The notes under the pieces are model-generated. The model did not search any database and had not been told where the DNA came from. It saw only the letters and a program-made list of their open reading frames with translations. From NCBI GenBank assembly GCA_947561715.1, contig OX387203.1, forward strand, positions 6,510,001 through 6,574,000: a stretch of 64,000 nucleotides of DNA, in the 5' to 3' direction. The translations under genes and the position numbers were made by a program. Below, one piece after another: positions 1 through 64,000 of this stretch; the first letter of the stretch is position 1, and each line of letters starts with the position of its first letter. This DNA is from Ascidia mentula (Eukaryota > Chordata > Ascidiacea > Phlebobranchia > Ascidiidae).

Positions 1-299
1 TTAAAATGGGTGCCAACAGATTTAAAAAGATTAATCGTTCGGTTTAGTGAACACATCTATTTAACTTCAATATTACATCAGTCCCGAATCGGAGATTTTT
101 AAGGAAAGGGTTTATTTGCAATTAAATTGCATAGTTGTCAACGGCTGACTTAAAATGTGTTTTCAATCAAGATCTGAAATACTTAACAACCTGTACATGA
201 AGCACATTATTTTGACCTATCAGGTCTCATCAGTCTTAGTAAAGGCTGTCACATTGTGGTTACTTTATACCCCCACTCCAACATTTTGGCGTTATGTAG

Positions 300-1266
300 G
301 CTGGACTGAAGGTTGATCTGTTCGGAAAGTGTTACAACAAAGAATTTCCGCCGTACAAGTCGAAAGAAGCCCTTGAGAAACTCAGCGAGTACAAGTTCTA
401 CCTTGCAATGGAAAATTCCTACCACTGTCGCGATTACGTAACCGAAAAGTTCTGGAACAACGCAATTTTAAGGTAAAATTGTACCGATATGCGAACTACT
501 GTACAAAAACTGGCTCAAAATGCCGTTTCTCAATTTTAGTTTGTGCATTCATACTGTCCGCCATAACGTATAAGTAAACTTATTCCAGTGTTGTTTAAAC
601 TGTTAAATGTTCCTTCGTTACACAATAGTCACAATTTAATTGACGTAATTAAAGACGACGACATGGTATTTAAGAAGCGTCAAAATTTAAGTCTATACTA
701 GGTTTTGTACATTCTAAAATCATGGATTTTCTGTGACAAATTTCCGCCGGTACGCCGGTTTGGAAAGTTTGAAACAGCACCGGCTTATTTCATATTTTTA
801 CTCAATCATATATTTGTTGCAACAAAGAACTGTACGTTAATTACCTGATGGTTGTCTTCTCAGTGGTGCTGTACCAATCGTGTGGGGACCCGACAAGGAC
901 GACATCCTACAAATAGCACCACCGAAGTCCTTTATCTTCGCCGAAGACTTTGATTCGCCACGAAAGCTTGTCGAATACATCAACTTCCTCGACACCCACG
1001 ACGACGAATACTTAAAATTCTTCGACTGGAGAAACAACCTTCCCGAGGACGGAGGGTTTCTCTACCGCGACCAAGCGGCTAGGATTTCAGTCTTGCACAA
1101 ACCGAAGATCCAGCCGACAAATTGGATGCTTGAAGGCGTACGGGAATACGAGTACTGTGAACTTTGTAGAACTTTGCATAGCAATCGAGTTAAAAGTTAT
1201 AAAACTGTGCCGTCATTGAAAGAGTTCTGGTACGACCACGAACGGAAAGAATGCCTGGTAATGTAG
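300..1266 (+). CDS. Alpha-1,3-fucosyltransferase (GT10), 3' part
   Basis: This is the C-terminal half of a GDP-fucose:glycoside alpha-1,3-fucosyltransferase, a Golgi type II enzyme that fucosylates N-acetyllactosamine-type or N-glycan acceptors. Two exons are visible: 300-472 (acceptor AG at 298-299, donor GT at 473) and 864-1266 (acceptor AG at 862-863, stop TAG 1264-1266). They join in phase 2 and restore a Ser codon. Exon 1 carries the GT10 donor-binding block VDLFGKC ... YKFYLAMENS ... YVTEKFWNNA. Exon 2 continues SGAVPIVWGP and ends with a CxxC pair (CELC) typical of the family's C-terminus. Stem, transmembrane segment and acceptor-binding half are outside the window to the left; positions 1-299 look intronic. 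The family call is firm. The acceptor and linkage subtype cannot be read from this half. Confidence 0.9.
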
Positions 1267-1461
1267 TTCAATAGAATTGACTTTTCTGTCTGTCCCAAGG
1301 GGAACTGTAAGAAAGTAGTAAATATTAGGTTTATGCATGTTTTGCTTGGCCAAAACTTTTTAACACATAGTGTGCTTGTAGAGTTTTAAACGGTTGACAA
1401 CAATGCTTTTGTTTCGATGTATTTACAGTTATATTTATGTCACCCAAAAAACGTCGATGAG

Positions 1462-1467
1462 AATAAA
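1462..1467 (+). terminator. Poly(A) signal of the fucosyltransferase gene
   Basis: A canonical AATAAA lies about 200 bases after the fucosyltransferase stop codon, on the same strand. It would give a short 3' UTR. No competing signal lies between the stop and this site. Confidence 0.6.
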
Positions 1468-4400
1468 AAGTTTCAAAAAATATTTGTGTTATGTAATGTA
1501 AGTTTTGTCAACAAATGCCATACTCTCTCAAACGTTACCACGTCGAGGAGTAATCGTCGCTGGGTGGAGTAAAGAGCTAGCGTGCATACTGCCAGTATGA
1601 TTTTGTGGTGTTTGATGGGATATGGAATTTGCAATATTTAGGCACAACAATTTATATTTGTGTTATACTTGCGATACAATGGAAAAAGCATTAAATTCGT
1701 TCTGTGATATATTTGTTTCTTCGTCGCGATGTATACGACTTTGACAATAAATAGGCTTCATCCCAGAGAATATAAAGATATTACTTTATAACAAACCAAG
1801 GTTTGCGAGAACAAAAAAACTAAATTACCAGACACAAATATTATACCAGCATCACAATTAGTAATGTAGGTTCCACCTAAATTTAAAGCTTAGTCTCTAA
1901 AAATGATGATAACAAATCGCGCGTTGAGTCAACAGCAAAATCGTGCGTACTATCTATCATTAGACTTACACTGTGACCTCTATGGTATTATTTCCTTCCG
2001 TACTCCTGAGGGCGAAATGGAGAGGCACCCGCATATCAAACATGCCGAAACCACTTCAGAACGCGGCGCTGAAAGAAGAAAAGATTGCGGTTGGCTGGAT
2101 TGAAGATCCGCTCGAAGGCCGTGTCAAGTCCAATGTCAATGACAAATTCGGGGGATCTGAACAATCTGCGGTTTCTCACGATTTTTGAATGCGTCAATGG
2201 ATTTTGAATTCAGAAATTTAACACTCCTAGTGACGTATATACATGGTATACATTTCGCATAATGTTTTTATCTGTTTATTTTCAGCCGAACAGAAGTACA
2301 ACTACTATACTGATTCAGACAGGCATAAGATTTTATCGTTTACAAATCAGTAAGGTTTATGTGTTTAAAAACCAAATTACTTGCTTGCAAGGAGTCCCAC
2401 TGAAAAAGATCGGTGTGTTACTGATTGGGTTTCGGTTGGCTCGTCCACAAAGCCACAAACGTCATCGGGTTGATAAACCAAGCAAGACACCCGAATTTGC
2501 ATATATCACAATGGCACAACCGTAAGATCGCTTAAAGTTTGTGGTTAAATCTACGCCGAAAGGTCAACTTGACAACAGAAAACAAGGTGTTAAATCGGAA
2601 ACGCCCAGAAAAACTCCAAATCTCCAAGATAAAACTTCAAAAATCTAAAAAACAAGACAGACTTGAAAAGCGTATTGCCCACAAAGTGGTCAAGAGCATT
2701 GCCAGGATCTTTTGATTTAACTGGCTTGAAACACAGACACCAAAGATTCCACATGTAATTACGCAGTCACCCGCAAACCGCTCACGCTTTCTAATCGTGT
2801 GTAACCGGGTAATCGCAACCTGACCGACGGGCGGGTGCAAAGTCAAACAACGTCACAATTACCGAACTGTTTGCCAATCATTAGGCGTCCCGTTGCCCCC
2901 GAGCAGGGATCCCGGCTCGATTGGATCAACAACGTCGCTGTTTTTGGCACCCCTCGTCTCGTGCAATTATCCTTCAATCTGAACCACCTCCTGCTTGGAT
3001 TGTTTGGCTTTGAGGGAGGTCTCGAGGTTTGTTTGTTCGTTAGCACCCCTCTGGTAAAAGGTGATTAACGAAGAAGTCGACAGTTAATGTGATCTATTGC
3101 TCAAATATATGTTCTGCCAGAATTGCTGTGGAGTGTAGAGTTGGCAACATCATGTCATTAAGATACGAACGTTTGCGCAAGAGGGCAATCGGTATTTCAG
3201 TACGATGACGTCAGTTTGATAAGTTTTTTGACTAATTTTTGAAGCGGTGACCTTGAGCAAATACCTGTAGTGCCTTATATTTTATAGTAGGAAAATGGGT
3301 TTGAAGGCACAGCTAGAGGTTTGTGTAAGTTGCATGTTTTGTGGTCACAAACGTTTAATAATTTGTTCAGTCTTTTCATTACACGGGTTCCTCAGCAAAA
3401 CAACTGGCCCTCGATAAAGCAGCGCAAAAAGGGCCACAACCACACAGTAGCTTGAATAAACCATCGTTTCCACAGCGGCCGATAACATTCCTGTTTAACC
3501 TCACGCAAAAACGCGCAACAATATTTACCGTCGTAAGTGTTTGAGTTGCAATCGAAGCAATTGACTTTATCAGGCGTTTAATTGCCGTTGGGAAGCCTCG
3601 ATACATACCAAAGCTACGTCATCCATCTGTGTGCGACGGAGAAGCAGTGCGAACGTGTTACATAGCACCATACAGCACGTTCTGAGATAAGGTTGATTGG
3701 AAATAAGATAGACGCAGAGTTAATTGTCAATGGCCCAAAACCGGTAATCCATTAAAACTGGGAAAGGCAAATATTCGTGACAGAGGGTCGACCATTCAGA
3801 CGATTCCGCGCATAGATAAGCAACCCACATCACAATGCACACCCTCGACGCGAATTTCTGGCCCGTGGTTTGGGAGAAAAGATTTTTGAAGGAAGTTTAA
3901 AATCCGATAGGCAAGACTCGGGAGTACTGAAAGCTTAGTAACATGGATACGATTTAGTGGCTTGGGGATCATGTGCGATACAGAGGTTCCGGCAGGGTAT
4001 CAGCCACGGTACAGCGGCGCTTTCTAATCCTCGGAGTGTAAACGGTATTTAAATCCGCAGCGATGTCACGCATGAGAGGTGGCAAGTCTAAAAACAGAGA
4101 AGATTGGAGGTTAGCTGCTGTTTTTGTAAACAAGTGTGCAGGATTACCAAAATACTCGAGCGATTTGGCGTTTCTTTTTGCCGCCGTTTACCGCTTTAGT
4201 CGTCAACAAACAAACCTATTATGCCTGGTGTGCTTTCATCCACCATCCCACAATCGTTGCAGATTTCGGCGAAACAAAGTGAGGTTTGAACGGCGCAATG
4301 CAGACAGGAAAAGTGTTTCCATCAAACATTTACGGATTAAGGCATTTACGCAAGTTCGTTACACACATTTCATCTCGTAAAAGATAGCGTGGGGTATAGG

Positions 4401-7400
4401 TTAAAGTCCGCCACGTATCTGTATCCTAATACAACCTATTCACCAATAGTTTTGTAATTTAAACAAAAAAAATAAAAATACGGAGAAAAATAGCGGTGTT
4501 GAGTCATCCTTCTCCGACTAAAAATTGTAAACGTAAGAAGAAAACTATCCTAATAGATTTACGCTTAGTGCCTCGTGCGCTGAATCTTTCCAAATGCGTC
4601 ATACGCGGCAATCTTTGGACTGGAATATTTAACAGCGCTAAAAATATAGAATAGGAGTGTGAATGATTAAAAGTTGTCGGAAATGGGATTTTCAAGGAGT
4701 GTGTTGAAAAAAAGTCTTTTCAGCCGAAAACGCGATACTAGCAATAGTTACGACCTCCTGCTACTGGACACGCAGGTGTTCATAAGCTTGCCGTTTGTTT
4801 TGCAATAAAACAGCTTCGGGTTCTGTGTGCAGGAACAACATCGCGCTACCGCGTGGAAGTGAGGTCGTAAAGTTAATGGCGTTGTCGTATTTCAGTCTCA
4901 CCTGTTTAAGCCTCGCTAACGAGGCTGGGATTTGCACTGGGTGTACTCCGCGCGCGATGCCGTTATTTTTTGTGGCATACGAGGCCGTAAAACTGTGTTA
5001 TTATATCGTGCATTGTCCTCATATTGTTGCTCGGTATGAGATAATGTTACATACGCAGTGGCACTGTCGGGTTCCGGGCTACGGAATTTCGCGCCGCACA
5101 CGACTCAATAAACTCCTGCGGTGGGTGGGAATTCCAGTGCCGGTATCACATGCCGAGAACCGATTAAAAACAGCGCAAATCTATCCGCATGTATATAGGC
5201 GTGAATATCTTCGCGGAGGCAAACTTCCAGGGAAATTGCGGGTTTTGACTTCCACGTTTGGGTCGTTTGGCTATTAATGTTCTCTTGTGTTGTTTACGTG
5301 GCCTCTACGTGTTTTTGAATCTTACAAAGCCACTGGCACAGGGTATCACAACCTCTGTACTTGCGGTTGGTAAATGATTGGCAAAAAGTCTGTCACGAAA
5401 ATAAATAAAATCCAGGTAATCTAGTTCAATAACTTGCATTGTGAGAACCGCAAGGCACCGCACTGTTAACCACGTCAAGATCGATTGTAAATCTGAACGC
5501 CGGGATCGAGGTAAGCATATCGACGTGTGCAGTTGCGCCTAGGGTTTTAATTTGCGCCCTACACAGCGCGAGGGAGAGGGTGTTCAGCTGTTCTTTGCGG
5601 GACAGACTGGTTAAACATAAGTGCAGACCAGGAGTGCGTGACTTTTTGGCGAACTGTCCGCCGTTCTGCTTGCAGCCTCTTCGAATCTGGAATGATTGGG
5701 GACAGACAACGCGACGCAGGCGTTCGGAAGGCAGGAAAATAATGTAAATGCGTTTAGGGATCTTCGTTGTTCATTGCAACGTAGCAAGTTGTGCATACAG
5801 CTCTTGAGTGTAAAGGTTTGTTTGGGAGACAACTATTAGTTGTCCACCACCAGCAGCAGCACGTGGGATTTGTTGCCAGTTAACGCACAACATGCATAGG
5901 TCAGCTACAGTCTTCGTGCTATCATCATGAGCCGCAATATGAAAGGATTACTGATGCAGTTGCTTGAATACCGTTTGTCTCGTCCAGAGGGAATTGCGTG
6001 ACAATTGTTAACGCTGTGCGTTTTATAAAGGAAAGGCCTGGACGTTTTAACGACAATGACGTTGGCACTTAAAAAGGTTATTCCCACATGGAATTCTTTG
6101 TGTGAGACGCCAAGTACTCGGGAAGGTTTGTAAGTACTGGGGTCAGACCTGAAGCATTGAGCCTTGAGTGGCAATTAAGCTGATGGTGTACATTGCAAAG
6201 CCGCGTAACATAGGGTAAAAGGCGGCCCTTACGCAATTCACCATACTCCCAAATTTCGCCTATTGTCCCGCATGACGCTTGTGCAAACTGAGATAGTCAA
6301 ATACGTCATGTGGTTGTATTGACTTTGACGCGAGCGATAGGGAATTCGCTCTTCGACTCGTTACCGGAGCTCCCATTGTTTTGTGGGGACCCTGGTGCGT
6401 CAGCTGGGAGCAAAAGGGCGGCAAAGGGGAGCGAAAATCCATGTTGACATCGCGCACGATGCGCTCGTGCCATCACCGTAGTTTAGTTTGCACAGAAAAC
6501 AAAACAGCTCAGGGTCGCAACGCAGGAGCGATTTTTGAGCTAGCAGCCTAATGAGGGACAAATGAAGCGGTCTATCCTACTTCATGCACGGGTGAGCCCA
6601 AAACCGCGTGCGATGGTGAACCGCTCTAGACCGGTGCAAGGTTAATAGCTGGCTAGTGTTGCGTCCAATCTCATCTAAAGCGGTATAACGTTCCTTGGGC
6701 CTGAAGCTCGCGCCAACGGCTTAAGTCTACAACGAGGCATCCTAATTAGATTAGCTTGGCGTCCCCTCGCGCTTCAAACTTTCGTCTGCGCGTGATTGCT
6801 TCCTCAGTGGCAACGTTACACTTACCCGTGGTTGACTGCTGATGGGGGATACACGCAGCCGACAATTGATCAGCTTAACTAGATGGAGCACTTCAATCGT
6901 CGTGCCAACGTGCCTGCGTCAGAGCTCCGGGCTGTAAGAGGACGCCGGTAGAACACGTTAAGACGCATACCAAGCCATCTTAAGCATTACCAACGGCATT
7001 CGAGCGCGCTTAAGCCAATATCGCGTCGCATTTGGGATAAGACCGCGTTAATTTTTAAGGGGTTTTGTTTCAAAGACTTTTCTCGGACAGTGAAAGTATC
7101 CGTGATCCCTAGAGAAGGATGGGAAGCCGCAATACTCCTTCATACGTTACTTCAGACATATGGTAGATGTTAGTTTAATACCTTTAGGCCATAGGACAAG
7201 TCTATTGGATTAATGTGTGGGTCGATGCTGTTAGTGAGTAAGCCGGGAGACTTTATATGATCGTCAACACGACTATCTAGTAAAAACCGTAATTGCCATA
7301 TTCCCTCTTTATTAGCCTTAAACTAATGCAAAGTAAGCCAAATGAACATATTTTGTTGCAAATTTAACGTAATAATAGCTAAAAGATTGGACATCGGTGT

Positions 7401-7698
7401 ATAGCGTTTAAATCGACGCCAGTATGTAGCTGCCACTTTTCTTCTTTCGATATCACTTGACGAGTCTTACTTAATCAGCTTCGATCCTCTGTCATATTAG
7501 TAACATTAAATTGTCCATCTGGAGGCTGTCGTCTTTACTCGCGACGGCAAACCTCCAATTAAGACCCATGAGCTGAGCAAAATGGCAGGAATTGCGTCAT
7601 CGTGGCAACTCGTTTTCATAGCATTACGTGTGTACGTATACAAGTTCAGTGGGTACGAGAGGGCGTGTCCGTTTAGCGTTGCACAATTATAGGAAATA

Positions 7699-7706
7699 CT
7701 TTGATC
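7699..7706 (+). promoter_or_regulatory. TCF/LEF-like site upstream of sFRP
   Basis: CTTTGATC fits the CTTTGWWS TCF/LEF consensus and lies about 750 bases before the sFRP start codon. sFRP genes encode Wnt antagonists and are often Wnt-responsive, so a feedback site would make sense. One 8-mer of this degeneracy is expected by chance every few kilobases, so this is only a candidate. Confidence 0.2.
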
Positions 7707-7970
7707 AGGGCAAATTAAAGCTCCGCACGAGGACCCAGCGGCGACGTGTGCTGTGCTGGTATTACCGATATTTAAGTGGACTGCACAGAAACAGATGCTA
7801 AAGGCTAGTAATGTTTTTGGGGTGATTTCTAGTGATGCGTATTCAGTTTTACATTAGTTTTTTGTTAAAGTATGCTCTGCATTCACGTTGGTCAGAAAAG
7901 AATTTTTCAGTTGTATTACGAGCGGGTAAGTCCCTTGTTAGAGCCTAGAAAACGACGATGCTAATTGTCG

Positions 7971-7978
7971 TGACGTCA
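7971..7978 (+). promoter_or_regulatory. Palindromic CRE (TGACGTCA) upstream of sFRP
   Basis: A full-length CREB/ATF palindrome lies 477 bases before the sFRP start codon, in a CpG-containing stretch. Such sites are common in promoter-proximal DNA. Similar TGACGTCA sequences also occur elsewhere in the window, so function is uncertain. Confidence 0.25.
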
Positions 7979-8454
7979 CGGCGAGTTGTAAATTGACGGG
8001 TGAGCGTGTATGTAGGTCCGACTGATCGAGAAAAACGTTCAGGCATCGCGTTTGAACAGGCGCCGACTGGATCTTACAGACAGGAGTTGTAATGTGTGGC
8101 ACTCGCGGACAGGAAAGGCCTTGATGGCGAAAGGAAATGGCACCTCGACCTGAACTAAGTTCTGTCAGCCCGGCCGACGCCCAGGAACGCTAATCGCGAG
8201 GCAGGGGAAAGAAAGAACTGCCCGCGAAAAAGTCGCGGAATATACAAAAGCGAGTGGGGCAGTATGTGTGACAGACAGACGTCGATGTGTAGGTTGTGGA
8301 AATAGTCTAAGAAAACTGGCCTTAGATTTATAAGTGTATATTTTGTATTTCCAAAACAGGTGACAGTTTGTTAATTTTGTTACTTATCAAGTGGATCAGG
8401 ATTAACGATTTTGAAAAGAAGAGATTGACTCTGCGTACAAAATTCTGCGGAAGA

Positions 8455-11400
8455 ATGAGGCCTGAAACCTCGTGGACGACGATGGCGAGACGGGCCAGCA
8501 TGATCGTTTGGGGACTTGTTTTATCGACGGTTGTCGTACAGACTGGGCATCGGACACTGGCCAACGCGACGTACGTAAAACAGCCGTCACACTGTTTGCC
8601 GATTCCCGTAAATATGAAACTCTGCCACAATGTGGGCTACCCGCAGATGATGCTCCCAAATTTCTTCGGTCATGAGTCGTTAGACGAGGCGCATCGTCAG
8701 TCAATCAGTTTTGTACCACTCATTGGCCAAAATTGCCATCCGCACACCAAGATATTCCTCTGCTCCTTGTTTGCACCAGTGTGTCTGAGCGGAGGTCCTA
8801 TCCCACCGTGTCTGTCTCTCTGCGAAAGCGTACAGGATGCATGTCTACCCACCTTGCTTAAATTCTTCTTTGACTGGCCGGAGATGCTCAACTGCTCGCA
8901 ATTTACCAACGATCATCCCTGCGTTACGATAAACTCTTCCAGCACCCCGAGTCCATCTCCAACGCCAGAAAGTAAGTGCTTTGCTTGTGAGTGTTGAGTG
9001 AAAGATCTTAGTTATAATAGGTACTATGGTTTTAAATGGTGATTATGCTGTGCGGAACATTATTTCAAATTAAACCTTGAAATAAGACACCGTTTTTAGT
9101 GGCAGTTAGTTTTACCGCATTTTGTAAACCTTCATACACTATTGCATGGATTTGGGGTGCTTTGAAGTGAGGAGTGTTTGTATTCAATAATATTACTTGG
9201 AAGGTTCCACTTTTCAATGCTCTATTGTGTATTCAGTGATTTGGTACAGATATGGTTGTTTGCACTTTGTTAAGCGTGGGTGTCTGTTGTTTGAGTTCCG
9301 GACCATTAGTACTTCGTTCTGAAACTGAGTCAGAAGTGTTTTACGAACACCTGTAGCCGCACTGACAAATGTTAGATTCTGTGATATTCTAAGGAGGCGA
9401 TTGAAACTAAGTTGACATTTTGTGGTCACTGCGCACAGCTGCGAAAAGTACATTGCTTAGCGCCAAAGAAAAGACAAATGCACTAAAAAGAGCCATAATT
9501 TAAAATAGCCGAATACAAGTCCCGCATACTTGGCCCTCTCGGGCACATAAATGTTTTTAGTACCGAAATGACTAAGAAATCCAAAACCAGACTATGTTCA
9601 GTATGGTCGCCTCACACGAAATTTAGCAAAGAAATGATCCCAACCAGGTTTTGGGGACATAGAATTCAAAACACGTTCAAAACTCATGCCAAAATATGAA
9701 ATGCAATATGCGACACACCGCAATGGTAGTCGTTGGAAAAGCTGGATCCTGGATGGTAGCCCAGTCTTTTGCCCGTAAAAATTTACTACTTCAATGCTTG
9801 GCGTGCGGAGTACGGTCACCGAACTTTAAACATCCATCACCTTTGCATTAAACCCTTTTGCTCAACTGCGTATCATATCGTTCGCCAGACAAAGTACACA
9901 GCAGTATAAAAGACCCAACGACGGGGTTTAAATTTATGATATCGGTTTGTCATGACTTGCCCCCACGAAAGGCAAAGCAAAGCTCGAATACACATAGTTT
10001 CCCATGCCAATTTAACTCAATAATATAAGGCCGCCAACTTTGCTTTGTTTAAATTTTGTTTTGGCTGATGTCGTAACTTCGAAGTTTTAACGGTTTTCTA
10101 GCATTCGGGGCTTTAAAAACGGCGGTAGACATTTCAGGCATGCTACGTTATATAACCCTTTAACTTCACCGGCAGAAATAAAATTGTAAAGACGTTGTTG
10201 TTTCTCAAAACTTTAAATTATGCGCCTCAGGGCGTCAAAACAAAAAGCTTGTTGACTTCATTCACGTGGGCAACCAAGCATTCCTCTGCTCCAGTAGACA
10301 AATTCGCCATCGTGCTTAGAATAATTAAATAATAGGCCATGGATTTCGGCGCCTAATTCGTTTGACGCGGTCAACGTGATTTCGTTACGCACCAATCCGC
10401 GCCATGAATTTTTAAGACAGTGTTTATTAAAAGTTTCTCACGTTGTATCCTAAAAACGTTGGTGAATTTGCCTGTCATGAGGCTTTCTGGTGAAAACTTT
10501 GTAACTTATTTAATTTTGATTTTCTCGATTGCTGGCTGTGTTTTTTACATAGAACTGTGTAAAAAGCTATGAGATGGGATACCCCGACTACAATGCTGTT
10601 CCATCATATAACAGACGTATCCGTGCACCGTAAAACAGTTGTTTTTGAGTCGCCCTAACTTATGCCGTGATGGGGAGCGCCTCAGGTTCAAGTTGACTCT
10701 AAGGGCGCGGCATCGATGATTATGATTGACTGAAAAGTGGGGTAGTACGGTCGTAGCCTACCCACATTCTCACAGCCATGCAAATGGAGGGTGGAAATGT
10801 CCCTTTTGCGAGCTCAACGTGGGTGGGTATGAGTCGCTTGTGATGCTGTGCCGTATTCCTTTCTGGCCCACTTATAGTGCAAGCGGAAATCCGCAAATGA
10901 GGACGGTCGCCAGTTTTAAGTTTTGCTCAGTCAGAGTGGAAACAATGCAAAACCGTGACCTCCGGCTTCGAGATCCGAGGTCATTTACATTTGGAGAAAC
11001 ACTCAAAATCGTATTTGCAAAACCAAAGGAAAAAAAAGCGAGCGCGTCTTGCACGTGACGTTAAAAAGCGGTTTGGCGCCAGACTGTGTGAGGACAGGCC
11101 GTTAAAACTTAACGCCAGAGTAAGATGAACCAAGTATACTGTTATTGTTATAACACCCTTTTTCTCGTTTAGTGCTGTTACGGGGCAAATCGCGCTTACC
11201 TGGAGAATAACACTTAAAGCGTAGAATAGACAACTTTAAACGTGTGATTCCTTTTTCTTGACCAATGATAGGCTTTTGTTTTTTATCTTGGTAAGCACCA
11301 GCAGCAACTCATTGCAAAAACTTGCGTTAGTCAAAACCACAGCTGCGCATACATAAGTGGGCGCTTCACAACTTTTTCGTCTTGACTTTGGTCGAATATA

Positions 11401-14400
11401 GCGGTATGTGGTTATCCAGCTTGTGTAATCAAATCCAAAGTAAACACCCTTCCAGGTTTTGAAGGCCTATTAAATTCAGCATAGCAAACCATCTCTGTTC
11501 AATGTGAATGTAGCCCACCAAAACCAATATCAGCGACACCGTGAAATCGCAAACCATTTCTCCTTGTTGCATTTTATGCTGGTGCATATCAAGGCGAAAT
11601 TGCCGCCGCTGAGCAAAGTACGTTTTTACAAAGCAAGTTGGCGTTTTGGTTTGCTCGGTAGCTCTAGTCGTTATTAGAGTTGTTCGAATGGAGACGCACA
11701 GTTAACTCATATATTACAAGAAGCACAAAACTTGCCGTATTCCGCCACCAAGGAACGTAGTTGTCATTTAGTTCTAGATGCACAGACATCGTGAAACTTT
11801 CTCCTTATTTATCCGAAGTATTGCATGTTTGTTCTGTTCTCGCGGCATGGATTTTCGTTTGTGTTGAGCATGCGCTTGGATAGTCTCATTTGGTGGTCGA
11901 TCTCTACTTATTGGTTTCTTTCTCAGGTGGCCTGGGTGACCCTCGCGACGCCTCGAACACAAGTACGTGCCTACCGTTTCATTGCTTGTCTTCGTTTACG
12001 GTTTTAAACATTCGCTGTGTTCGGGCTATTTCTATTGGTCAGGGTAGCTCTAGCGATCTTTTGTGAAAATAACTTTCCAAAAAGCGCTGGTTTGGGGTAA
12101 GCTGACAACAAATGTTATTAGACCAAACAGTTTCCCATCAGTTTCGTCATGAATTGTTTGCAATTATGTGTGAAGTGCAAAATGTCAAAAATCACTCGTA
12201 CGCTGTGAAAAGGTAAAACTATGTTAAACAATTACAAGCGTTAAAGATTTAGCCTCGAAAAGACAAATATATAAATTTGACGGGCACCAATCTCAGTCAC
12301 ATCGCGAAGATGCCTAAAATATTTGGCGAACGGGGGTGCGAGGCATTTGAACAGGAGCCGTAAGGCGCCCGGATGCTGTACGCCTGTTGGCACGTTCCCG
12401 AAGCGCTAATGAGACGGCTGGGAGGGGATCAATCCTCGCCTGAGTTCAGACGCCCCGGGGCTGGCAGTTAGTACGCGATAAAATCGCCTAATCTATTGCG
12501 GGCATCGAAGAAACAGATTAGAGGTGTTGATTGTTAGGAAGTCGCGCCAACTGGCCCGTTTAGCCTGGAGTTAAGGCTTGCTGCTCGTGTGTGGCGCTCG
12601 AAGGCGTTTATCCAAATCAGAAAGTTTTTGTTGGGCAAAACACGAGTATATTTGCGATAAATACGAGGCTCCTTACAAATGTTTACGAAATTTTTGGACG
12701 CGTGGGCTTAACTTAGATGCCCTCATTTGACCCATGTTTAGCAAATTGTGCCACGTGCGATTGATATGATATAGGAATAGATTTGAATCGTTTCGACCAA
12801 CTCAACTACCCTGCGATTGCAGTTTCGTGCAAAACGAAAAACAAAAATTTTGTTTTGTTTCACCCTGCAGCTTGCGAAAGACCTCAGGTGCGGCATATCC
12901 ATGTTATGTATGCATATTTTTTATAATTACGATAATATAATCCACGCGCAAGGTCAACCAAAAGTCAACGAACCACAATCGCCGGAGATAAAATTCGACA
13001 CCCTTTTAAACGAGGAAATAATGACGCCTCTGTCGTTAAGGCCTTGCAAGCAGTAACTTGAAATCTTTCGATATTATCGCCATCAACGCATTACGTCACT
13101 ACACAGCAGTGTTTCGGTCGCTTTAACGGTTAGCGTGTGCCCGGGGCCGACTACTCTCTCGCTAAATGGATGCTTGATTTCGATCGGAATTGGTGACGGT
13201 TTCAGCGCGTCTGTGTTTAGGGGAGAGACGCGTTTACACCGATACCGACGATAGCGCTATTTGCAACGTTCTCGGGGTCGCATTGATTATATCGCGAGCG
13301 TTAATTACGCCAGTGTTGTGAGTTCCGCTCGGCCCAAGTTTGCGATTATCGCCGTATCGACCACAACTGTAGCTTTTTACATGCTTCGGCAAAATGTTTC
13401 AAGTTTTGCTTGACCACGAAAGTTGAAAACGCTTTCTAAATGATTCCTGGAAGTCAAAACTTGGCTCTGTGTGAATCGATCAGGACGTTAACCCATGCAA
13501 GAGCTCAAAGACAAATATATCAGTGAATGTAAAATATACCAATCCTACATGGTCTGTGTTGAAGTTGCGTAACATACCATTAAAATTGCAGACCAGTTCT
13601 CAACAGCATTAGCGCTTGTGCGATTGATAAAGATACATGATGGATAATGTGGTGTGTGTATAAGCTGCTAGTTAATTTACCGTTTGTTTTTGTCCAGGCG
13701 ACGTTTGCGCTCCATGTGATACTCCACTGGACAACACAGTTCTGGACAACTTTTGCGCCAGCGAATTCGGTGAGTAAAATGTTTGTTACATTGGATACAC
13801 ATACCAGTTGGGCTATTCATCACATTTTACTGTGATCTTAACGCCTCCTGTGGTGCACCACACATATGAGAAGGTATCTCCGAATTCGGCGATACATGAC
13901 AAAAACAGCAACCGAATACCGATGGTATACCTCGACGTGCGTTGCGCAAACTTCAGCGTGCCGTGTACAATGAAACGCGATACAAACTCAGAGGTCAGAG
14001 ATTTTTGGGAGAAAAAAACTATGTTAATCTCACGCTCCTAAAAACGATGCTGTTATGGCATTCATACTCACGCTATGTGGTTGCTTGTCTTGGCAAGTTC
14101 AGACCCCTTTTACACAAGCTTTTGCTGAGGTATATGGCTTGTTATGTAAGACTTCACGCCATGCACGCTTTTAACTGCCCTTCTCCCATTTAACACGCGA
14201 CAGAAATGCATTTAAAGCATAAATACTTCGTGTATAACCTGTACACACAAGATAGAACAAATCTTTAGCACGAGGTCAAACCTAATCCAACCTGTTAAGA
14301 ATGACAAAAAATGTAAAGTGGATAATGCTGCACATTAGGAAGGGGACTCAGTTAAGCGTCAGTCACATGGTTTTGATTGATTGCCAAGAACGAGGGTTCC

Positions 14401-17400
14401 GGCTACTTCTTGCACAGGAAACAAACAAAACGTCCGTCAACACAACCGCCCCCGTCTCACAGCGCGCTGTCGAGAGACAATAGTCGTCAAGATAAGGATC
14501 TTAGACTCCGGACCTTCGACCCGAAAGGCGCAGGCTAAAAAATATTGCCATGTCGTGCAAAGTGTCACATATAGTGGATAAACATACGGGAAGACGCTGT
14601 CACAGTTTCAGATCATATCTGTTAATTGCGTGGCGTAGTTGGACGTACGGCGCGGCATAAACAGGTTGATCGCCAAATAAACACATTTTTAGTGTGACCA
14701 TAGATATGGTTGTGCAACCGTTTGCAAATCTGTTGACGAGGTGATGGATCGGGTTGTTGCACAAAGGCACCTCATTCACCAACCCAATTAGGACATATAC
14801 AACTTCGTTTGGTGCAAAACATAGATACCCAAGGGAACGTACACAGATGAGAGATATCATCCACACAAAACCGTGCAACTTTGAGGAACGTTTTCCCGCC
14901 AGACTTACCGCAAAAACATCCCATTCAAGAGCGATATGCGCGAAAAGCCATGAGACACTTCTGCCAATTATTCCATACCATTGGTTTTTTTTAACTCCCA
15001 ACCGTTTTACAACGAGCAACAATTGGGTGAATCACAAAAATGTATTGAAACCAGGGCTTTTCAAAGTGGCGTTACAGCAGTCTGAATCACGCTCAAATAT
15101 TAGCCTTGGCTGGGTCGTGTGTCACTAGTTTCTGCGATCAATGACGGCCTGGTAATGATGGATATTTGGCGAAATGTCATGATAAATGTTATCACATTGA
15201 GAAATTGTGAACTAGACCACCGCAAACGTTTTGTTCGACATTTTAGTGTAAAGTCTGACACTGCAGTCTCGTTGTGTAAATTCAGGGGGGTTTATCATAT
15301 CATATTTATCATACAAGGCAAGTGGCTGTGACTACTTCAGTACAGCGCCTTTGTCACCGGGCACTTTTCTCAACTCACGTGCCATGATCAGTAAAATCAA
15401 ACGGAGTACCAAAGGGGAATTTTCCTCAAATAATTCTCTGTAATGCCATACAAATCGGCTGTCGACATATCACATTCAACAAAAGAGTTTTCATTTACGA
15501 GAGTGTTAGACATTCTCCCTCGGCGAGTGGTAAATCAAGGATGCAAATGCGGCGGCTGTCAATTAGGAAGATGTCTCCGTCCCTAAAACAAGTCTAGGGG
15601 AAGTCATTTGAGGGAAATCTGTAATTTACGCTAGGAATAATCAGCATAGGAAATAACTATGAAATAATCATGATTTAAACCTCTGACCAAAACCTTGACA
15701 TAACTCCGACAAACCAAGAGTGTTATCATCCAGTATCTAATTGGCATACGTCGTTATTTTCAGTATTTGCCACTAAATTGATGTCTGGCGTCAAGTGCGA
15801 TTACAATGGGACTTGAACATAATTATATTATTCGTACAATATACAGTACAATGGATTTCGTTATACCAATTGCCATACAATTCGATACGCCTTCTTCAGA
15901 ATCTTCAGGCAATAGGTTTTTTGTCTGTAATCGTAATTTACCAAGTGGTTTTCAAAAAGTCATTACAATTCATAATCGCAGGGCCATAGGTGCAAATATT
16001 TTCTCTTGCGACTGCGGTAATTACCACATCCTCTCTCACAGAAGCTCGTGGCTAGTCTAGACGCCCCATCTATAAGCACACTTGTCGTCATGACGCAAAA
16101 CAAGCACATTAATCAGGGCTTCGTCGCGTCCGCTTCAAAGGCGGTTGAAACTTGAAAGTGGCAGTGGCGCGCTTTTAGGCACGAAAATATTGATCAAGCT
16201 CACCATCTGGAGTCAACAAAGAAGTGGCAAATGGTACAGCGACCTGCTGCTGAGCAAATAGAAATATGACAACGTCGATTATATTGGGGATAGCTTCACC
16301 GAAATCCTTATTAAGATACAACTTTTCGTGATATACAGCAAGCGCAAAATTTATGATACAAGAAACACCAGAGATACAACTATTACAATAAAACGGTCAC
16401 TATCGATCGCTGCTCATCATTCATGGCTTTTCACTTAATAATGACCTTGTGTTAGCTGTAAACAACTAAAAATAAGATGATACTCTCACCCCCGGAAAGC
16501 CGTCAACAGTTGCTAAACACGAAAGCGTTTTGCGGCAGTGGAAGCGGAAAACATGATACTTTTAAGATTAACTTTTAATCTAGGCGACCTTCACAACTTC
16601 AAAATGACATTGGGAGAAGATATCCTGCCTACTCCACCTTAAACGGGTCAAATGTTTGCGCAGACAATTTGCAACCCACCTCCTTAGGAAAACAAAACGA
16701 CTTTACTTAGAATAATCTACAGGATATAACTTACAGACCAAAGGGTCTCATGTTTTCGTTGCACGTTGGGGTATTTATCTATATTTAAAAATATCTTCCT
16801 GATCAAGTTTTTCACCAACGTGGAGGTGTCAAATGTGAAAGCGAACCACTGGAAAACAAATAGAAATACAATAACGTATCGTTAATTTATGCATTTTCAC
16901 TGCAAGGAATCAACACAGAGCGTTAGTCGACAGTGAAAACACGATACTTTTTAGGTTAAACCCTAATCCAGCTTGGAATCGATTTCGGCAGCAGATTTTC
17001 TGCTTACTTTCACCTTAAACGGGTCAAATGATTGCGCCTGGAAAATTGCACCCTCTCCAAAAACAAAACGACTCAATTCAGAATAATTTGCCGGTCTTGA
17101 AGCTAGGATGACATTTACAGACCAAAGGGGTCTCATGTTTCCGTTGCACGATGAGATATTGGCATTCCTGCGGTCGTCAAATGACAAGATAATCTCCTCT
17201 GGAGGGTTAGCGAAGGAGATCGGGAGCCGGCACGTGCACGCCGTACGGTTATGCGCAATAACTCAACTGCTATACAAACCTGTAGACTGTGCGCTGACAT
17301 TTTGTTTGACTTAAAATGCAAGTTGCGTGGGCTAACCCTTGCGGCAACGCTAACGCGGCTCTCGTCCACAACGTCATTATTCTTAATTTTTAGTATCCCG

Positions 17401-20400
17401 GACAATAGTTGAATATTCTTCGTTTGTTGAAGAGCTGTATCGTTGAGATATGGCGATTTGTGCACGCAAGGGATTAACATAACCACACTAACAAATTACT
17501 TGAAGGGAAATAATCGATATGAGTTGACGCGGCCCACGCAAGGCCAATTCGCCTGTCACGTAAACATATAATGAGATTCTCCAGTTGGGTGAGTTTTACG
17601 TGATGTAAATTTGTGAAGCCGTCAAGTAAGTGCTTGTAAAATAACGAAGCGCAAATCCTTCATTGATTGCGTTTTCAGAACGAAATGTAAAAATATCGCC
17701 GACCCCTGCTCCAGGCCGATGATATACGGCCTGCGGCGGGCCGGGTTAATCCAGAGGGATGCAATCACCATTAGCTCCGCACAAGTAGACAGTTGTTGTT
17801 GAACAAGACAAGAAGATCAAGACTAATCGTATGCATAAGAAATATGCCGGAATAAGTGCGGCTACTACCTCTAGCCAGCGTTGTTAAAGTACCTCCGTAG
17901 TACAACATAGTAACCTCCGGGCTCAAAGTGCAGTTGTGCATATTAGATGTTCGACTGTAATGTTATACGACGACGGTTTAGAGTTGTCTTTGCTGAAATC
18001 ACGACCTGTACAGTTTGTAAGCTGCGGATGTTATAAAATCCTATTTTTTACAGATAAAAATCTTTTTTCGTGAAAACTTACGGTCAGATGGCCAACGGAA
18101 AATAACACCTTAAATGGCACGAAATAAAGAGAGCGGTTTAACGTAAACAAAAAATGAAAGTTTTGTTTATTGTAAATATAAATTTCCCACTGCCTTTAAA
18201 TATGCACATCGCTAGCCGGCCTGTTTAAATATGCACATCGTTTCGTGGTGATAGTTCATTACTACAGACAGATATTATGTAAAAGCCCGTCTGGGCCCGG
18301 ATCCTGCAAAAACGCGGAGTTTAAGTGTCGACCATTCGCGAATGCCACAAAAATGCTAACGATGTCATTCGATTCCGTTCTCACGGACAATTAGAGGCAC
18401 TTAATTCGGTGGCTTCTTTGTCCTCGCAAGCATCTGCCCATGGCACTATAGGCGAAGTGGGACATGTAACCCATTCATGCACTTGGCACTTCCCCGTGGT
18501 AAAAAAAACAGCCCCAGACGGCACTTATAACGCACCCTTGTACTATTTATAGTGCATTAAATAGCCAATTCTTGGCGCCAATCAATGGGTGTTTCACAAT
18601 GTTATTTCGTTCAGGATTTTGTCATCACATTTAATACAATTGCTGTTCGTACAAACCCGTCCTTTTACAGTCCAATTTTTTTTTTCTGACGCGCAGCGCA
18701 CCCAAGCGGATATATCGGTGCCATTTTCGGTGGAAAGCACCATTTGCCATGCTACGGAAGAGGTCAATTGACATTCTTCTCATACATGGCAATTAATTTT
18801 GCCTAACTGCACTGTTGTGGAAGTAATTTGGACACTTGTTTGAAGCCACAAACCCGAAATTGGCCCTAAAACGTTCATGAACGTGCACATTAAGAGAAAC
18901 AAAGAAGCCTATCAACCCAACGAAATATAAAAATATGACCAATCGTAATACCAACAAGTCAATGTAGTAATGTTTCATGCAATGGCTTGATTTGCAGGAT
19001 CTCTACACTGCCAACTAGTCATTCGTAATTTGTGTTCATGCGCAAAATACCAACCACGCAATTACGAAATTAACATGAACTGATGAGAAAACCAACTTTA
19101 ACCAAGAGACAAATAATAATCGTCTGCTTTCGCCCTAAAGGGAATCTCGAAATGATCCAAAACATGACGGAATTTCACACTTCATATTCCCCACCCAATT
19201 CCACGCCCATTTTGCATGAAACATATTTAACCGCGGTTGTCATCTGTACCAAGCATTCTTACTTTCTGCTATTCTTTCGACTTACGCCAATCAAGTTAGG
19301 GCAGAGCAGAAAACAAGCAGGCACTCGAAAAGTTAACGCGTTTCACCAGTCCGCACGCGAGGTTCATGAACAGCTCCATCGACGGCGGACAGACGAAGCA
19401 AATACCCGCCCTCTTTCTCGTAAATACACCGGCATTCGTGCAGAATATTTTGGCGCAGTCATTGGGGGCTTGGACAAGCGTCGTCTCACTTCGCTGGCAA
19501 TCGGGTGCCAAACTATGCCGCGCCCGGCTTGGGTTGCAATTTTACGGGGTGGGGTGCGACCTTCGCGTTTCCTAAATCAGTTGAGAAAGTCGCTGTGTGA
19601 TATAAAAACAAGTAAAGAAAAGAAACATCAGACCAAAAATTTAATTTAAAGTGCGCGCACACCTGCATAACGGTCATGTTAAGTCAGTAGCTTAAATACC
19701 AAGTGATAATACCGTAAAATATTAGCATCTATAAGGTGCTATGTGCTCTGTTGCCTCGATATTCGCAAACGTATTTTACCGAATGTCACGGAAAAAGTTG
19801 GCCAAATTATCTGGATTTAGGGCTGAAAAATTGAACCGGGCGTAGGTGTAAGTGCACAGCTGCACAAAAGGCTGCCAAATCGGAAGAAAACCACTTGAAC
19901 CGAAAGCGAGACAACGTCGCTTGGCAGCCAACTGGCGTCATCGTGTTTCATGGCGGGTGTATTTTAGGCAAGGGTGGCTCCCAAAATAGGTAACGCCCAA
20001 AAATTTCGAGTGCATCGTTCATTTTTGGACTTTCTGGAACGGTCGTCATTAGGCTTTCAGATTTGCTACTCCTAGTAGTGCTCATCGCATCGCACGCAAG
20101 CATTATATTTAGAACCAATTATTGTACTTTTTTACCCAATGCAATAGAGGCGAAATGATTTGAACACGCACAGTTATTTACTTTTTGAACACTTGGAAAT
20201 CGATCCAGGAAGACATTTGTCTATTTGTGCCGTGGAATTTTCTGTTTGAATGCAAAGTGCCTTCAACAATTTAAAACGGTTCATTCGGGAAAGAAACCTT
20301 TCAAAATTCCAGCCTCGACACCAAATAGCTTTCAATCAAGCATCATTGCAAACAGAACCCTTCTCCAATGCTATGTCCAGAGTAAACCCCGGACGTTTAA

Positions 20401-21460
20401 CGCACCTTGCTAAACAAATGCCTGATGCGAGGCCTAACATATCAATTTTCACACCACCATGGGTGGCCCGTGGGGTCTTTGACAGCGAGACCGCTTCCAG
20501 GAGCCCCTCGAACCCGCGGTGTCAACCCGACCAGGTTGTTTGTGTCCCAAACACACAGAGTCGTGGCCTTATGATGGTTCTTCACGTTCCGTCACAGACA
20601 CCGTATACAGTGAACACTGGCTGATTTCACTTGTACGGCGTAAATACAATGGAGTTCGAATTCGAAATATTTAACCCTGGCCCGTGTAAACAGTCTGTGT
20701 TTTCCGAATCGCATGAACAACAAACAACGAAACGTTACAAGGTAGCTTGGGGCTACTATTGCAGTTTTTAAAATCTAGTTTTGCAGCATCCGCGAAAAAA
20801 TTTGCTGGAGGGCGCCTGTAATTCACTGACTGTTTGTTGAACCATCAACGCTTGCAAACTCATTAATAAAATTTGCGTTTTTTCTGGTGCAGGTAGCTAT
20901 GTTCTGGTGACTAGTCGTTTTGGTTATAAAACAATCAAAAATTATCTCCTAGTAAAATGTTATTTCCAAAAAATTAGACGAAATTAAATTAATTGCCAAT
21001 GGTACAAAGGGAAACTATGCAAACAGGCGCTTATTTTTATTCTCAAAAAGTTACCAACTATTTTGTTTGTTTTGCAGTGATCAAAGCCTACTTCAGCAAG
21101 ATTCGGATCGCCGGCAGGGGATCTAAGCGCCAAATAAAGTTCAAAAAAAAGAAGCGCAAGGTCTACAAGCAAGGGCCGCTCAAACAACGAGATCTGCAGC
21201 GGAAGCATCTGAAGTTAAGCATCCCCAGCAGCCGTAAATGCAACTGCCCTCAAGTGGACCTGCTTGTGTCCAAAAAGGGCAAGAAAGGAAAGAAGGGAAA
21301 GAAGGGAAGAAAGCCCAAGGTCGCTTTTCTTGTAATGGGACGAAAGGTGAACAAGAAAATGCTCGTAACCGTGATCCACAAATGGGACAAAAAGAACAAA
21401 ATGCTGAAGAAGATGGAGAAGAAATTCCGACAAGACGCTTGCACTCTGGGGGGGCCGTGA
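8455..21460 (+). CDS. sfrp1/5: Secreted frizzled-related protein, sFRP1/5 type
   Basis: A secreted Wnt-binding antagonist of 323 residues in three exons: 8455-8971, 13698-13769 and 21078-21460; both junctions are phase 1. Exon 1 encodes a signal peptide (hydrophobic core MIVWGLVLSTVVV) and the frizzled cysteine-rich domain, with LCHNVGYPQMMLPNFF, FLCSLFAPVC and PCLSLCESV in the family order. Exon 2 (72 bp) encodes the linker VCAPCDTPLD...CASEF. Exon 3 encodes a lysine-rich netrin-like domain ending with FLVMGRKVNKKML and IHKWDKKNK. The same three-exon plan with a tiny middle exon is found in vertebrate SFRP1/2/5, and length matches (SFRP1 has 314). The CRD resembles SFRP1/5 more than SFRP2. 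I chose the ATG at 8455; ATG 8482 would also keep the signal peptide. Introns are 4.7 and 7.3 kb, far longer than in the neighbouring genes. Confidence 0.95.
16200..17165 (+). repeat. Diverged tandem duplication in sFRP intron 2
   Basis: Two diverged copies of one segment lie side by side, roughly 16200-16770 and 16812-17165. Shared blocks include CACCTTAAACGGGTCAAATG at 16635 and 17011 (exact), TTACAGACCAAAGGG at 16731 and 17115 (one copy has an extra G), a GAAAACATGATACTTTT-like block and an AAATAGAAATA block near 16255 and 16857. Offsets are 376-384 bases, with many point differences and small indels, so the duplication is old. No open frame is conserved between copies. It may be a duplicated regulatory element or a degraded repeat family member. 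Confidence 0.6.
18195..18240 (+). repeat. 17-bp direct repeat with POU/octamer-like core
   Basis: TTTAAATATGCACATCG occurs twice without mismatch, at 18195-18211 and 18224-18240, separated by a GC-rich 12-bp spacer. The repeat lies in sFRP intron 2, about 2.8 kb before exon 3. The ATATGCAC core is loosely octamer-like. Two perfect copies this close suggest paired binding sites or a recent small duplication. Confidence 0.55.
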
Positions 21461-22358
21461 AAATCACGCCACGCGTTCCAAGCCAATAGAGTTAGGTTGC
21501 TACACCGAGACGAACTCGAAATAAGCAGCCCCCAGTCGACTCTGCGCCAATCGTTTTTATCAGTACAGGCGATTCACCAAATTCTTGAGTAAAATATATT
21601 TCATCATTTCACTATCTCGGCTGTACTGCTTTTACTTGGCTTGAAAAGCTTTTATTTGTTCAAAATCAGTCACCACAGAAGCTCACCTTGGTGCGCATCA
21701 AAGGGCGATTTTCGATTAAAAGGTCGCACCGATATTTTTGTTAAGACGCTTTATAATGTTTTGGATTTTTTACTGTGTACAGAACTCTTTCCAACGCTAT
21801 GCTTTCTTTGCAATCTTTTCTTTCGTTTAGTTTGTTTTACTTTTGTGTTTGTTTTGTTTTTTCAAAAATGCTCGGCAGCCACAAAAGGTTTATAGCAAAG
21901 GCAATTCACCAGAACCACAATCCACTTTAAATTTCTCATTTTTGTATAAAAAAAGTCATATGATGCAACGGCATGCCATATCTAAGCGAAATAAGCGATA
22001 GTGATGTAAATACCTATTGAGAGTATACGTGTGGCTTTGTGAGTAAAGCTATTTTTCGTTGAAGATTGGAATTATTTTTTGTGCTGGGCCGTTGCTTGTA
22101 CGTTCGCCGCTACTTGCATTAATACAAAGAAGCCTTCAAAGCTAAGATGTTCAATTTGGCAGGTGCGTGTGGCACACTCGTAATTTGTTTGCAAACATGC
22201 AGTTAAGCATTTATACTTGTAAGTGAAACAGGGCTTGCCAAACAAAAATAAGATGTGATGTAAAACTTCATGTCATATGCATGGTTTTTCAGACCGTGAG
22301 GTAGAAACTTTAAATCTATTTTTAGTATTTTTAGTTTTGTAGTTGGCCTTCCATTGGT

Positions 22359-22364
22359 AATAAA
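22359..22364 (+). terminator. Possible poly(A) signal of sFRP
   Basis: This is the first canonical AATAAA I found after the sFRP stop; it implies a 3' UTR of about 900 bases. A variant ATTAAA near 21715 could serve a shorter transcript. Confidence 0.35.
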
Positions 22365-23713
22365 ATATTTGAAACATTGAAACTGACAAATGCATGTCTG
22401 TTTAAGAAAACACAGTTAAACACAGGGCGTACCCGTCCTTTTGTGATGTACACAGCAAATGCGATCTCGTGCGCACTCTTGTGACAAACAAAAATATTTC
22501 AAAGTACCGCTACTTGTCGCTAGGGTGTAAGAATGTGAAATTAGTATTTTTTTAAACGGGGGATGTGCAGCATAGGTCAGGTCGCACAATTCTACGATCA
22601 AAACCACAGGTAGATATGTCAAGATTTGAACGCAAGTCCCAGTGCGGTAATGGAAAAAAATCCAAAATGTTTGTTTTTTCAGAATGAATCGAGACGTGGA
22701 GGTTAAATTCGTTAACTTACAAACACTTAAACTTTACAAATTACAAATACACACACATATATAAATGAGTGTGTGTGGGGGGAAACACAAACGCATTAAA
22801 ACTGATAGCGATTCACGAGTTTCCAACTTAATTGCGTAAATCTAACAGGACGAACGTGTCTGAGTCTCGTATCTAAAAGTAACTCTGAAAGGTAGATAAA
22901 TCATTATCGTTTGAAAACTCTAGTTTTCCTCGTACGAAACATGCCAGGAACCTCGCTTCAATCAATCGGCGTGACTTGTGTTGTTAACGAATCCCTAAGT
23001 CCGCTCACGCGCAAACAGAAGACATGGCAACACCTAAAGCTACGTAGGCGCGTACCTTCAGAATTTGAGGCTCCAACATTTGCATATTAGTTCAAGCTAG
23101 CGAAAATTTGCCAAAACTTTAGCCAAAGTTAATCGCGATGAATCACTCGACGGGACCACATAGGTATCTCACAATCCCAAAGCGCACGTTAAATGTCAAG
23201 GTTGTATGGTCCTGCGTCAGCACTTAAATTAGCACGTAATTCTTTTACAGTATTTTCACGACGCTCTTACAATGTACCAATCAAATGCTTTCTTTGTAGC
23301 TGCCTAGATTTACATATTTATTTTGACTTTATGTTGAAATAATTAATATCTCGGAAAAATATATTTTGCGACAAATGTGTATTGCTTGTGGCACGATAAC
23401 ACGTTTTACATATACTGACAACAGGTGGAATGTTGCACACGGGAACTACACAGCGACCACAGTTGACATTTTCGTAACAAGCACGTGGTCGCCTGGGGGA
23501 AAAAATATGCTAAACTTGTAAGTTTGTGCATGACAGCAATTAGATTTAGTTTCCCATAACATTCATGGTGCAAATCAGCATATTTGAAGTTTTCAGAATC
23601 GACATTCTCTGCAATAACAAGCAAGGAATGAAAAAGACCATTTGTACGTTTCTATTTACTGATTAGGACTTTGTAGTCGTAATGCTCTACATAACATGGT
23701 ATTGTTTTTTTAG

Positions 23714-23856
23714 TGCTGATGGTCCAAGCTTTTCTCTCAGTCTCTTGTGTGGGAGAGGCGATGGCGGTTGCAAACAAGTCTGCTCAAGATCAAGAAGCTT
23801 TGTGTGCTCGTGCAGAGAGGGATTCGTTCTCAAGAAGGATAATCAAAGTTGTAAAG
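23714..23856 (+). pseudogene. Orphan EGF-like domain exon
   Basis: An open segment flanked by a plausible acceptor (AG at 23712-23713, or AG at 23739-23740 giving start 23741) and a donor GT at 23857 encodes a complete six-cysteine EGF-like domain. It reads CGRGDGGC, then KQVC, SFVCSC, REGFVLKKDN and QSC. The spacing and the GFVLKKDNQSC ending are those of matrilin/fibulin-class EGF domains, not of the Notch-like EGFs in the receptor at 48403-57382. Entry phase is 2 and exit phase 1, so it does not behave as a symmetrical shuffled EGF exon. I found no partner exon within several kilobases on either side. It may be a remnant of a lost gene, or an exon of a transcript whose other exons I could not recognise. 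Confidence 0.4.
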
Positions 23857-24601
23857 GTTTGCCCACTTAACACACCTGTAGGCAAACATCGGGAACGCGA
23901 TAATATGAGGCAACTGACAAAGTATGCTTTAGAAGACTGGTTTTGAAAAATAAACGACCCGATTGCCTTGTCGCCCTTTCTTCGGTATTTTATATAATGA
24001 TATTATATGGTCAGTAAGCGGTCTTAAAATTGCTCCAGCCTCATGACTCATACTTTAATAAGCTTATGTGCACAAAACTGCAGATAATTTCAAATGTGCC
24101 TCAGCTCAAATCCGGAATAAACCGGTTTGTTCAAGTCAACACTGCTGAGGGTGTACAGTTACTTTCATGCCCTGAAGACAAAATGTGAAAAAGTCCCGTC
24201 GAATCGACCGCATATGCCGTATATAGTCAAACAAGTGGTGCATTTTGAAATTAACAAGCGTATATATGAACCTGTGTATCTGATTTGATCAGAGTGTACC
24301 AACTTGACATTTTTTACATTTCTTGGACTGAATTAACCGTATATCGACTTTCTGTAGAAACCAAGCAAGACTTTTGCGTCATCACTCATTAAGTATGTGT
24401 CTGATAAATGAAATCAACAGATGGTTTCAGTTAATTACCATTCAAAAAACAGACGAGTGTGTCGAAAACACTAATAACTGTGTTCAAGGAATATAGATTT
24501 CCGCTGATAAACATTCCACAGAAACATTAAAACCCAAATTAAAGGAAATAATAACAGCTAATGCATTGTCGCATATACGCCCGATAGACAAATCAACATT
24601 T

Positions 24602-24630
24602 CTCATCCAGCCGCAGACTGGCTGGATGAG
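24602..24630. other. Perfect 11-bp stem, 7-nt loop hairpin
   Basis: CTCATCCAGCC (24602-24612) and its exact reverse complement GGCTGGATGAG (24620-24630) flank a 7-base loop. The flanks do not extend the pairing. The stem is shorter than a microRNA precursor, so it may be a small palindromic element or chance. No gene lies close. Confidence 0.5.
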
Positions 24631-25139
24631 TATCTTGCCTTTGGCTGTATGCGTGAGGTGAAAGGTCAGATGACGTACGAGCTATCAAAGTAAAAAAGTG
24701 CTTCTGATGGGTAACAGTTGTAGAAGTCGCGATTTTTAGAAACCAAGGACCCAAAATGGACTGGTTTATCATACATACATGACTGAAGTGCTGCTGTGTT
24801 GTTGAAATACACTTACAAAACAAAATCGGGTCAGTTCTGATAATTTTCTATTTTCGTTGTCATTTATTATGGACTAGACTACGCGCCCCAAGGTTCTTTT
24901 TTCGAATCACTTTTTATTAAACGTACCGTAATTAAAATTTTTAGTCGATGAAAGGAAGTATATCTCCATCGACTTGTACGCAGCCAACTGCACGAGGAGA
25001 ATGGGGTGTATGCAAAAGGTGTGTTTCCAATAACCCATTTCGAATCGCTCATGATGTACTGCGCTGCACGATTAAGTAAACACGCGCTAAAGTAACGTTG
25101 TGGCAAGCTCGTATAAAAATGCCCCGTAGAACCTTATGA

Positions 25140-25361
25140 CTTCTTGCAGCACTTTCCAACGACTTCTTGATACTAACCGAAACGTGGTCCTGTGTTAATA
25201 CCTTTAACGTAAGTAGACCGTATTTTTCTAACTATACTACTAATGATGAAAAGCATTTAGAAGCCCATACTACTCAACAAATCTTATGCACGGACGTTTC
25301 AGTCATTACTCGAACTAAATTTTTATTACAACTATCAGCACAGGTGTGTTGCGTTGCATAG
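25140..25361 (+). mobile_element. Probable LINE fragment (APE-type endonuclease)
   Basis: A 73-codon open stretch contains NDFLILTETW, then V-x2-F-x-V-x2-P-x-FSNY. The D-x-L-x-LTETW motif is characteristic of the apurinic-like endonuclease domain of CR1/L2/RTE-class non-LTR retrotransposons. Only this short piece of the domain is recognisable. There is no reverse transcriptase in the neighbourhood and the frame closes soon after, so this would be an old, truncated scrap. The match rests on one motif and could be chance. Confidence 0.3.
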
Positions 25362-27805
25362 TATATACTTTTATAGCAAAATCAACGCTTTCAAAAGAGT
25401 ATAGTAAATACAACAATGATATGTGTTTTATAAATTTTAGCAGTGCCAATTGGCAATTCCTTTTTTTAGCATAGTTGCCGATGTGCAGCCATCAAACAAA
25501 AATAGTCGGTGACTCGGTTTTGCAAACAATGCGTGGCGACCAAGTATGAATTTCTTTACACCTATTCCTCTTAACATTATTACTGCAACTAAACCTGGTC
25601 AATAGCATTCAAGTTTAAGTGTATTGGCCAGTCCGTCCGAATAAATGCAAAAAGGGTTTGTGATACAGAATCATGGAATTTTTGACAGATAACGGCCGCT
25701 TATACGACGTTTGTGCCTCTGCCATGTTTTGTGTGACGTGTGAGATACAATTGTACAATCCTAGCATATGAGAAACAATATGTGACAAAACAGTGTTAGC
25801 AACAAATATGCAGAAAGTGACAACTTACATAACTTTATCAAAGTTTTTGGATTTGTTTTTGTCAAAATCTAACGTTATGAGGTAAGATTAAGTTCGATTG
25901 AAAAGGGGTCTTGGGCCTCAAGTTTCCAAACATAAAAACCTCAAAACGTTTTCGATAAATTTAAAAGCGTCATGTGCTCTTCGCTCTAATCAGAATTTCG
26001 CATTTAACGACCTCGATTCATGGTAAAAACATGGTCTGGATCACTTCCAGTATCGCGCAAACACGTGACTACAGGTAGCTCCTATACGGTTGCACGCAAT
26101 AAGCCGGCAAATGCGCGTCAATGGGGCCCAAATAAAGCTTCCTAGTGATGATGTAGGGCCAAAACGTGTGTTGCGCACAGTCATGGAACCGTGTTTGGTC
26201 ATGCCTGACCGCACCCAACTTGCAAATACCATCGGCTATCCGAGCAAAGCCATGTAACGAATTTTAAACGGGAAAAACGAAACGGAGTCACGCTCAAACA
26301 ATAAACTTGTGCGCAGATGCAAAGTATTCCCAACGATACTAATATATTTTTTTAATTAGCGTGCTAATTACCACGAACAATTGACTGTCTGCCAATAATT
26401 GGATGGAAATAAACGAAAACTAACACAAACAATGAATTCAGATTTTCAGTAATCATTTAGGACAAAATTTTACTCTTTTTATTTCTATGATTTAATAAAG
26501 CAAAAAAACAAACAAAGAATTTTGTTGTTATTTCCTTTAATTCGGACATTTATCAGTGACAACTAGACAGTCGCCATAAATAAAATATACAGTTTTAACC
26601 AACAACCCCTCGCGAAATGTTTTAGGTCAATCCTACACAGGAAAGAAATGGTGTTTAACTGTTTTCCGTTCTACAAGCGCGCAAGTCATGCAAGGGACAA
26701 TGAAAACCACAAATTCCGTCTTGAGCTCGTGTAAGTGTGTCGTGGTTGTTCTAAAGGTTACATTGGCATGCATGTGCACTAGGCAATCTTGTAGAGCCGG
26801 TAAAGAATTGAATTCAAGTCACAGAGCATCTGCTGCTTTTGCTTGCATGGATTGGTAAATGGCATAAAAGACTTCGCACTAGATTTTGTGAAGCACAAAG
26901 CAATTTTGCATTTGACCTTTAAAAGTACTAGCAGACAAAGTCAACTTCCAATAGATAAATAGTTTGGCCTTAGGGGCTACGGCCTCCAGTTGGCTACACC
27001 GTCAAAACCAGTGAGATAAGTAAGTTTGCAATCACCGGGGGCAAAGATGCGATAACGATTCTGGATTTGGATTTACCGAGATTGTAATAATCAAACACAA
27101 GCCGACAATACTTTCTGTTTTGGATGAGTTAGCGTGTGGTTGTCAAGTATCCGTTAAACAACCGCGTTTTAATTCCTGACACATCTAATAACTTCAGACT
27201 GGTCACAAAAATGTGAATGTTTTGTTGCGCAAATATTTGTGTTGGGCGTGCAACCCTATAAGTAATTATAAAACAAGTAACCGAACGAATTATATCCATA
27301 TATCAAAGCCTAATCACACCAACGTCATTAAATAGAGCTAAAATGTTAATGCGTAATTAAGCACGCAACTTCAAATCAAATGACATGATTTCATAACTTT
27401 AATGACCACGAATTCATTTAGCAAACAAAACGCCGGGCTTTTCTGTAATAAAACTATTACACAACATATCTATATTTGTAATCGACATTTTACGTTTTCA
27501 ATCGTGCATGGGAATAATACAGACGTAACTTCTCACAGGGTTTTGGCAATCTTCCGTGCGCAAAATCAAAAGTAAGAAAAACGGGGCGAGGACTTGAAAA
27601 ACGGCGTGAAAAAGAGAAAGTCTGCATACATTTCATAGCTTCTACCTCCAAGTCAGTTTAATTTAAGAAACGAGCGATACTGAGTACCGTTAGGTGGATA
27701 CGTGTCAGTGCTTTAATTTATGGTGGTCGTTTATGGCCGCATGTGATGAGTTCCTTGGTGTTAATTAAATAGCCTTATTAAAGGTGCAGACGGCTCTCGC
27801 AACTT

Positions 27806-27812
27806 ATATAAA
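27806..27812 (+). promoter_or_regulatory. TATA-box candidate for the first mucin gene
   Basis: TATATAA at this position is about 340 bases before the start codon at 28155, in an otherwise GC-mixed stretch. It would place transcription start near 27840. The TA microsatellite just downstream (27949-27966) weakens its specificity. Confidence 0.25.
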
Positions 27813-27948
27813 CAGAGTTTTTAGCTGTAGTCTGCACGCTTTTATGGACTTTGTATGTTGTGAGTGTACTACACGCGCCTTTAAAGTAAAACGTCAATGA
27901 TAGCAAAAAGTTTTTAGTTAAAGTTGTGGTCACTTAGGTATATATGTG

Positions 27949-27966
27949 TATATATATATATATATA
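27949..27966. repeat. TA dinucleotide microsatellite
   Basis: Nine uninterrupted TA units, preceded by a degenerate TATATGTG start. It lies in the presumed 5' UTR or promoter of the mucin gene at 28155 and is probably length-variable. Confidence 0.85.
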
Positions 27967-28154
27967 GACCAAATCGAAGCAGCAGCAAAACCAGTCAACG
28001 ACAAATCTACTGTAGACGAACCAAATATGTTTTTACAGAAATACTTATGATGACGCTTTGAAAGAACAGTAAACGGCATTTTAAACAACTTTTTGTGTGC
28101 AGATATACTATACGTCAACAAACAAGATTTGAAACTGCCTTTAAACTGCTCAGG

Positions 28155-31100
28155 ATGTTGCGGATAGCTCTGTGTTTCACCATGATAGCGACGGTTCTTG
28201 CAAGTAAGTTTTTTATGTAGTACCAGCGTACAAGTTATTTGTCCTACGATCCCCGTGTAGGCCCCATCAATCAAATATACCAAAGGCGCATTACAAAATA
28301 AACGCAACCTCGGCGTTTCGAATGGCACACGTGCGCATACGATACCTTAATTTGGTAACAACCGCTGGTATCGCCCGCCAATTGTAACGCGGTTGGTGCC
28401 GAATTACAAAGTGGATAGGAAACGGATGCTTCCCTGCGAAACGGAAAGGCGTGTGTTGTATTTGTGGTGGATAAATATCAACATTATATTTATAAAGTGA
28501 AACACGCAATTGCAAACCTGACTACATTTTTTACGCGCAGTTTTTTTATAATGTAATGTAAATTTGAGTAAAAAAAAAACACTACTATTAATCAAAAAGA
28601 CGACAAAACAAATTTCGATCATAACCTCAAGTATAAATATACAATTGACGTCACTTTGCACGAGTCGATGCACGATCTTAGCATGTGGAATGCAGCACCC
28701 ATCCCTAAAAGGTCACAACAGGGCCAAAAACTTGTTTTTTAATCTATCATATGATTCCGGCTATCAACGTGACGTTCACAAACGCAATCCCGGAGCCAGA
28801 TCAATCATAACCAGGAAGGTAACCGGTGTCAATCGGTTTAAGGTCGTTTAATACTCTTTTCGTCGTGACGTATTTTGGCATGAAATGGAAAACCTCTAGC
28901 TTACATTTCATCGTTACACCAGGAATTTCATCACATCTGTTGTTAATATGTCAATTGATTGATTAGACCTGTGTCAACAGATTGCCTTTTATGATATTAT
29001 TATTATGGTGTTCTATAGGAACCGTTTACGCACCGAACATTTCAGTGCGTTGTTCCTGATGAATACAAAACACAAAAACCAAAGACTGTGATTTATCACA
29101 AATCTAGATTGGACGAAGGATCTCACTGTTTGAATTTTATTTGCACAAGCACATGCTTTCCATAAATGTAAACTCAAAGTTTTCGATGCACAAGTTCGTG
29201 ATTGCGAGTTTTCCAAAAAAATACCTAAGAAGCAAAGGCCGCGTGGCAACTTTGACTTCGAGCCAAACATGACCTTCACAGACAGCAGAAGGTTCAACCC
29301 CAAACACGTGGAGTGCAAACAAGATATTGTGATATCGCTGACCTATTGCAAATCAGCGAAGAAACTTAGTACCACCTCGGGCAGTGTAACGCTAAGGAAC
29401 ACGACGTAGGTGTTTTGGGTTTAGGCAGGATTGTGGCTTTAGTGTTCTTATCCCATTGTTGATGCTTATTCTGGTACACCACTTAATAGTGCTAATGGAA
29501 TTTTTGAAGTGAAAGCTAGTTTTAATCCATTTGACCGTTAAACTGTTAAATCTAATTAGTTATAACAGTAACTTGCAGTTTTTAAAATCATCGCAATTGC
29601 AAAAAAGTGTCACTGATTTCGAATGAAAAATGTTGTGGATCATGCTAATGGTTTTATTATTCTAGGTATCATTGTTAAAAAGGGAAATTTAAATATTTTC
29701 TCACAAAAACACATAATTTTAAACTTGTACATATCCTACTTGGTGTGTTCCAACCCGTAACGTTTTGTCAGGAAAAAATGCACAAACTAGACGAGGCCGT
29801 GTAATTGTGCGACTTGGTTATCGCGAAAGAGCATCTGCAGCAAGATTTCAATCTTCTGTATACAAACCACAGTAAGGTACATGAAACAGGGGTGGTGAGC
29901 CATTGGCGCCTCACAAGGCGTTTTAAGGAAACTGGTTTGCTGTTGCAGCAGAAGAGTGGTATAAACTGGTAACCATTGTTTCCTGAACCGAGGATAAGCT
30001 TTCGCATTCGCTTCGGGAAAAATGAAATATTTAGAAACTCATGACGTCACGTAATTCTACTTAAAACAAAAAAATATGGTCGTTTTTTATTTGTTATATT
30101 CATGTTGCCACCCGACATTACTCCCTTACAAAGATACTGTTAGGATGCTATCCACTGTCGTATAGTGTATTGTTTATTATTTGCATGAAACGAAAAGATT
30201 GATAAATTTTCTTTTCGTTGATATAACTATTCGCCGAAATAGATACAAGTTCGTTAAAACAAAGTTATGAATGCTACTACGAGTTGAATGCTGCATAATG
30301 GTCACAATGTTACATCAAACACAGTTGCAATTTCACGTGCATTTATCCTATACAATTGTTGAGACGCCTTTAAACATGTTTATCTATGTTTAGATACACG
30401 CTGTGGGGGGCAGTGGTGCCGAGGCATCAAACGTTACTGCTGCGAATCTGGTCGAAGGCCTTACTGCGTCGTGAGCCCACGAAGCTGCGTGTCGAGGACG
30501 TTATGCGCCCGCGTGAGATGCCCGGAAGAGACGCCTCACTGCTGCGGGAGCGAAACAGCGGCTTTCTGTGTGCGAAGTAGCAAGCAATGTGCACCGAGAA
30601 ATGGGTGCGGCTCGTCCCGGTGCAGTTGGATCAAACCCTACTGTTGTGACAAGGATGGCGAGAGGCAATACTGCACCTTCACGGCGCGCACATGCGTGAG
30701 CAGACAGACGTGCGGTGGAGAATTTTGCGACCGTCTCAAACCTTATTGCTGTCCGGTCGGGGGCGCCCACTGCACGCGGAGCAGATTCACTTGTAACGTA
30801 CGCAAGAGGGCGCCACAGAACAGACCGCAGGTGCGGATCAACGTCAACCGACGCACCTTCGGTAAGTAATTCCTATTTATAACGGAGTTAATGTTGGGCA
30901 CAACAAATATGTTTACCCTTAAGAGATTGGCGATCATTTCTTTTCCGTTCTCATTTACGCAAATTTAAACAAAACATGTATATTTATGTGAACTGCATAC
31001 AAGACCACTGTTTCGACCACTAAGGTTTATAATCCAGGGAGCAATTCGGCTGAATATTATTAAACTTCACATGTTACCTACAGAAAGCACAGTCTGCGGA

Positions 31101-31901
31101 AGTATGACATGCTCTCCAGTTCGACCAGTTTGTTGCACGCAGGGCAGCCGACCCTACTGTGCAGTGAGCGTGCGAAGTTGCCAAAACCGCCGATTAAACT
31201 TTTGTGGAAACTCCGTTTGTTCGTCTCTTAGGCCCCATTGCTGTACATTCAGAGGTCTGTCTTTCTGTGTTGCGAAAGAGAGTCAGTGCCCAACACCAAG
31301 CTGTGGAAGCGAGACATGTAACCGAGCTAAGCCGCACTGCTGCCGTCGCGGACCTGAGCCTTACTGCTCGGTAGGGTTAAGATCGTGCGTGTACAAACAG
31401 CGCTGTGGGTCGGGATACTGTTACGCCGCCAAACCCTACTGCTGCGGATCTGGAAAATTTGCAAGTTGTGTCAGGAAAGAACAGCAGTGCGCTGAGAAAG
31501 TGACGCCCAGGAATGAGGTTGCGGCAGTGGCGACGACTGCTACGACTCTAGCAACGACGACTGTGAAGCCAGTGGCGACGACTGTGGAGCCAGTGACGAC
31601 GACTGTGGAGCCAGTGGTGACGACTGTGGAGACTCTCGCGACGACGACTGTGGAGCCAGTGGCGACGACTGCTACGACTCTAACGACGACTGTGGAGCCA
31701 GTGGCGACGACTGTGGAGCCAGTGACAACGACTGTGGAGCCAGTGGAGACGACTGTGGAGACTCTGGCGAAAACGACTGTGGAGCCAGTGGCGACGACGA
31801 CTGTTGAGACTCTAGTGACATCGAGCGGCACTAATAACGCGCCAAACGCAACCACTAGAGTGAGCAGCGGAGCAGGCTCCGACGCTGATACTATCATGTA
31901 A
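28155..31901 (+). CDS. Secreted mucin with eight novel six-cysteine modules
   Basis: Three exons (28155-28203, 30394-30861, 31084-31901), joined in phase 1 throughout, give 444 residues. Exon 1 is a signal peptide (MLRIALCFTMIATVLA). Exons 2 and 3 each encode four copies of one module, C-x4-C-x6-CC-x7-C-x6-C, with typical residues CGS..C near the start, KPYCC in the middle and YC before the last cysteine. Two modules in exon 2 vary by one residue in the fifth-cysteine spacing. A Thr/Val/Pro/Glu stalk follows, made of TVEPVATT-like repeats, ending at TAA 31899-31901. There is no transmembrane segment, so the product should be secreted and O-glycosylated on Thr. AATAAA follows at 31963. It is a tandem paralogue of the gene at 35188. 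I recognise no named domain; function is unknown, with epithelial, coat or immune-surface roles only guesses. Confidence 0.85.
29019..29409 (+). pseudogene. Unassigned coding-like segment, two overlapping frames
   Basis: Inside intron 1 of the mucin gene, a frame opening right after a TAG (AG 29017-29018) runs 48 codons to 29162. It includes FQCVVPDEYK and SHCLNFICTSTC. A second frame on the same strand opens at 29134 and runs 91 codons to TAG 29407-29409. It includes HKCKLKVFDAQVRDC and VECKQDIVISLTYCKS. The two overlap as a one-base shift would make them, as if a single cysteine-bearing, secreted-looking protein segment had a frameshift. Phase does not fit splicing to the mucin signal-peptide exon. 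I do not recognise the family. It may be a broken gene fragment, a sequencing error in a real exon of another transcript, or chance. Confidence 0.3.
31558..31813 (+). repeat. Coding minisatellite, 21-bp unit (TVEPVAT)
   Basis: Imperfect tandem copies of ACTGTGGAGCCAGTGGCGACG, with in-register variants (gtgacg, gtggtg, gagactctg), encode the mucin stalk of the 28155 gene. The unit is a multiple of three, so copy-number change keeps the frame. Each unit supplies several Thr for O-glycosylation. Confidence 0.85.
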
Positions 31902-31962
31902 TTGCTTATTTTACCCACAAAATTTCAATGTTTGTACTATTGATTTTGTACATAAATTTTTC

Positions 31963-31968
31963 AATAAA
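31963..31968 (+). terminator. Poly(A) signal of the secreted mucin gene
   Basis: AATAAA lies about 60 bases after the stop codon at 31899-31901. Its closeness supports this as the true end of the gene, without a downstream transmembrane exon. Confidence 0.65.
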
Positions 31969-34900
31969 TCACATGATGGTTATACGCCGGGTCACATTTT
32001 TATGTTCAAAGTACCCAGACTCCCTAAATAATCCCACAGGGAGCTTTTACTACATGTTTTAATTCACCATAAACGTGCAACGTATACGGAAAGACGTGAT
32101 AGTTCAACCGCATAGCATTGCTTACAGAGACTCGAATGACCAGCGTAAGGCGTCATTACTAGAGTTTCGTGTGTACGCAAATGCTAAGTTAGTCCACCGT
32201 ACAAAATGAAATATTAGCTTTGCATGTTCGAGATTGCTTAGAACGCGGCAAGGTCTTAGGTCTCTATGAAGCGTAGAAAGGTTTCATTTTACTTGGGAGA
32301 CAGGCCTTTTTAGTGACCGAAACGTAGATTTTAACGACAGAAGTTTTGGCCACATTCGTCCTGTTTATAGCGTTTACCTGACATGTAACAGTGGTGAATT
32401 CTAACTGGTGTAATATGACGAGAGATTGGATGGTATACTGTTCATATCATAACATCATAGTCATGCTTCATGCCTAAATCAAATTGGTTTTGCTTGTGAA
32501 ACAACTGAGTAAAACATACCTTAACCTGAACTAATTGTCGCCATGTAACCTTCGACCCAAGAAAAATGATGACAATCAAGAAACGGTCAATTAGCGTCAA
32601 ATAGGAGTTATCCTCAATTAAGCCATTTTCACGAAAGAAATCCAATAGGACGATAATTCAACCGGGCCGGGCAGCAATTAGAACTGCTTCGTTAAGGCCA
32701 ATATCAGATAGAGCAGTGATAAATACCTGGAGAATCAAGTTTTGGGTGTCTGATAATGCGCATGTTTGCGCAATTTATACTGGCGTTTCAAAATAGCTGC
32801 TGAAAGTCATTTTAAAATTTGGAATTTCAAACAGAAAACAAAAGTGTAATTTGTAACTGATTGTAGCTGATTTTTACGTACTGTAGTGTCCAGAGAACAA
32901 AGGAACATTTGTTTTATTTTTTACTGTTTCCATCAGTTAGTTAGAAAGGATTTCTGAAATGCTAGCATCCTCTGTTAAAAATATCGTGATAGTTTAGATG
33001 TTGGAGTCGTAATATATGCTTGTATCACGTTGATATCAAAAACACAGAAACAGCATTTTGGGGAAAATGCATTGATTGGTTATAAATACTTAACAAAATT
33101 CAAATGCACGGACAGTTAATAGGAATTGTGAACAACAAACCCTGACAATAAATTGCCATAATTTGGTTTAAACAAAAATAATCTGACATTTTGAAATAAA
33201 AATCGTGAAACGTAAACAAGAAGTTGGCGAAAAAATCCACCGCGGGGCCATACAAAGTACCAGGCCACCGTGCGAATAACGCAGCCCACAATTAATTCGG
33301 TCTTACTAAAATGGTAAGTGGGTGGCATATTAAGTAGATATCGTTTCGCATAGTTCCGCATTATGACGACTTCGTGGCAACGATGCAAAAAGGACTGTCC
33401 TTTTTTCTTCATTCGCCCACGCGTGCCCGCTTTTTTATTTACGCACGTCCGTCGAATGCAAAACTAATCGCGTGCTTTTAGTAGTTTCGGTGTATGTGTG
33501 TTGAAGGACGTCACACTCAGAGTTATGCATGCAGAAATAGGGATGCATTTGCTGTGATAAAATGTGTTGATAATTTTGGTTTTTATATGGTAATATATAT
33601 TTATATTATATTTTTGCAATATACAGAATATTGTAAAGCTGAGAAAAGTTGTTTTCAATCAACCCGCTCTATCGCTCCAACCTTCAAGGTTGTGTCTTTA
33701 GTTACACCAACTAAAACAGTTTTCATTAAAATAATCTTTACATCAAATAACCAAATATCTTCTCGAAAACCGACAAAAATTATTACAAACGCCTGTATTA
33801 GAATTTACAACCAGCCTAACGCAACATGAGCATAGCCCAACACCAAGCCAGCATAAGTGCAGTGTTAATTCAGGTGCAAATAGCAGTAAGTGTTGTGGCT
33901 AATCATGGATTTTGTAACAGGCAAAGGTGGTATTTGAAAGTGCAGTGGTTTCCACTGAACGGAGAAATGCTTATGATGAGATTCTGCACGCGCCGGACGA
34001 TAATTTGAATATAGGCTTTAAATGGAAGAGGCAATATAGCAAAAAAAGGTCATGAATTTTAGATTGCATACAACAAAAGGTTTGACACACTATAAGCTAA
34101 TGGATGTATGTATTTAAATATTACTACCAGCAGAAGAAACATTCTGATCTTCTTAAAAAAATGGTGGGATGTGGTACGCATGTAAACCTAGAATCGCCAA
34201 GGCGACACAACAGGTATAAATTGTTTGTCGCTAGTGCTGTTTAATGCAGTTGAAGTAACGAAGTGTAGGAGAGGTTATGTATTAATCCAATTTGTGTAAT
34301 GTTAGCCAGTTTTGCTATTCAGTCGTGAGTATCAAGTATGGTCAAATGTTTTCAAATAGTTTGAATAACAGGTTAGTTGTACTGGGCATAGCCAACTACC
34401 CATTAACCCAAGTAGGTTCTTTGAAGCATATGAGAAGGCAACACCTTGTCAAAATACGACAGAATTTTGCGAAAATTGTGCATTTAGACATCATCATATA
34501 CTGAATACGGCGTTGTATTATCTCTCATACAGTTTATTAACCTAATATAGGCCCAAAGCGCCCTAAAGCTGTAAAGACAGATTTAATTCGAGCTCCTGTC
34601 ACACCTTTGCACTAAATTAGCCGTTACGTTGACGGAACTATGTAGAATAACATACGCTGGTCAAGCGATGCCTGTTGCCGGTTGTTCGTGACGATCCAAT
34701 TAAATATCTTGTTGGGCGCTTAGGTCATCAATCGTGACCATTATCTTCGAAAATCAGACGCTTGGACCTAACAAGTGTTTACACACAGCACACGCTCACG
34801 CATAAACTGATGTTGGCACGGCCGGGCATGGATTAAAATCATTAAGTCCGATGAAATATCTCAGTCCATGATACATATACACAATCGTGTTTGAGTGGAC

Positions 34901-35187
34901 AGCACCGAGGTCGCCAATTAATAAGCCCACAGGTCAAAAAAATAAACCAATTTCGCGATTACTGCGAAGCTTCAGCCATCGTGATCCGATTAAGATTCGG
35001 TTGCCATTGGAGAAAACCTCGAAGGTCTGTTACATTCATACTGTGATACCTGAACTGAGCATTACCTGTTGCAGGATATAGTTAATTCGTGGAGTCATAT
35101 CGCCAAGTGCGTAGGCGAATTGGGATTGGACAGTCCGTTGGTAATTGTTACTTTGCAATCTACTGGAAAGGTGTGTCGGTGATCGGA
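31969..35187. other. Intergenic region between the two mucin genes
   Basis: About 3.2 kb of AT-rich sequence. Open frames are short and show no family motif. I looked for a transmembrane-encoding exon that could extend the upstream mucin gene, as in its paralogue, and saw none. Nothing else recognisable. Confidence 0.6.
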
Positions 35188-38100
35188 ATGGAAGTAATGA
35201 GATTTGTGGCAATTTGTTTCGGCCTATTTGGCATCGGTGCTCTCGTCGATGCCCAAGGTGTGTATGTCCTTGATAAATTGTAACATATTTTAGCATTTTT
35301 TTCCTTTTCACAGTAACAATATAGATATGTACATTTTAAACATTATGTTGGCTATGCTGGATTGATAACGAAATATTGCAGTATTGAAATAACTTACCAG
35401 ATGTAACATAACCATTGCAATTTTTATGGTCTCAAGTTGTGACACTTTTTAAATCAATGAATCGGGAATTGTCGCGTAAACTTACATGTTTAAGAAATGT
35501 TGCTGCCAATTTTAGAGTTTAAATCCGATATTCAAATCATAAATGCAATAAAGCTTGTAGGTCATGTTCCGACAATTTCAATCGAATAACATTATCCGAA
35601 GGGTGCCGAATTTCGAAACGATTACGGGTTGGCATCTTTGGAACAACAAGCAATGAAGTGCTTTAACCACTGAATAAACATGTTCAAATCCAAGTTTGGA
35701 ATCCACTTATTTTAAAAGAGCAGTTGTGCTTTGTTGTCCAAGTCTCATTATTGTAAAGTAAGGAACGTGAATTCCGCCATTAAACATACTGAAGTGCAAA
35801 TTTTGCACTTTCGAGACATTTAAAGTTGAGGCAATTACGATCATAATAGGACCTTCGATATAACACCTGAACTCTGCTTGTGAGTGACAGGATTAAGTAG
35901 CAAAAAGCTGCGGCAGGAGGTAAACAACATACCTTAGTTTGCGACTCACCATGTACTATCGCCCGAGGAGCAAATTTTTACCAACGCGCGCGTTGCACGT
36001 GCCACTCAGTGATATAAATCTCGCGTCGATGTCATGGAAAGGCGGTTTTCCGCAAGTTGTGAATATTTACAGATTCGGTTTTTTTCGCAGTTTGTCATGT
36101 TGCTTATCATATCCAAATTGCGTGTTACGATATAGCCCCTAAAATATTTATAGGTCGCCTGTATGTCTTAAGTAAAAGCAGGTCTTAACACAAGTTTAGC
36201 AACATCTAAAAACACACCAAAAATTCAATTTTACCTAGAATCGGTATCATACGATTTATACTTGTGTCCCAAACCAACTTTCAAATACAAACCGCATCAG
36301 TCAAAGGGCACCGAACATTAGAGGAATATTATAACCAGAAAATATACATAATGTGGGTGACATTGCGCTGCACGTCAGGGGCAATTTCGTGACATCCAAA
36401 ACAAAAAACGGCGAAGGAGATGCCCTGGAAAAGTCAATACCGTAATATTGGATCCTTTAAGACGCGTGGCTTAATTTCTGTTGAAACATGGGATGGTACG
36501 TGCAATATAATGGGCACATTATAAAAAACCTGGTGTTCGTACTGAGTGATACAAAGAGAAACGTTTGATAGATGTTAGCAGAAAATATAAATTGATTAAG
36601 CTTACATCCGTATATTATGTGATTCTGAAAGCACTGTTATACTATATGTTACTAATATTTAAAAGTGATGGGCGCCTAACTAAAGAACCTTTATGGTTTT
36701 ATCGGGGGTGTTCCATTCTATAAATTTTGTTATTTGTGTTTTAGTTTATCATTAAATGCATTTATTTGATATTAATTAACTTTAGGCTATTTGCGCGTTC
36801 TATTATACTGTATTTTGTTTTCATTCACAAACGCATGTAAGCAAAGCCCAGGCAATTAACAATAATGTTGTGTTTTTTTTAGGAGAACAATGCGGATTCC
36901 AGACCTGCAACATTGTGAAACGTTACTGCTGCTTGAAAGGTGATACACCGTATTGCACAGTGAGTCCACGAAGCTGCGTCGCCAGGAACATGTGTGGCAG
37001 TAAAACGTGCTCGGTGAGCAAGCCATATTGTTGTGGAGTAGGTCGATTGGCTTACTGCACCAAGGCTGGACGCAACTGTGTGGCAACCATATGTGGTCAG
37101 GGGTCTTGTACAAGGCAAAAACCCTACTGTTGTGGATCAGGAAACACAGCATACTGCACAGAAAACAGCCAAACGTGTCAGGCTTCAAACTGTGGTGGTG
37201 GACAATGTCCCTCCTATAAACCGCACTGCTGTAAAGCTGGACCAAGGTTCTATTGCGCAAGGGATAGCGGAGATTGTGTAAACACTTTCGACTGCGGGAC
37301 CAACACTTGTAATGTTGTCACTCCATACTGTTGCGAAACTGGTGCAGACAAGTACTGTGCCGTGGGTCGACGAAATTGCGTTTACAGGCGTCAATGTGGC
37401 CCCAGCTTCTGTCTCTCTGAGTCTCCCTTCTGTTGCCAATATGGCACGGATTCATTCTGCACTCTCAACGCAGAGACTTGTGCAAAAATGTCCCCAAGTT
37501 CTGAGGTGGTAACACCAATCATAGAACAACCTATAAGCACCACGGCCTTGGCCACAAAGTTACAGACGAACACAGTTAGTCAGTTAGTCACCACCCCAAC
37601 GACAACAACCCCATCATGTGGACGAATCTCTTGCTCAAGAGTAAAACGTCACTGTTGCCAACTTGGACCAGAGCCTTACTGCACAGTTAGCCCAAGAAGC
37701 TGCGTATTTAAAGTGTCCTGTGGTTCCATTTACTGTTTTTCGGGCGCCCCGCATTGTTGCGCGGATGCTGAGACCCCGTTTTGTACAAACGATGTCACTA
37801 CTTGTCCTACAACAACCACTACTACAACCACAACAACAACTGCAACAACTACAGCAATTCCAACCACTACAGTTGCTCCAACGACCACTACAGTTGCTCC
37901 AACGACCACTACAGTTGCTCCAACGACCACTATAGTTGCTCCAAAGACCACTACTGTTGCTCCAACGACCACTACAGTTGCTCCAACCACAACTACATTT
38001 GCTCCAACGACCACTACTGTTGCTCCAACGACCACTACAGTTGCTCCAACCACAACTACAGTTGCTCCAACGACCACTACTGTTGCTCCAACGACCACTA

Positions 38101-40842
38101 CAGTTGCTCCAACCACAACTACATTTGCTCCAACTACCACTAAAGTTGCTCCAACCTCAGATGCAGCAGCGCCACCCACCTCAACAACTACAGTTGCTCC
38201 AACGACCACTACAGTTGCCCCAACCACTACTACTGTTGCTCCAACCACCACTGCAGCAGCGGCACCCTCCACAACGACAACACAAGCTCCAATCACTATT
38301 ACGAAGACAACGGAAAACCCAAGTACAACAACAACGACGTTTTCGGAAGGTCCATCGACTACAACCTCTATACAAACCCCGCCCATTGCAACAACAGTTG
38401 AAAAAACAACTACAACAGGTACCACCACAATAACGTCTCCAAGCACAACGACAGCAACAATAACTACAAAAACAACTACAACACCTACCACAACAAAATC
38501 TCTTACGACACCTGCAACCACAACCGCATTACCAATCGCCACGACGCAAACAGTTACCACAGCTGCTAGAACTACATCACCAACCACAGAATTAACAAAA
38601 CCAGATAACATCTCCATAGAAGTGCCAATCACCACCACAAACACAACAAGTACAATTACAAATAATGCGATAATCACAACAACAACAACCTTCGCAAAGA
38701 TGGCAACAACAGCTGCAACCAGTGCTGAAACACTAAGTGCTACAAATGCAGCACCAACTGCAACACTTTATACAACTAAACTTACACCAAATATGAGCTC
38801 ATCCGAAGCCACTGAGACGACAACTACAGGTACAACAGCAACACCTAGAGGCAATCCTGCAACCATTGCTACAACAACTACATCTGTGACATCCACAACT
38901 GCAAGGGCAACAACTAATGACGCTGTGACCGCGAAGCCTACAAAATTCTCTAAAGCCACAAATGAAACAGTTGTAGTTTCCTCATCCACAAGTTCAGCAT
39001 CAACAACAGAAGATTTTGCAAGCACAAAATTAACCACAGAAATTCCAATCACGATTGCAAGAGAATCTACGGTGCTTTCCACCAGAATGTCAGGCAATAT
39101 TTCAACAACTGCAACCACACAAACGACAATTGTACCAGTAGTTACAGTCATAAACGCAGACAACACCACCATCGTCACTAGTACATCTATATTTCAATCC
39201 ACAACTTATACAACGAATGCGACAAGCGCAGCAGACGCGGCTACCGCAGGCCCAGCAGACACACAAACTACTACGAAACCAAATACGACTTCTTCGACTA
39301 TAATAGCAACTGATAATGTAACAAAATCCTTTGCAACAGAAAACACGACTTCCGATGCTGCGGGAACAAACAAGACAAGCTCGTCACCAATACAAGGAAG
39401 CACATCAAGAGTAAGATGTTGGTTGATAACTTGCAGTTATGTTTATTAAAATCGCCGTAGCACTGTCGTGTATTTTAGACATTTATCCACCGGTTTTGCA
39501 TACCTATTAACTCACGACCTACCAATTGTACAATTAGGCTAATGCCATTTTCAAATCTTTATTACTCAGGGTGCAGATAGCGGGGGGAGCGAAACAACAA
39601 CGTTGATCGCCAGCAGCGTAAAGGAAGACCAAACTGCTTTGGAATTTACAACTACCATGGGTTCGGATGCCCCAGCTGCGACAACAAAAACGATGTTGGT
39701 GAACTCAAAAAAACCTACCAACGAGTTTCTAGTGCCTTCCACACCCTCTGTGGAGAAGACAACGAACGTAGAAGGGGTCGTGAATCAAGCAATGCCACAG
39801 TAAGTCTAATCATGGTGTATTGAGCTTGTTTAAGCTGGTGTGCACAAACACTAATTGGAATTGTCTCTGTGTTGCTAGTTAGCCGAGAAAACCGTCCTAA
39901 GTTACCAGCTGCATTGGTGAGACCCGATAGGTCTAAACAGTGTGCTGTGCACAATTGTCTGAAACTCACTGATCATTATCGGCTCATTGCTCGTACAAAG
40001 AAAATTGTGTTGCTAGTGCCTTAGGTTTTTGCATTGTTGCCAACGTTTGTAATTGGCCACGACAAAACTGGTCAGGTTTTTATTAGTAAGGATTAATTGT
40101 ATCCTCGTTTAAAACAATTACCTAAAAATATGCCAAGTCGTGTTGTAACTCACACATAGCTTCACAATTCGAATACCCAATTGAGACGTTTAACGCTAAA
40201 TTGCTGAGAAGCAAAAATTTTCACATGCCTTTCGGCTGACTTGAAAACAACCCGGGTTCCAATTAAAGAGACGCTGAAGTGTGTAATTCGTGGCGCACCG
40301 TCAGAAGTTCCGAAATGTGTTTTGGATCGCAGTCTGTCGCAGAGTGTACGTCATACGGACCTTATAAGCCGACGATCTTCGCGTGGACGCAAAAGGAATG
40401 TTAAACGCTAAGCACAAATTAAAGGAAATTTTACCGATAATGATGCATTGGCCTTGCCAAAATATTTCAAAGGCACGTTTGGGACATTGGAAAAATAATT
40501 GAAATCCTCTATGTCGCTGAAGAAGTCAGATGTTGTTAAAACAACCAAAGCGCTTGTACTACAAAACTGGTACTCAATAAAAAAATTTTTTGGAGATTTT
40601 GGTGTGAAATAGTGAACAGTACCACAGTCTTTTTTGAAAAAAAGCAATTGACAATGAATCCAGCTAGTTAGGTGTAAATATTGCTGAAATAATTAAAAAT
40701 ATAATGATATTACAGAAACCTTTTGGTGGGAGTAACCGTGGCTGGTGCTGTTCTGGTCCTATCTTTCATCGCATTCATCGTCTACCGTGTTCACCGGAAT
40801 AAACAGAAGACAGGGTTGTACGTGGTGAATTGTGATCCCTGA
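35188..40842 (+). CDS. Transmembrane mucin with eight novel six-cysteine modules
   Basis: Four exons (35188-35257, 36883-39410, 39570-39799, 40716-40842) give about 984 residues; junction phases are 1, 0 and 2. Exon 1 is a signal peptide (MRFVAICFGLFGIGALVDAQ, preceded by MEV). Exon 2 starts with six modules of exact spacing C-x4-C-x6-CC-x7-C-x6-C, then a roughly 47-residue Thr/Ser linker, two more modules (from about 37618) and a very long Thr-rich stalk that begins with VAPTTTT repeats. Exon 3 continues the Thr/Ser stalk. Exon 4 encodes a transmembrane helix (LLVGVTVAGAVLVLSFIAFI) and a short basic tail ending LYVVNCDP, TGA 40840-40842. This is a type I membrane mucin. It is the tandem paralogue of the 28155 gene, with the same module count but a different stalk. 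I chose ATG 35188 because it starts a clean signal peptide; 35197 would also work. No named domain is recognised. Confidence 0.88.
37872..38254 (+). repeat. Coding minisatellite, 21-bp unit (VAPTTTT)
   Basis: About 17 tandem copies of GTTGCTCCAACGACCACTACA encode VAPTTTT with few substitutions (FAP, VAPK, a TSDAAAPP interruption near 38155-38190). Variant units recur in blocks: the FAP unit returns six units later, which points to multi-unit duplication. The repeat is the start of the mucin stalk of the 35188 gene. Copy number probably varies between alleles without breaking the frame. Confidence 0.9.
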
Positions 40843-40956
40843 AAAACAACACGATGTGAGCAAGAGAATCGTCGATACAACCTCAAATGAACTTGTCTGG
40901 ATGCTCAATTATAACTGGGAAGTGTCCAACGGAAGACTAAAGAGGTCGTGGTCAAT

Positions 40957-40962
40957 AATAAA
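40957..40962 (+). terminator. Poly(A) signal of the transmembrane mucin gene
   Basis: AATAAA about 115 bases after the TGA at 40840-40842, on the coding strand, supports 40716-40842 as the last exon. Confidence 0.65.
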
Positions 40963-41486
40963 CTCACTGTAATTATCTGTACAGAGAACATTTTGATAAG
41001 TCCGAACGTAATCTTGTTGGGACAAAGTTCGTGTGACGTCATATGGAGCTCAGTGCTATACAACACGAAAGGTGCGGAAAGAAGTTTTTTTTTTAGTTCT
41101 GAGCTGATTTTAACAGCTGTATGTATTTTAAGATTCAAAGTTATGTGTTGTATCGTGACAAGAAACTGAAAACATGGCAATAAATATGTACATTTGATGC
41201 AGTACATTAAACCTTTCACAAAACTTAAAATTCAAGAACATGAATTGCTTTGCGTTTGAAGTTTCATGATATTCACTACATGTCGCAGGCCTAGTTGTGC
41301 GACGACGCACATTTCTCCAACACGTTGTTTTCGGGTGTTTATGTAAAGTATTGGGCCGTCTTTTCTGCTTGTACTGCATTAGCAATGCAAAACTTTCTGA
41401 CGTGCACGACTTTGGCAGGCGACGCGTATGACAAATTGGCATCGATGAATTTTTGTTCTGAGAAAACTTTCCATTAAATTTACTGT

Positions 41487-41503
41487 CTGACACCTGGTGT
41501 CAG
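41487..41503. other. 17-bp palindrome between convergent genes
   Basis: CTGACACC and GGTGTCAG, exact reverse complements, flank a single T. Each half differs at one base from a T-box half site (TCACACCT), so a T-box-like palindrome is one reading. It lies between the 3' ends of two convergent genes, an unusual place for a regulatory site. Confidence 0.4.
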
Positions 41504-41932
41504 GAAATTTTGAAACAGTTTGAACTGAAATGTTAGAGGAACTAAAGTGACTGTTTCTTTTTTAGATTTGCTTGTTGTCTGTTTTGTGTCTTGACTTTTG
41601 ATACTCATAACTGCACGTTTTGGTAAACTGTATATGATTACTGTGATTTTTCTGTGTCGCTGATGTAATAAACTCCAAACAGCAGTCAAAACTACATGAG
41701 ATAACCAGAGAAAAAGTGTATTTCCCCTACTCAAAGCAGTGGATTTTTAAATTTTTGGTCAAATGTCATAAAATAAAATCAGCGAATGCGTGGAAACGAT
41801 GTTGTTGCTTCAACCCGTGCACGAGTTGTGTGGTTGTGCTGTAAGTATTTTTAGAATACGAGAAGCATTCCTTAGACTCATTTGCGTCCATGGATGCCAA
41901 AGAATGGGAGGTCACTGAAGGGTAACGGGATT

Positions 41933-41938
41933 TTTATT
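41933..41938 (-). terminator. Poly(A) signal of the O-fucosyltransferase gene
   Basis: TTTATT on the given strand is AATAAA on the minus strand, about 285 bases past the stop codon at 42221-42223. It is the closest canonical signal I noticed. Confidence 0.45.
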
Positions 41939-42220
41939 TTTTGATCAAACATCACAACAGTAACTTCAAAATTAGTGTTTCCCAAACTTTTTGTAAATTG
42001 CCCACAAATTTATATTTTTTGAGGGTTTGTGAACCTAACCTAAACATAAGAAAAATCCTATTGAACTTTGGGTAAATAGCACCAATTGGCGCATTTCAAA
42101 CACAACAACTCTGGCGTCGATTCTTAAAACAAATTAAACCGGCAAAATAAGCCCGCTTTGGGGGACACCAATGTGAAGTGCAGCAGAAGGTATGTAGTTT
42201 TATATGGAAAAATATCAAAT

Positions 42221-45200
42221 TCAACCAAATGCGAGACTTTGTATTCGCCGATCAAAACGATGATACTTTTTGAAGTACAGTTTTCTCGACAGAGCGATAT
42301 TGTCCGACCATGAAGAATATGAAGACCGCAAAAAGACCTGCAAAAAAGTGACTAAATTTAGCAATAGTGAGAACAATATATTTTTTGGGGGAAGTAGAAA
42401 AAAAATTACCAGGATTCGACAAAAACATGGAAGGAAGTATTATGCAGACATTACATCATTTTTAACCATGAGGTTTCGCAATCGTCTACTTTTCAATTCC
42501 TAATAGAAACTGCTTACATAGGCCTCGAATTTCCCATTAAAACTAATGTAAAAAAAAACATGCTGACCTATCAGGATAGTCAAAAACATAAAGAATGACG
42601 TAAGTGCCGCATGACCCTTCTTACACTATTATGACGTTATATCTACACGTGCAATGGCGTAATTTGCTTACTTGGCTGTCGATGCACAGTTGGGTTTCGA
42701 CCAGCGATAAAAAATCTTCCAAGTTTCTGTTTAAAAACTCGCAACGATCCAACATTTTTTCGGAAATTAAAAATTGGCGGAGATCCTTTGAACTGAAGAA
42801 TCGGATTCCCTGCCTACATTTTGCAAAATAATTTAGCAAACCCATCCGAAACTGTTATTAATTGTCACTACAGGCAACTGATCGTGCTATTCAATGATTC
42901 TTAATATGTATTCTCTACAGTGGTTTTAATTACTAAACATAAAACTAAGAAATGTTTAATTAATTACAGATTAACTTACATTTTTGTTAAATCCATGTTA
43001 AAAACGTACTTTGAAATTTAGATAATTTGTGAAGTTTATTGCGGATTGCTAATCCATGTATATATATATAATACTGTCTATTTTGTACTGTATAATTTCT
43101 GTATTTACAAACAAAAAGTAGGAAAGAACGACTCACGGTTTGTACATCAATAGGCCTTTCATAAGCCAGTTCAACGCCTTAGGTGGAGCGGCAACGTATA
43201 ATTTAATTATGTTGTCGTGTGGGACTGCTGAGGCATTGTGAGAGAGGTATTCGTAAACGGAGCGACTCAAACCTTGTATGTTGATTCCCGCCACAGTTGC
43301 GCACATTTTAGTCAAAGCTGGGTTGCGACGGTTGTCTGAAAGGAAAACGTCCCTTTATCAGCACTTGTTTATCATATTTCCAAAAAAGAATATCCCACAC
43401 AATAAAGCTATTCAAAAATTACTAGAGGATAGTTCGCAGAAAAACTGCCCTTCTTTATAACGTATGCGATATTGCAATTGTGGCATTCAACCAAAGTAAT
43501 ATAATGCTGCGTGTATGATGCTGCACAAATCGAAACTAAAGCAGAAATTAGGAATTCAATGCTTTACTTTGTTCACTAATTGGCAGTGAGCACAGAATGG
43601 AAATTTAAACTTGTGGATTTTTGACATCAGTTTTGAGGTCATTTGACTGCAAGTATACAAAGAGGTGGACGCCATTATATTCCTCTGTCACGTGGAAGGT
43701 TACCCAGAGTTAACTGTTTGCCTTATTTGATGGTGGCTGAATTACACCATGAGCAGGCAGGAAAGTGAACTTTCCACGTCTAGGCATTTTTGTGTTGCTG
43801 GTATGGTCAATGCACTTTGTACCTTTAAAGTAACTTCTTTATTTTTTCATTAGTGTTTTCCTTTTTTTATCATAGTTTTTCCTCAAGCTTTAATAGGGGC
43901 GGGCAAAGTGAAATAAAACGCCACACTGTAATAAGAATCATACAATGTATGCCTCGCACGCATACTGCAACATAATTGTGCAAACATGTTTTTATGGTCT
44001 CGTTTTGGGCTTTTGAGGCAATCATTGCCAGACAACGGTATGTAAAAACATGTTGCATTTGAAAATAGTCCAAATTAGATGTGAGAATAAAATGCCATTT
44101 AACTACATGTTAGACGCGCAACATACATGTGATCTTCATATTATTAAACCGCTATTACACAAGAAACATTCAAATTCTAGCAGCAATTACATACGCACTG
44201 GCGACACTATTACATTAAATTTCGTGCCATATTTTCGAGAGTGTAAGAAATGTTTAGTCACACTAAAATCACACAAAACGGAGTTTCTAAGTTTAGTGCG
44301 AAGTTGTTATTACATATACTATGACAATAAACTTCCGTCGTTTGGTCCCCAAACCGCAGAAACTGGCGAACTGCACGAACCGATCGGTTGCGTTTTATAT
44401 AATGGGCCGGAAGTAATCGCATCAGAATTTGCTGCTAACTAATAGTTCGTGTTATAGAAAGGTTTCCAAACATAACAACCAATATTATGAAAACACTCCA
44501 AATTGTGCGCTCAAATTCAAACATAGAAAAAATAGAATCTTTGAAATGTTAAACCCTTACGTTTATTTTGGGGATTCCCGCCGGCCACGCACATGAACTC
44601 ATAGAAATCGTCTTTATCGTAACGCCAGTGCATGGCTGTGTAGCGACGATCACTAAGAACACGATCGACAAAAAGCTGCGCAATTTCCTGGAAGCATAAG
44701 AAGGGTGGTTATCAATCAATGTGTCTTTCATAACATTCATCGTTTCGCTAAATAACCCCGTAGCGCCACCTGCCGGAAACATTTTTCAAGAATAACAATC
44801 ACTAGAAAATATTTGATTTTTTTTTTTTTTTTTGTCAAAGTTTTTCAAATACAATTTTGTCATTAAACCCAAAAAGTCCGGCGTTGTTTTCTACAGTGTC
44901 TTGCAACGACGCCTGTGGGCGTTAGTGCGGATTGCACAAGCAAGTCAGAACGCTATAAAATGCAACAATTTATACAATAAAAGAATAAATTTTGTCGCCT
45001 GTACCTTAACATACAAAGGCAACTGGGTGCTTTTGGAAATCAAGGCATTCAAATACAAGTCTGACACAGCGCTTGTGTTCTTCGTAACGCTTTGTGGTGG
45101 CATATCGAACAACGTTCTCACCGTCTGAAAGGAAAAGGAAGCAGCCCCCTTTTAAGTTAGGACATCAATAATAACATACATAATGAAACTTACTTGATTG

Positions 45201-46252
45201 CCAAGGCTCGAAAAGGAAACTTCTCGAAAAGGCATGGCGTACAATGCGCATTGTTTATTCGTCTGGTAATTACTTAAAATTTCCTCCTCGCTACTTCCAG
45301 TGCGATAAGCTTTGTGCTTAGGAAGAAAGGGCATTTGCAAACGGTTTTCCAATCTCAATTTGAGAATATTACCATTGTTACCCTGAAAATATATCATCTA
45401 CCTTAAATTACATTGTGAACGGCAACAACAAAAACTACAATACGCTCAATATTGACTACTGACAAATTAAATAATGACTAAATTGGTGATTGTGGAATTA
45501 GAATACAACAAGCATAACTTACTCTTGGCATAATAAATTATGTAAAACAAAATCAAACCTTATTCAAAATGTCAATGTTTAATTTCTCTTCAGCTTGACG
45601 CAACTGAGAAATTGTCCACTCATTATTTAAGGATGAAGTCAGAAAGATGACGTCAGGTTGCCGCGAGCAATGACGTCTATACTCGGAAAGTGTGATCACC
45701 GGAAGTAGATTTCCAAGAGCAGCGACATTAAACCTGCATCAAAATACATTCTCATTTACAAGGCGAACACAGCCAAATATTAAACTGTATGACTGACCTA
45801 TGGTTAGCATCGATTGTATTCATGCTTCCGTTGGCATCCGTAAAGTGTTTGTGCATTAGAGGCAGGACTAGAGTCCTATTTAACCTTATTGCTACATAAG
45901 CAGCCTGTCTCAGTCCGAACAATTGGTTGTTTGGTCCATTGTAGAGCCACGGTAATATAAATTTGGTTTCCGAGGTCTGAAACATTGGCTTCTGGTTGGA
46001 TGAGAGAACCTCGTCGCTTGGCAACCAGCTTTTGCACTTTAGCGATCTGCGGCACGTGTGACAGTCGAGGTTTCTGATTGGTTTAGAATGACCAGATATG
46101 GGTTCTGAATTATCAACAGTTTGTTGTCTTGCTTTCTCATACGCCAATTGCCGGACGGAATGAAATGCTTGACTTTTATACAAGGAGCGCTTGGTCGAAA
46201 TCACCATCAATGCCAACAGACAAAGAAAATATATTCTTGCTCGAGTAATCAT
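42221..46252 (-). CDS. GDP-fucose protein O-fucosyltransferase-like enzyme
   Basis: Eight exons on the minus strand (46252-45798, 45733-45559, 45382-45194, 45124-45005, 44687-44561, 43335-43137, 42813-42672, 42337-42221), all GT-AG and phase-consistent, give 507 residues. The N-terminus has a type II signal anchor (YFLCLLALMVI), as for an ER/Golgi enzyme. Family motifs in order are FILPWLYNGPNNQLFGLRQA with LNRTLVLP (GDP-fucose binding start), MHWRYDKDDFYEFMC (catalytic-region Arg motif), IKLYVAAPP, FFSSKDLRQF, SLVETQLCIDSQ and the C-terminal VFLRSSYSSWSDNI. This order is that of the O-FucT superfamily. The motifs do not match POFUT1 or POFUT2 closely, so it is probably an invertebrate-expanded lineage. 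An in-frame TGA right after 43137 is bypassed if the donor there is used; downstream exons with the conserved C-terminus show that it is. It is divergent from the EGF receptor gene at 48403. Confidence 0.9.
44817..44833. repeat. Homopolymer run (17 T)
   Basis: An uninterrupted T run in intron 4 of the O-fucosyltransferase gene; it is poly(A) on the sense strand. It is either a simple repeat or the tail of an old retroposed insertion, but no element body is recognisable beside it. Confidence 0.8.
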
Positions 46253-48402
46253 CGCACATATTTTCTAACACAATTCATATCCCTGTAAAAGTTCGACATA
46301 TATCAATGAGCTTATTTTACGTTGCCGCAGATCTTACCAATTACAATATAATTGCCACTCAATCATAACAAATTAGATGTTGGCGGCCAATTATTCACGA
46401 TTTATAAGAATCGCTACGTAAGGCGTCCACGCTTTCGACCGTGTTAACGAGTCTAATCGCGCTTGTTTTGTGGTTTTTCTTTAACCGCAGCTACATCACT
46501 CAACTGACAGCTTCGCAGGTGGATTTCAACTGCCGGGTAATCCAGCGCAAACTTTTAGATCGATATTTGAATTAAACAAACACTTTTCCTAATCTATCCC
46601 CTGTAGAGGGCCATTATTAGTTGGTGTCTGCCACGCATAGGGGTTGCAAGTTAAAACAAATATATCCCAGTTCTGTCTGAACCCATTATATTCCACTTGT
46701 GAATGGAAATGGAACATTTGTAGAAATTTAATCGACCTCGTATCACAAATTGGTGCAAACCAAACTAAATACAATATCACTTTTAAGTTATATTAACATT
46801 ATGTCCGACAACGAAAAATAAATATTACGTTAACATAACGCTCGGCGCACGTCATACTTAAGCTATAACTTGACAAGAGTAATGATTCAATCAGACATTG
46901 CCGCTCCAACTGCAACTACCCCTGAAGAATCCGGCCTTTTTTGTCTCGGCTTTCAGCAGTTTTTCATGACTTGCTCGATACAATGCAAGAAAAAGTGCAA
47001 TACATTCTTTTGCAAAAAAAGTACATTCGTCAGTACTTCTGCAATGGCACAGGTAGCGTATTACCCATCAAGTCACCAGGCCTTTTTTCCGAGTACTACT
47101 CTATGTAAATACCGTGAGAAATTATCCAATACCTTCCAGCGCCTCCTGTTGGACGACGAGTAATCTTTGCGGCTAATCCGCCGGTTAGACACGCTGGCCT
47201 GGAACTAACCCGCCTTTTGAAAGGGCATTTTTCGCCACAAGGTCATTTCGCCGAAAATTCGCCCCGGGGTCTCCGATCGGTGACGGTGTCATGTTTGTTT
47301 AGAGACAGGGCGACTGTTTATTGGCAAAACGCAACGTTGCTGTTTACAAAACGTCAAAATGGCGACCGACCATAATTACCCCGGATATAAGTTTTTTTTG
47401 GAAAGTTGCGACTTTTTATTGGAGAGGAAATTAAAAAATATTTCAGGAGATTGCACAAAGTAATACGAATTTTTCCGTAAAAGTCAAATAGCCGAAACAC
47501 GGCGATGAAAATGTCCATGGGCTATTCAATTATACTAGCAGGACAAAATAAACTTGTTCTGTACGAAATAATTAACGCATTTCTGTGTAGCTTATGTTCA
47601 AAGCTCACCTTTATCCAAACAAAACTGTAATCATTTTATCGCATTTATAGCTAACACCCGTCGGATTAATGAGCAAAGACCATGGTAATTAACAATCGGT
47701 TGTGGAATCGTCTTAATAAGTGCAATGCCACAAGCTATGGTGTAGCTATGGTGTAACTAGTGCTTGTACAATATATTGTTTGTATTGGTACGTTTTACAA
47801 TTCCACTGATCAATTTACAAAACAATTGGATCTTAAAACTACATTTAATGATCATTTTTATCACCAACTAATATCACAATCATCACATAATATTCTCCTT
47901 TCTATAGAAACAACCTATATTTAAATAAAATCTTTTGGAGGGTGGTTCAAGGTCATACAGTCGTAGACAATTTCCCACATACTTAAAGCATGTTTGCTTC
48001 ATCATACGCACATCAAGTGGCAATAGAGGCCCACTGAAGGCGCGAAATCGCAATCAAAATGACATAGCGCTTGAATATACCCGAAAACCCCTATGTGATG
48101 AATGACGCGCGCATGTTATTGTGGCTCACCGCATCGGTTTTTGCTAGAAGTGTTTGATCAGTTGCGACTGTAAGTGCAGTTCTTCATCGACTATACCGCC
48201 CTGTTCCCCAGTCATCAGTGTATGGGTCGTGAGTCAAAACCGATCAAAATCGTACACAGCTTTAAATAAAAGCGACAGTTTGTGTTAACTTAATTTAGTT
48301 TCTGTGTTCCGATTGGCTGTGAGAAGAAATGCAGCAAGACATACATTGAGATATAAGGGGAATTTACGAGGCAACCGCAATAGAGTTTCAAAAGAGTGAA
48401 AG
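46253..48402. other. Shared upstream region of two divergent genes
   Basis: About 2.15 kb separates the start codons of the O-fucosyltransferase (minus) and the EGF receptor (plus). A 97-codon open frame at 46870-47163 has no family features. Near 47222-47263 a TTTCGCC-containing motif recurs at short intervals, as in many invertebrate repeats. AAAATGGCGAC at 47356 resembles a YY1 site. Promoter-like boxes lie only at the receptor end. Confidence 0.55.
48311..48358 (+). promoter_or_regulatory. Candidate core promoter of the EGF receptor gene
   Basis: An inverted CCAAT box (GATTGGCT, about 48311) is followed about 40 bases later by a TATA-like ATATAAGG (48351-48358), 45 bases before the start codon at 48403. 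The order and spacing fit a simple TATA promoter with a very short 5' UTR. No transcript evidence is available. Confidence 0.4.
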
Positions 48403-51400
48403 ATGTATATTTTAATTGCTGTGTTTGCTATACTAGCAGGTGAGTTTGCATCGATAAAATTGAAAACTTACCCAGCTTTTATATGATGTTCACACAATGC
48501 AAAAAACTAAGTGTTGTCTTGTCAATGCCAGAACCATAACCTTGTCACAAAGGACAGTGCCATGAAATAAAACAACATAAACTGAAAACTTTGATTAAAA
48601 TATCGCTCTGTTGCACCGATAACCTATACGTTTTTAACTATTGTAAAGACCCCGCTAATGGCCAAGCTGCTTGTGGAGGAGTGGAACAGAAAGGACAAGG
48701 ATACGTTATTACACCCAACTACAACAAACCTTATCCTAACAACGTTAAGTGCGTTTGGGAGTTTCCATTCCGACCTAACGACCTAATTTACGTAAGTCTG
48801 TACTGCATATTATGGGCTACGGAGTCGCAAAACGGCAATGCCGATAAAAATTGATGAACTATTTCAATGGCCAAAGTACGACGATTGAATCAGTGATATG
48901 TTTATAAACAAAACTGTCTTCCCGGAAATACTTTGTGGGCGAATACCCAATCTAACTAAGTTATTAAAGATTTTATTTCGCAAATTTTATGTCGCCAACT
49001 GAAAGATAATTGATTTATTAAGATTTGGCGATTTAAACAGAGAATCAAGATAATAAGTTAGTCTCTGACGATATTAAATCAAAAGCGCAGAATTTATCAA
49101 CACATTTGTACAGTTGACGCTAATGGACATGGCGATTGACAATGGAGGTACATGCAAAAAGGACTACCTTCGGTTCGAGTTTTACGGCAAAGCGCCGCGT
49201 ACAGTATGTGGCACACAAACGAATCGTGAGCAGTTTATTGGATCTGGACCCGCAAAAGTGGTATTTGTAAGCGATGGAAGCAACCTCGCTGCAGTCCGTG
49301 GAATCTACATACAGTACAGAGGTACGACGTCTAATCTTGCTGCTCATTATTATTTTGGTCGAGGTGTTGCTGAAACAAGGAATGTGTTATGTTGTTCATA
49401 ACTCTTTGAAAGCGATAAAGCTATGGAATCTATATGTGGGTAGTTTTCTCCATTTTGTTTACAAATAATTATTTCATTTTGTCGGCTACCAGTCAACCCA
49501 CTGCTGGTGTAAACTCTATTGACACAGTGAGTGTCTATGCAGTGAATTACAGAGCGTATTTTTGAAGACGTGTATTTAACTGCGCACTACATACGTTCTA
49601 ACTTTAAACTCAACCTCATGCTGATTGAATTTGCTAACCAAACCATTGATCAGCATTATCCCTTTGTAATCACGCTTATATTTTAAAGTACCCACTTTTT
49701 CAGTGCGACAGAATGCGGCTCAGGTGGTGAGTCCTTGTGTTTCCAATCCTTGTCTGAACGGAGGCACCTGTAGTCCCGCACGATTTAACTACAGATGTGC
49801 TTGCCCTGACGGGTTCGAGGGAGACAACTGCGAAACGGAAGTTGAATCAAGTGAACAATATTTTCTATTTATGGGAGCTAGGGGCAATCACAAGGCCAAC
49901 AAACTAAACAACAAGGGTGCCAATAACGAAGTCATACTTTTAGCTTAGAAGTAACCCAAAGGTAGTCGTTTTAAAGTTGACAGAAACACAGTTTTTCGTC
50001 CACAAAGGTGCAGTCAACTACTGTGACCCGAATCCTTGCACAAACGGAGGAACATGCACGGATACTGGAGATGGCTTCACCTGCGCGTGCCCACCAGGAT
50101 GGACTGGAGACACTTGTTCAGCAGGTGTAGGCATTGTGCATGCTTGTTTTGCTTTTTTGTAGGGCTTTTATGCACCATATTCATTGGATCAAAGTTTATG
50201 CAACAGCACCACACAACGTACATTTTAGACGTTTTTCAGGCACATGTAATGGAATCTTTCGGCCAAACAGAATTGGTTTGAGACAAAACAGTCGTAGCCC
50301 GTCTGACCTTTTAAAACGAAGGCTTTGTGTGTCTTAAAGTTAAACCAAACTTACACCCATCACAAATTTAATTTCGATCATCGTAATTCTTCCTAGCTAT
50401 ATTTAGAAAGACCTCAGTCAACAGCAGCACTGATTCAATCTAATAGGTCGAAGCCTGGCTGACTGCAACTCTGTAATAAAATCATTCTTATCAAACATTC
50501 AATTTGGTAGATGTTGATGAGTGTGCTGAAGGACCTTGCAAAAACGGTGCTACCTGCGTTAACGGTGCTAATCAGTTTACCTGTACCTGTCTACCGGGAT
50601 ACACTGACGAGACTTGCGGAACAGGTAAAAAAGCCGTATAAGTAGATAGATCCGGAGTAGATAAGGCAATTCCTCTATTATAGTTTCACAAATAGTTTGC
50701 ATGTTTTCGTTCAGTTTAGTGAAGTTAGCATGATATAACGATGTAGGCCTACACAACGAAACATAACAGATTAAAAATGATTTAAAATCAACGTCAATAC
50801 AGCTACTTTTAAAGTTCACATTAGGTATTGTTTTACGTCCATACACTTCCATATATATTTAATTTGTGCGTCTGAATGTCGCAGACATCAACGAATGCGA
50901 TTCCTCGCCTTGTCAGAATGCAGGAGAATGCCAAGACGAAGTGAATCAGTTTACTTGTAAATGCCAGGAAGGTTGGTCGGGCGAAACCTGCACCGAAGGT
51001 GAGATGACTTGCAACGTTTTAACTCTAAATGTTGGCAAGACAGTTTTTTGATAACGATCTTACAAACGCGATCGACGCAGATTAAACTGTTTGGCCCGTG
51101 TTTTCAAGCATGATTCCAGCATGGTATATCTTAAATTCACGGTACAGCATCATTAAATGGTTACAAGGTTTTTGGATATCTTGGTGCAATCTAAAAACTA
51201 TTAAAGAACCATAATTCCTAGGTTATTTTTAGATTGTATTCTGCAGCATTTTTTCCTTAGAATATTATTAAGGTTGTACCTAACATCATTTCTTCACAGC
51301 ATGTATTGTTGCCCTATTGGGACAACTCTGTGAGTAAGAGAATACGAAAAAAATGCCTGTTTGGTTAAGATATCAACGAGTGTGAATCGGAACCTTGTGA

Positions 51401-54400
51401 AAACGGTGGGAGTTGCGCGAACGGCGTGAATATGTTTACATGCAGTTGTGTGGATGGCTGGGAGGGAGATATGTGTGAAACCAGTAAGCAAACGTCACAA
51501 AATCACATGCTTGCTCAACGGCCCGCAACCACATATGTCCAAAAATCTTAATTTGTGCAGACAGTCCTAATTAATAAGTTTGTTTCCAATTGATTCATGT
51601 ACAAAGTAATGACAAATGATGTTTGTTTTGCCAAAAGCAATTGCGCAATTGAAAATTAACATAAAAAATTCTAGTCCAATCTACATAATTTAGATATAAA
51701 TGAGTGCCAATCAGAACCTTGCCAGAACGGTGGCACTTGCGATGATGGGGACAACATGTTTACCTGCACCTGTGCCGAGGGCTGGAACGGGGAAACTTGC
51801 GATAGTAGTGAGATACACACGCTGCTTTGCTATGTTAAAACCACAAGTCTTTAAATGAAATGTCATATACGCTTTCATATAAATTTAATTTACTCTGGTT
51901 TGGTGGATGGGTGATTTGCCCCACATAACTGCTATTGCTTTGGGGTAATGAACATTACCGGAGGCTGTCTATTTGTGGATCCCAACAAGTGTGTATCGGT
52001 TACGGCTAGTTGGACAAAATGTTTTAAATGTCAGTACGAATATCCGCTGCAATGCTTCTGTTTTTTTTGCTTGGAAGGCTGATTTTCGTTTTTAACACAG
52101 TTTAACTCATTCGCTTGTAAACACTTTTGAAATTTGCACTCCTCTTTTTGGGAAAGCAAATAACTAATAGCAAGGCGAAATCGCATAATGCTTTGTAGCT
52201 ACGTTGCATAACATTGCAAACTGTTGTAATCAATTTCAAGCAGCTGCTAACCATGTATGCGATGTGAAGTACAAGAGTTAAAGAGTTATTAATCGACATT
52301 GATTGCGGTGGAATTTCAGAGGAGGAAGTTAACGAATGCGAGTCGGAACCCTGTTTAAACGGAGGGTCTTGCGAGGATGGGGATGGAAAGTTTACGTGTA
52401 TTTGTGCAGAAGGATGGATAGGCGACACTTGCGAAACTAGTAAGATCTGGTCCGGTATATGCAGCTCTTGCTTTGGTGGTTGGCTTTAAGTTCAGCAAAA
52501 ACGTCCAAGGAAAGACTTGGTCTTCTGTATGAAGCTATAGCTTTTGCCAAGGTGATTGAATTAGATGCTTTACGTTTTAGCAAAAAAGATAGCTCATGTG
52601 CGTATGCATGTGTGCTGCTTTTGCCAAGAACTCGCAGTTAGGTTTGGAATCGCTTGCCATTTCCAGCTTTCTTTGGTATGTTGTTGTAGTTGCTTTTTTT
52701 GCAATGAACATTTTCTGTTTCTTCCGGCCGTAAAGGAAAACAATAATAAAATCCTAACCAATCAAATTTGATGCCGAAATGTAGAAGCTCCGCTCATACA
52801 AATGCTTGCATCGCAGTTTGCGTGATGTCTTGGTGTAGAAGTTTTGTATATGACTACATGTATGTTAATCCAATGAACAGGGAGAGTTTAATATATCTAT
52901 ATCTTTTTGGTGGAAGACACTGTACGTCTCTTTTCAGAGGAAAATATAAATGAGTGCGATTCGGAACCGTGCCAGAACGGGGGCTCTTGCGTCGATGGCG
53001 ACAATGCGTTTACGTGCAGCTGTGTGGACGGTTGGAGTGGCGACACTTGTGATATCAGTGAGACCATTGCGCTAAAGCTTGCTTAGAGCAGGAAATCGAA
53101 ATGCGTTGATCCCCATTTTCGAGTGGTCAAATCCATCGCTGGGATCGACACATTTCTGTGCTTACAACACATTCCAGGTTATGCTGGAGTGTAGTTTACA
53201 GCTGAGGGGCGCATCGTTCAAAGTATCGAGTATGTTTGTGCGGTAAACAGCTCATCGGCACCAAAACATAAACTTTCGCTTCAGCTGAACTGGTACTTCT
53301 GCTTTGGTTGTCATAAAGTGCAATCTTTCTTTAGCAAATATATACAGCAACACATGGATTTCAATTTATATTTAGAGGACGAAATAGATCCATGTGAATC
53401 GCAACCATGTCTCAACGGTGGTTCGTGCGAGGCTGGTAAAGATATGTTTACGTGCACCTGCATGATTGGTTGGACTGGGGTCACGTGTGATACCAGTAAG
53501 ATACACGTCGATGCTTCACAAGCTACTTCTCTATTGCGCTATCACGATGTTAAATCAAAGGCTTGCTATGGCAGTTTATAAAGCCATACTGGGAAGCCTT
53601 GTAGATTAGACGCTTGACAAAACTTTTGCAAAGCACTTTGCAGAAGCAAATTACTTTCTATAGTATAAACGAGTTGAACTTTTACGATCTATTTGTAGTC
53701 ATTTCTGTTGGAGTTTTTGATCCCTTGCCCAGGCTTGAGCTATAAATTCACTAGAATATGAAATCCATACAGTTGCAATACGCGTTACTTGGTGTTTTGA
53801 TGGAAAATGATCATCAAAGCTGTATCTTTGATATTCCGGTGACTTGCGCTAACATGTTAAAACAAAGACACAACCAAACTCTGAATTAGCTTTGCTGATC
53901 AAATACTCTGCTTCTGCTTTACGCGACAAGATATTGCATAATACTGCTATGCAACGTGGTAGCAATAGGCAGCTAATGCACGTAGCTGTTACGCAGCAAT
54001 TAACTATAAATTGGGGCCATCCCGTGAGTTAAAGGATATTCTAGAGACGGATCCATGCAACTCTGACCCGTGTCGAAACGGAGGGAATTGTCAGACAAAA
54101 GGCGAGGGATACGATTGTAAATGTGCCAGTGGGTGGACAGGGCATACATGCGAAGTAGAAGAAGGTACTTGATACAACAATATACAGCAACACTCTCTTA
54201 GTTTAAACAGGCAATGACGAGTGGCCATTTTATGGTAATCGTTTCACGCAAACAGGCGGTAATCTGGAAGAGAATTATTCGTCGCATTAAAACCGCAACG
54301 TTTTTATTCAAATTTTCACAGAAGTTCAAGACCACTGCACACCGAATCCTTGCCGCAATCAGGGTACGTGCACGAATACGGCCAGCAGCTTTGAATGCAG

Positions 54401-57382
54401 ATGCAGAGCAGGATTCAGAGGCAGAACATGCACTCAGGGTAAGTGTTCATTTTGTCTAGATTTCTTGCTGCAGAGGTTGCTCAAGCAGAACACGGCTTAG
54501 AAAATAAGCAAATGTTAAAATGGGTTTAAGGTTACTCGTCAGGGATCTTGAGTCCGATAAATTACGGCGAAGTTTCCTTGTAGACATCAACGAATGTGCA
54601 TCAAACCCTTGCTTGAACAATGGAAGGTGCGTGAACAAAATAAACTCGTATTCGTGCAACTGCCAGGGTGGATATACTGGATCGAGGTGCGAAAACGCTC
54701 CAGAAGTCGGTAAGTAAAAATATGTGACCTACATTTTTGTGAAACATATCTTTCTATCTGTTATATGTAAGAGCCTTTCTTAGAAGTAGTGAATATAATT
54801 GTCAAAAACAAGTTAAATGGATCTAATGGTGAGAACTTTAATAGTATTAATAAAGGTGGAAAGTAAGGTGTGAAGGATCACTATAATGGTCGTAAGGCAT
54901 ATTTTTCATAATACAGTTGAAGAAGCAGGGGACCCGAATGACATTTGCAACCCCAATCCTTGCAAGAATGAGGGTGAATGTCATGACCTTGGGGATGGAG
55001 ATCCATTTTGTTTTTGCCAAGATGGCTTCGAAGGGGACTTTTGCGAGGAAGGTATTACGTGTCGAAAGATTCTTCGTGCAAACCAGGTGTCTCGGTGACC
55101 ATCAAAACATGGAACTTTGCGCGCAAAGTTGCGTTGATTGGATTGGTTAAACTACTTTTGTCTGCGTTGTACGACGTCCTCGTTATATTTTTTTCGGTGT
55201 CATGTTCATTTGTCATGTTTTCTCTTTGAAAACATATTCGACTCCGTGCAAAAATATTGTGTAAACTTTTAGTTGTATTCATTTGCTTCGGTGAAAGTGG
55301 TATTTTACTATATTTGTTAAAATATTTTTTCCATCGTTATGTATTAAAACATGTCATGTTCACATTGTTTCCATGGCACACAATAAACTGAGTGTTATTG
55401 TCGACATCATATTTTGTATCAAAAGAGGAGACTTTGCAAAGATTTTGTTTTACATTTCCGTTATTGAAACAAAATCTTTGACGCAATTTTGCACAAAATT
55501 GTGTGTAATGTAGTTGCACAAAGAAATATCAAGTAGTTGGCGTTTTCGCAGCACAACTACATTAACAATACATTTGCTTTGAAGGTGAGAGTGTGTGCAT
55601 TCCCAATCCATGCGAGAATGGCGGATCGTGTATCATGTGGGGCGACAAATTCACGTGTACTTGTCCTAGAGGGTTCGAGGGGGAGACGTGTAATAAAGGT
55701 AGGCATACAAACTTACATTGTTATTCCTCAAGAAACAACAGTTAAGACACCTTTTACTGCAATTGTTTTGCCTATTGCTTTACATTTACTGTATTAGACA
55801 CTTTGTGTTTTAAGATATTGACGAATGCAAATCCAATCCTTGTGCTGGGGACTTGGTTTGTGTTGACAAGGTCAATAAATATATTTGCCGACAAGAATGC
55901 GACCCGGGTTACACAGGAGAATTTTGTGACATAGGTGAGGTATAACTATTATCACATGCAGTTACCCTTGATGTATTTAAAGATGTACTTTTTTTACCTT
56001 TTTAGAGATAAATGAATGTGAAAATGATCCCTGTCAAAACGGGGGTACTTGCACAGACCTATTGAGTGATTTCTCTTGTGATTGTTCACCTGGTTACAAT
56101 GGCACACAGTGTGGTAAATATTACATCGAGATAGTATTAATATCAGCCTGTAGAACAATTATATTGTTTATAAATATTACTCATAAATAAGCTTTTTTAC
56201 CAATCTGCACATGAAACAATTTACAGCAATAAAACATACCAATAAGTATCATTGCTTTTTATTTGTAGAAAATCAAGTTCCCTGTTTGAGTTTACCATGT
56301 CATAACGATGCTAAATGCGAGGAAGTTAAATACAGTGCGAACGAAACAAAGTATCGATGTCTTTGTAACATTGGATGGGATGGTTTAAACTGTGATGAAG
56401 AAGTTGGTAAGGCCTAAAAATTGCACATTATCACAAAGTACCTCAACATCATATGTTGTATAAAGTGGAGGGATGCCCAAATCCGCATGAGGGCGTGGAT
56501 GGCTTGGTCCCATTTGGAGCAAGCGTGGAGATTTTCTGTGGTCCAGGGTTCATTCTGAATGGACCAGAAAAAATAATTTGTTTGACGAATGGATCATTCG
56601 ATGCAGCATTTCCACAGTGCACAAGTAAGACTATTGCAAGTTAATATATTATCACATTTCGTAGGTTCGAATTCATTAAAATCTAATTTATTGTGAGCGA
56701 TATATTCAATAATTTTAACGGTTAATGTTTGATATTAACCCACTGCTCCAACACAAGTGTTTAGTTTAAAACTGGACTGTAAACTCTAGACTGTTCATTC
56801 TTCCGGTCCAAAACAACAAAGAAACACCTATTGCTTGAAAAGATTGTATTTTTCTGACGTTTCGCCAGTATGAACGACCAGGCATGAAGGATATTACGCG
56901 AGAAAAAGTAAAAGGGGGCAACTAAAACACAGTGGGATATTGCTGTTGCGCCCTTTTGTATTTTTTCGTCTTGCAATCCGCTACTTTTTTGTCATTTACC
57001 ATTACCTTTGTTTTCCACACAGCAAATCAGTCTTCGTCTGCTTATGCTGGTGGACGGAAGGGGATGTCAACAATAACTATCAGTATGATAGCTGCTGGTG
57101 GTGTGGTCATACTCGCAATCGGAGGCTATGTCGCATATGTATTTGTTTTTGCGTAAGAAAATTTCAGATTGTTTGTTTTTATTTATGTCACTACGGTTGA
57201 AACATATCATACTAACTAAAGCTACATATTTATGTAGACCATGGAATGCCCCAGCTTTCAAAGTGAATCCTTCAAACCCACAAGGAACAAAACGACAGCC
57301 CAGACCAAAAAAGAATACACCCAAGTCTAACAAAAAGACAAAGGATAAATTAACTACTGTTCAAGAATCTAAATCAAAATAA
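48403..57382 (+). CDS. CUB - 17 EGF - CCP - TM receptor
   Basis: A type I membrane protein of about 957 residues in 23 exons. Exon 1 (48403-48439) is a short signal peptide ([12 protein letters not shown]). Exons 2-3 (48649-48791, 49114-49321) encode a CUB domain with four cysteines. Exons 4-20 encode one EGF repeat each: 49704-49850, 50014-50124, 50511-50624, 50885-50998, 51370-51483, 51694-51807, 52320-52439, 52938-53057, 53376-53495, 54045-54164, 54322-54438, 54584-54709, 54917-55051, 55585-55698, 55815-55934, 56006-56113, 56269-56406; all are phase 1. Exon 21 (56466-56624) is a CCP/sushi domain with Phe where Trp is usual. Exon 22 (57023-57152) is the transmembrane helix. Exon 23 (57238-57382) is a Lys-rich tail. 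Exon 5 could start at 50008 instead. Eleven EGFs carry C-x4-S/T-C (O-fucose) and eleven C-x-S-x-P-C (O-glucose) sites. The domain mix recalls fibropellins and Notch-like receptors but I know no exact match. Ligand unknown; adhesion or recognition is likely. Confidence 0.93.
51370..53495 (+). repeat. Recently duplicated block of EGF exons
   Basis: Exons 8-12 of the EGF receptor encode near-identical domains: CESEPC or CxSxPC, then NGG(S/T)C, a D/N-rich turn, MFTCxC or close, and GWxGxTC. They are more alike than the other twelve EGFs are. Exons 10-12 also share an AG-GA(A/G) extension at their acceptor. Parts of the following introns look alike too (an acacacg...gcttt block after exons 9 and 12, a TTGCTTTGG block in several introns). 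This indicates unequal crossing-over of exon-plus-intron units. Confidence 0.6.
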
Positions 57383-57719
57383 GACAAGCTTTGGTCGATT
57401 AACCACTACGTCAAGTACAGATTACTATTCATATCTTTTTATGACACTGTATTGCCTCTGAAAGAAAAAAACTGTATTCGAAATCGAAGCACTTTTTGAA
57501 ATCGATTTGTCCTACACCTTTGAACAAGCAGCCTTGCAATAGAGGCAACAACCCGACACAAAATTTAACATTTGCGACAAATCGTTTCTCACAACGATTC
57601 CAATCATCGAAATTTTGTGTCTGAATTACTTTTTACGCGATCGACAAATACAGCTCCAGCAGGTCAAAAAGTCACGCTTTGTTTGGTTTGAATTGGCTAA
57701 CCACCCGCCTAACTGATCG

Positions 57720-57725
57720 AATAAA
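57720..57725 (+). terminator. Poly(A) signal of the EGF receptor gene
   Basis: AATAAA about 340 bases after the stop codon at 57380-57382; a second AATAAA lies at 57830-57835. Either could end the transcript. Confidence 0.5.
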
Positions 57726-58147
57726 CCATTTATTTGAGTATTCTTTCCGTTTTCTGTTACCTACAAGCTTGGTTATTTCAGTCGCAATAGAGTTTTGAAA
57801 ACAACATTGTTTTACTTCTGGTGAAGCACAATAAATATTGCTGACATAATTTATAAATTCACCAAATGTTACAAAAAAGGTATATTAAGTGCCAAGCAGG
57901 CTCAACATCGAAAATTCGTGACTATTTGATCGTATCTAAACTATAAAATACAAACCTCAGCCATTTTGAAGAGAGAATTATTTAGTGAGATTTATTTTCA
58001 TAAACCTTTGGTCATGACGTAGTAGTAAGTGCGTCGTATTTTCCTATTGACGATTTTTCACAATTCCACATTACGTTTGGTTTATCAGGGCAGAATTCTG
58101 AGAGTTGGTCTTAGTTGTGAATGAAGCCACTGCACCAACGTCAAGAT

Positions 58148-58200
58148 GCCAACTCACGCAGTGGGTTTCTCATGAGTCAGCAGAGAAACCCCCCGTTGGC
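58148..58200. other. Two-part hairpin (9-bp and 6-bp stems)
   Basis: GGGTTTCTC (58163-58171) pairs exactly with GAGAAACCC (58183-58191) across an 11-base loop. Outside it GCCAAC (58148-58153) pairs with GTTGGC (58195-58200), leaving an asymmetric internal loop of 9 and 3 bases. The nested arrangement could be a folded RNA or a small palindromic element. No gene covers it. Confidence 0.45.
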
Positions 58201-61200
58201 ACAGAACCACAACCAACCGGGGAAAAGATACTGACCCACTTGCAGGGAAGTATTGGGATGTACTTACCACAGTACAACACGTGTTACCTGAAAAACAAGT
58301 ACAACAATTGGTAAGAATAGGTCTCTTGTCACTAAGAACATCTTAGCTACGTTCACTTACCCCTTAAATAACCAAATTTTGCAGACTTCAATGAACACTT
58401 GTTTATCGAAACGTCACCTGCACAACAGTAACCGGACGTTAGGCAAAAATAAATGGCAAACTTTCATAAAGTTTGGTTGCCTATGGTAATCAACGGATAT
58501 TGCGGAAATGAAACAAACGGACCAGAACCGTGTTAAAAACTTACCTATTTAATTAAGCAGGCAAGTTCTGGTGACATCCCGTACAATGTACGCACACAAC
58601 GATTACTACAACAACAACAACAAATGTACAGACACAGTAAACATAAACTTTAAACAACTTCCACTCACCCCCACAAGAAAATCATACATGCAATAAAAAA
58701 AACCATAGATGCTTTTTTGAAATTTCACCTGAAAAATATAACACAAAGGTTATTGCGGAAAAAGCAGAAACCATCATCCCATTGTAATATTTACCTCCTA
58801 TATGATATAGTTAAGCTCCAGTGAAATTTCATTTATAACCTGAAAAAAAAACATAAAGAGTCAGAACGTTAATAAAACCAAACTACCGTGTTCCAAGTTT
58901 TTCTTCCGATCTGAAATATAAAAACAATATGGTTATTTTACGTTCGTAAAAATAAAAGGCCTTGATTCATCAAAAGGACATCTAACATTACAACGAACCG
59001 CGCCGACGCATAATTATTCGCACATTTTACTTGACTGTCTGCCTACCTGCCCCAAGGTAATTCAGCAGATTCAGATTAACCAAACTGCCTCGTGCAAAAC
59101 CTCAACAGCCTGTCTATCTCGGATACAATCTTGACAATTTACTTGGCGAAGGCGACCCCCAAAAACCTGCCCTGTCTTTTAACTGCTCTGCCCAAAATCT
59201 GCACGCTGTCTTACTGCAGTTTTGCCCACTCGTACGAGCGGAAGTAATCACACAGCAAGTGAAACAAACACCATGAAATCCAACTAAAAACTAAGTCGTA
59301 ACCAAAGTTACGACTGTAGTTTGGCTGGTAAGAGGTGAAGCCACACGTTAAGCTCGTATTCGTTGTTATCAGCGAAAATACACAAAGTAAACAGTGTTTA
59401 TACAACACTATACCATTGACTAAACAACAAAAATTTCATTTAAGTTATTAACCAAACTGTTAAATCCCGAATTTATTTATTTAAACCCCATCTAATGTGG
59501 AACATTACTTCACATTCATGCAAAGCCTATTTAATCTAAAATCTATACAGAATGTGGAAATTTTAAACAAGAATGTGGAACTTTACTTCATACTCATGTA
59601 AACATATAGTTACCGTTAGGATAGGGCCAAAACCCATAAAAAGGTTGCCACGTAACTGTGGTAACTGTCACCTGACGTTTGGCTCCAATTCAACCGTACA
59701 CGAAATTGAACATCTACCATCACGAGGTACACGATTGGTTGTTCGGCTGCTTCAGCTTTCGCCTCACATTAAGTTTAGGCGCAAAATACACAAAATATAA
59801 ATCTACAAACATGGGGAGTGGCCAACGCCCTGCGCGAGCCTGTTTTCGGACAAATCGAAAACAGGACACACACAGACTATTCTGCTTCACCTGACTTCAC
59901 TAAATAGTAAAAGGCGAGACTACCGTGCTTTGACCAACCCTTAAACACAAGTAAGTAAAGTTCACGGATGAACAATCCTTACAACAGTATTTACAAGCTG
60001 GCCCGGTCAACAAGAGGTGCGAATCGGTTGGGAAAAGTATTCATACGTGCTTAAGGGAATGCACGTATGAAAGTGTGTCCAGACATAAACCTGCACCCGA
60101 GCAGTGGCCTTATAGTTCGCAGGGACTTTCACAGATTTATGCAGAGCAAATATGCAGATTCTGATAATAGAGCATTGCACCAAATTCCTTCTCCAAGAAG
60201 ATTTGTTTGTTTAAAGATTTTCGGCCAATGTTGGCCATTCACACATTGCCCACATGACGTCATACCCACGAAGCAGCCTTGACCGTTTTGTTGGTAAATG
60301 TACATGTAGACGCAAATCCACGACAAATCCTACTTTGACATATTAGCAACGCTACTACGGGGCGACATAATCGTGCCATATTAGTGACAAGGAAACTACG
60401 TAAAACTAAAACAAGCGCAAACATCAGAGAAGATCAAGAGGCACTGTGTACCAACTACCCATAACAGAAGGTTCAATTTAATGGAGAAAGAAGTTTAGTT
60501 TGCGCAATAATGTGTGAATTTGGTTGTGGGCAAGTTAGCAGGAGGGCTCGTCAACGTTTCAGCAATCTCACCGCCAGCCGTAGCAGCTGACATGAGCTTA
60601 TTAAGCTGACCTGCACAGTGACCAACTCTGTGGGATTTAGATCTGCTAGAAGCAAGACCATGGCCAAGCCGGGGCCGTATTTCTAGCCCTACATTTAACT
60701 AAATTTTTTTTAGCAACGCGCCATCCCTTAGCGAGACAACTAAGTAAACCCTAGTGGCGCGCGAACCCCAATCGTACCCTCCCTAACTATCCTATGCCTA
60801 CTTTATGTGCTACAAAGTAGTCTAACCCTAGGCGCGAATTGCTGCAGATGTAGCACAAGAACTAAAAACTTGGGCCTTGCCATCGCTGGACCTATATATG
60901 GCGAATCAAGGCCACTCGATGCAAGAGGATGGGAAGAAATTTAGGTCTACGATTCGCACCCAATGTCGACCAGCACGGTATTCTCCTGCAATGACCTACG
61001 ACTCGTATAATATGAAGTTGATCTTGCTTGATGCAAACGGCGTCCAGAACATCCTTTCCACGTGGTGGCGTGGTCCAATCTTGAAGGTAATTCCGGTCAT
61101 GATCTTGAGGGTATTCCAATCTTGAGGGTATTCGGAAGCTAAGTTGCAGTGGCTGTTGAAACAAAACAACAAATTTTCTGATTTCACCAGGACTTATCAA

Positions 61201-61334
61201 CTAGAGATACACAATTTTGCTGTCAGAAGGTCATAAATACAGGCAAACCAAGTGACCGCCCAGTAGCCAACAGCACAAGCACAGATGATATCTTATACAC
61301 AGTTAAATAAAAAACAAGCAAATAGCTCGCTTAC

Positions 61335-63992
61335 CCGGGTAATTTCATCATGTCGTTTCTGGAGTAATCCGTGCATATCGTACTTATTGAATAACTTTGT
61401 TGTCCTGCAAAGATAATATAAACAAAGATAATAATAAAATAATACAATTATACTTCATCCAAGTAAGGAAAAATTAAATGAAAATATAACCAGTTAATGT
61501 GGTCTGCGGACAATCGTTGAATTTCCTACGATGTTGTCCATCTCTGCGGAAAAAGTACACAAGCGAAAAACAAAGACTCAACGGATATGCAAACAATACA
61601 TAAAATAATATTTCAAACAAAGTACATTGTCCAACAGAAATGTACTCTTCGTATGTCCTTCCAACCCAAGCAACAGGGCATTTGCAATAGAAAAATATAT
61701 AAAACACATATTTTAAATGAAGCACATTGTTCAACAGAAATGTCCTTCCAACCCAAGCAACTGGGCAATTGCAACAGAAAAATAAAAAAAATTATATTTC
61801 AAACAAAGTACATTGTCCAACAGAAATGTACTCTTCGTATGTCCTTCCAACCCAAGCAACTGGGCATTTGCAATAGAAAAATATATAAAACACATATTTT
61901 AAATGAAGCACATTGTTCAACAGAAATGTCCTTCCAACCCAAGCAACTGGGCAATTACAGTAAGAAACAAAATATATAAAACACATATTTTAAATGAAGC
62001 ACGATGTCCAACAGAAGTGTCTTCTTCATATGTCGGTACTGATCAACAGTTTTCCGACTGCCCAGTGTGTTCTTCCAGGGCATTCAGTTAAAATCCTTAT
62101 GCTAGTTTCATTCCAAGTAGCAACTTTGGATTTAATGCTGGTATTTCGGTTTTGACGAGTTCGATTCTCTCAGTTTGAAAGATTCGCGGGCGGTGCCTGA
62201 AACAAGTAAGTTTATAGGTTATGCCTGGATGTATGTAAACATGTATGTATATAATGGGGCAGTTGAATTCACCTTTCAAGACCGAAACTAGAAGACCCTT
62301 TGATGCTATATGCTTCTATATGGAGGTTGGTCATTCCCAGAAATGTCCTCGTAGTAAAAGATTTGCATGAAAAAAATCCGGTATTATTCGAAATAATAGT
62401 TGGCGACATTGTAAATATCCGTTTCTAATATAATCAAAATATTATTGTTTTACACTGCTGTAGCGGGAACTTGCAAGTATAGTGTTATGAAATTTTTATT
62501 TGTTGAATGGTCGATGTTTGCCGTCTTTGGTGAAAAAATTCCAAAGCATTGGTTGTTGGAAGGACAAAAATTCGTGATGTTAAAATGGGATGTAATTCTG
62601 TATTCTTTCACGCAATGTTATGTCCAATCCTGACGCAGAACGCAGGCGAGGACCGTGCACTGTCCTCGCAAAATAAAAAGCAGCAGCAGCAAACGTTGTA
62701 GTGACAAGTACCGGGGGATGTAGTGAGAAGGAAAAGGCGCAGAGAGCATGGAATGGTAACCGGATGAAACCGGTTTCAACCAGTTACCGATATTACACCG
62801 GGTACTTGCTCAAGACAACGCATAACATAAAATAAAACAAAACATGCATGCATGCGAGCGCGGCGGAACAGGATTGGACACATTTTTACGTGACGTACAA
62901 ATTCAAATTGTCCAGCATAAATGCTCTATCAAAAGTTGGGCCTACTGTGAAGTGAGTTTTTAGTCCAAGTTGTTACACTGCAAATTTGGGAAGGTTTGGT
63001 AATGCAACTAGATAAGCCTTTTTTAGGTCAATAATGTGAAACACATGAACTTTACAACCAAGATAAACTTGCAACACTTATCCGACGCTGTCCCGACGGC
63101 TGGGAAGCTTGATCGTTGAAGACCTATAACACACAAACACTTGCAACTAAACAAAGTTGCCACAAAGCCGGGCAATGTTTCAACCTAGTAAAACTAAATT
63201 TCGTGATCCAGGACTACGACTAATACAATGCTTGTGTTGGGCCCACAGCCGTATGTAAAAACATATTGTTGTATGTAGTCAACTAAATGGCGACACATGA
63301 AATTGATGCATCTGGAGTTTGCTATGCATAATGTGATTGTTATGCATTAACATTAAGTTGGGCTAACAGCAACGAAGGCATAAGTCTGTAATACCTGATG
63401 GGAAGAGTGATATCGCTGGATCTTATTTGTAAAACTGCTGCTGTGCAACTTCGCTGTGTTCATAAAATCTGTAAACAAAACCGAATGTTAGACACAACTG
63501 CTTGTAATATTAACTATTTGCTGGTCCAGCAAGGAATCAACGCCGTAACAGTTGCTCACTTCACAACTTATACACAACTACCACTTTCTCAGTTGCAACA
63601 AAAACAAAACCCACCTGATGTAATAACATTTTTTTACGATGGATAGACGCTTTCTCTCCGCTGAATGTGTTTCGAGGCACAAACTTAATAAGTCGACCGC
63701 TGGTACCGACATATATCTACATAAATCGACGTTACATGCAGTACACGGTACCTTAATATAGTGTTACTGCATGCACTTTGCACTACATTAGCGTAACAAT
63801 TTCGAAAAATCTAAATCGGACAACATTTCATCATTAAGTCGTAACTAAAGTTCAACATAGCTGCCTAAAACCATGCTTAAAACAAACGTACAACTATCCG
63901 CCATCCGCACATTTTAACGATAATCTTACTTAACTTGAGCAAAAAAGAGCAAAACTTACTTCCAGCATCTTTACTTCGTCAAACACGTCCAT
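61335..63992 (-). CDS. Possible minus-strand gene, two exons recognised
   Basis: Two splice-flanked open segments suggest a gene read leftward from the right edge. The first, 63992-63960, starts with ATG, encodes MDVFDEVKMLE and stops exactly at a consensus donor (GTAAGT, phase 0). The second, 61404-61335, lies between a strong acceptor (pyrimidine-rich, TTTGCAG) and donor GTAAGC and encodes TKLFNKYDMHGLLQKRHDEI within a 23-codon open frame (entry phase 2, exit phase 0). The phases mean at least one exon between them is missing from my reading. A candidate entered by the acceptor just right of 63112 (encoding FNDQASQPSGQRRISVASLS) is only weakly supported by its donor. I recognise no family. 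Confidence 0.3.
61611..62040 (+). repeat. Higher-order tandem repeat, 186-bp period
   Basis: Two kinds of related unit alternate: a unit of about 100 bp starting TTTCAAACAAAGTACATTG (61611, again at 61797) and one of about 86 bp starting TTTTAAATGAAGCACATTG. The pair repeats with a 186-bp period, and a partial, more diverged third copy follows to about 62040. The units share TCCTTCCAACCCAAGCAA and CAACAGAAATGT. Copies within the pair differ more than copies one period apart, so the dimer was duplicated as a whole. 186 is divisible by three, which keeps one long frame open by repetition. Confidence 0.85.
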
Positions 63993-64000
63993 TCTCTAAC

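Follow-up and report, generated by a model that had tools for sequence, protein, structure and literature searches.

A tandem pair of Ascidia mentula genes encoding eight six-cysteine modules followed by a threonine-rich stalk

Results

Gene models and locus

In the window, that is the whole 64,000 nt stretch of DNA analysed, to which all positions refer, two genes lie adjacent and in tandem on the + strand, gene A at 28155-31901 and gene B at 35188-40842. Both models have GT-AG introns and a continuous frame, with 3 exons and a predicted product of 444 aa for A, and 4 exons and a predicted product of 984 aa for B. Exon 1 of gene A (28155..28203) encodes a predicted signal peptide (KD19 maximum 1.32 at residue 2), exon 2 (30394..30861) modules A1-A4, as given by regex and gene model, and exon 3 (31084..31901) modules A5-A8, the Thr-rich stalk and the stop, as given by regex, gene model, repeat and composition. 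Exon 1 of gene B (35188..35257) also encodes a predicted signal peptide (KD19 maximum 1.92 at residue 3); exon 2 (36883..39410) carries all eight modules (B1-B8) and the greater part of the Thr-rich stalk, exon 3 (39570..39799) the end of the stalk according to the gene model, and exon 4 (40716..40842) a predicted transmembrane segment and a short basic cytoplasmic tail. The signal peptides and the membrane segment were called by hydrophobicity alone. An AATAAA is present 3' of A at 31963, and 3' of B at 40957 and 41179.

The predicted membrane segment of B (KD19 2.66 at residue 947) is the only one, and it is absent from A as modelled. Hence, as modelled, A would be secreted, and B would span the membrane once as a type I protein. 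There could be an unrecognised alternative 3' exon of A; a genome search with the membrane exon of B matched just itself, so that no second copy was found behind A.

The six-cysteine modules

When the whole window was searched with a regex in all six frames, 16 modules came up, all on the + strand and all within genes A and B, eight per gene. In A they are located at 30402-30488 (A1), 30504-30590 (A2), 30606-30695 (A3), 30711-30794 (A4), 31095-31181 (A5), 31203-31289 (A6), 31302-31388 (A7) and 31404-31490 (A8); those of B (B1-B8, by regex) extend from 36891 to 37805. The sequence-only reading had proposed a tandem pair in which each gene has a signal peptide, eight modules and a Thr stalk, and both the regex and the gene models agree with this. 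Its count of the spacing was likewise reproduced: 14 of the 16 modules follow C-x4-C-x6-CC-x7-C-x6-C exactly, and two differ by one residue between CC and the fifth Cys (x8 in A3, x6 in A4), for a module length of 28-30 residues. The exact pattern was found 14 times in the window and 0 times in each of 200 simulated windows (order-2 Markov), and the regex of the six-frame search, which was looser and admitted both variants, matched elsewhere in the window just 5 times, each time antisense within the Thr stalk of B.

All ectodomain Cys are inside the modules (48/48 in A and 48/48 in B); beyond the ectodomains, each signal peptide has a single Cys, as does the tail of B. A CG opens 15/16 modules, Y/F/H precedes CC in 15/16 and Y/F precedes the fifth Cys in 14/16; these kept flanking residues could have a structural or a binding role. 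Mean non-Cys identity among modules is 21-36% by class, i.e. there is little conservation beyond Cys.

The Thr-rich stalks and the paralogy of A and B

Thr makes up 33% of the stalk in A and 39% in B, and neither stalk has any Cys. Each contains a 7-residue repeat, such as TTVEPVA in A and TTVAPTT in B, with TTVxP common to both. By module coordinates and composition, a further Thr-rich spacer of 45 residues separates modules B6 and B7 (37482..37616, + strand).

The head of B matched A with E 3e-23 (41%) and 1e-21 (43%); exon 2 of A matched B with E 5e-22 (45%), plus weaker pieces, and exon 3 of A matched B with a best E of 2e-16 (49%) and pieces down to E 0.005. Together with a first intron of phase 1 in both genes (49 coding bases upstream in A, 70 in B) and the common TTVxP repeat, these cross-matches show, at the level of sequence, that A and B are tandem paralogous ascidian genes. 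The searches made in this genome gave no further copy of the eight-module head. Scans with the B head supported neither a bacterial origin (32 pattern stretches in genome contigs, 0 confirmed) nor a viral one (0 pattern stretches in viral contigs). That the genome is an ascidian's is borne out by its COX1, which fits the AGR=Gly mitochondrial code, and by a cellulose synthase-like exon.

Domain, structure and literature searches

The module stretches gave no match at E ≤ 10 in Pfam or NCBIfam; the Pfam scan of A covered the product up to its last 132 residues. In PDB sequences there was no whole-domain match, just partial ones at E of at least 0.1. Precisely, these were matches to hydrophobins and an esterase over 12-15 profile positions around CC, with E from 0.1 to 1, which we judged to be due to chance; the best were to fungal hydrophobins, which contain KPYCC and were matched over 15 profile positions at E of at least 0.1. 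The claim that the module belongs to no named family therefore held in these searches. Four further Pfam matches were below cut-off and were considered composition effects, namely HAGH_C in exon 3 of B (E 0.13), and FeoB_associated (E 0.024), Syndecan (E 0.065) and SKG6 (E 0.086) in its membrane exon.

The predicted fold of a single module (34 residues) is compact, with pLDDT 88.7 and pTM 0.50, and so is that of two modules (66 residues), with pLDDT 83.1 and pTM 0.50. In the module prediction, CC and the fifth Cys lie in strands, and a helical turn of three residues then precedes the last Cys. With Foldseek, for which very short models are hard, the 34-residue model matched no PDB chain at E ≤ 10, and the 66-residue model gave two weak matches, to the Shisa 3 N-terminal domain (E 4.2) and to a zinc finger (E 8.1). 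No useful structural lead came from VIA (both models) or BFVD (one model).

No literature was found on the cysteine spacing of the module. Among the matches listed for KPYCC-type strings none was, by title, on ascidians or mucins, and among those listed for tunicate mucins and cysteine-rich proteins the module was in no title or abstract start. The KPYCC string occurs once each in the available text of two cone-snail venom papers (PMC10892987, PMC12300008), a paper on hydrophobins was also among the matches listed for such strings, and the available part of the paper on the Oikopleura house (PMC3390340) makes no mention of the module.

Comparison with known families

The order C-C-CC-C-C expected of cystine-knot (knottin) peptides was found in 16/16 modules. 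The module had been called unfamiliar; this stands for its loop lengths and its sequence but not for its framework, since the same order is shared with cystine-knot and 6C-hevein peptides, as described in the available text of PMC5478723 and PMC6042386.

6C-hevein-like peptides and the hevein domain thus resemble the modules of A and B in the order of their Cys. Hevein also has, like the modules, a CG start, an aromatic residue ahead of the fifth Cys, and strands at CC and the fifth Cys with a short helical turn after them (strands and turn being predictions for the modules); its loop lengths differ, and its last spacing is x6, as in the modules. The chitin-binding motif of hevein is given as SxPhixPhiCGx4Y in the text available of PMC5478723. 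We scored four chitin-binding positions, leaving outside the first aromatic of the motif because the loop length differs. The sole one kept was the aromatic before the fifth Cys; Ser after CC, Gly after the fifth Cys and Y/F/W before the last Cys were each found in 0/16. A whole-genome search with PF00187 (Chitin_bind_1) at E ≤ 10 gave 6 places, none in A or B and none above cut-off. As PF00187 misses the modules and the chitin-binding motif is mostly absent, hevein membership was rejected.

The opening C..C..CC..C of the modules, which have a predicted CC hairpin, is presumably also that of granulin/epithelin. Granulin has, however, twelve Cys per module, against six in A and B, and a genome search with PF00396 gave 28 places, none in A or B; on these two grounds granulin membership was rejected. 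The same model found a separate granulin array on contig C67.

Regarding mucins, only gene B has the features of a transmembrane mucin, by hydrophobicity and composition: a signal peptide, a long Thr/Ser-rich repeat stalk, a single transmembrane segment near the C-terminus and a short tail. It differs from transmembrane mucins in its head of eight unnamed six-Cys modules, and no Pfam domain was above cut-off in the stretches scanned. A and B can also be likened to Ci-GFM1, a gel-forming mucin of Ciona found in a surface layer, but Ci-GFM1 comprises the assemblies D1, D2, D'D3 and D4 and is cystine-rich at its C-terminus, according to the available text of PMC6109156. A gel-forming mucin was rejected for A and B, there being no VWD or cystine-knot Pfam match in the stretches scanned and no Cys in the stalks.

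Discussion

Tentatively, and at slightly less than an even chance, we infer that A and B are a paralogous secreted and tethered pair that presents basic disulfide modules at mucus, tunic or cell surface. Three disulfides would be closed within each module, and the array would form a multivalent binding head that is stiff and resists proteases. An O-glycosylated stalk would hold it off the cell in B, or in mucus or matrix in A, and the two forms may act in one surface layer. Because the array is basic, we would expect it to bind either microbial surfaces or acidic polysaccharides in the mucus or tunic of the animal itself. The head has a net charge of +35 and a pI of 9.2 in A, and of +12 and 8.4 in B; owing to this gap, charge may not be the property that the two share. 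The gut mucus of Ciona consists primarily of acidic mucopolysaccharides and is chitin-rich, as stated in the available text of PMC4757023. In this genome there are chitin synthase-like exons, but the same model also matches in 4/14 bacterial or archaeal control genomes, and is therefore not specific. Against this explanation, the modules lack most of the hevein-type sugar-binding residues that we tested.

In animals, Cys-rich and Thr-rich parts are often combined in adhesive and matrix proteins, and A and B could be structural or adhesive proteins of this kind, with the modules acting as rigid spacers without a specific ligand, in the tunic, the egg coat or larval glue. The low non-Cys identity of the modules favours this, together with that common combination and a cellulose synthase-like exon in the genome, which fits a tunic-making animal. 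We nevertheless consider it rather unlikely, given that B has a transmembrane segment, that there are no Cys outside the modules for intermolecular bonds, and that residues flanking the Cys are kept, be it for structure or for binding. Were A and B to belong to the hevein/knottin (inhibitor cystine knot) group, as divergent members that bind chitin in the gut barrier, this would account for the shared Cys order, the last spacing of x6, the CG start, the aromatic before the fifth Cys and the predicted strands and turn. Against it, PF00187 does not reach the modules, three of the sugar-binding positions are found in none of them, and Foldseek, for which very short models are hard, gave no PDB chain at E ≤ 10 for the single module; we consider this reading improbable.

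If A and B were instead polyprotein precursors of antimicrobial peptides, single modules or pairs of them would be cut out at basic linkers. The modules look autonomous, A is strongly basic, several of its linkers have basic residues, and between modules 4 and 5 there is a 26-residue basic linker with dibasic sites; multi-domain cleavable hevein-like precursors are reported from quinoa in the available text of PMC8512870. In B, however, one linker of seven is dibasic (VYRRQ) and the protein would be membrane-anchored, and a long mucin stalk is unexpected in a peptide precursor, and we regard this as improbable too.

Returning to the secreted and tethered pair, the modules may represent an undescribed family, perhaps a new cystine-knot variant, born in ascidians and used in barrier mucins for a ligand recognition without vertebrate counterpart; we put this forward as a possibility, well short of an even chance. 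Tunicates and vertebrates are sister groups. The former keep a gut barrier of chitin and mucin, whose chitin membranes have been lost in mammals, according to the text available of PMC6109156. If the module proves to be a genuinely new domain, its annotation could name secreted proteins that are otherwise anonymous. Two neighbouring mucins, one tethered and one secreted, that share their eight-module head would offer a compact system in which to test recognition of mucus, tunic and microbes in a non-vertebrate chordate.

Gene models and protein anatomy

A six-frame scan of the whole window placed 16 six-cysteine modules on the + strand, from 30402 to 37805; 14 follow C-x4-C-x6-CC-x7-C-x6-C exactly, and in the remaining two the loop from CC to the fifth Cys is longer or shorter by one residue. 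These are the counts of the sequence-only reading, which had proposed a tandem mucin pair over 28155..40842, each gene having a signal peptide, eight modules and a Thr stalk. Precisely, the ends of this span are the start of gene A (28155-31901, +; 3 exons, 444 residues) and the stop of gene B (35188-40842, +; 4 exons, 984 residues), and both gene models contain all these parts. The exons join cleanly over GT-AG introns, with intron 1 in phase 1 directly after the signal peptide in both genes, and AATAAA poly(A) signals lie 3′ of gene A (31963) and of gene B (40957 and 41179). The exact pattern had 0 occurrences in 200 order-2 Markov windows; a looser regular expression gave five further matches, all antisense to the Thr-codon stalk and of low complexity. 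We considered the gene pair itself as well supported.

All the ectodomain cysteines (48/48 in A and 48/48 in B) are inside the eight modules; beyond these, either signal peptide has a single Cys, as does the B tail, and there are no others, so that each module is most simply viewed as a three-disulfide unit with no free thiol. The stalk has 135 residues in A (33% Thr) and about 611 in B (39% Thr), with 21-base repeats in both. A hydrophobic stretch near the C-terminus of B (KD19 2.66, residue 947) precedes a short basic tail. Since this stretch is absent from A as modelled, and a search of the A. mentula genome found no second copy of the membrane exon of B, we modelled A as a secreted protein and B as a membrane-anchored one. 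Both heads, i.e. the eight-module arrays, are basic (pI 9.24 and net +35 in A; pI 8.44 and net +12 in B).

Comparison with known domains and folds

Three module stretches had no match at E<=10 in Pfam and NCBIfam, in a scan that covered both proteins except for their signal exons and the C-terminal 132 residues in A. Among PDB sequences, 4/177635 matched at E<=10, all partially (best E 0.1); neither a two-module profile nor the B head (at E<=1) found a match there. The fold comparison proposed in the sequence-only reading was run: AlphaFold predicted a small, compact fold with fair confidence (pLDDT 88.7 for one module and 83.1 for two, both with pTM 0.50), in which strands occur at CC and the fifth Cys, and the last Cys is preceded by a helical turn of three residues; Foldseek found no solved structural relative, a weak test at 34 residues. 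Hevein membership was rejected, as the hevein model and most chitin-binding positions fail on the modules, and so was granulin membership, whose model fails too. The module may function like a small carbohydrate-binding knottin, a likeness and not an assigned membership. It is unnamed, and may be novel as judged against libraries in which tunicate coverage is possibly thin.

At C67:10878555-10888316 there is a granulin array, with 12 matches to the model's second half within some 10 kb and first-half matches interspersed among them, as though an intron divided each module.

Module history and distribution

Outside the cysteines, the modules share on average 24% identity within A, 25% within B and 25% across the two genes. 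Their diversification would thus have preceded the gene duplication or been independent of it. By parity, identity is 36% for odd-odd, 22% for even-even and 21% for odd-even pairs, and the gap between same and different parity was matched in 12/10000 label shuffles, which suggests growth of the array by a two-module unit, mainly borne by the odd modules. The exception is B3, closest to the even modules A8 and A4.

As protein queries against the genome, the three module stretches recovered genes A and B, and one of them gave two extra weak places (E 0.05 and 0.2). The codon pattern C-x3-[K/R-like]-P-[Y/H]-CC was found at 18 places, 8 in A/B and 10 elsewhere, and its reversed control at 14. Among 92 loci, the looser six-Cys pattern was found only in those on A/B, and in neither these 10 nor the two weak places; as the codon pattern covers only 8/16 known modules and the best candidates alone were scored, divergent copies could escape. 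With the B head as query, one scan each of bacterial/archaeal and of viral contigs found no relative.

Genome markers and neighbourhood

COX1 (contig C79) needs TGA read as a residue, and its frame of 539 residues stays open under each of tables 4, 5, 9 and 13. Its 18 AGR codons fall at several conserved Gly sites, which points to the ascidian mitochondrial code (table 13). A single match passes the cut-off of PF03552 (E 7.8e-5), a model that also matches in 3/14 control genomes; the frame at this match has TPQ and CCGTNF motifs, which we take to be those of cellulose synthase. Together, these markers indicate an ascidian genome.

Upstream of the pair are a fucosyltransferase stretch (841-1263, +; Glyco_transf_10, E 4.5e-23) and a Frizzled-type Fz domain (8326-8994, +; E 1.2e-26). 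At 49944-53578 (+), a run of open frames with one EGF-like domain apiece (49944-50159, 50480-50638, 50863-51048, 51675-51851 and 52892-53083, by eye; 53195-53578, by Pfam EGF match) resembles a single EGF-repeat gene whose exons each encode one domain. The open frame at 61521-61979 (+), of repeated units around MSFQPKQLGICNRK, probably reflects tandemly repeated DNA. Across C73:9216996-9255856 and C73:9281720-9316943, three Chitin_bind_1 matches, all very weak (each E 8.1), and three chitin synthase-like matches are about 26-100 kb apart, a proximity that may reflect a local repeat cluster or chance.

Putative function

Within a surface layer, the secreted (A) and tethered (B) proteins would each display a head that is basic and multivalent, borne on a glycosylated stalk. 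Roles in the tunic, the egg coat or adhesion are open rivals to one in mucus or a barrier. For the latter, a passage of PMC4757023 describes Ciona gut mucus as primarily acidic mucopolysaccharides and chitin-rich, and one of PMC6109156 describes the gut barrier as chitin membranes plus gel-forming mucin. Chitin synthase-like exons occur at three places in the A. mentula genome, at two of which stops interrupt the match, by a model that also matches 4/14 control genomes. In view of this, a mucus or barrier role for A and B is plausible.
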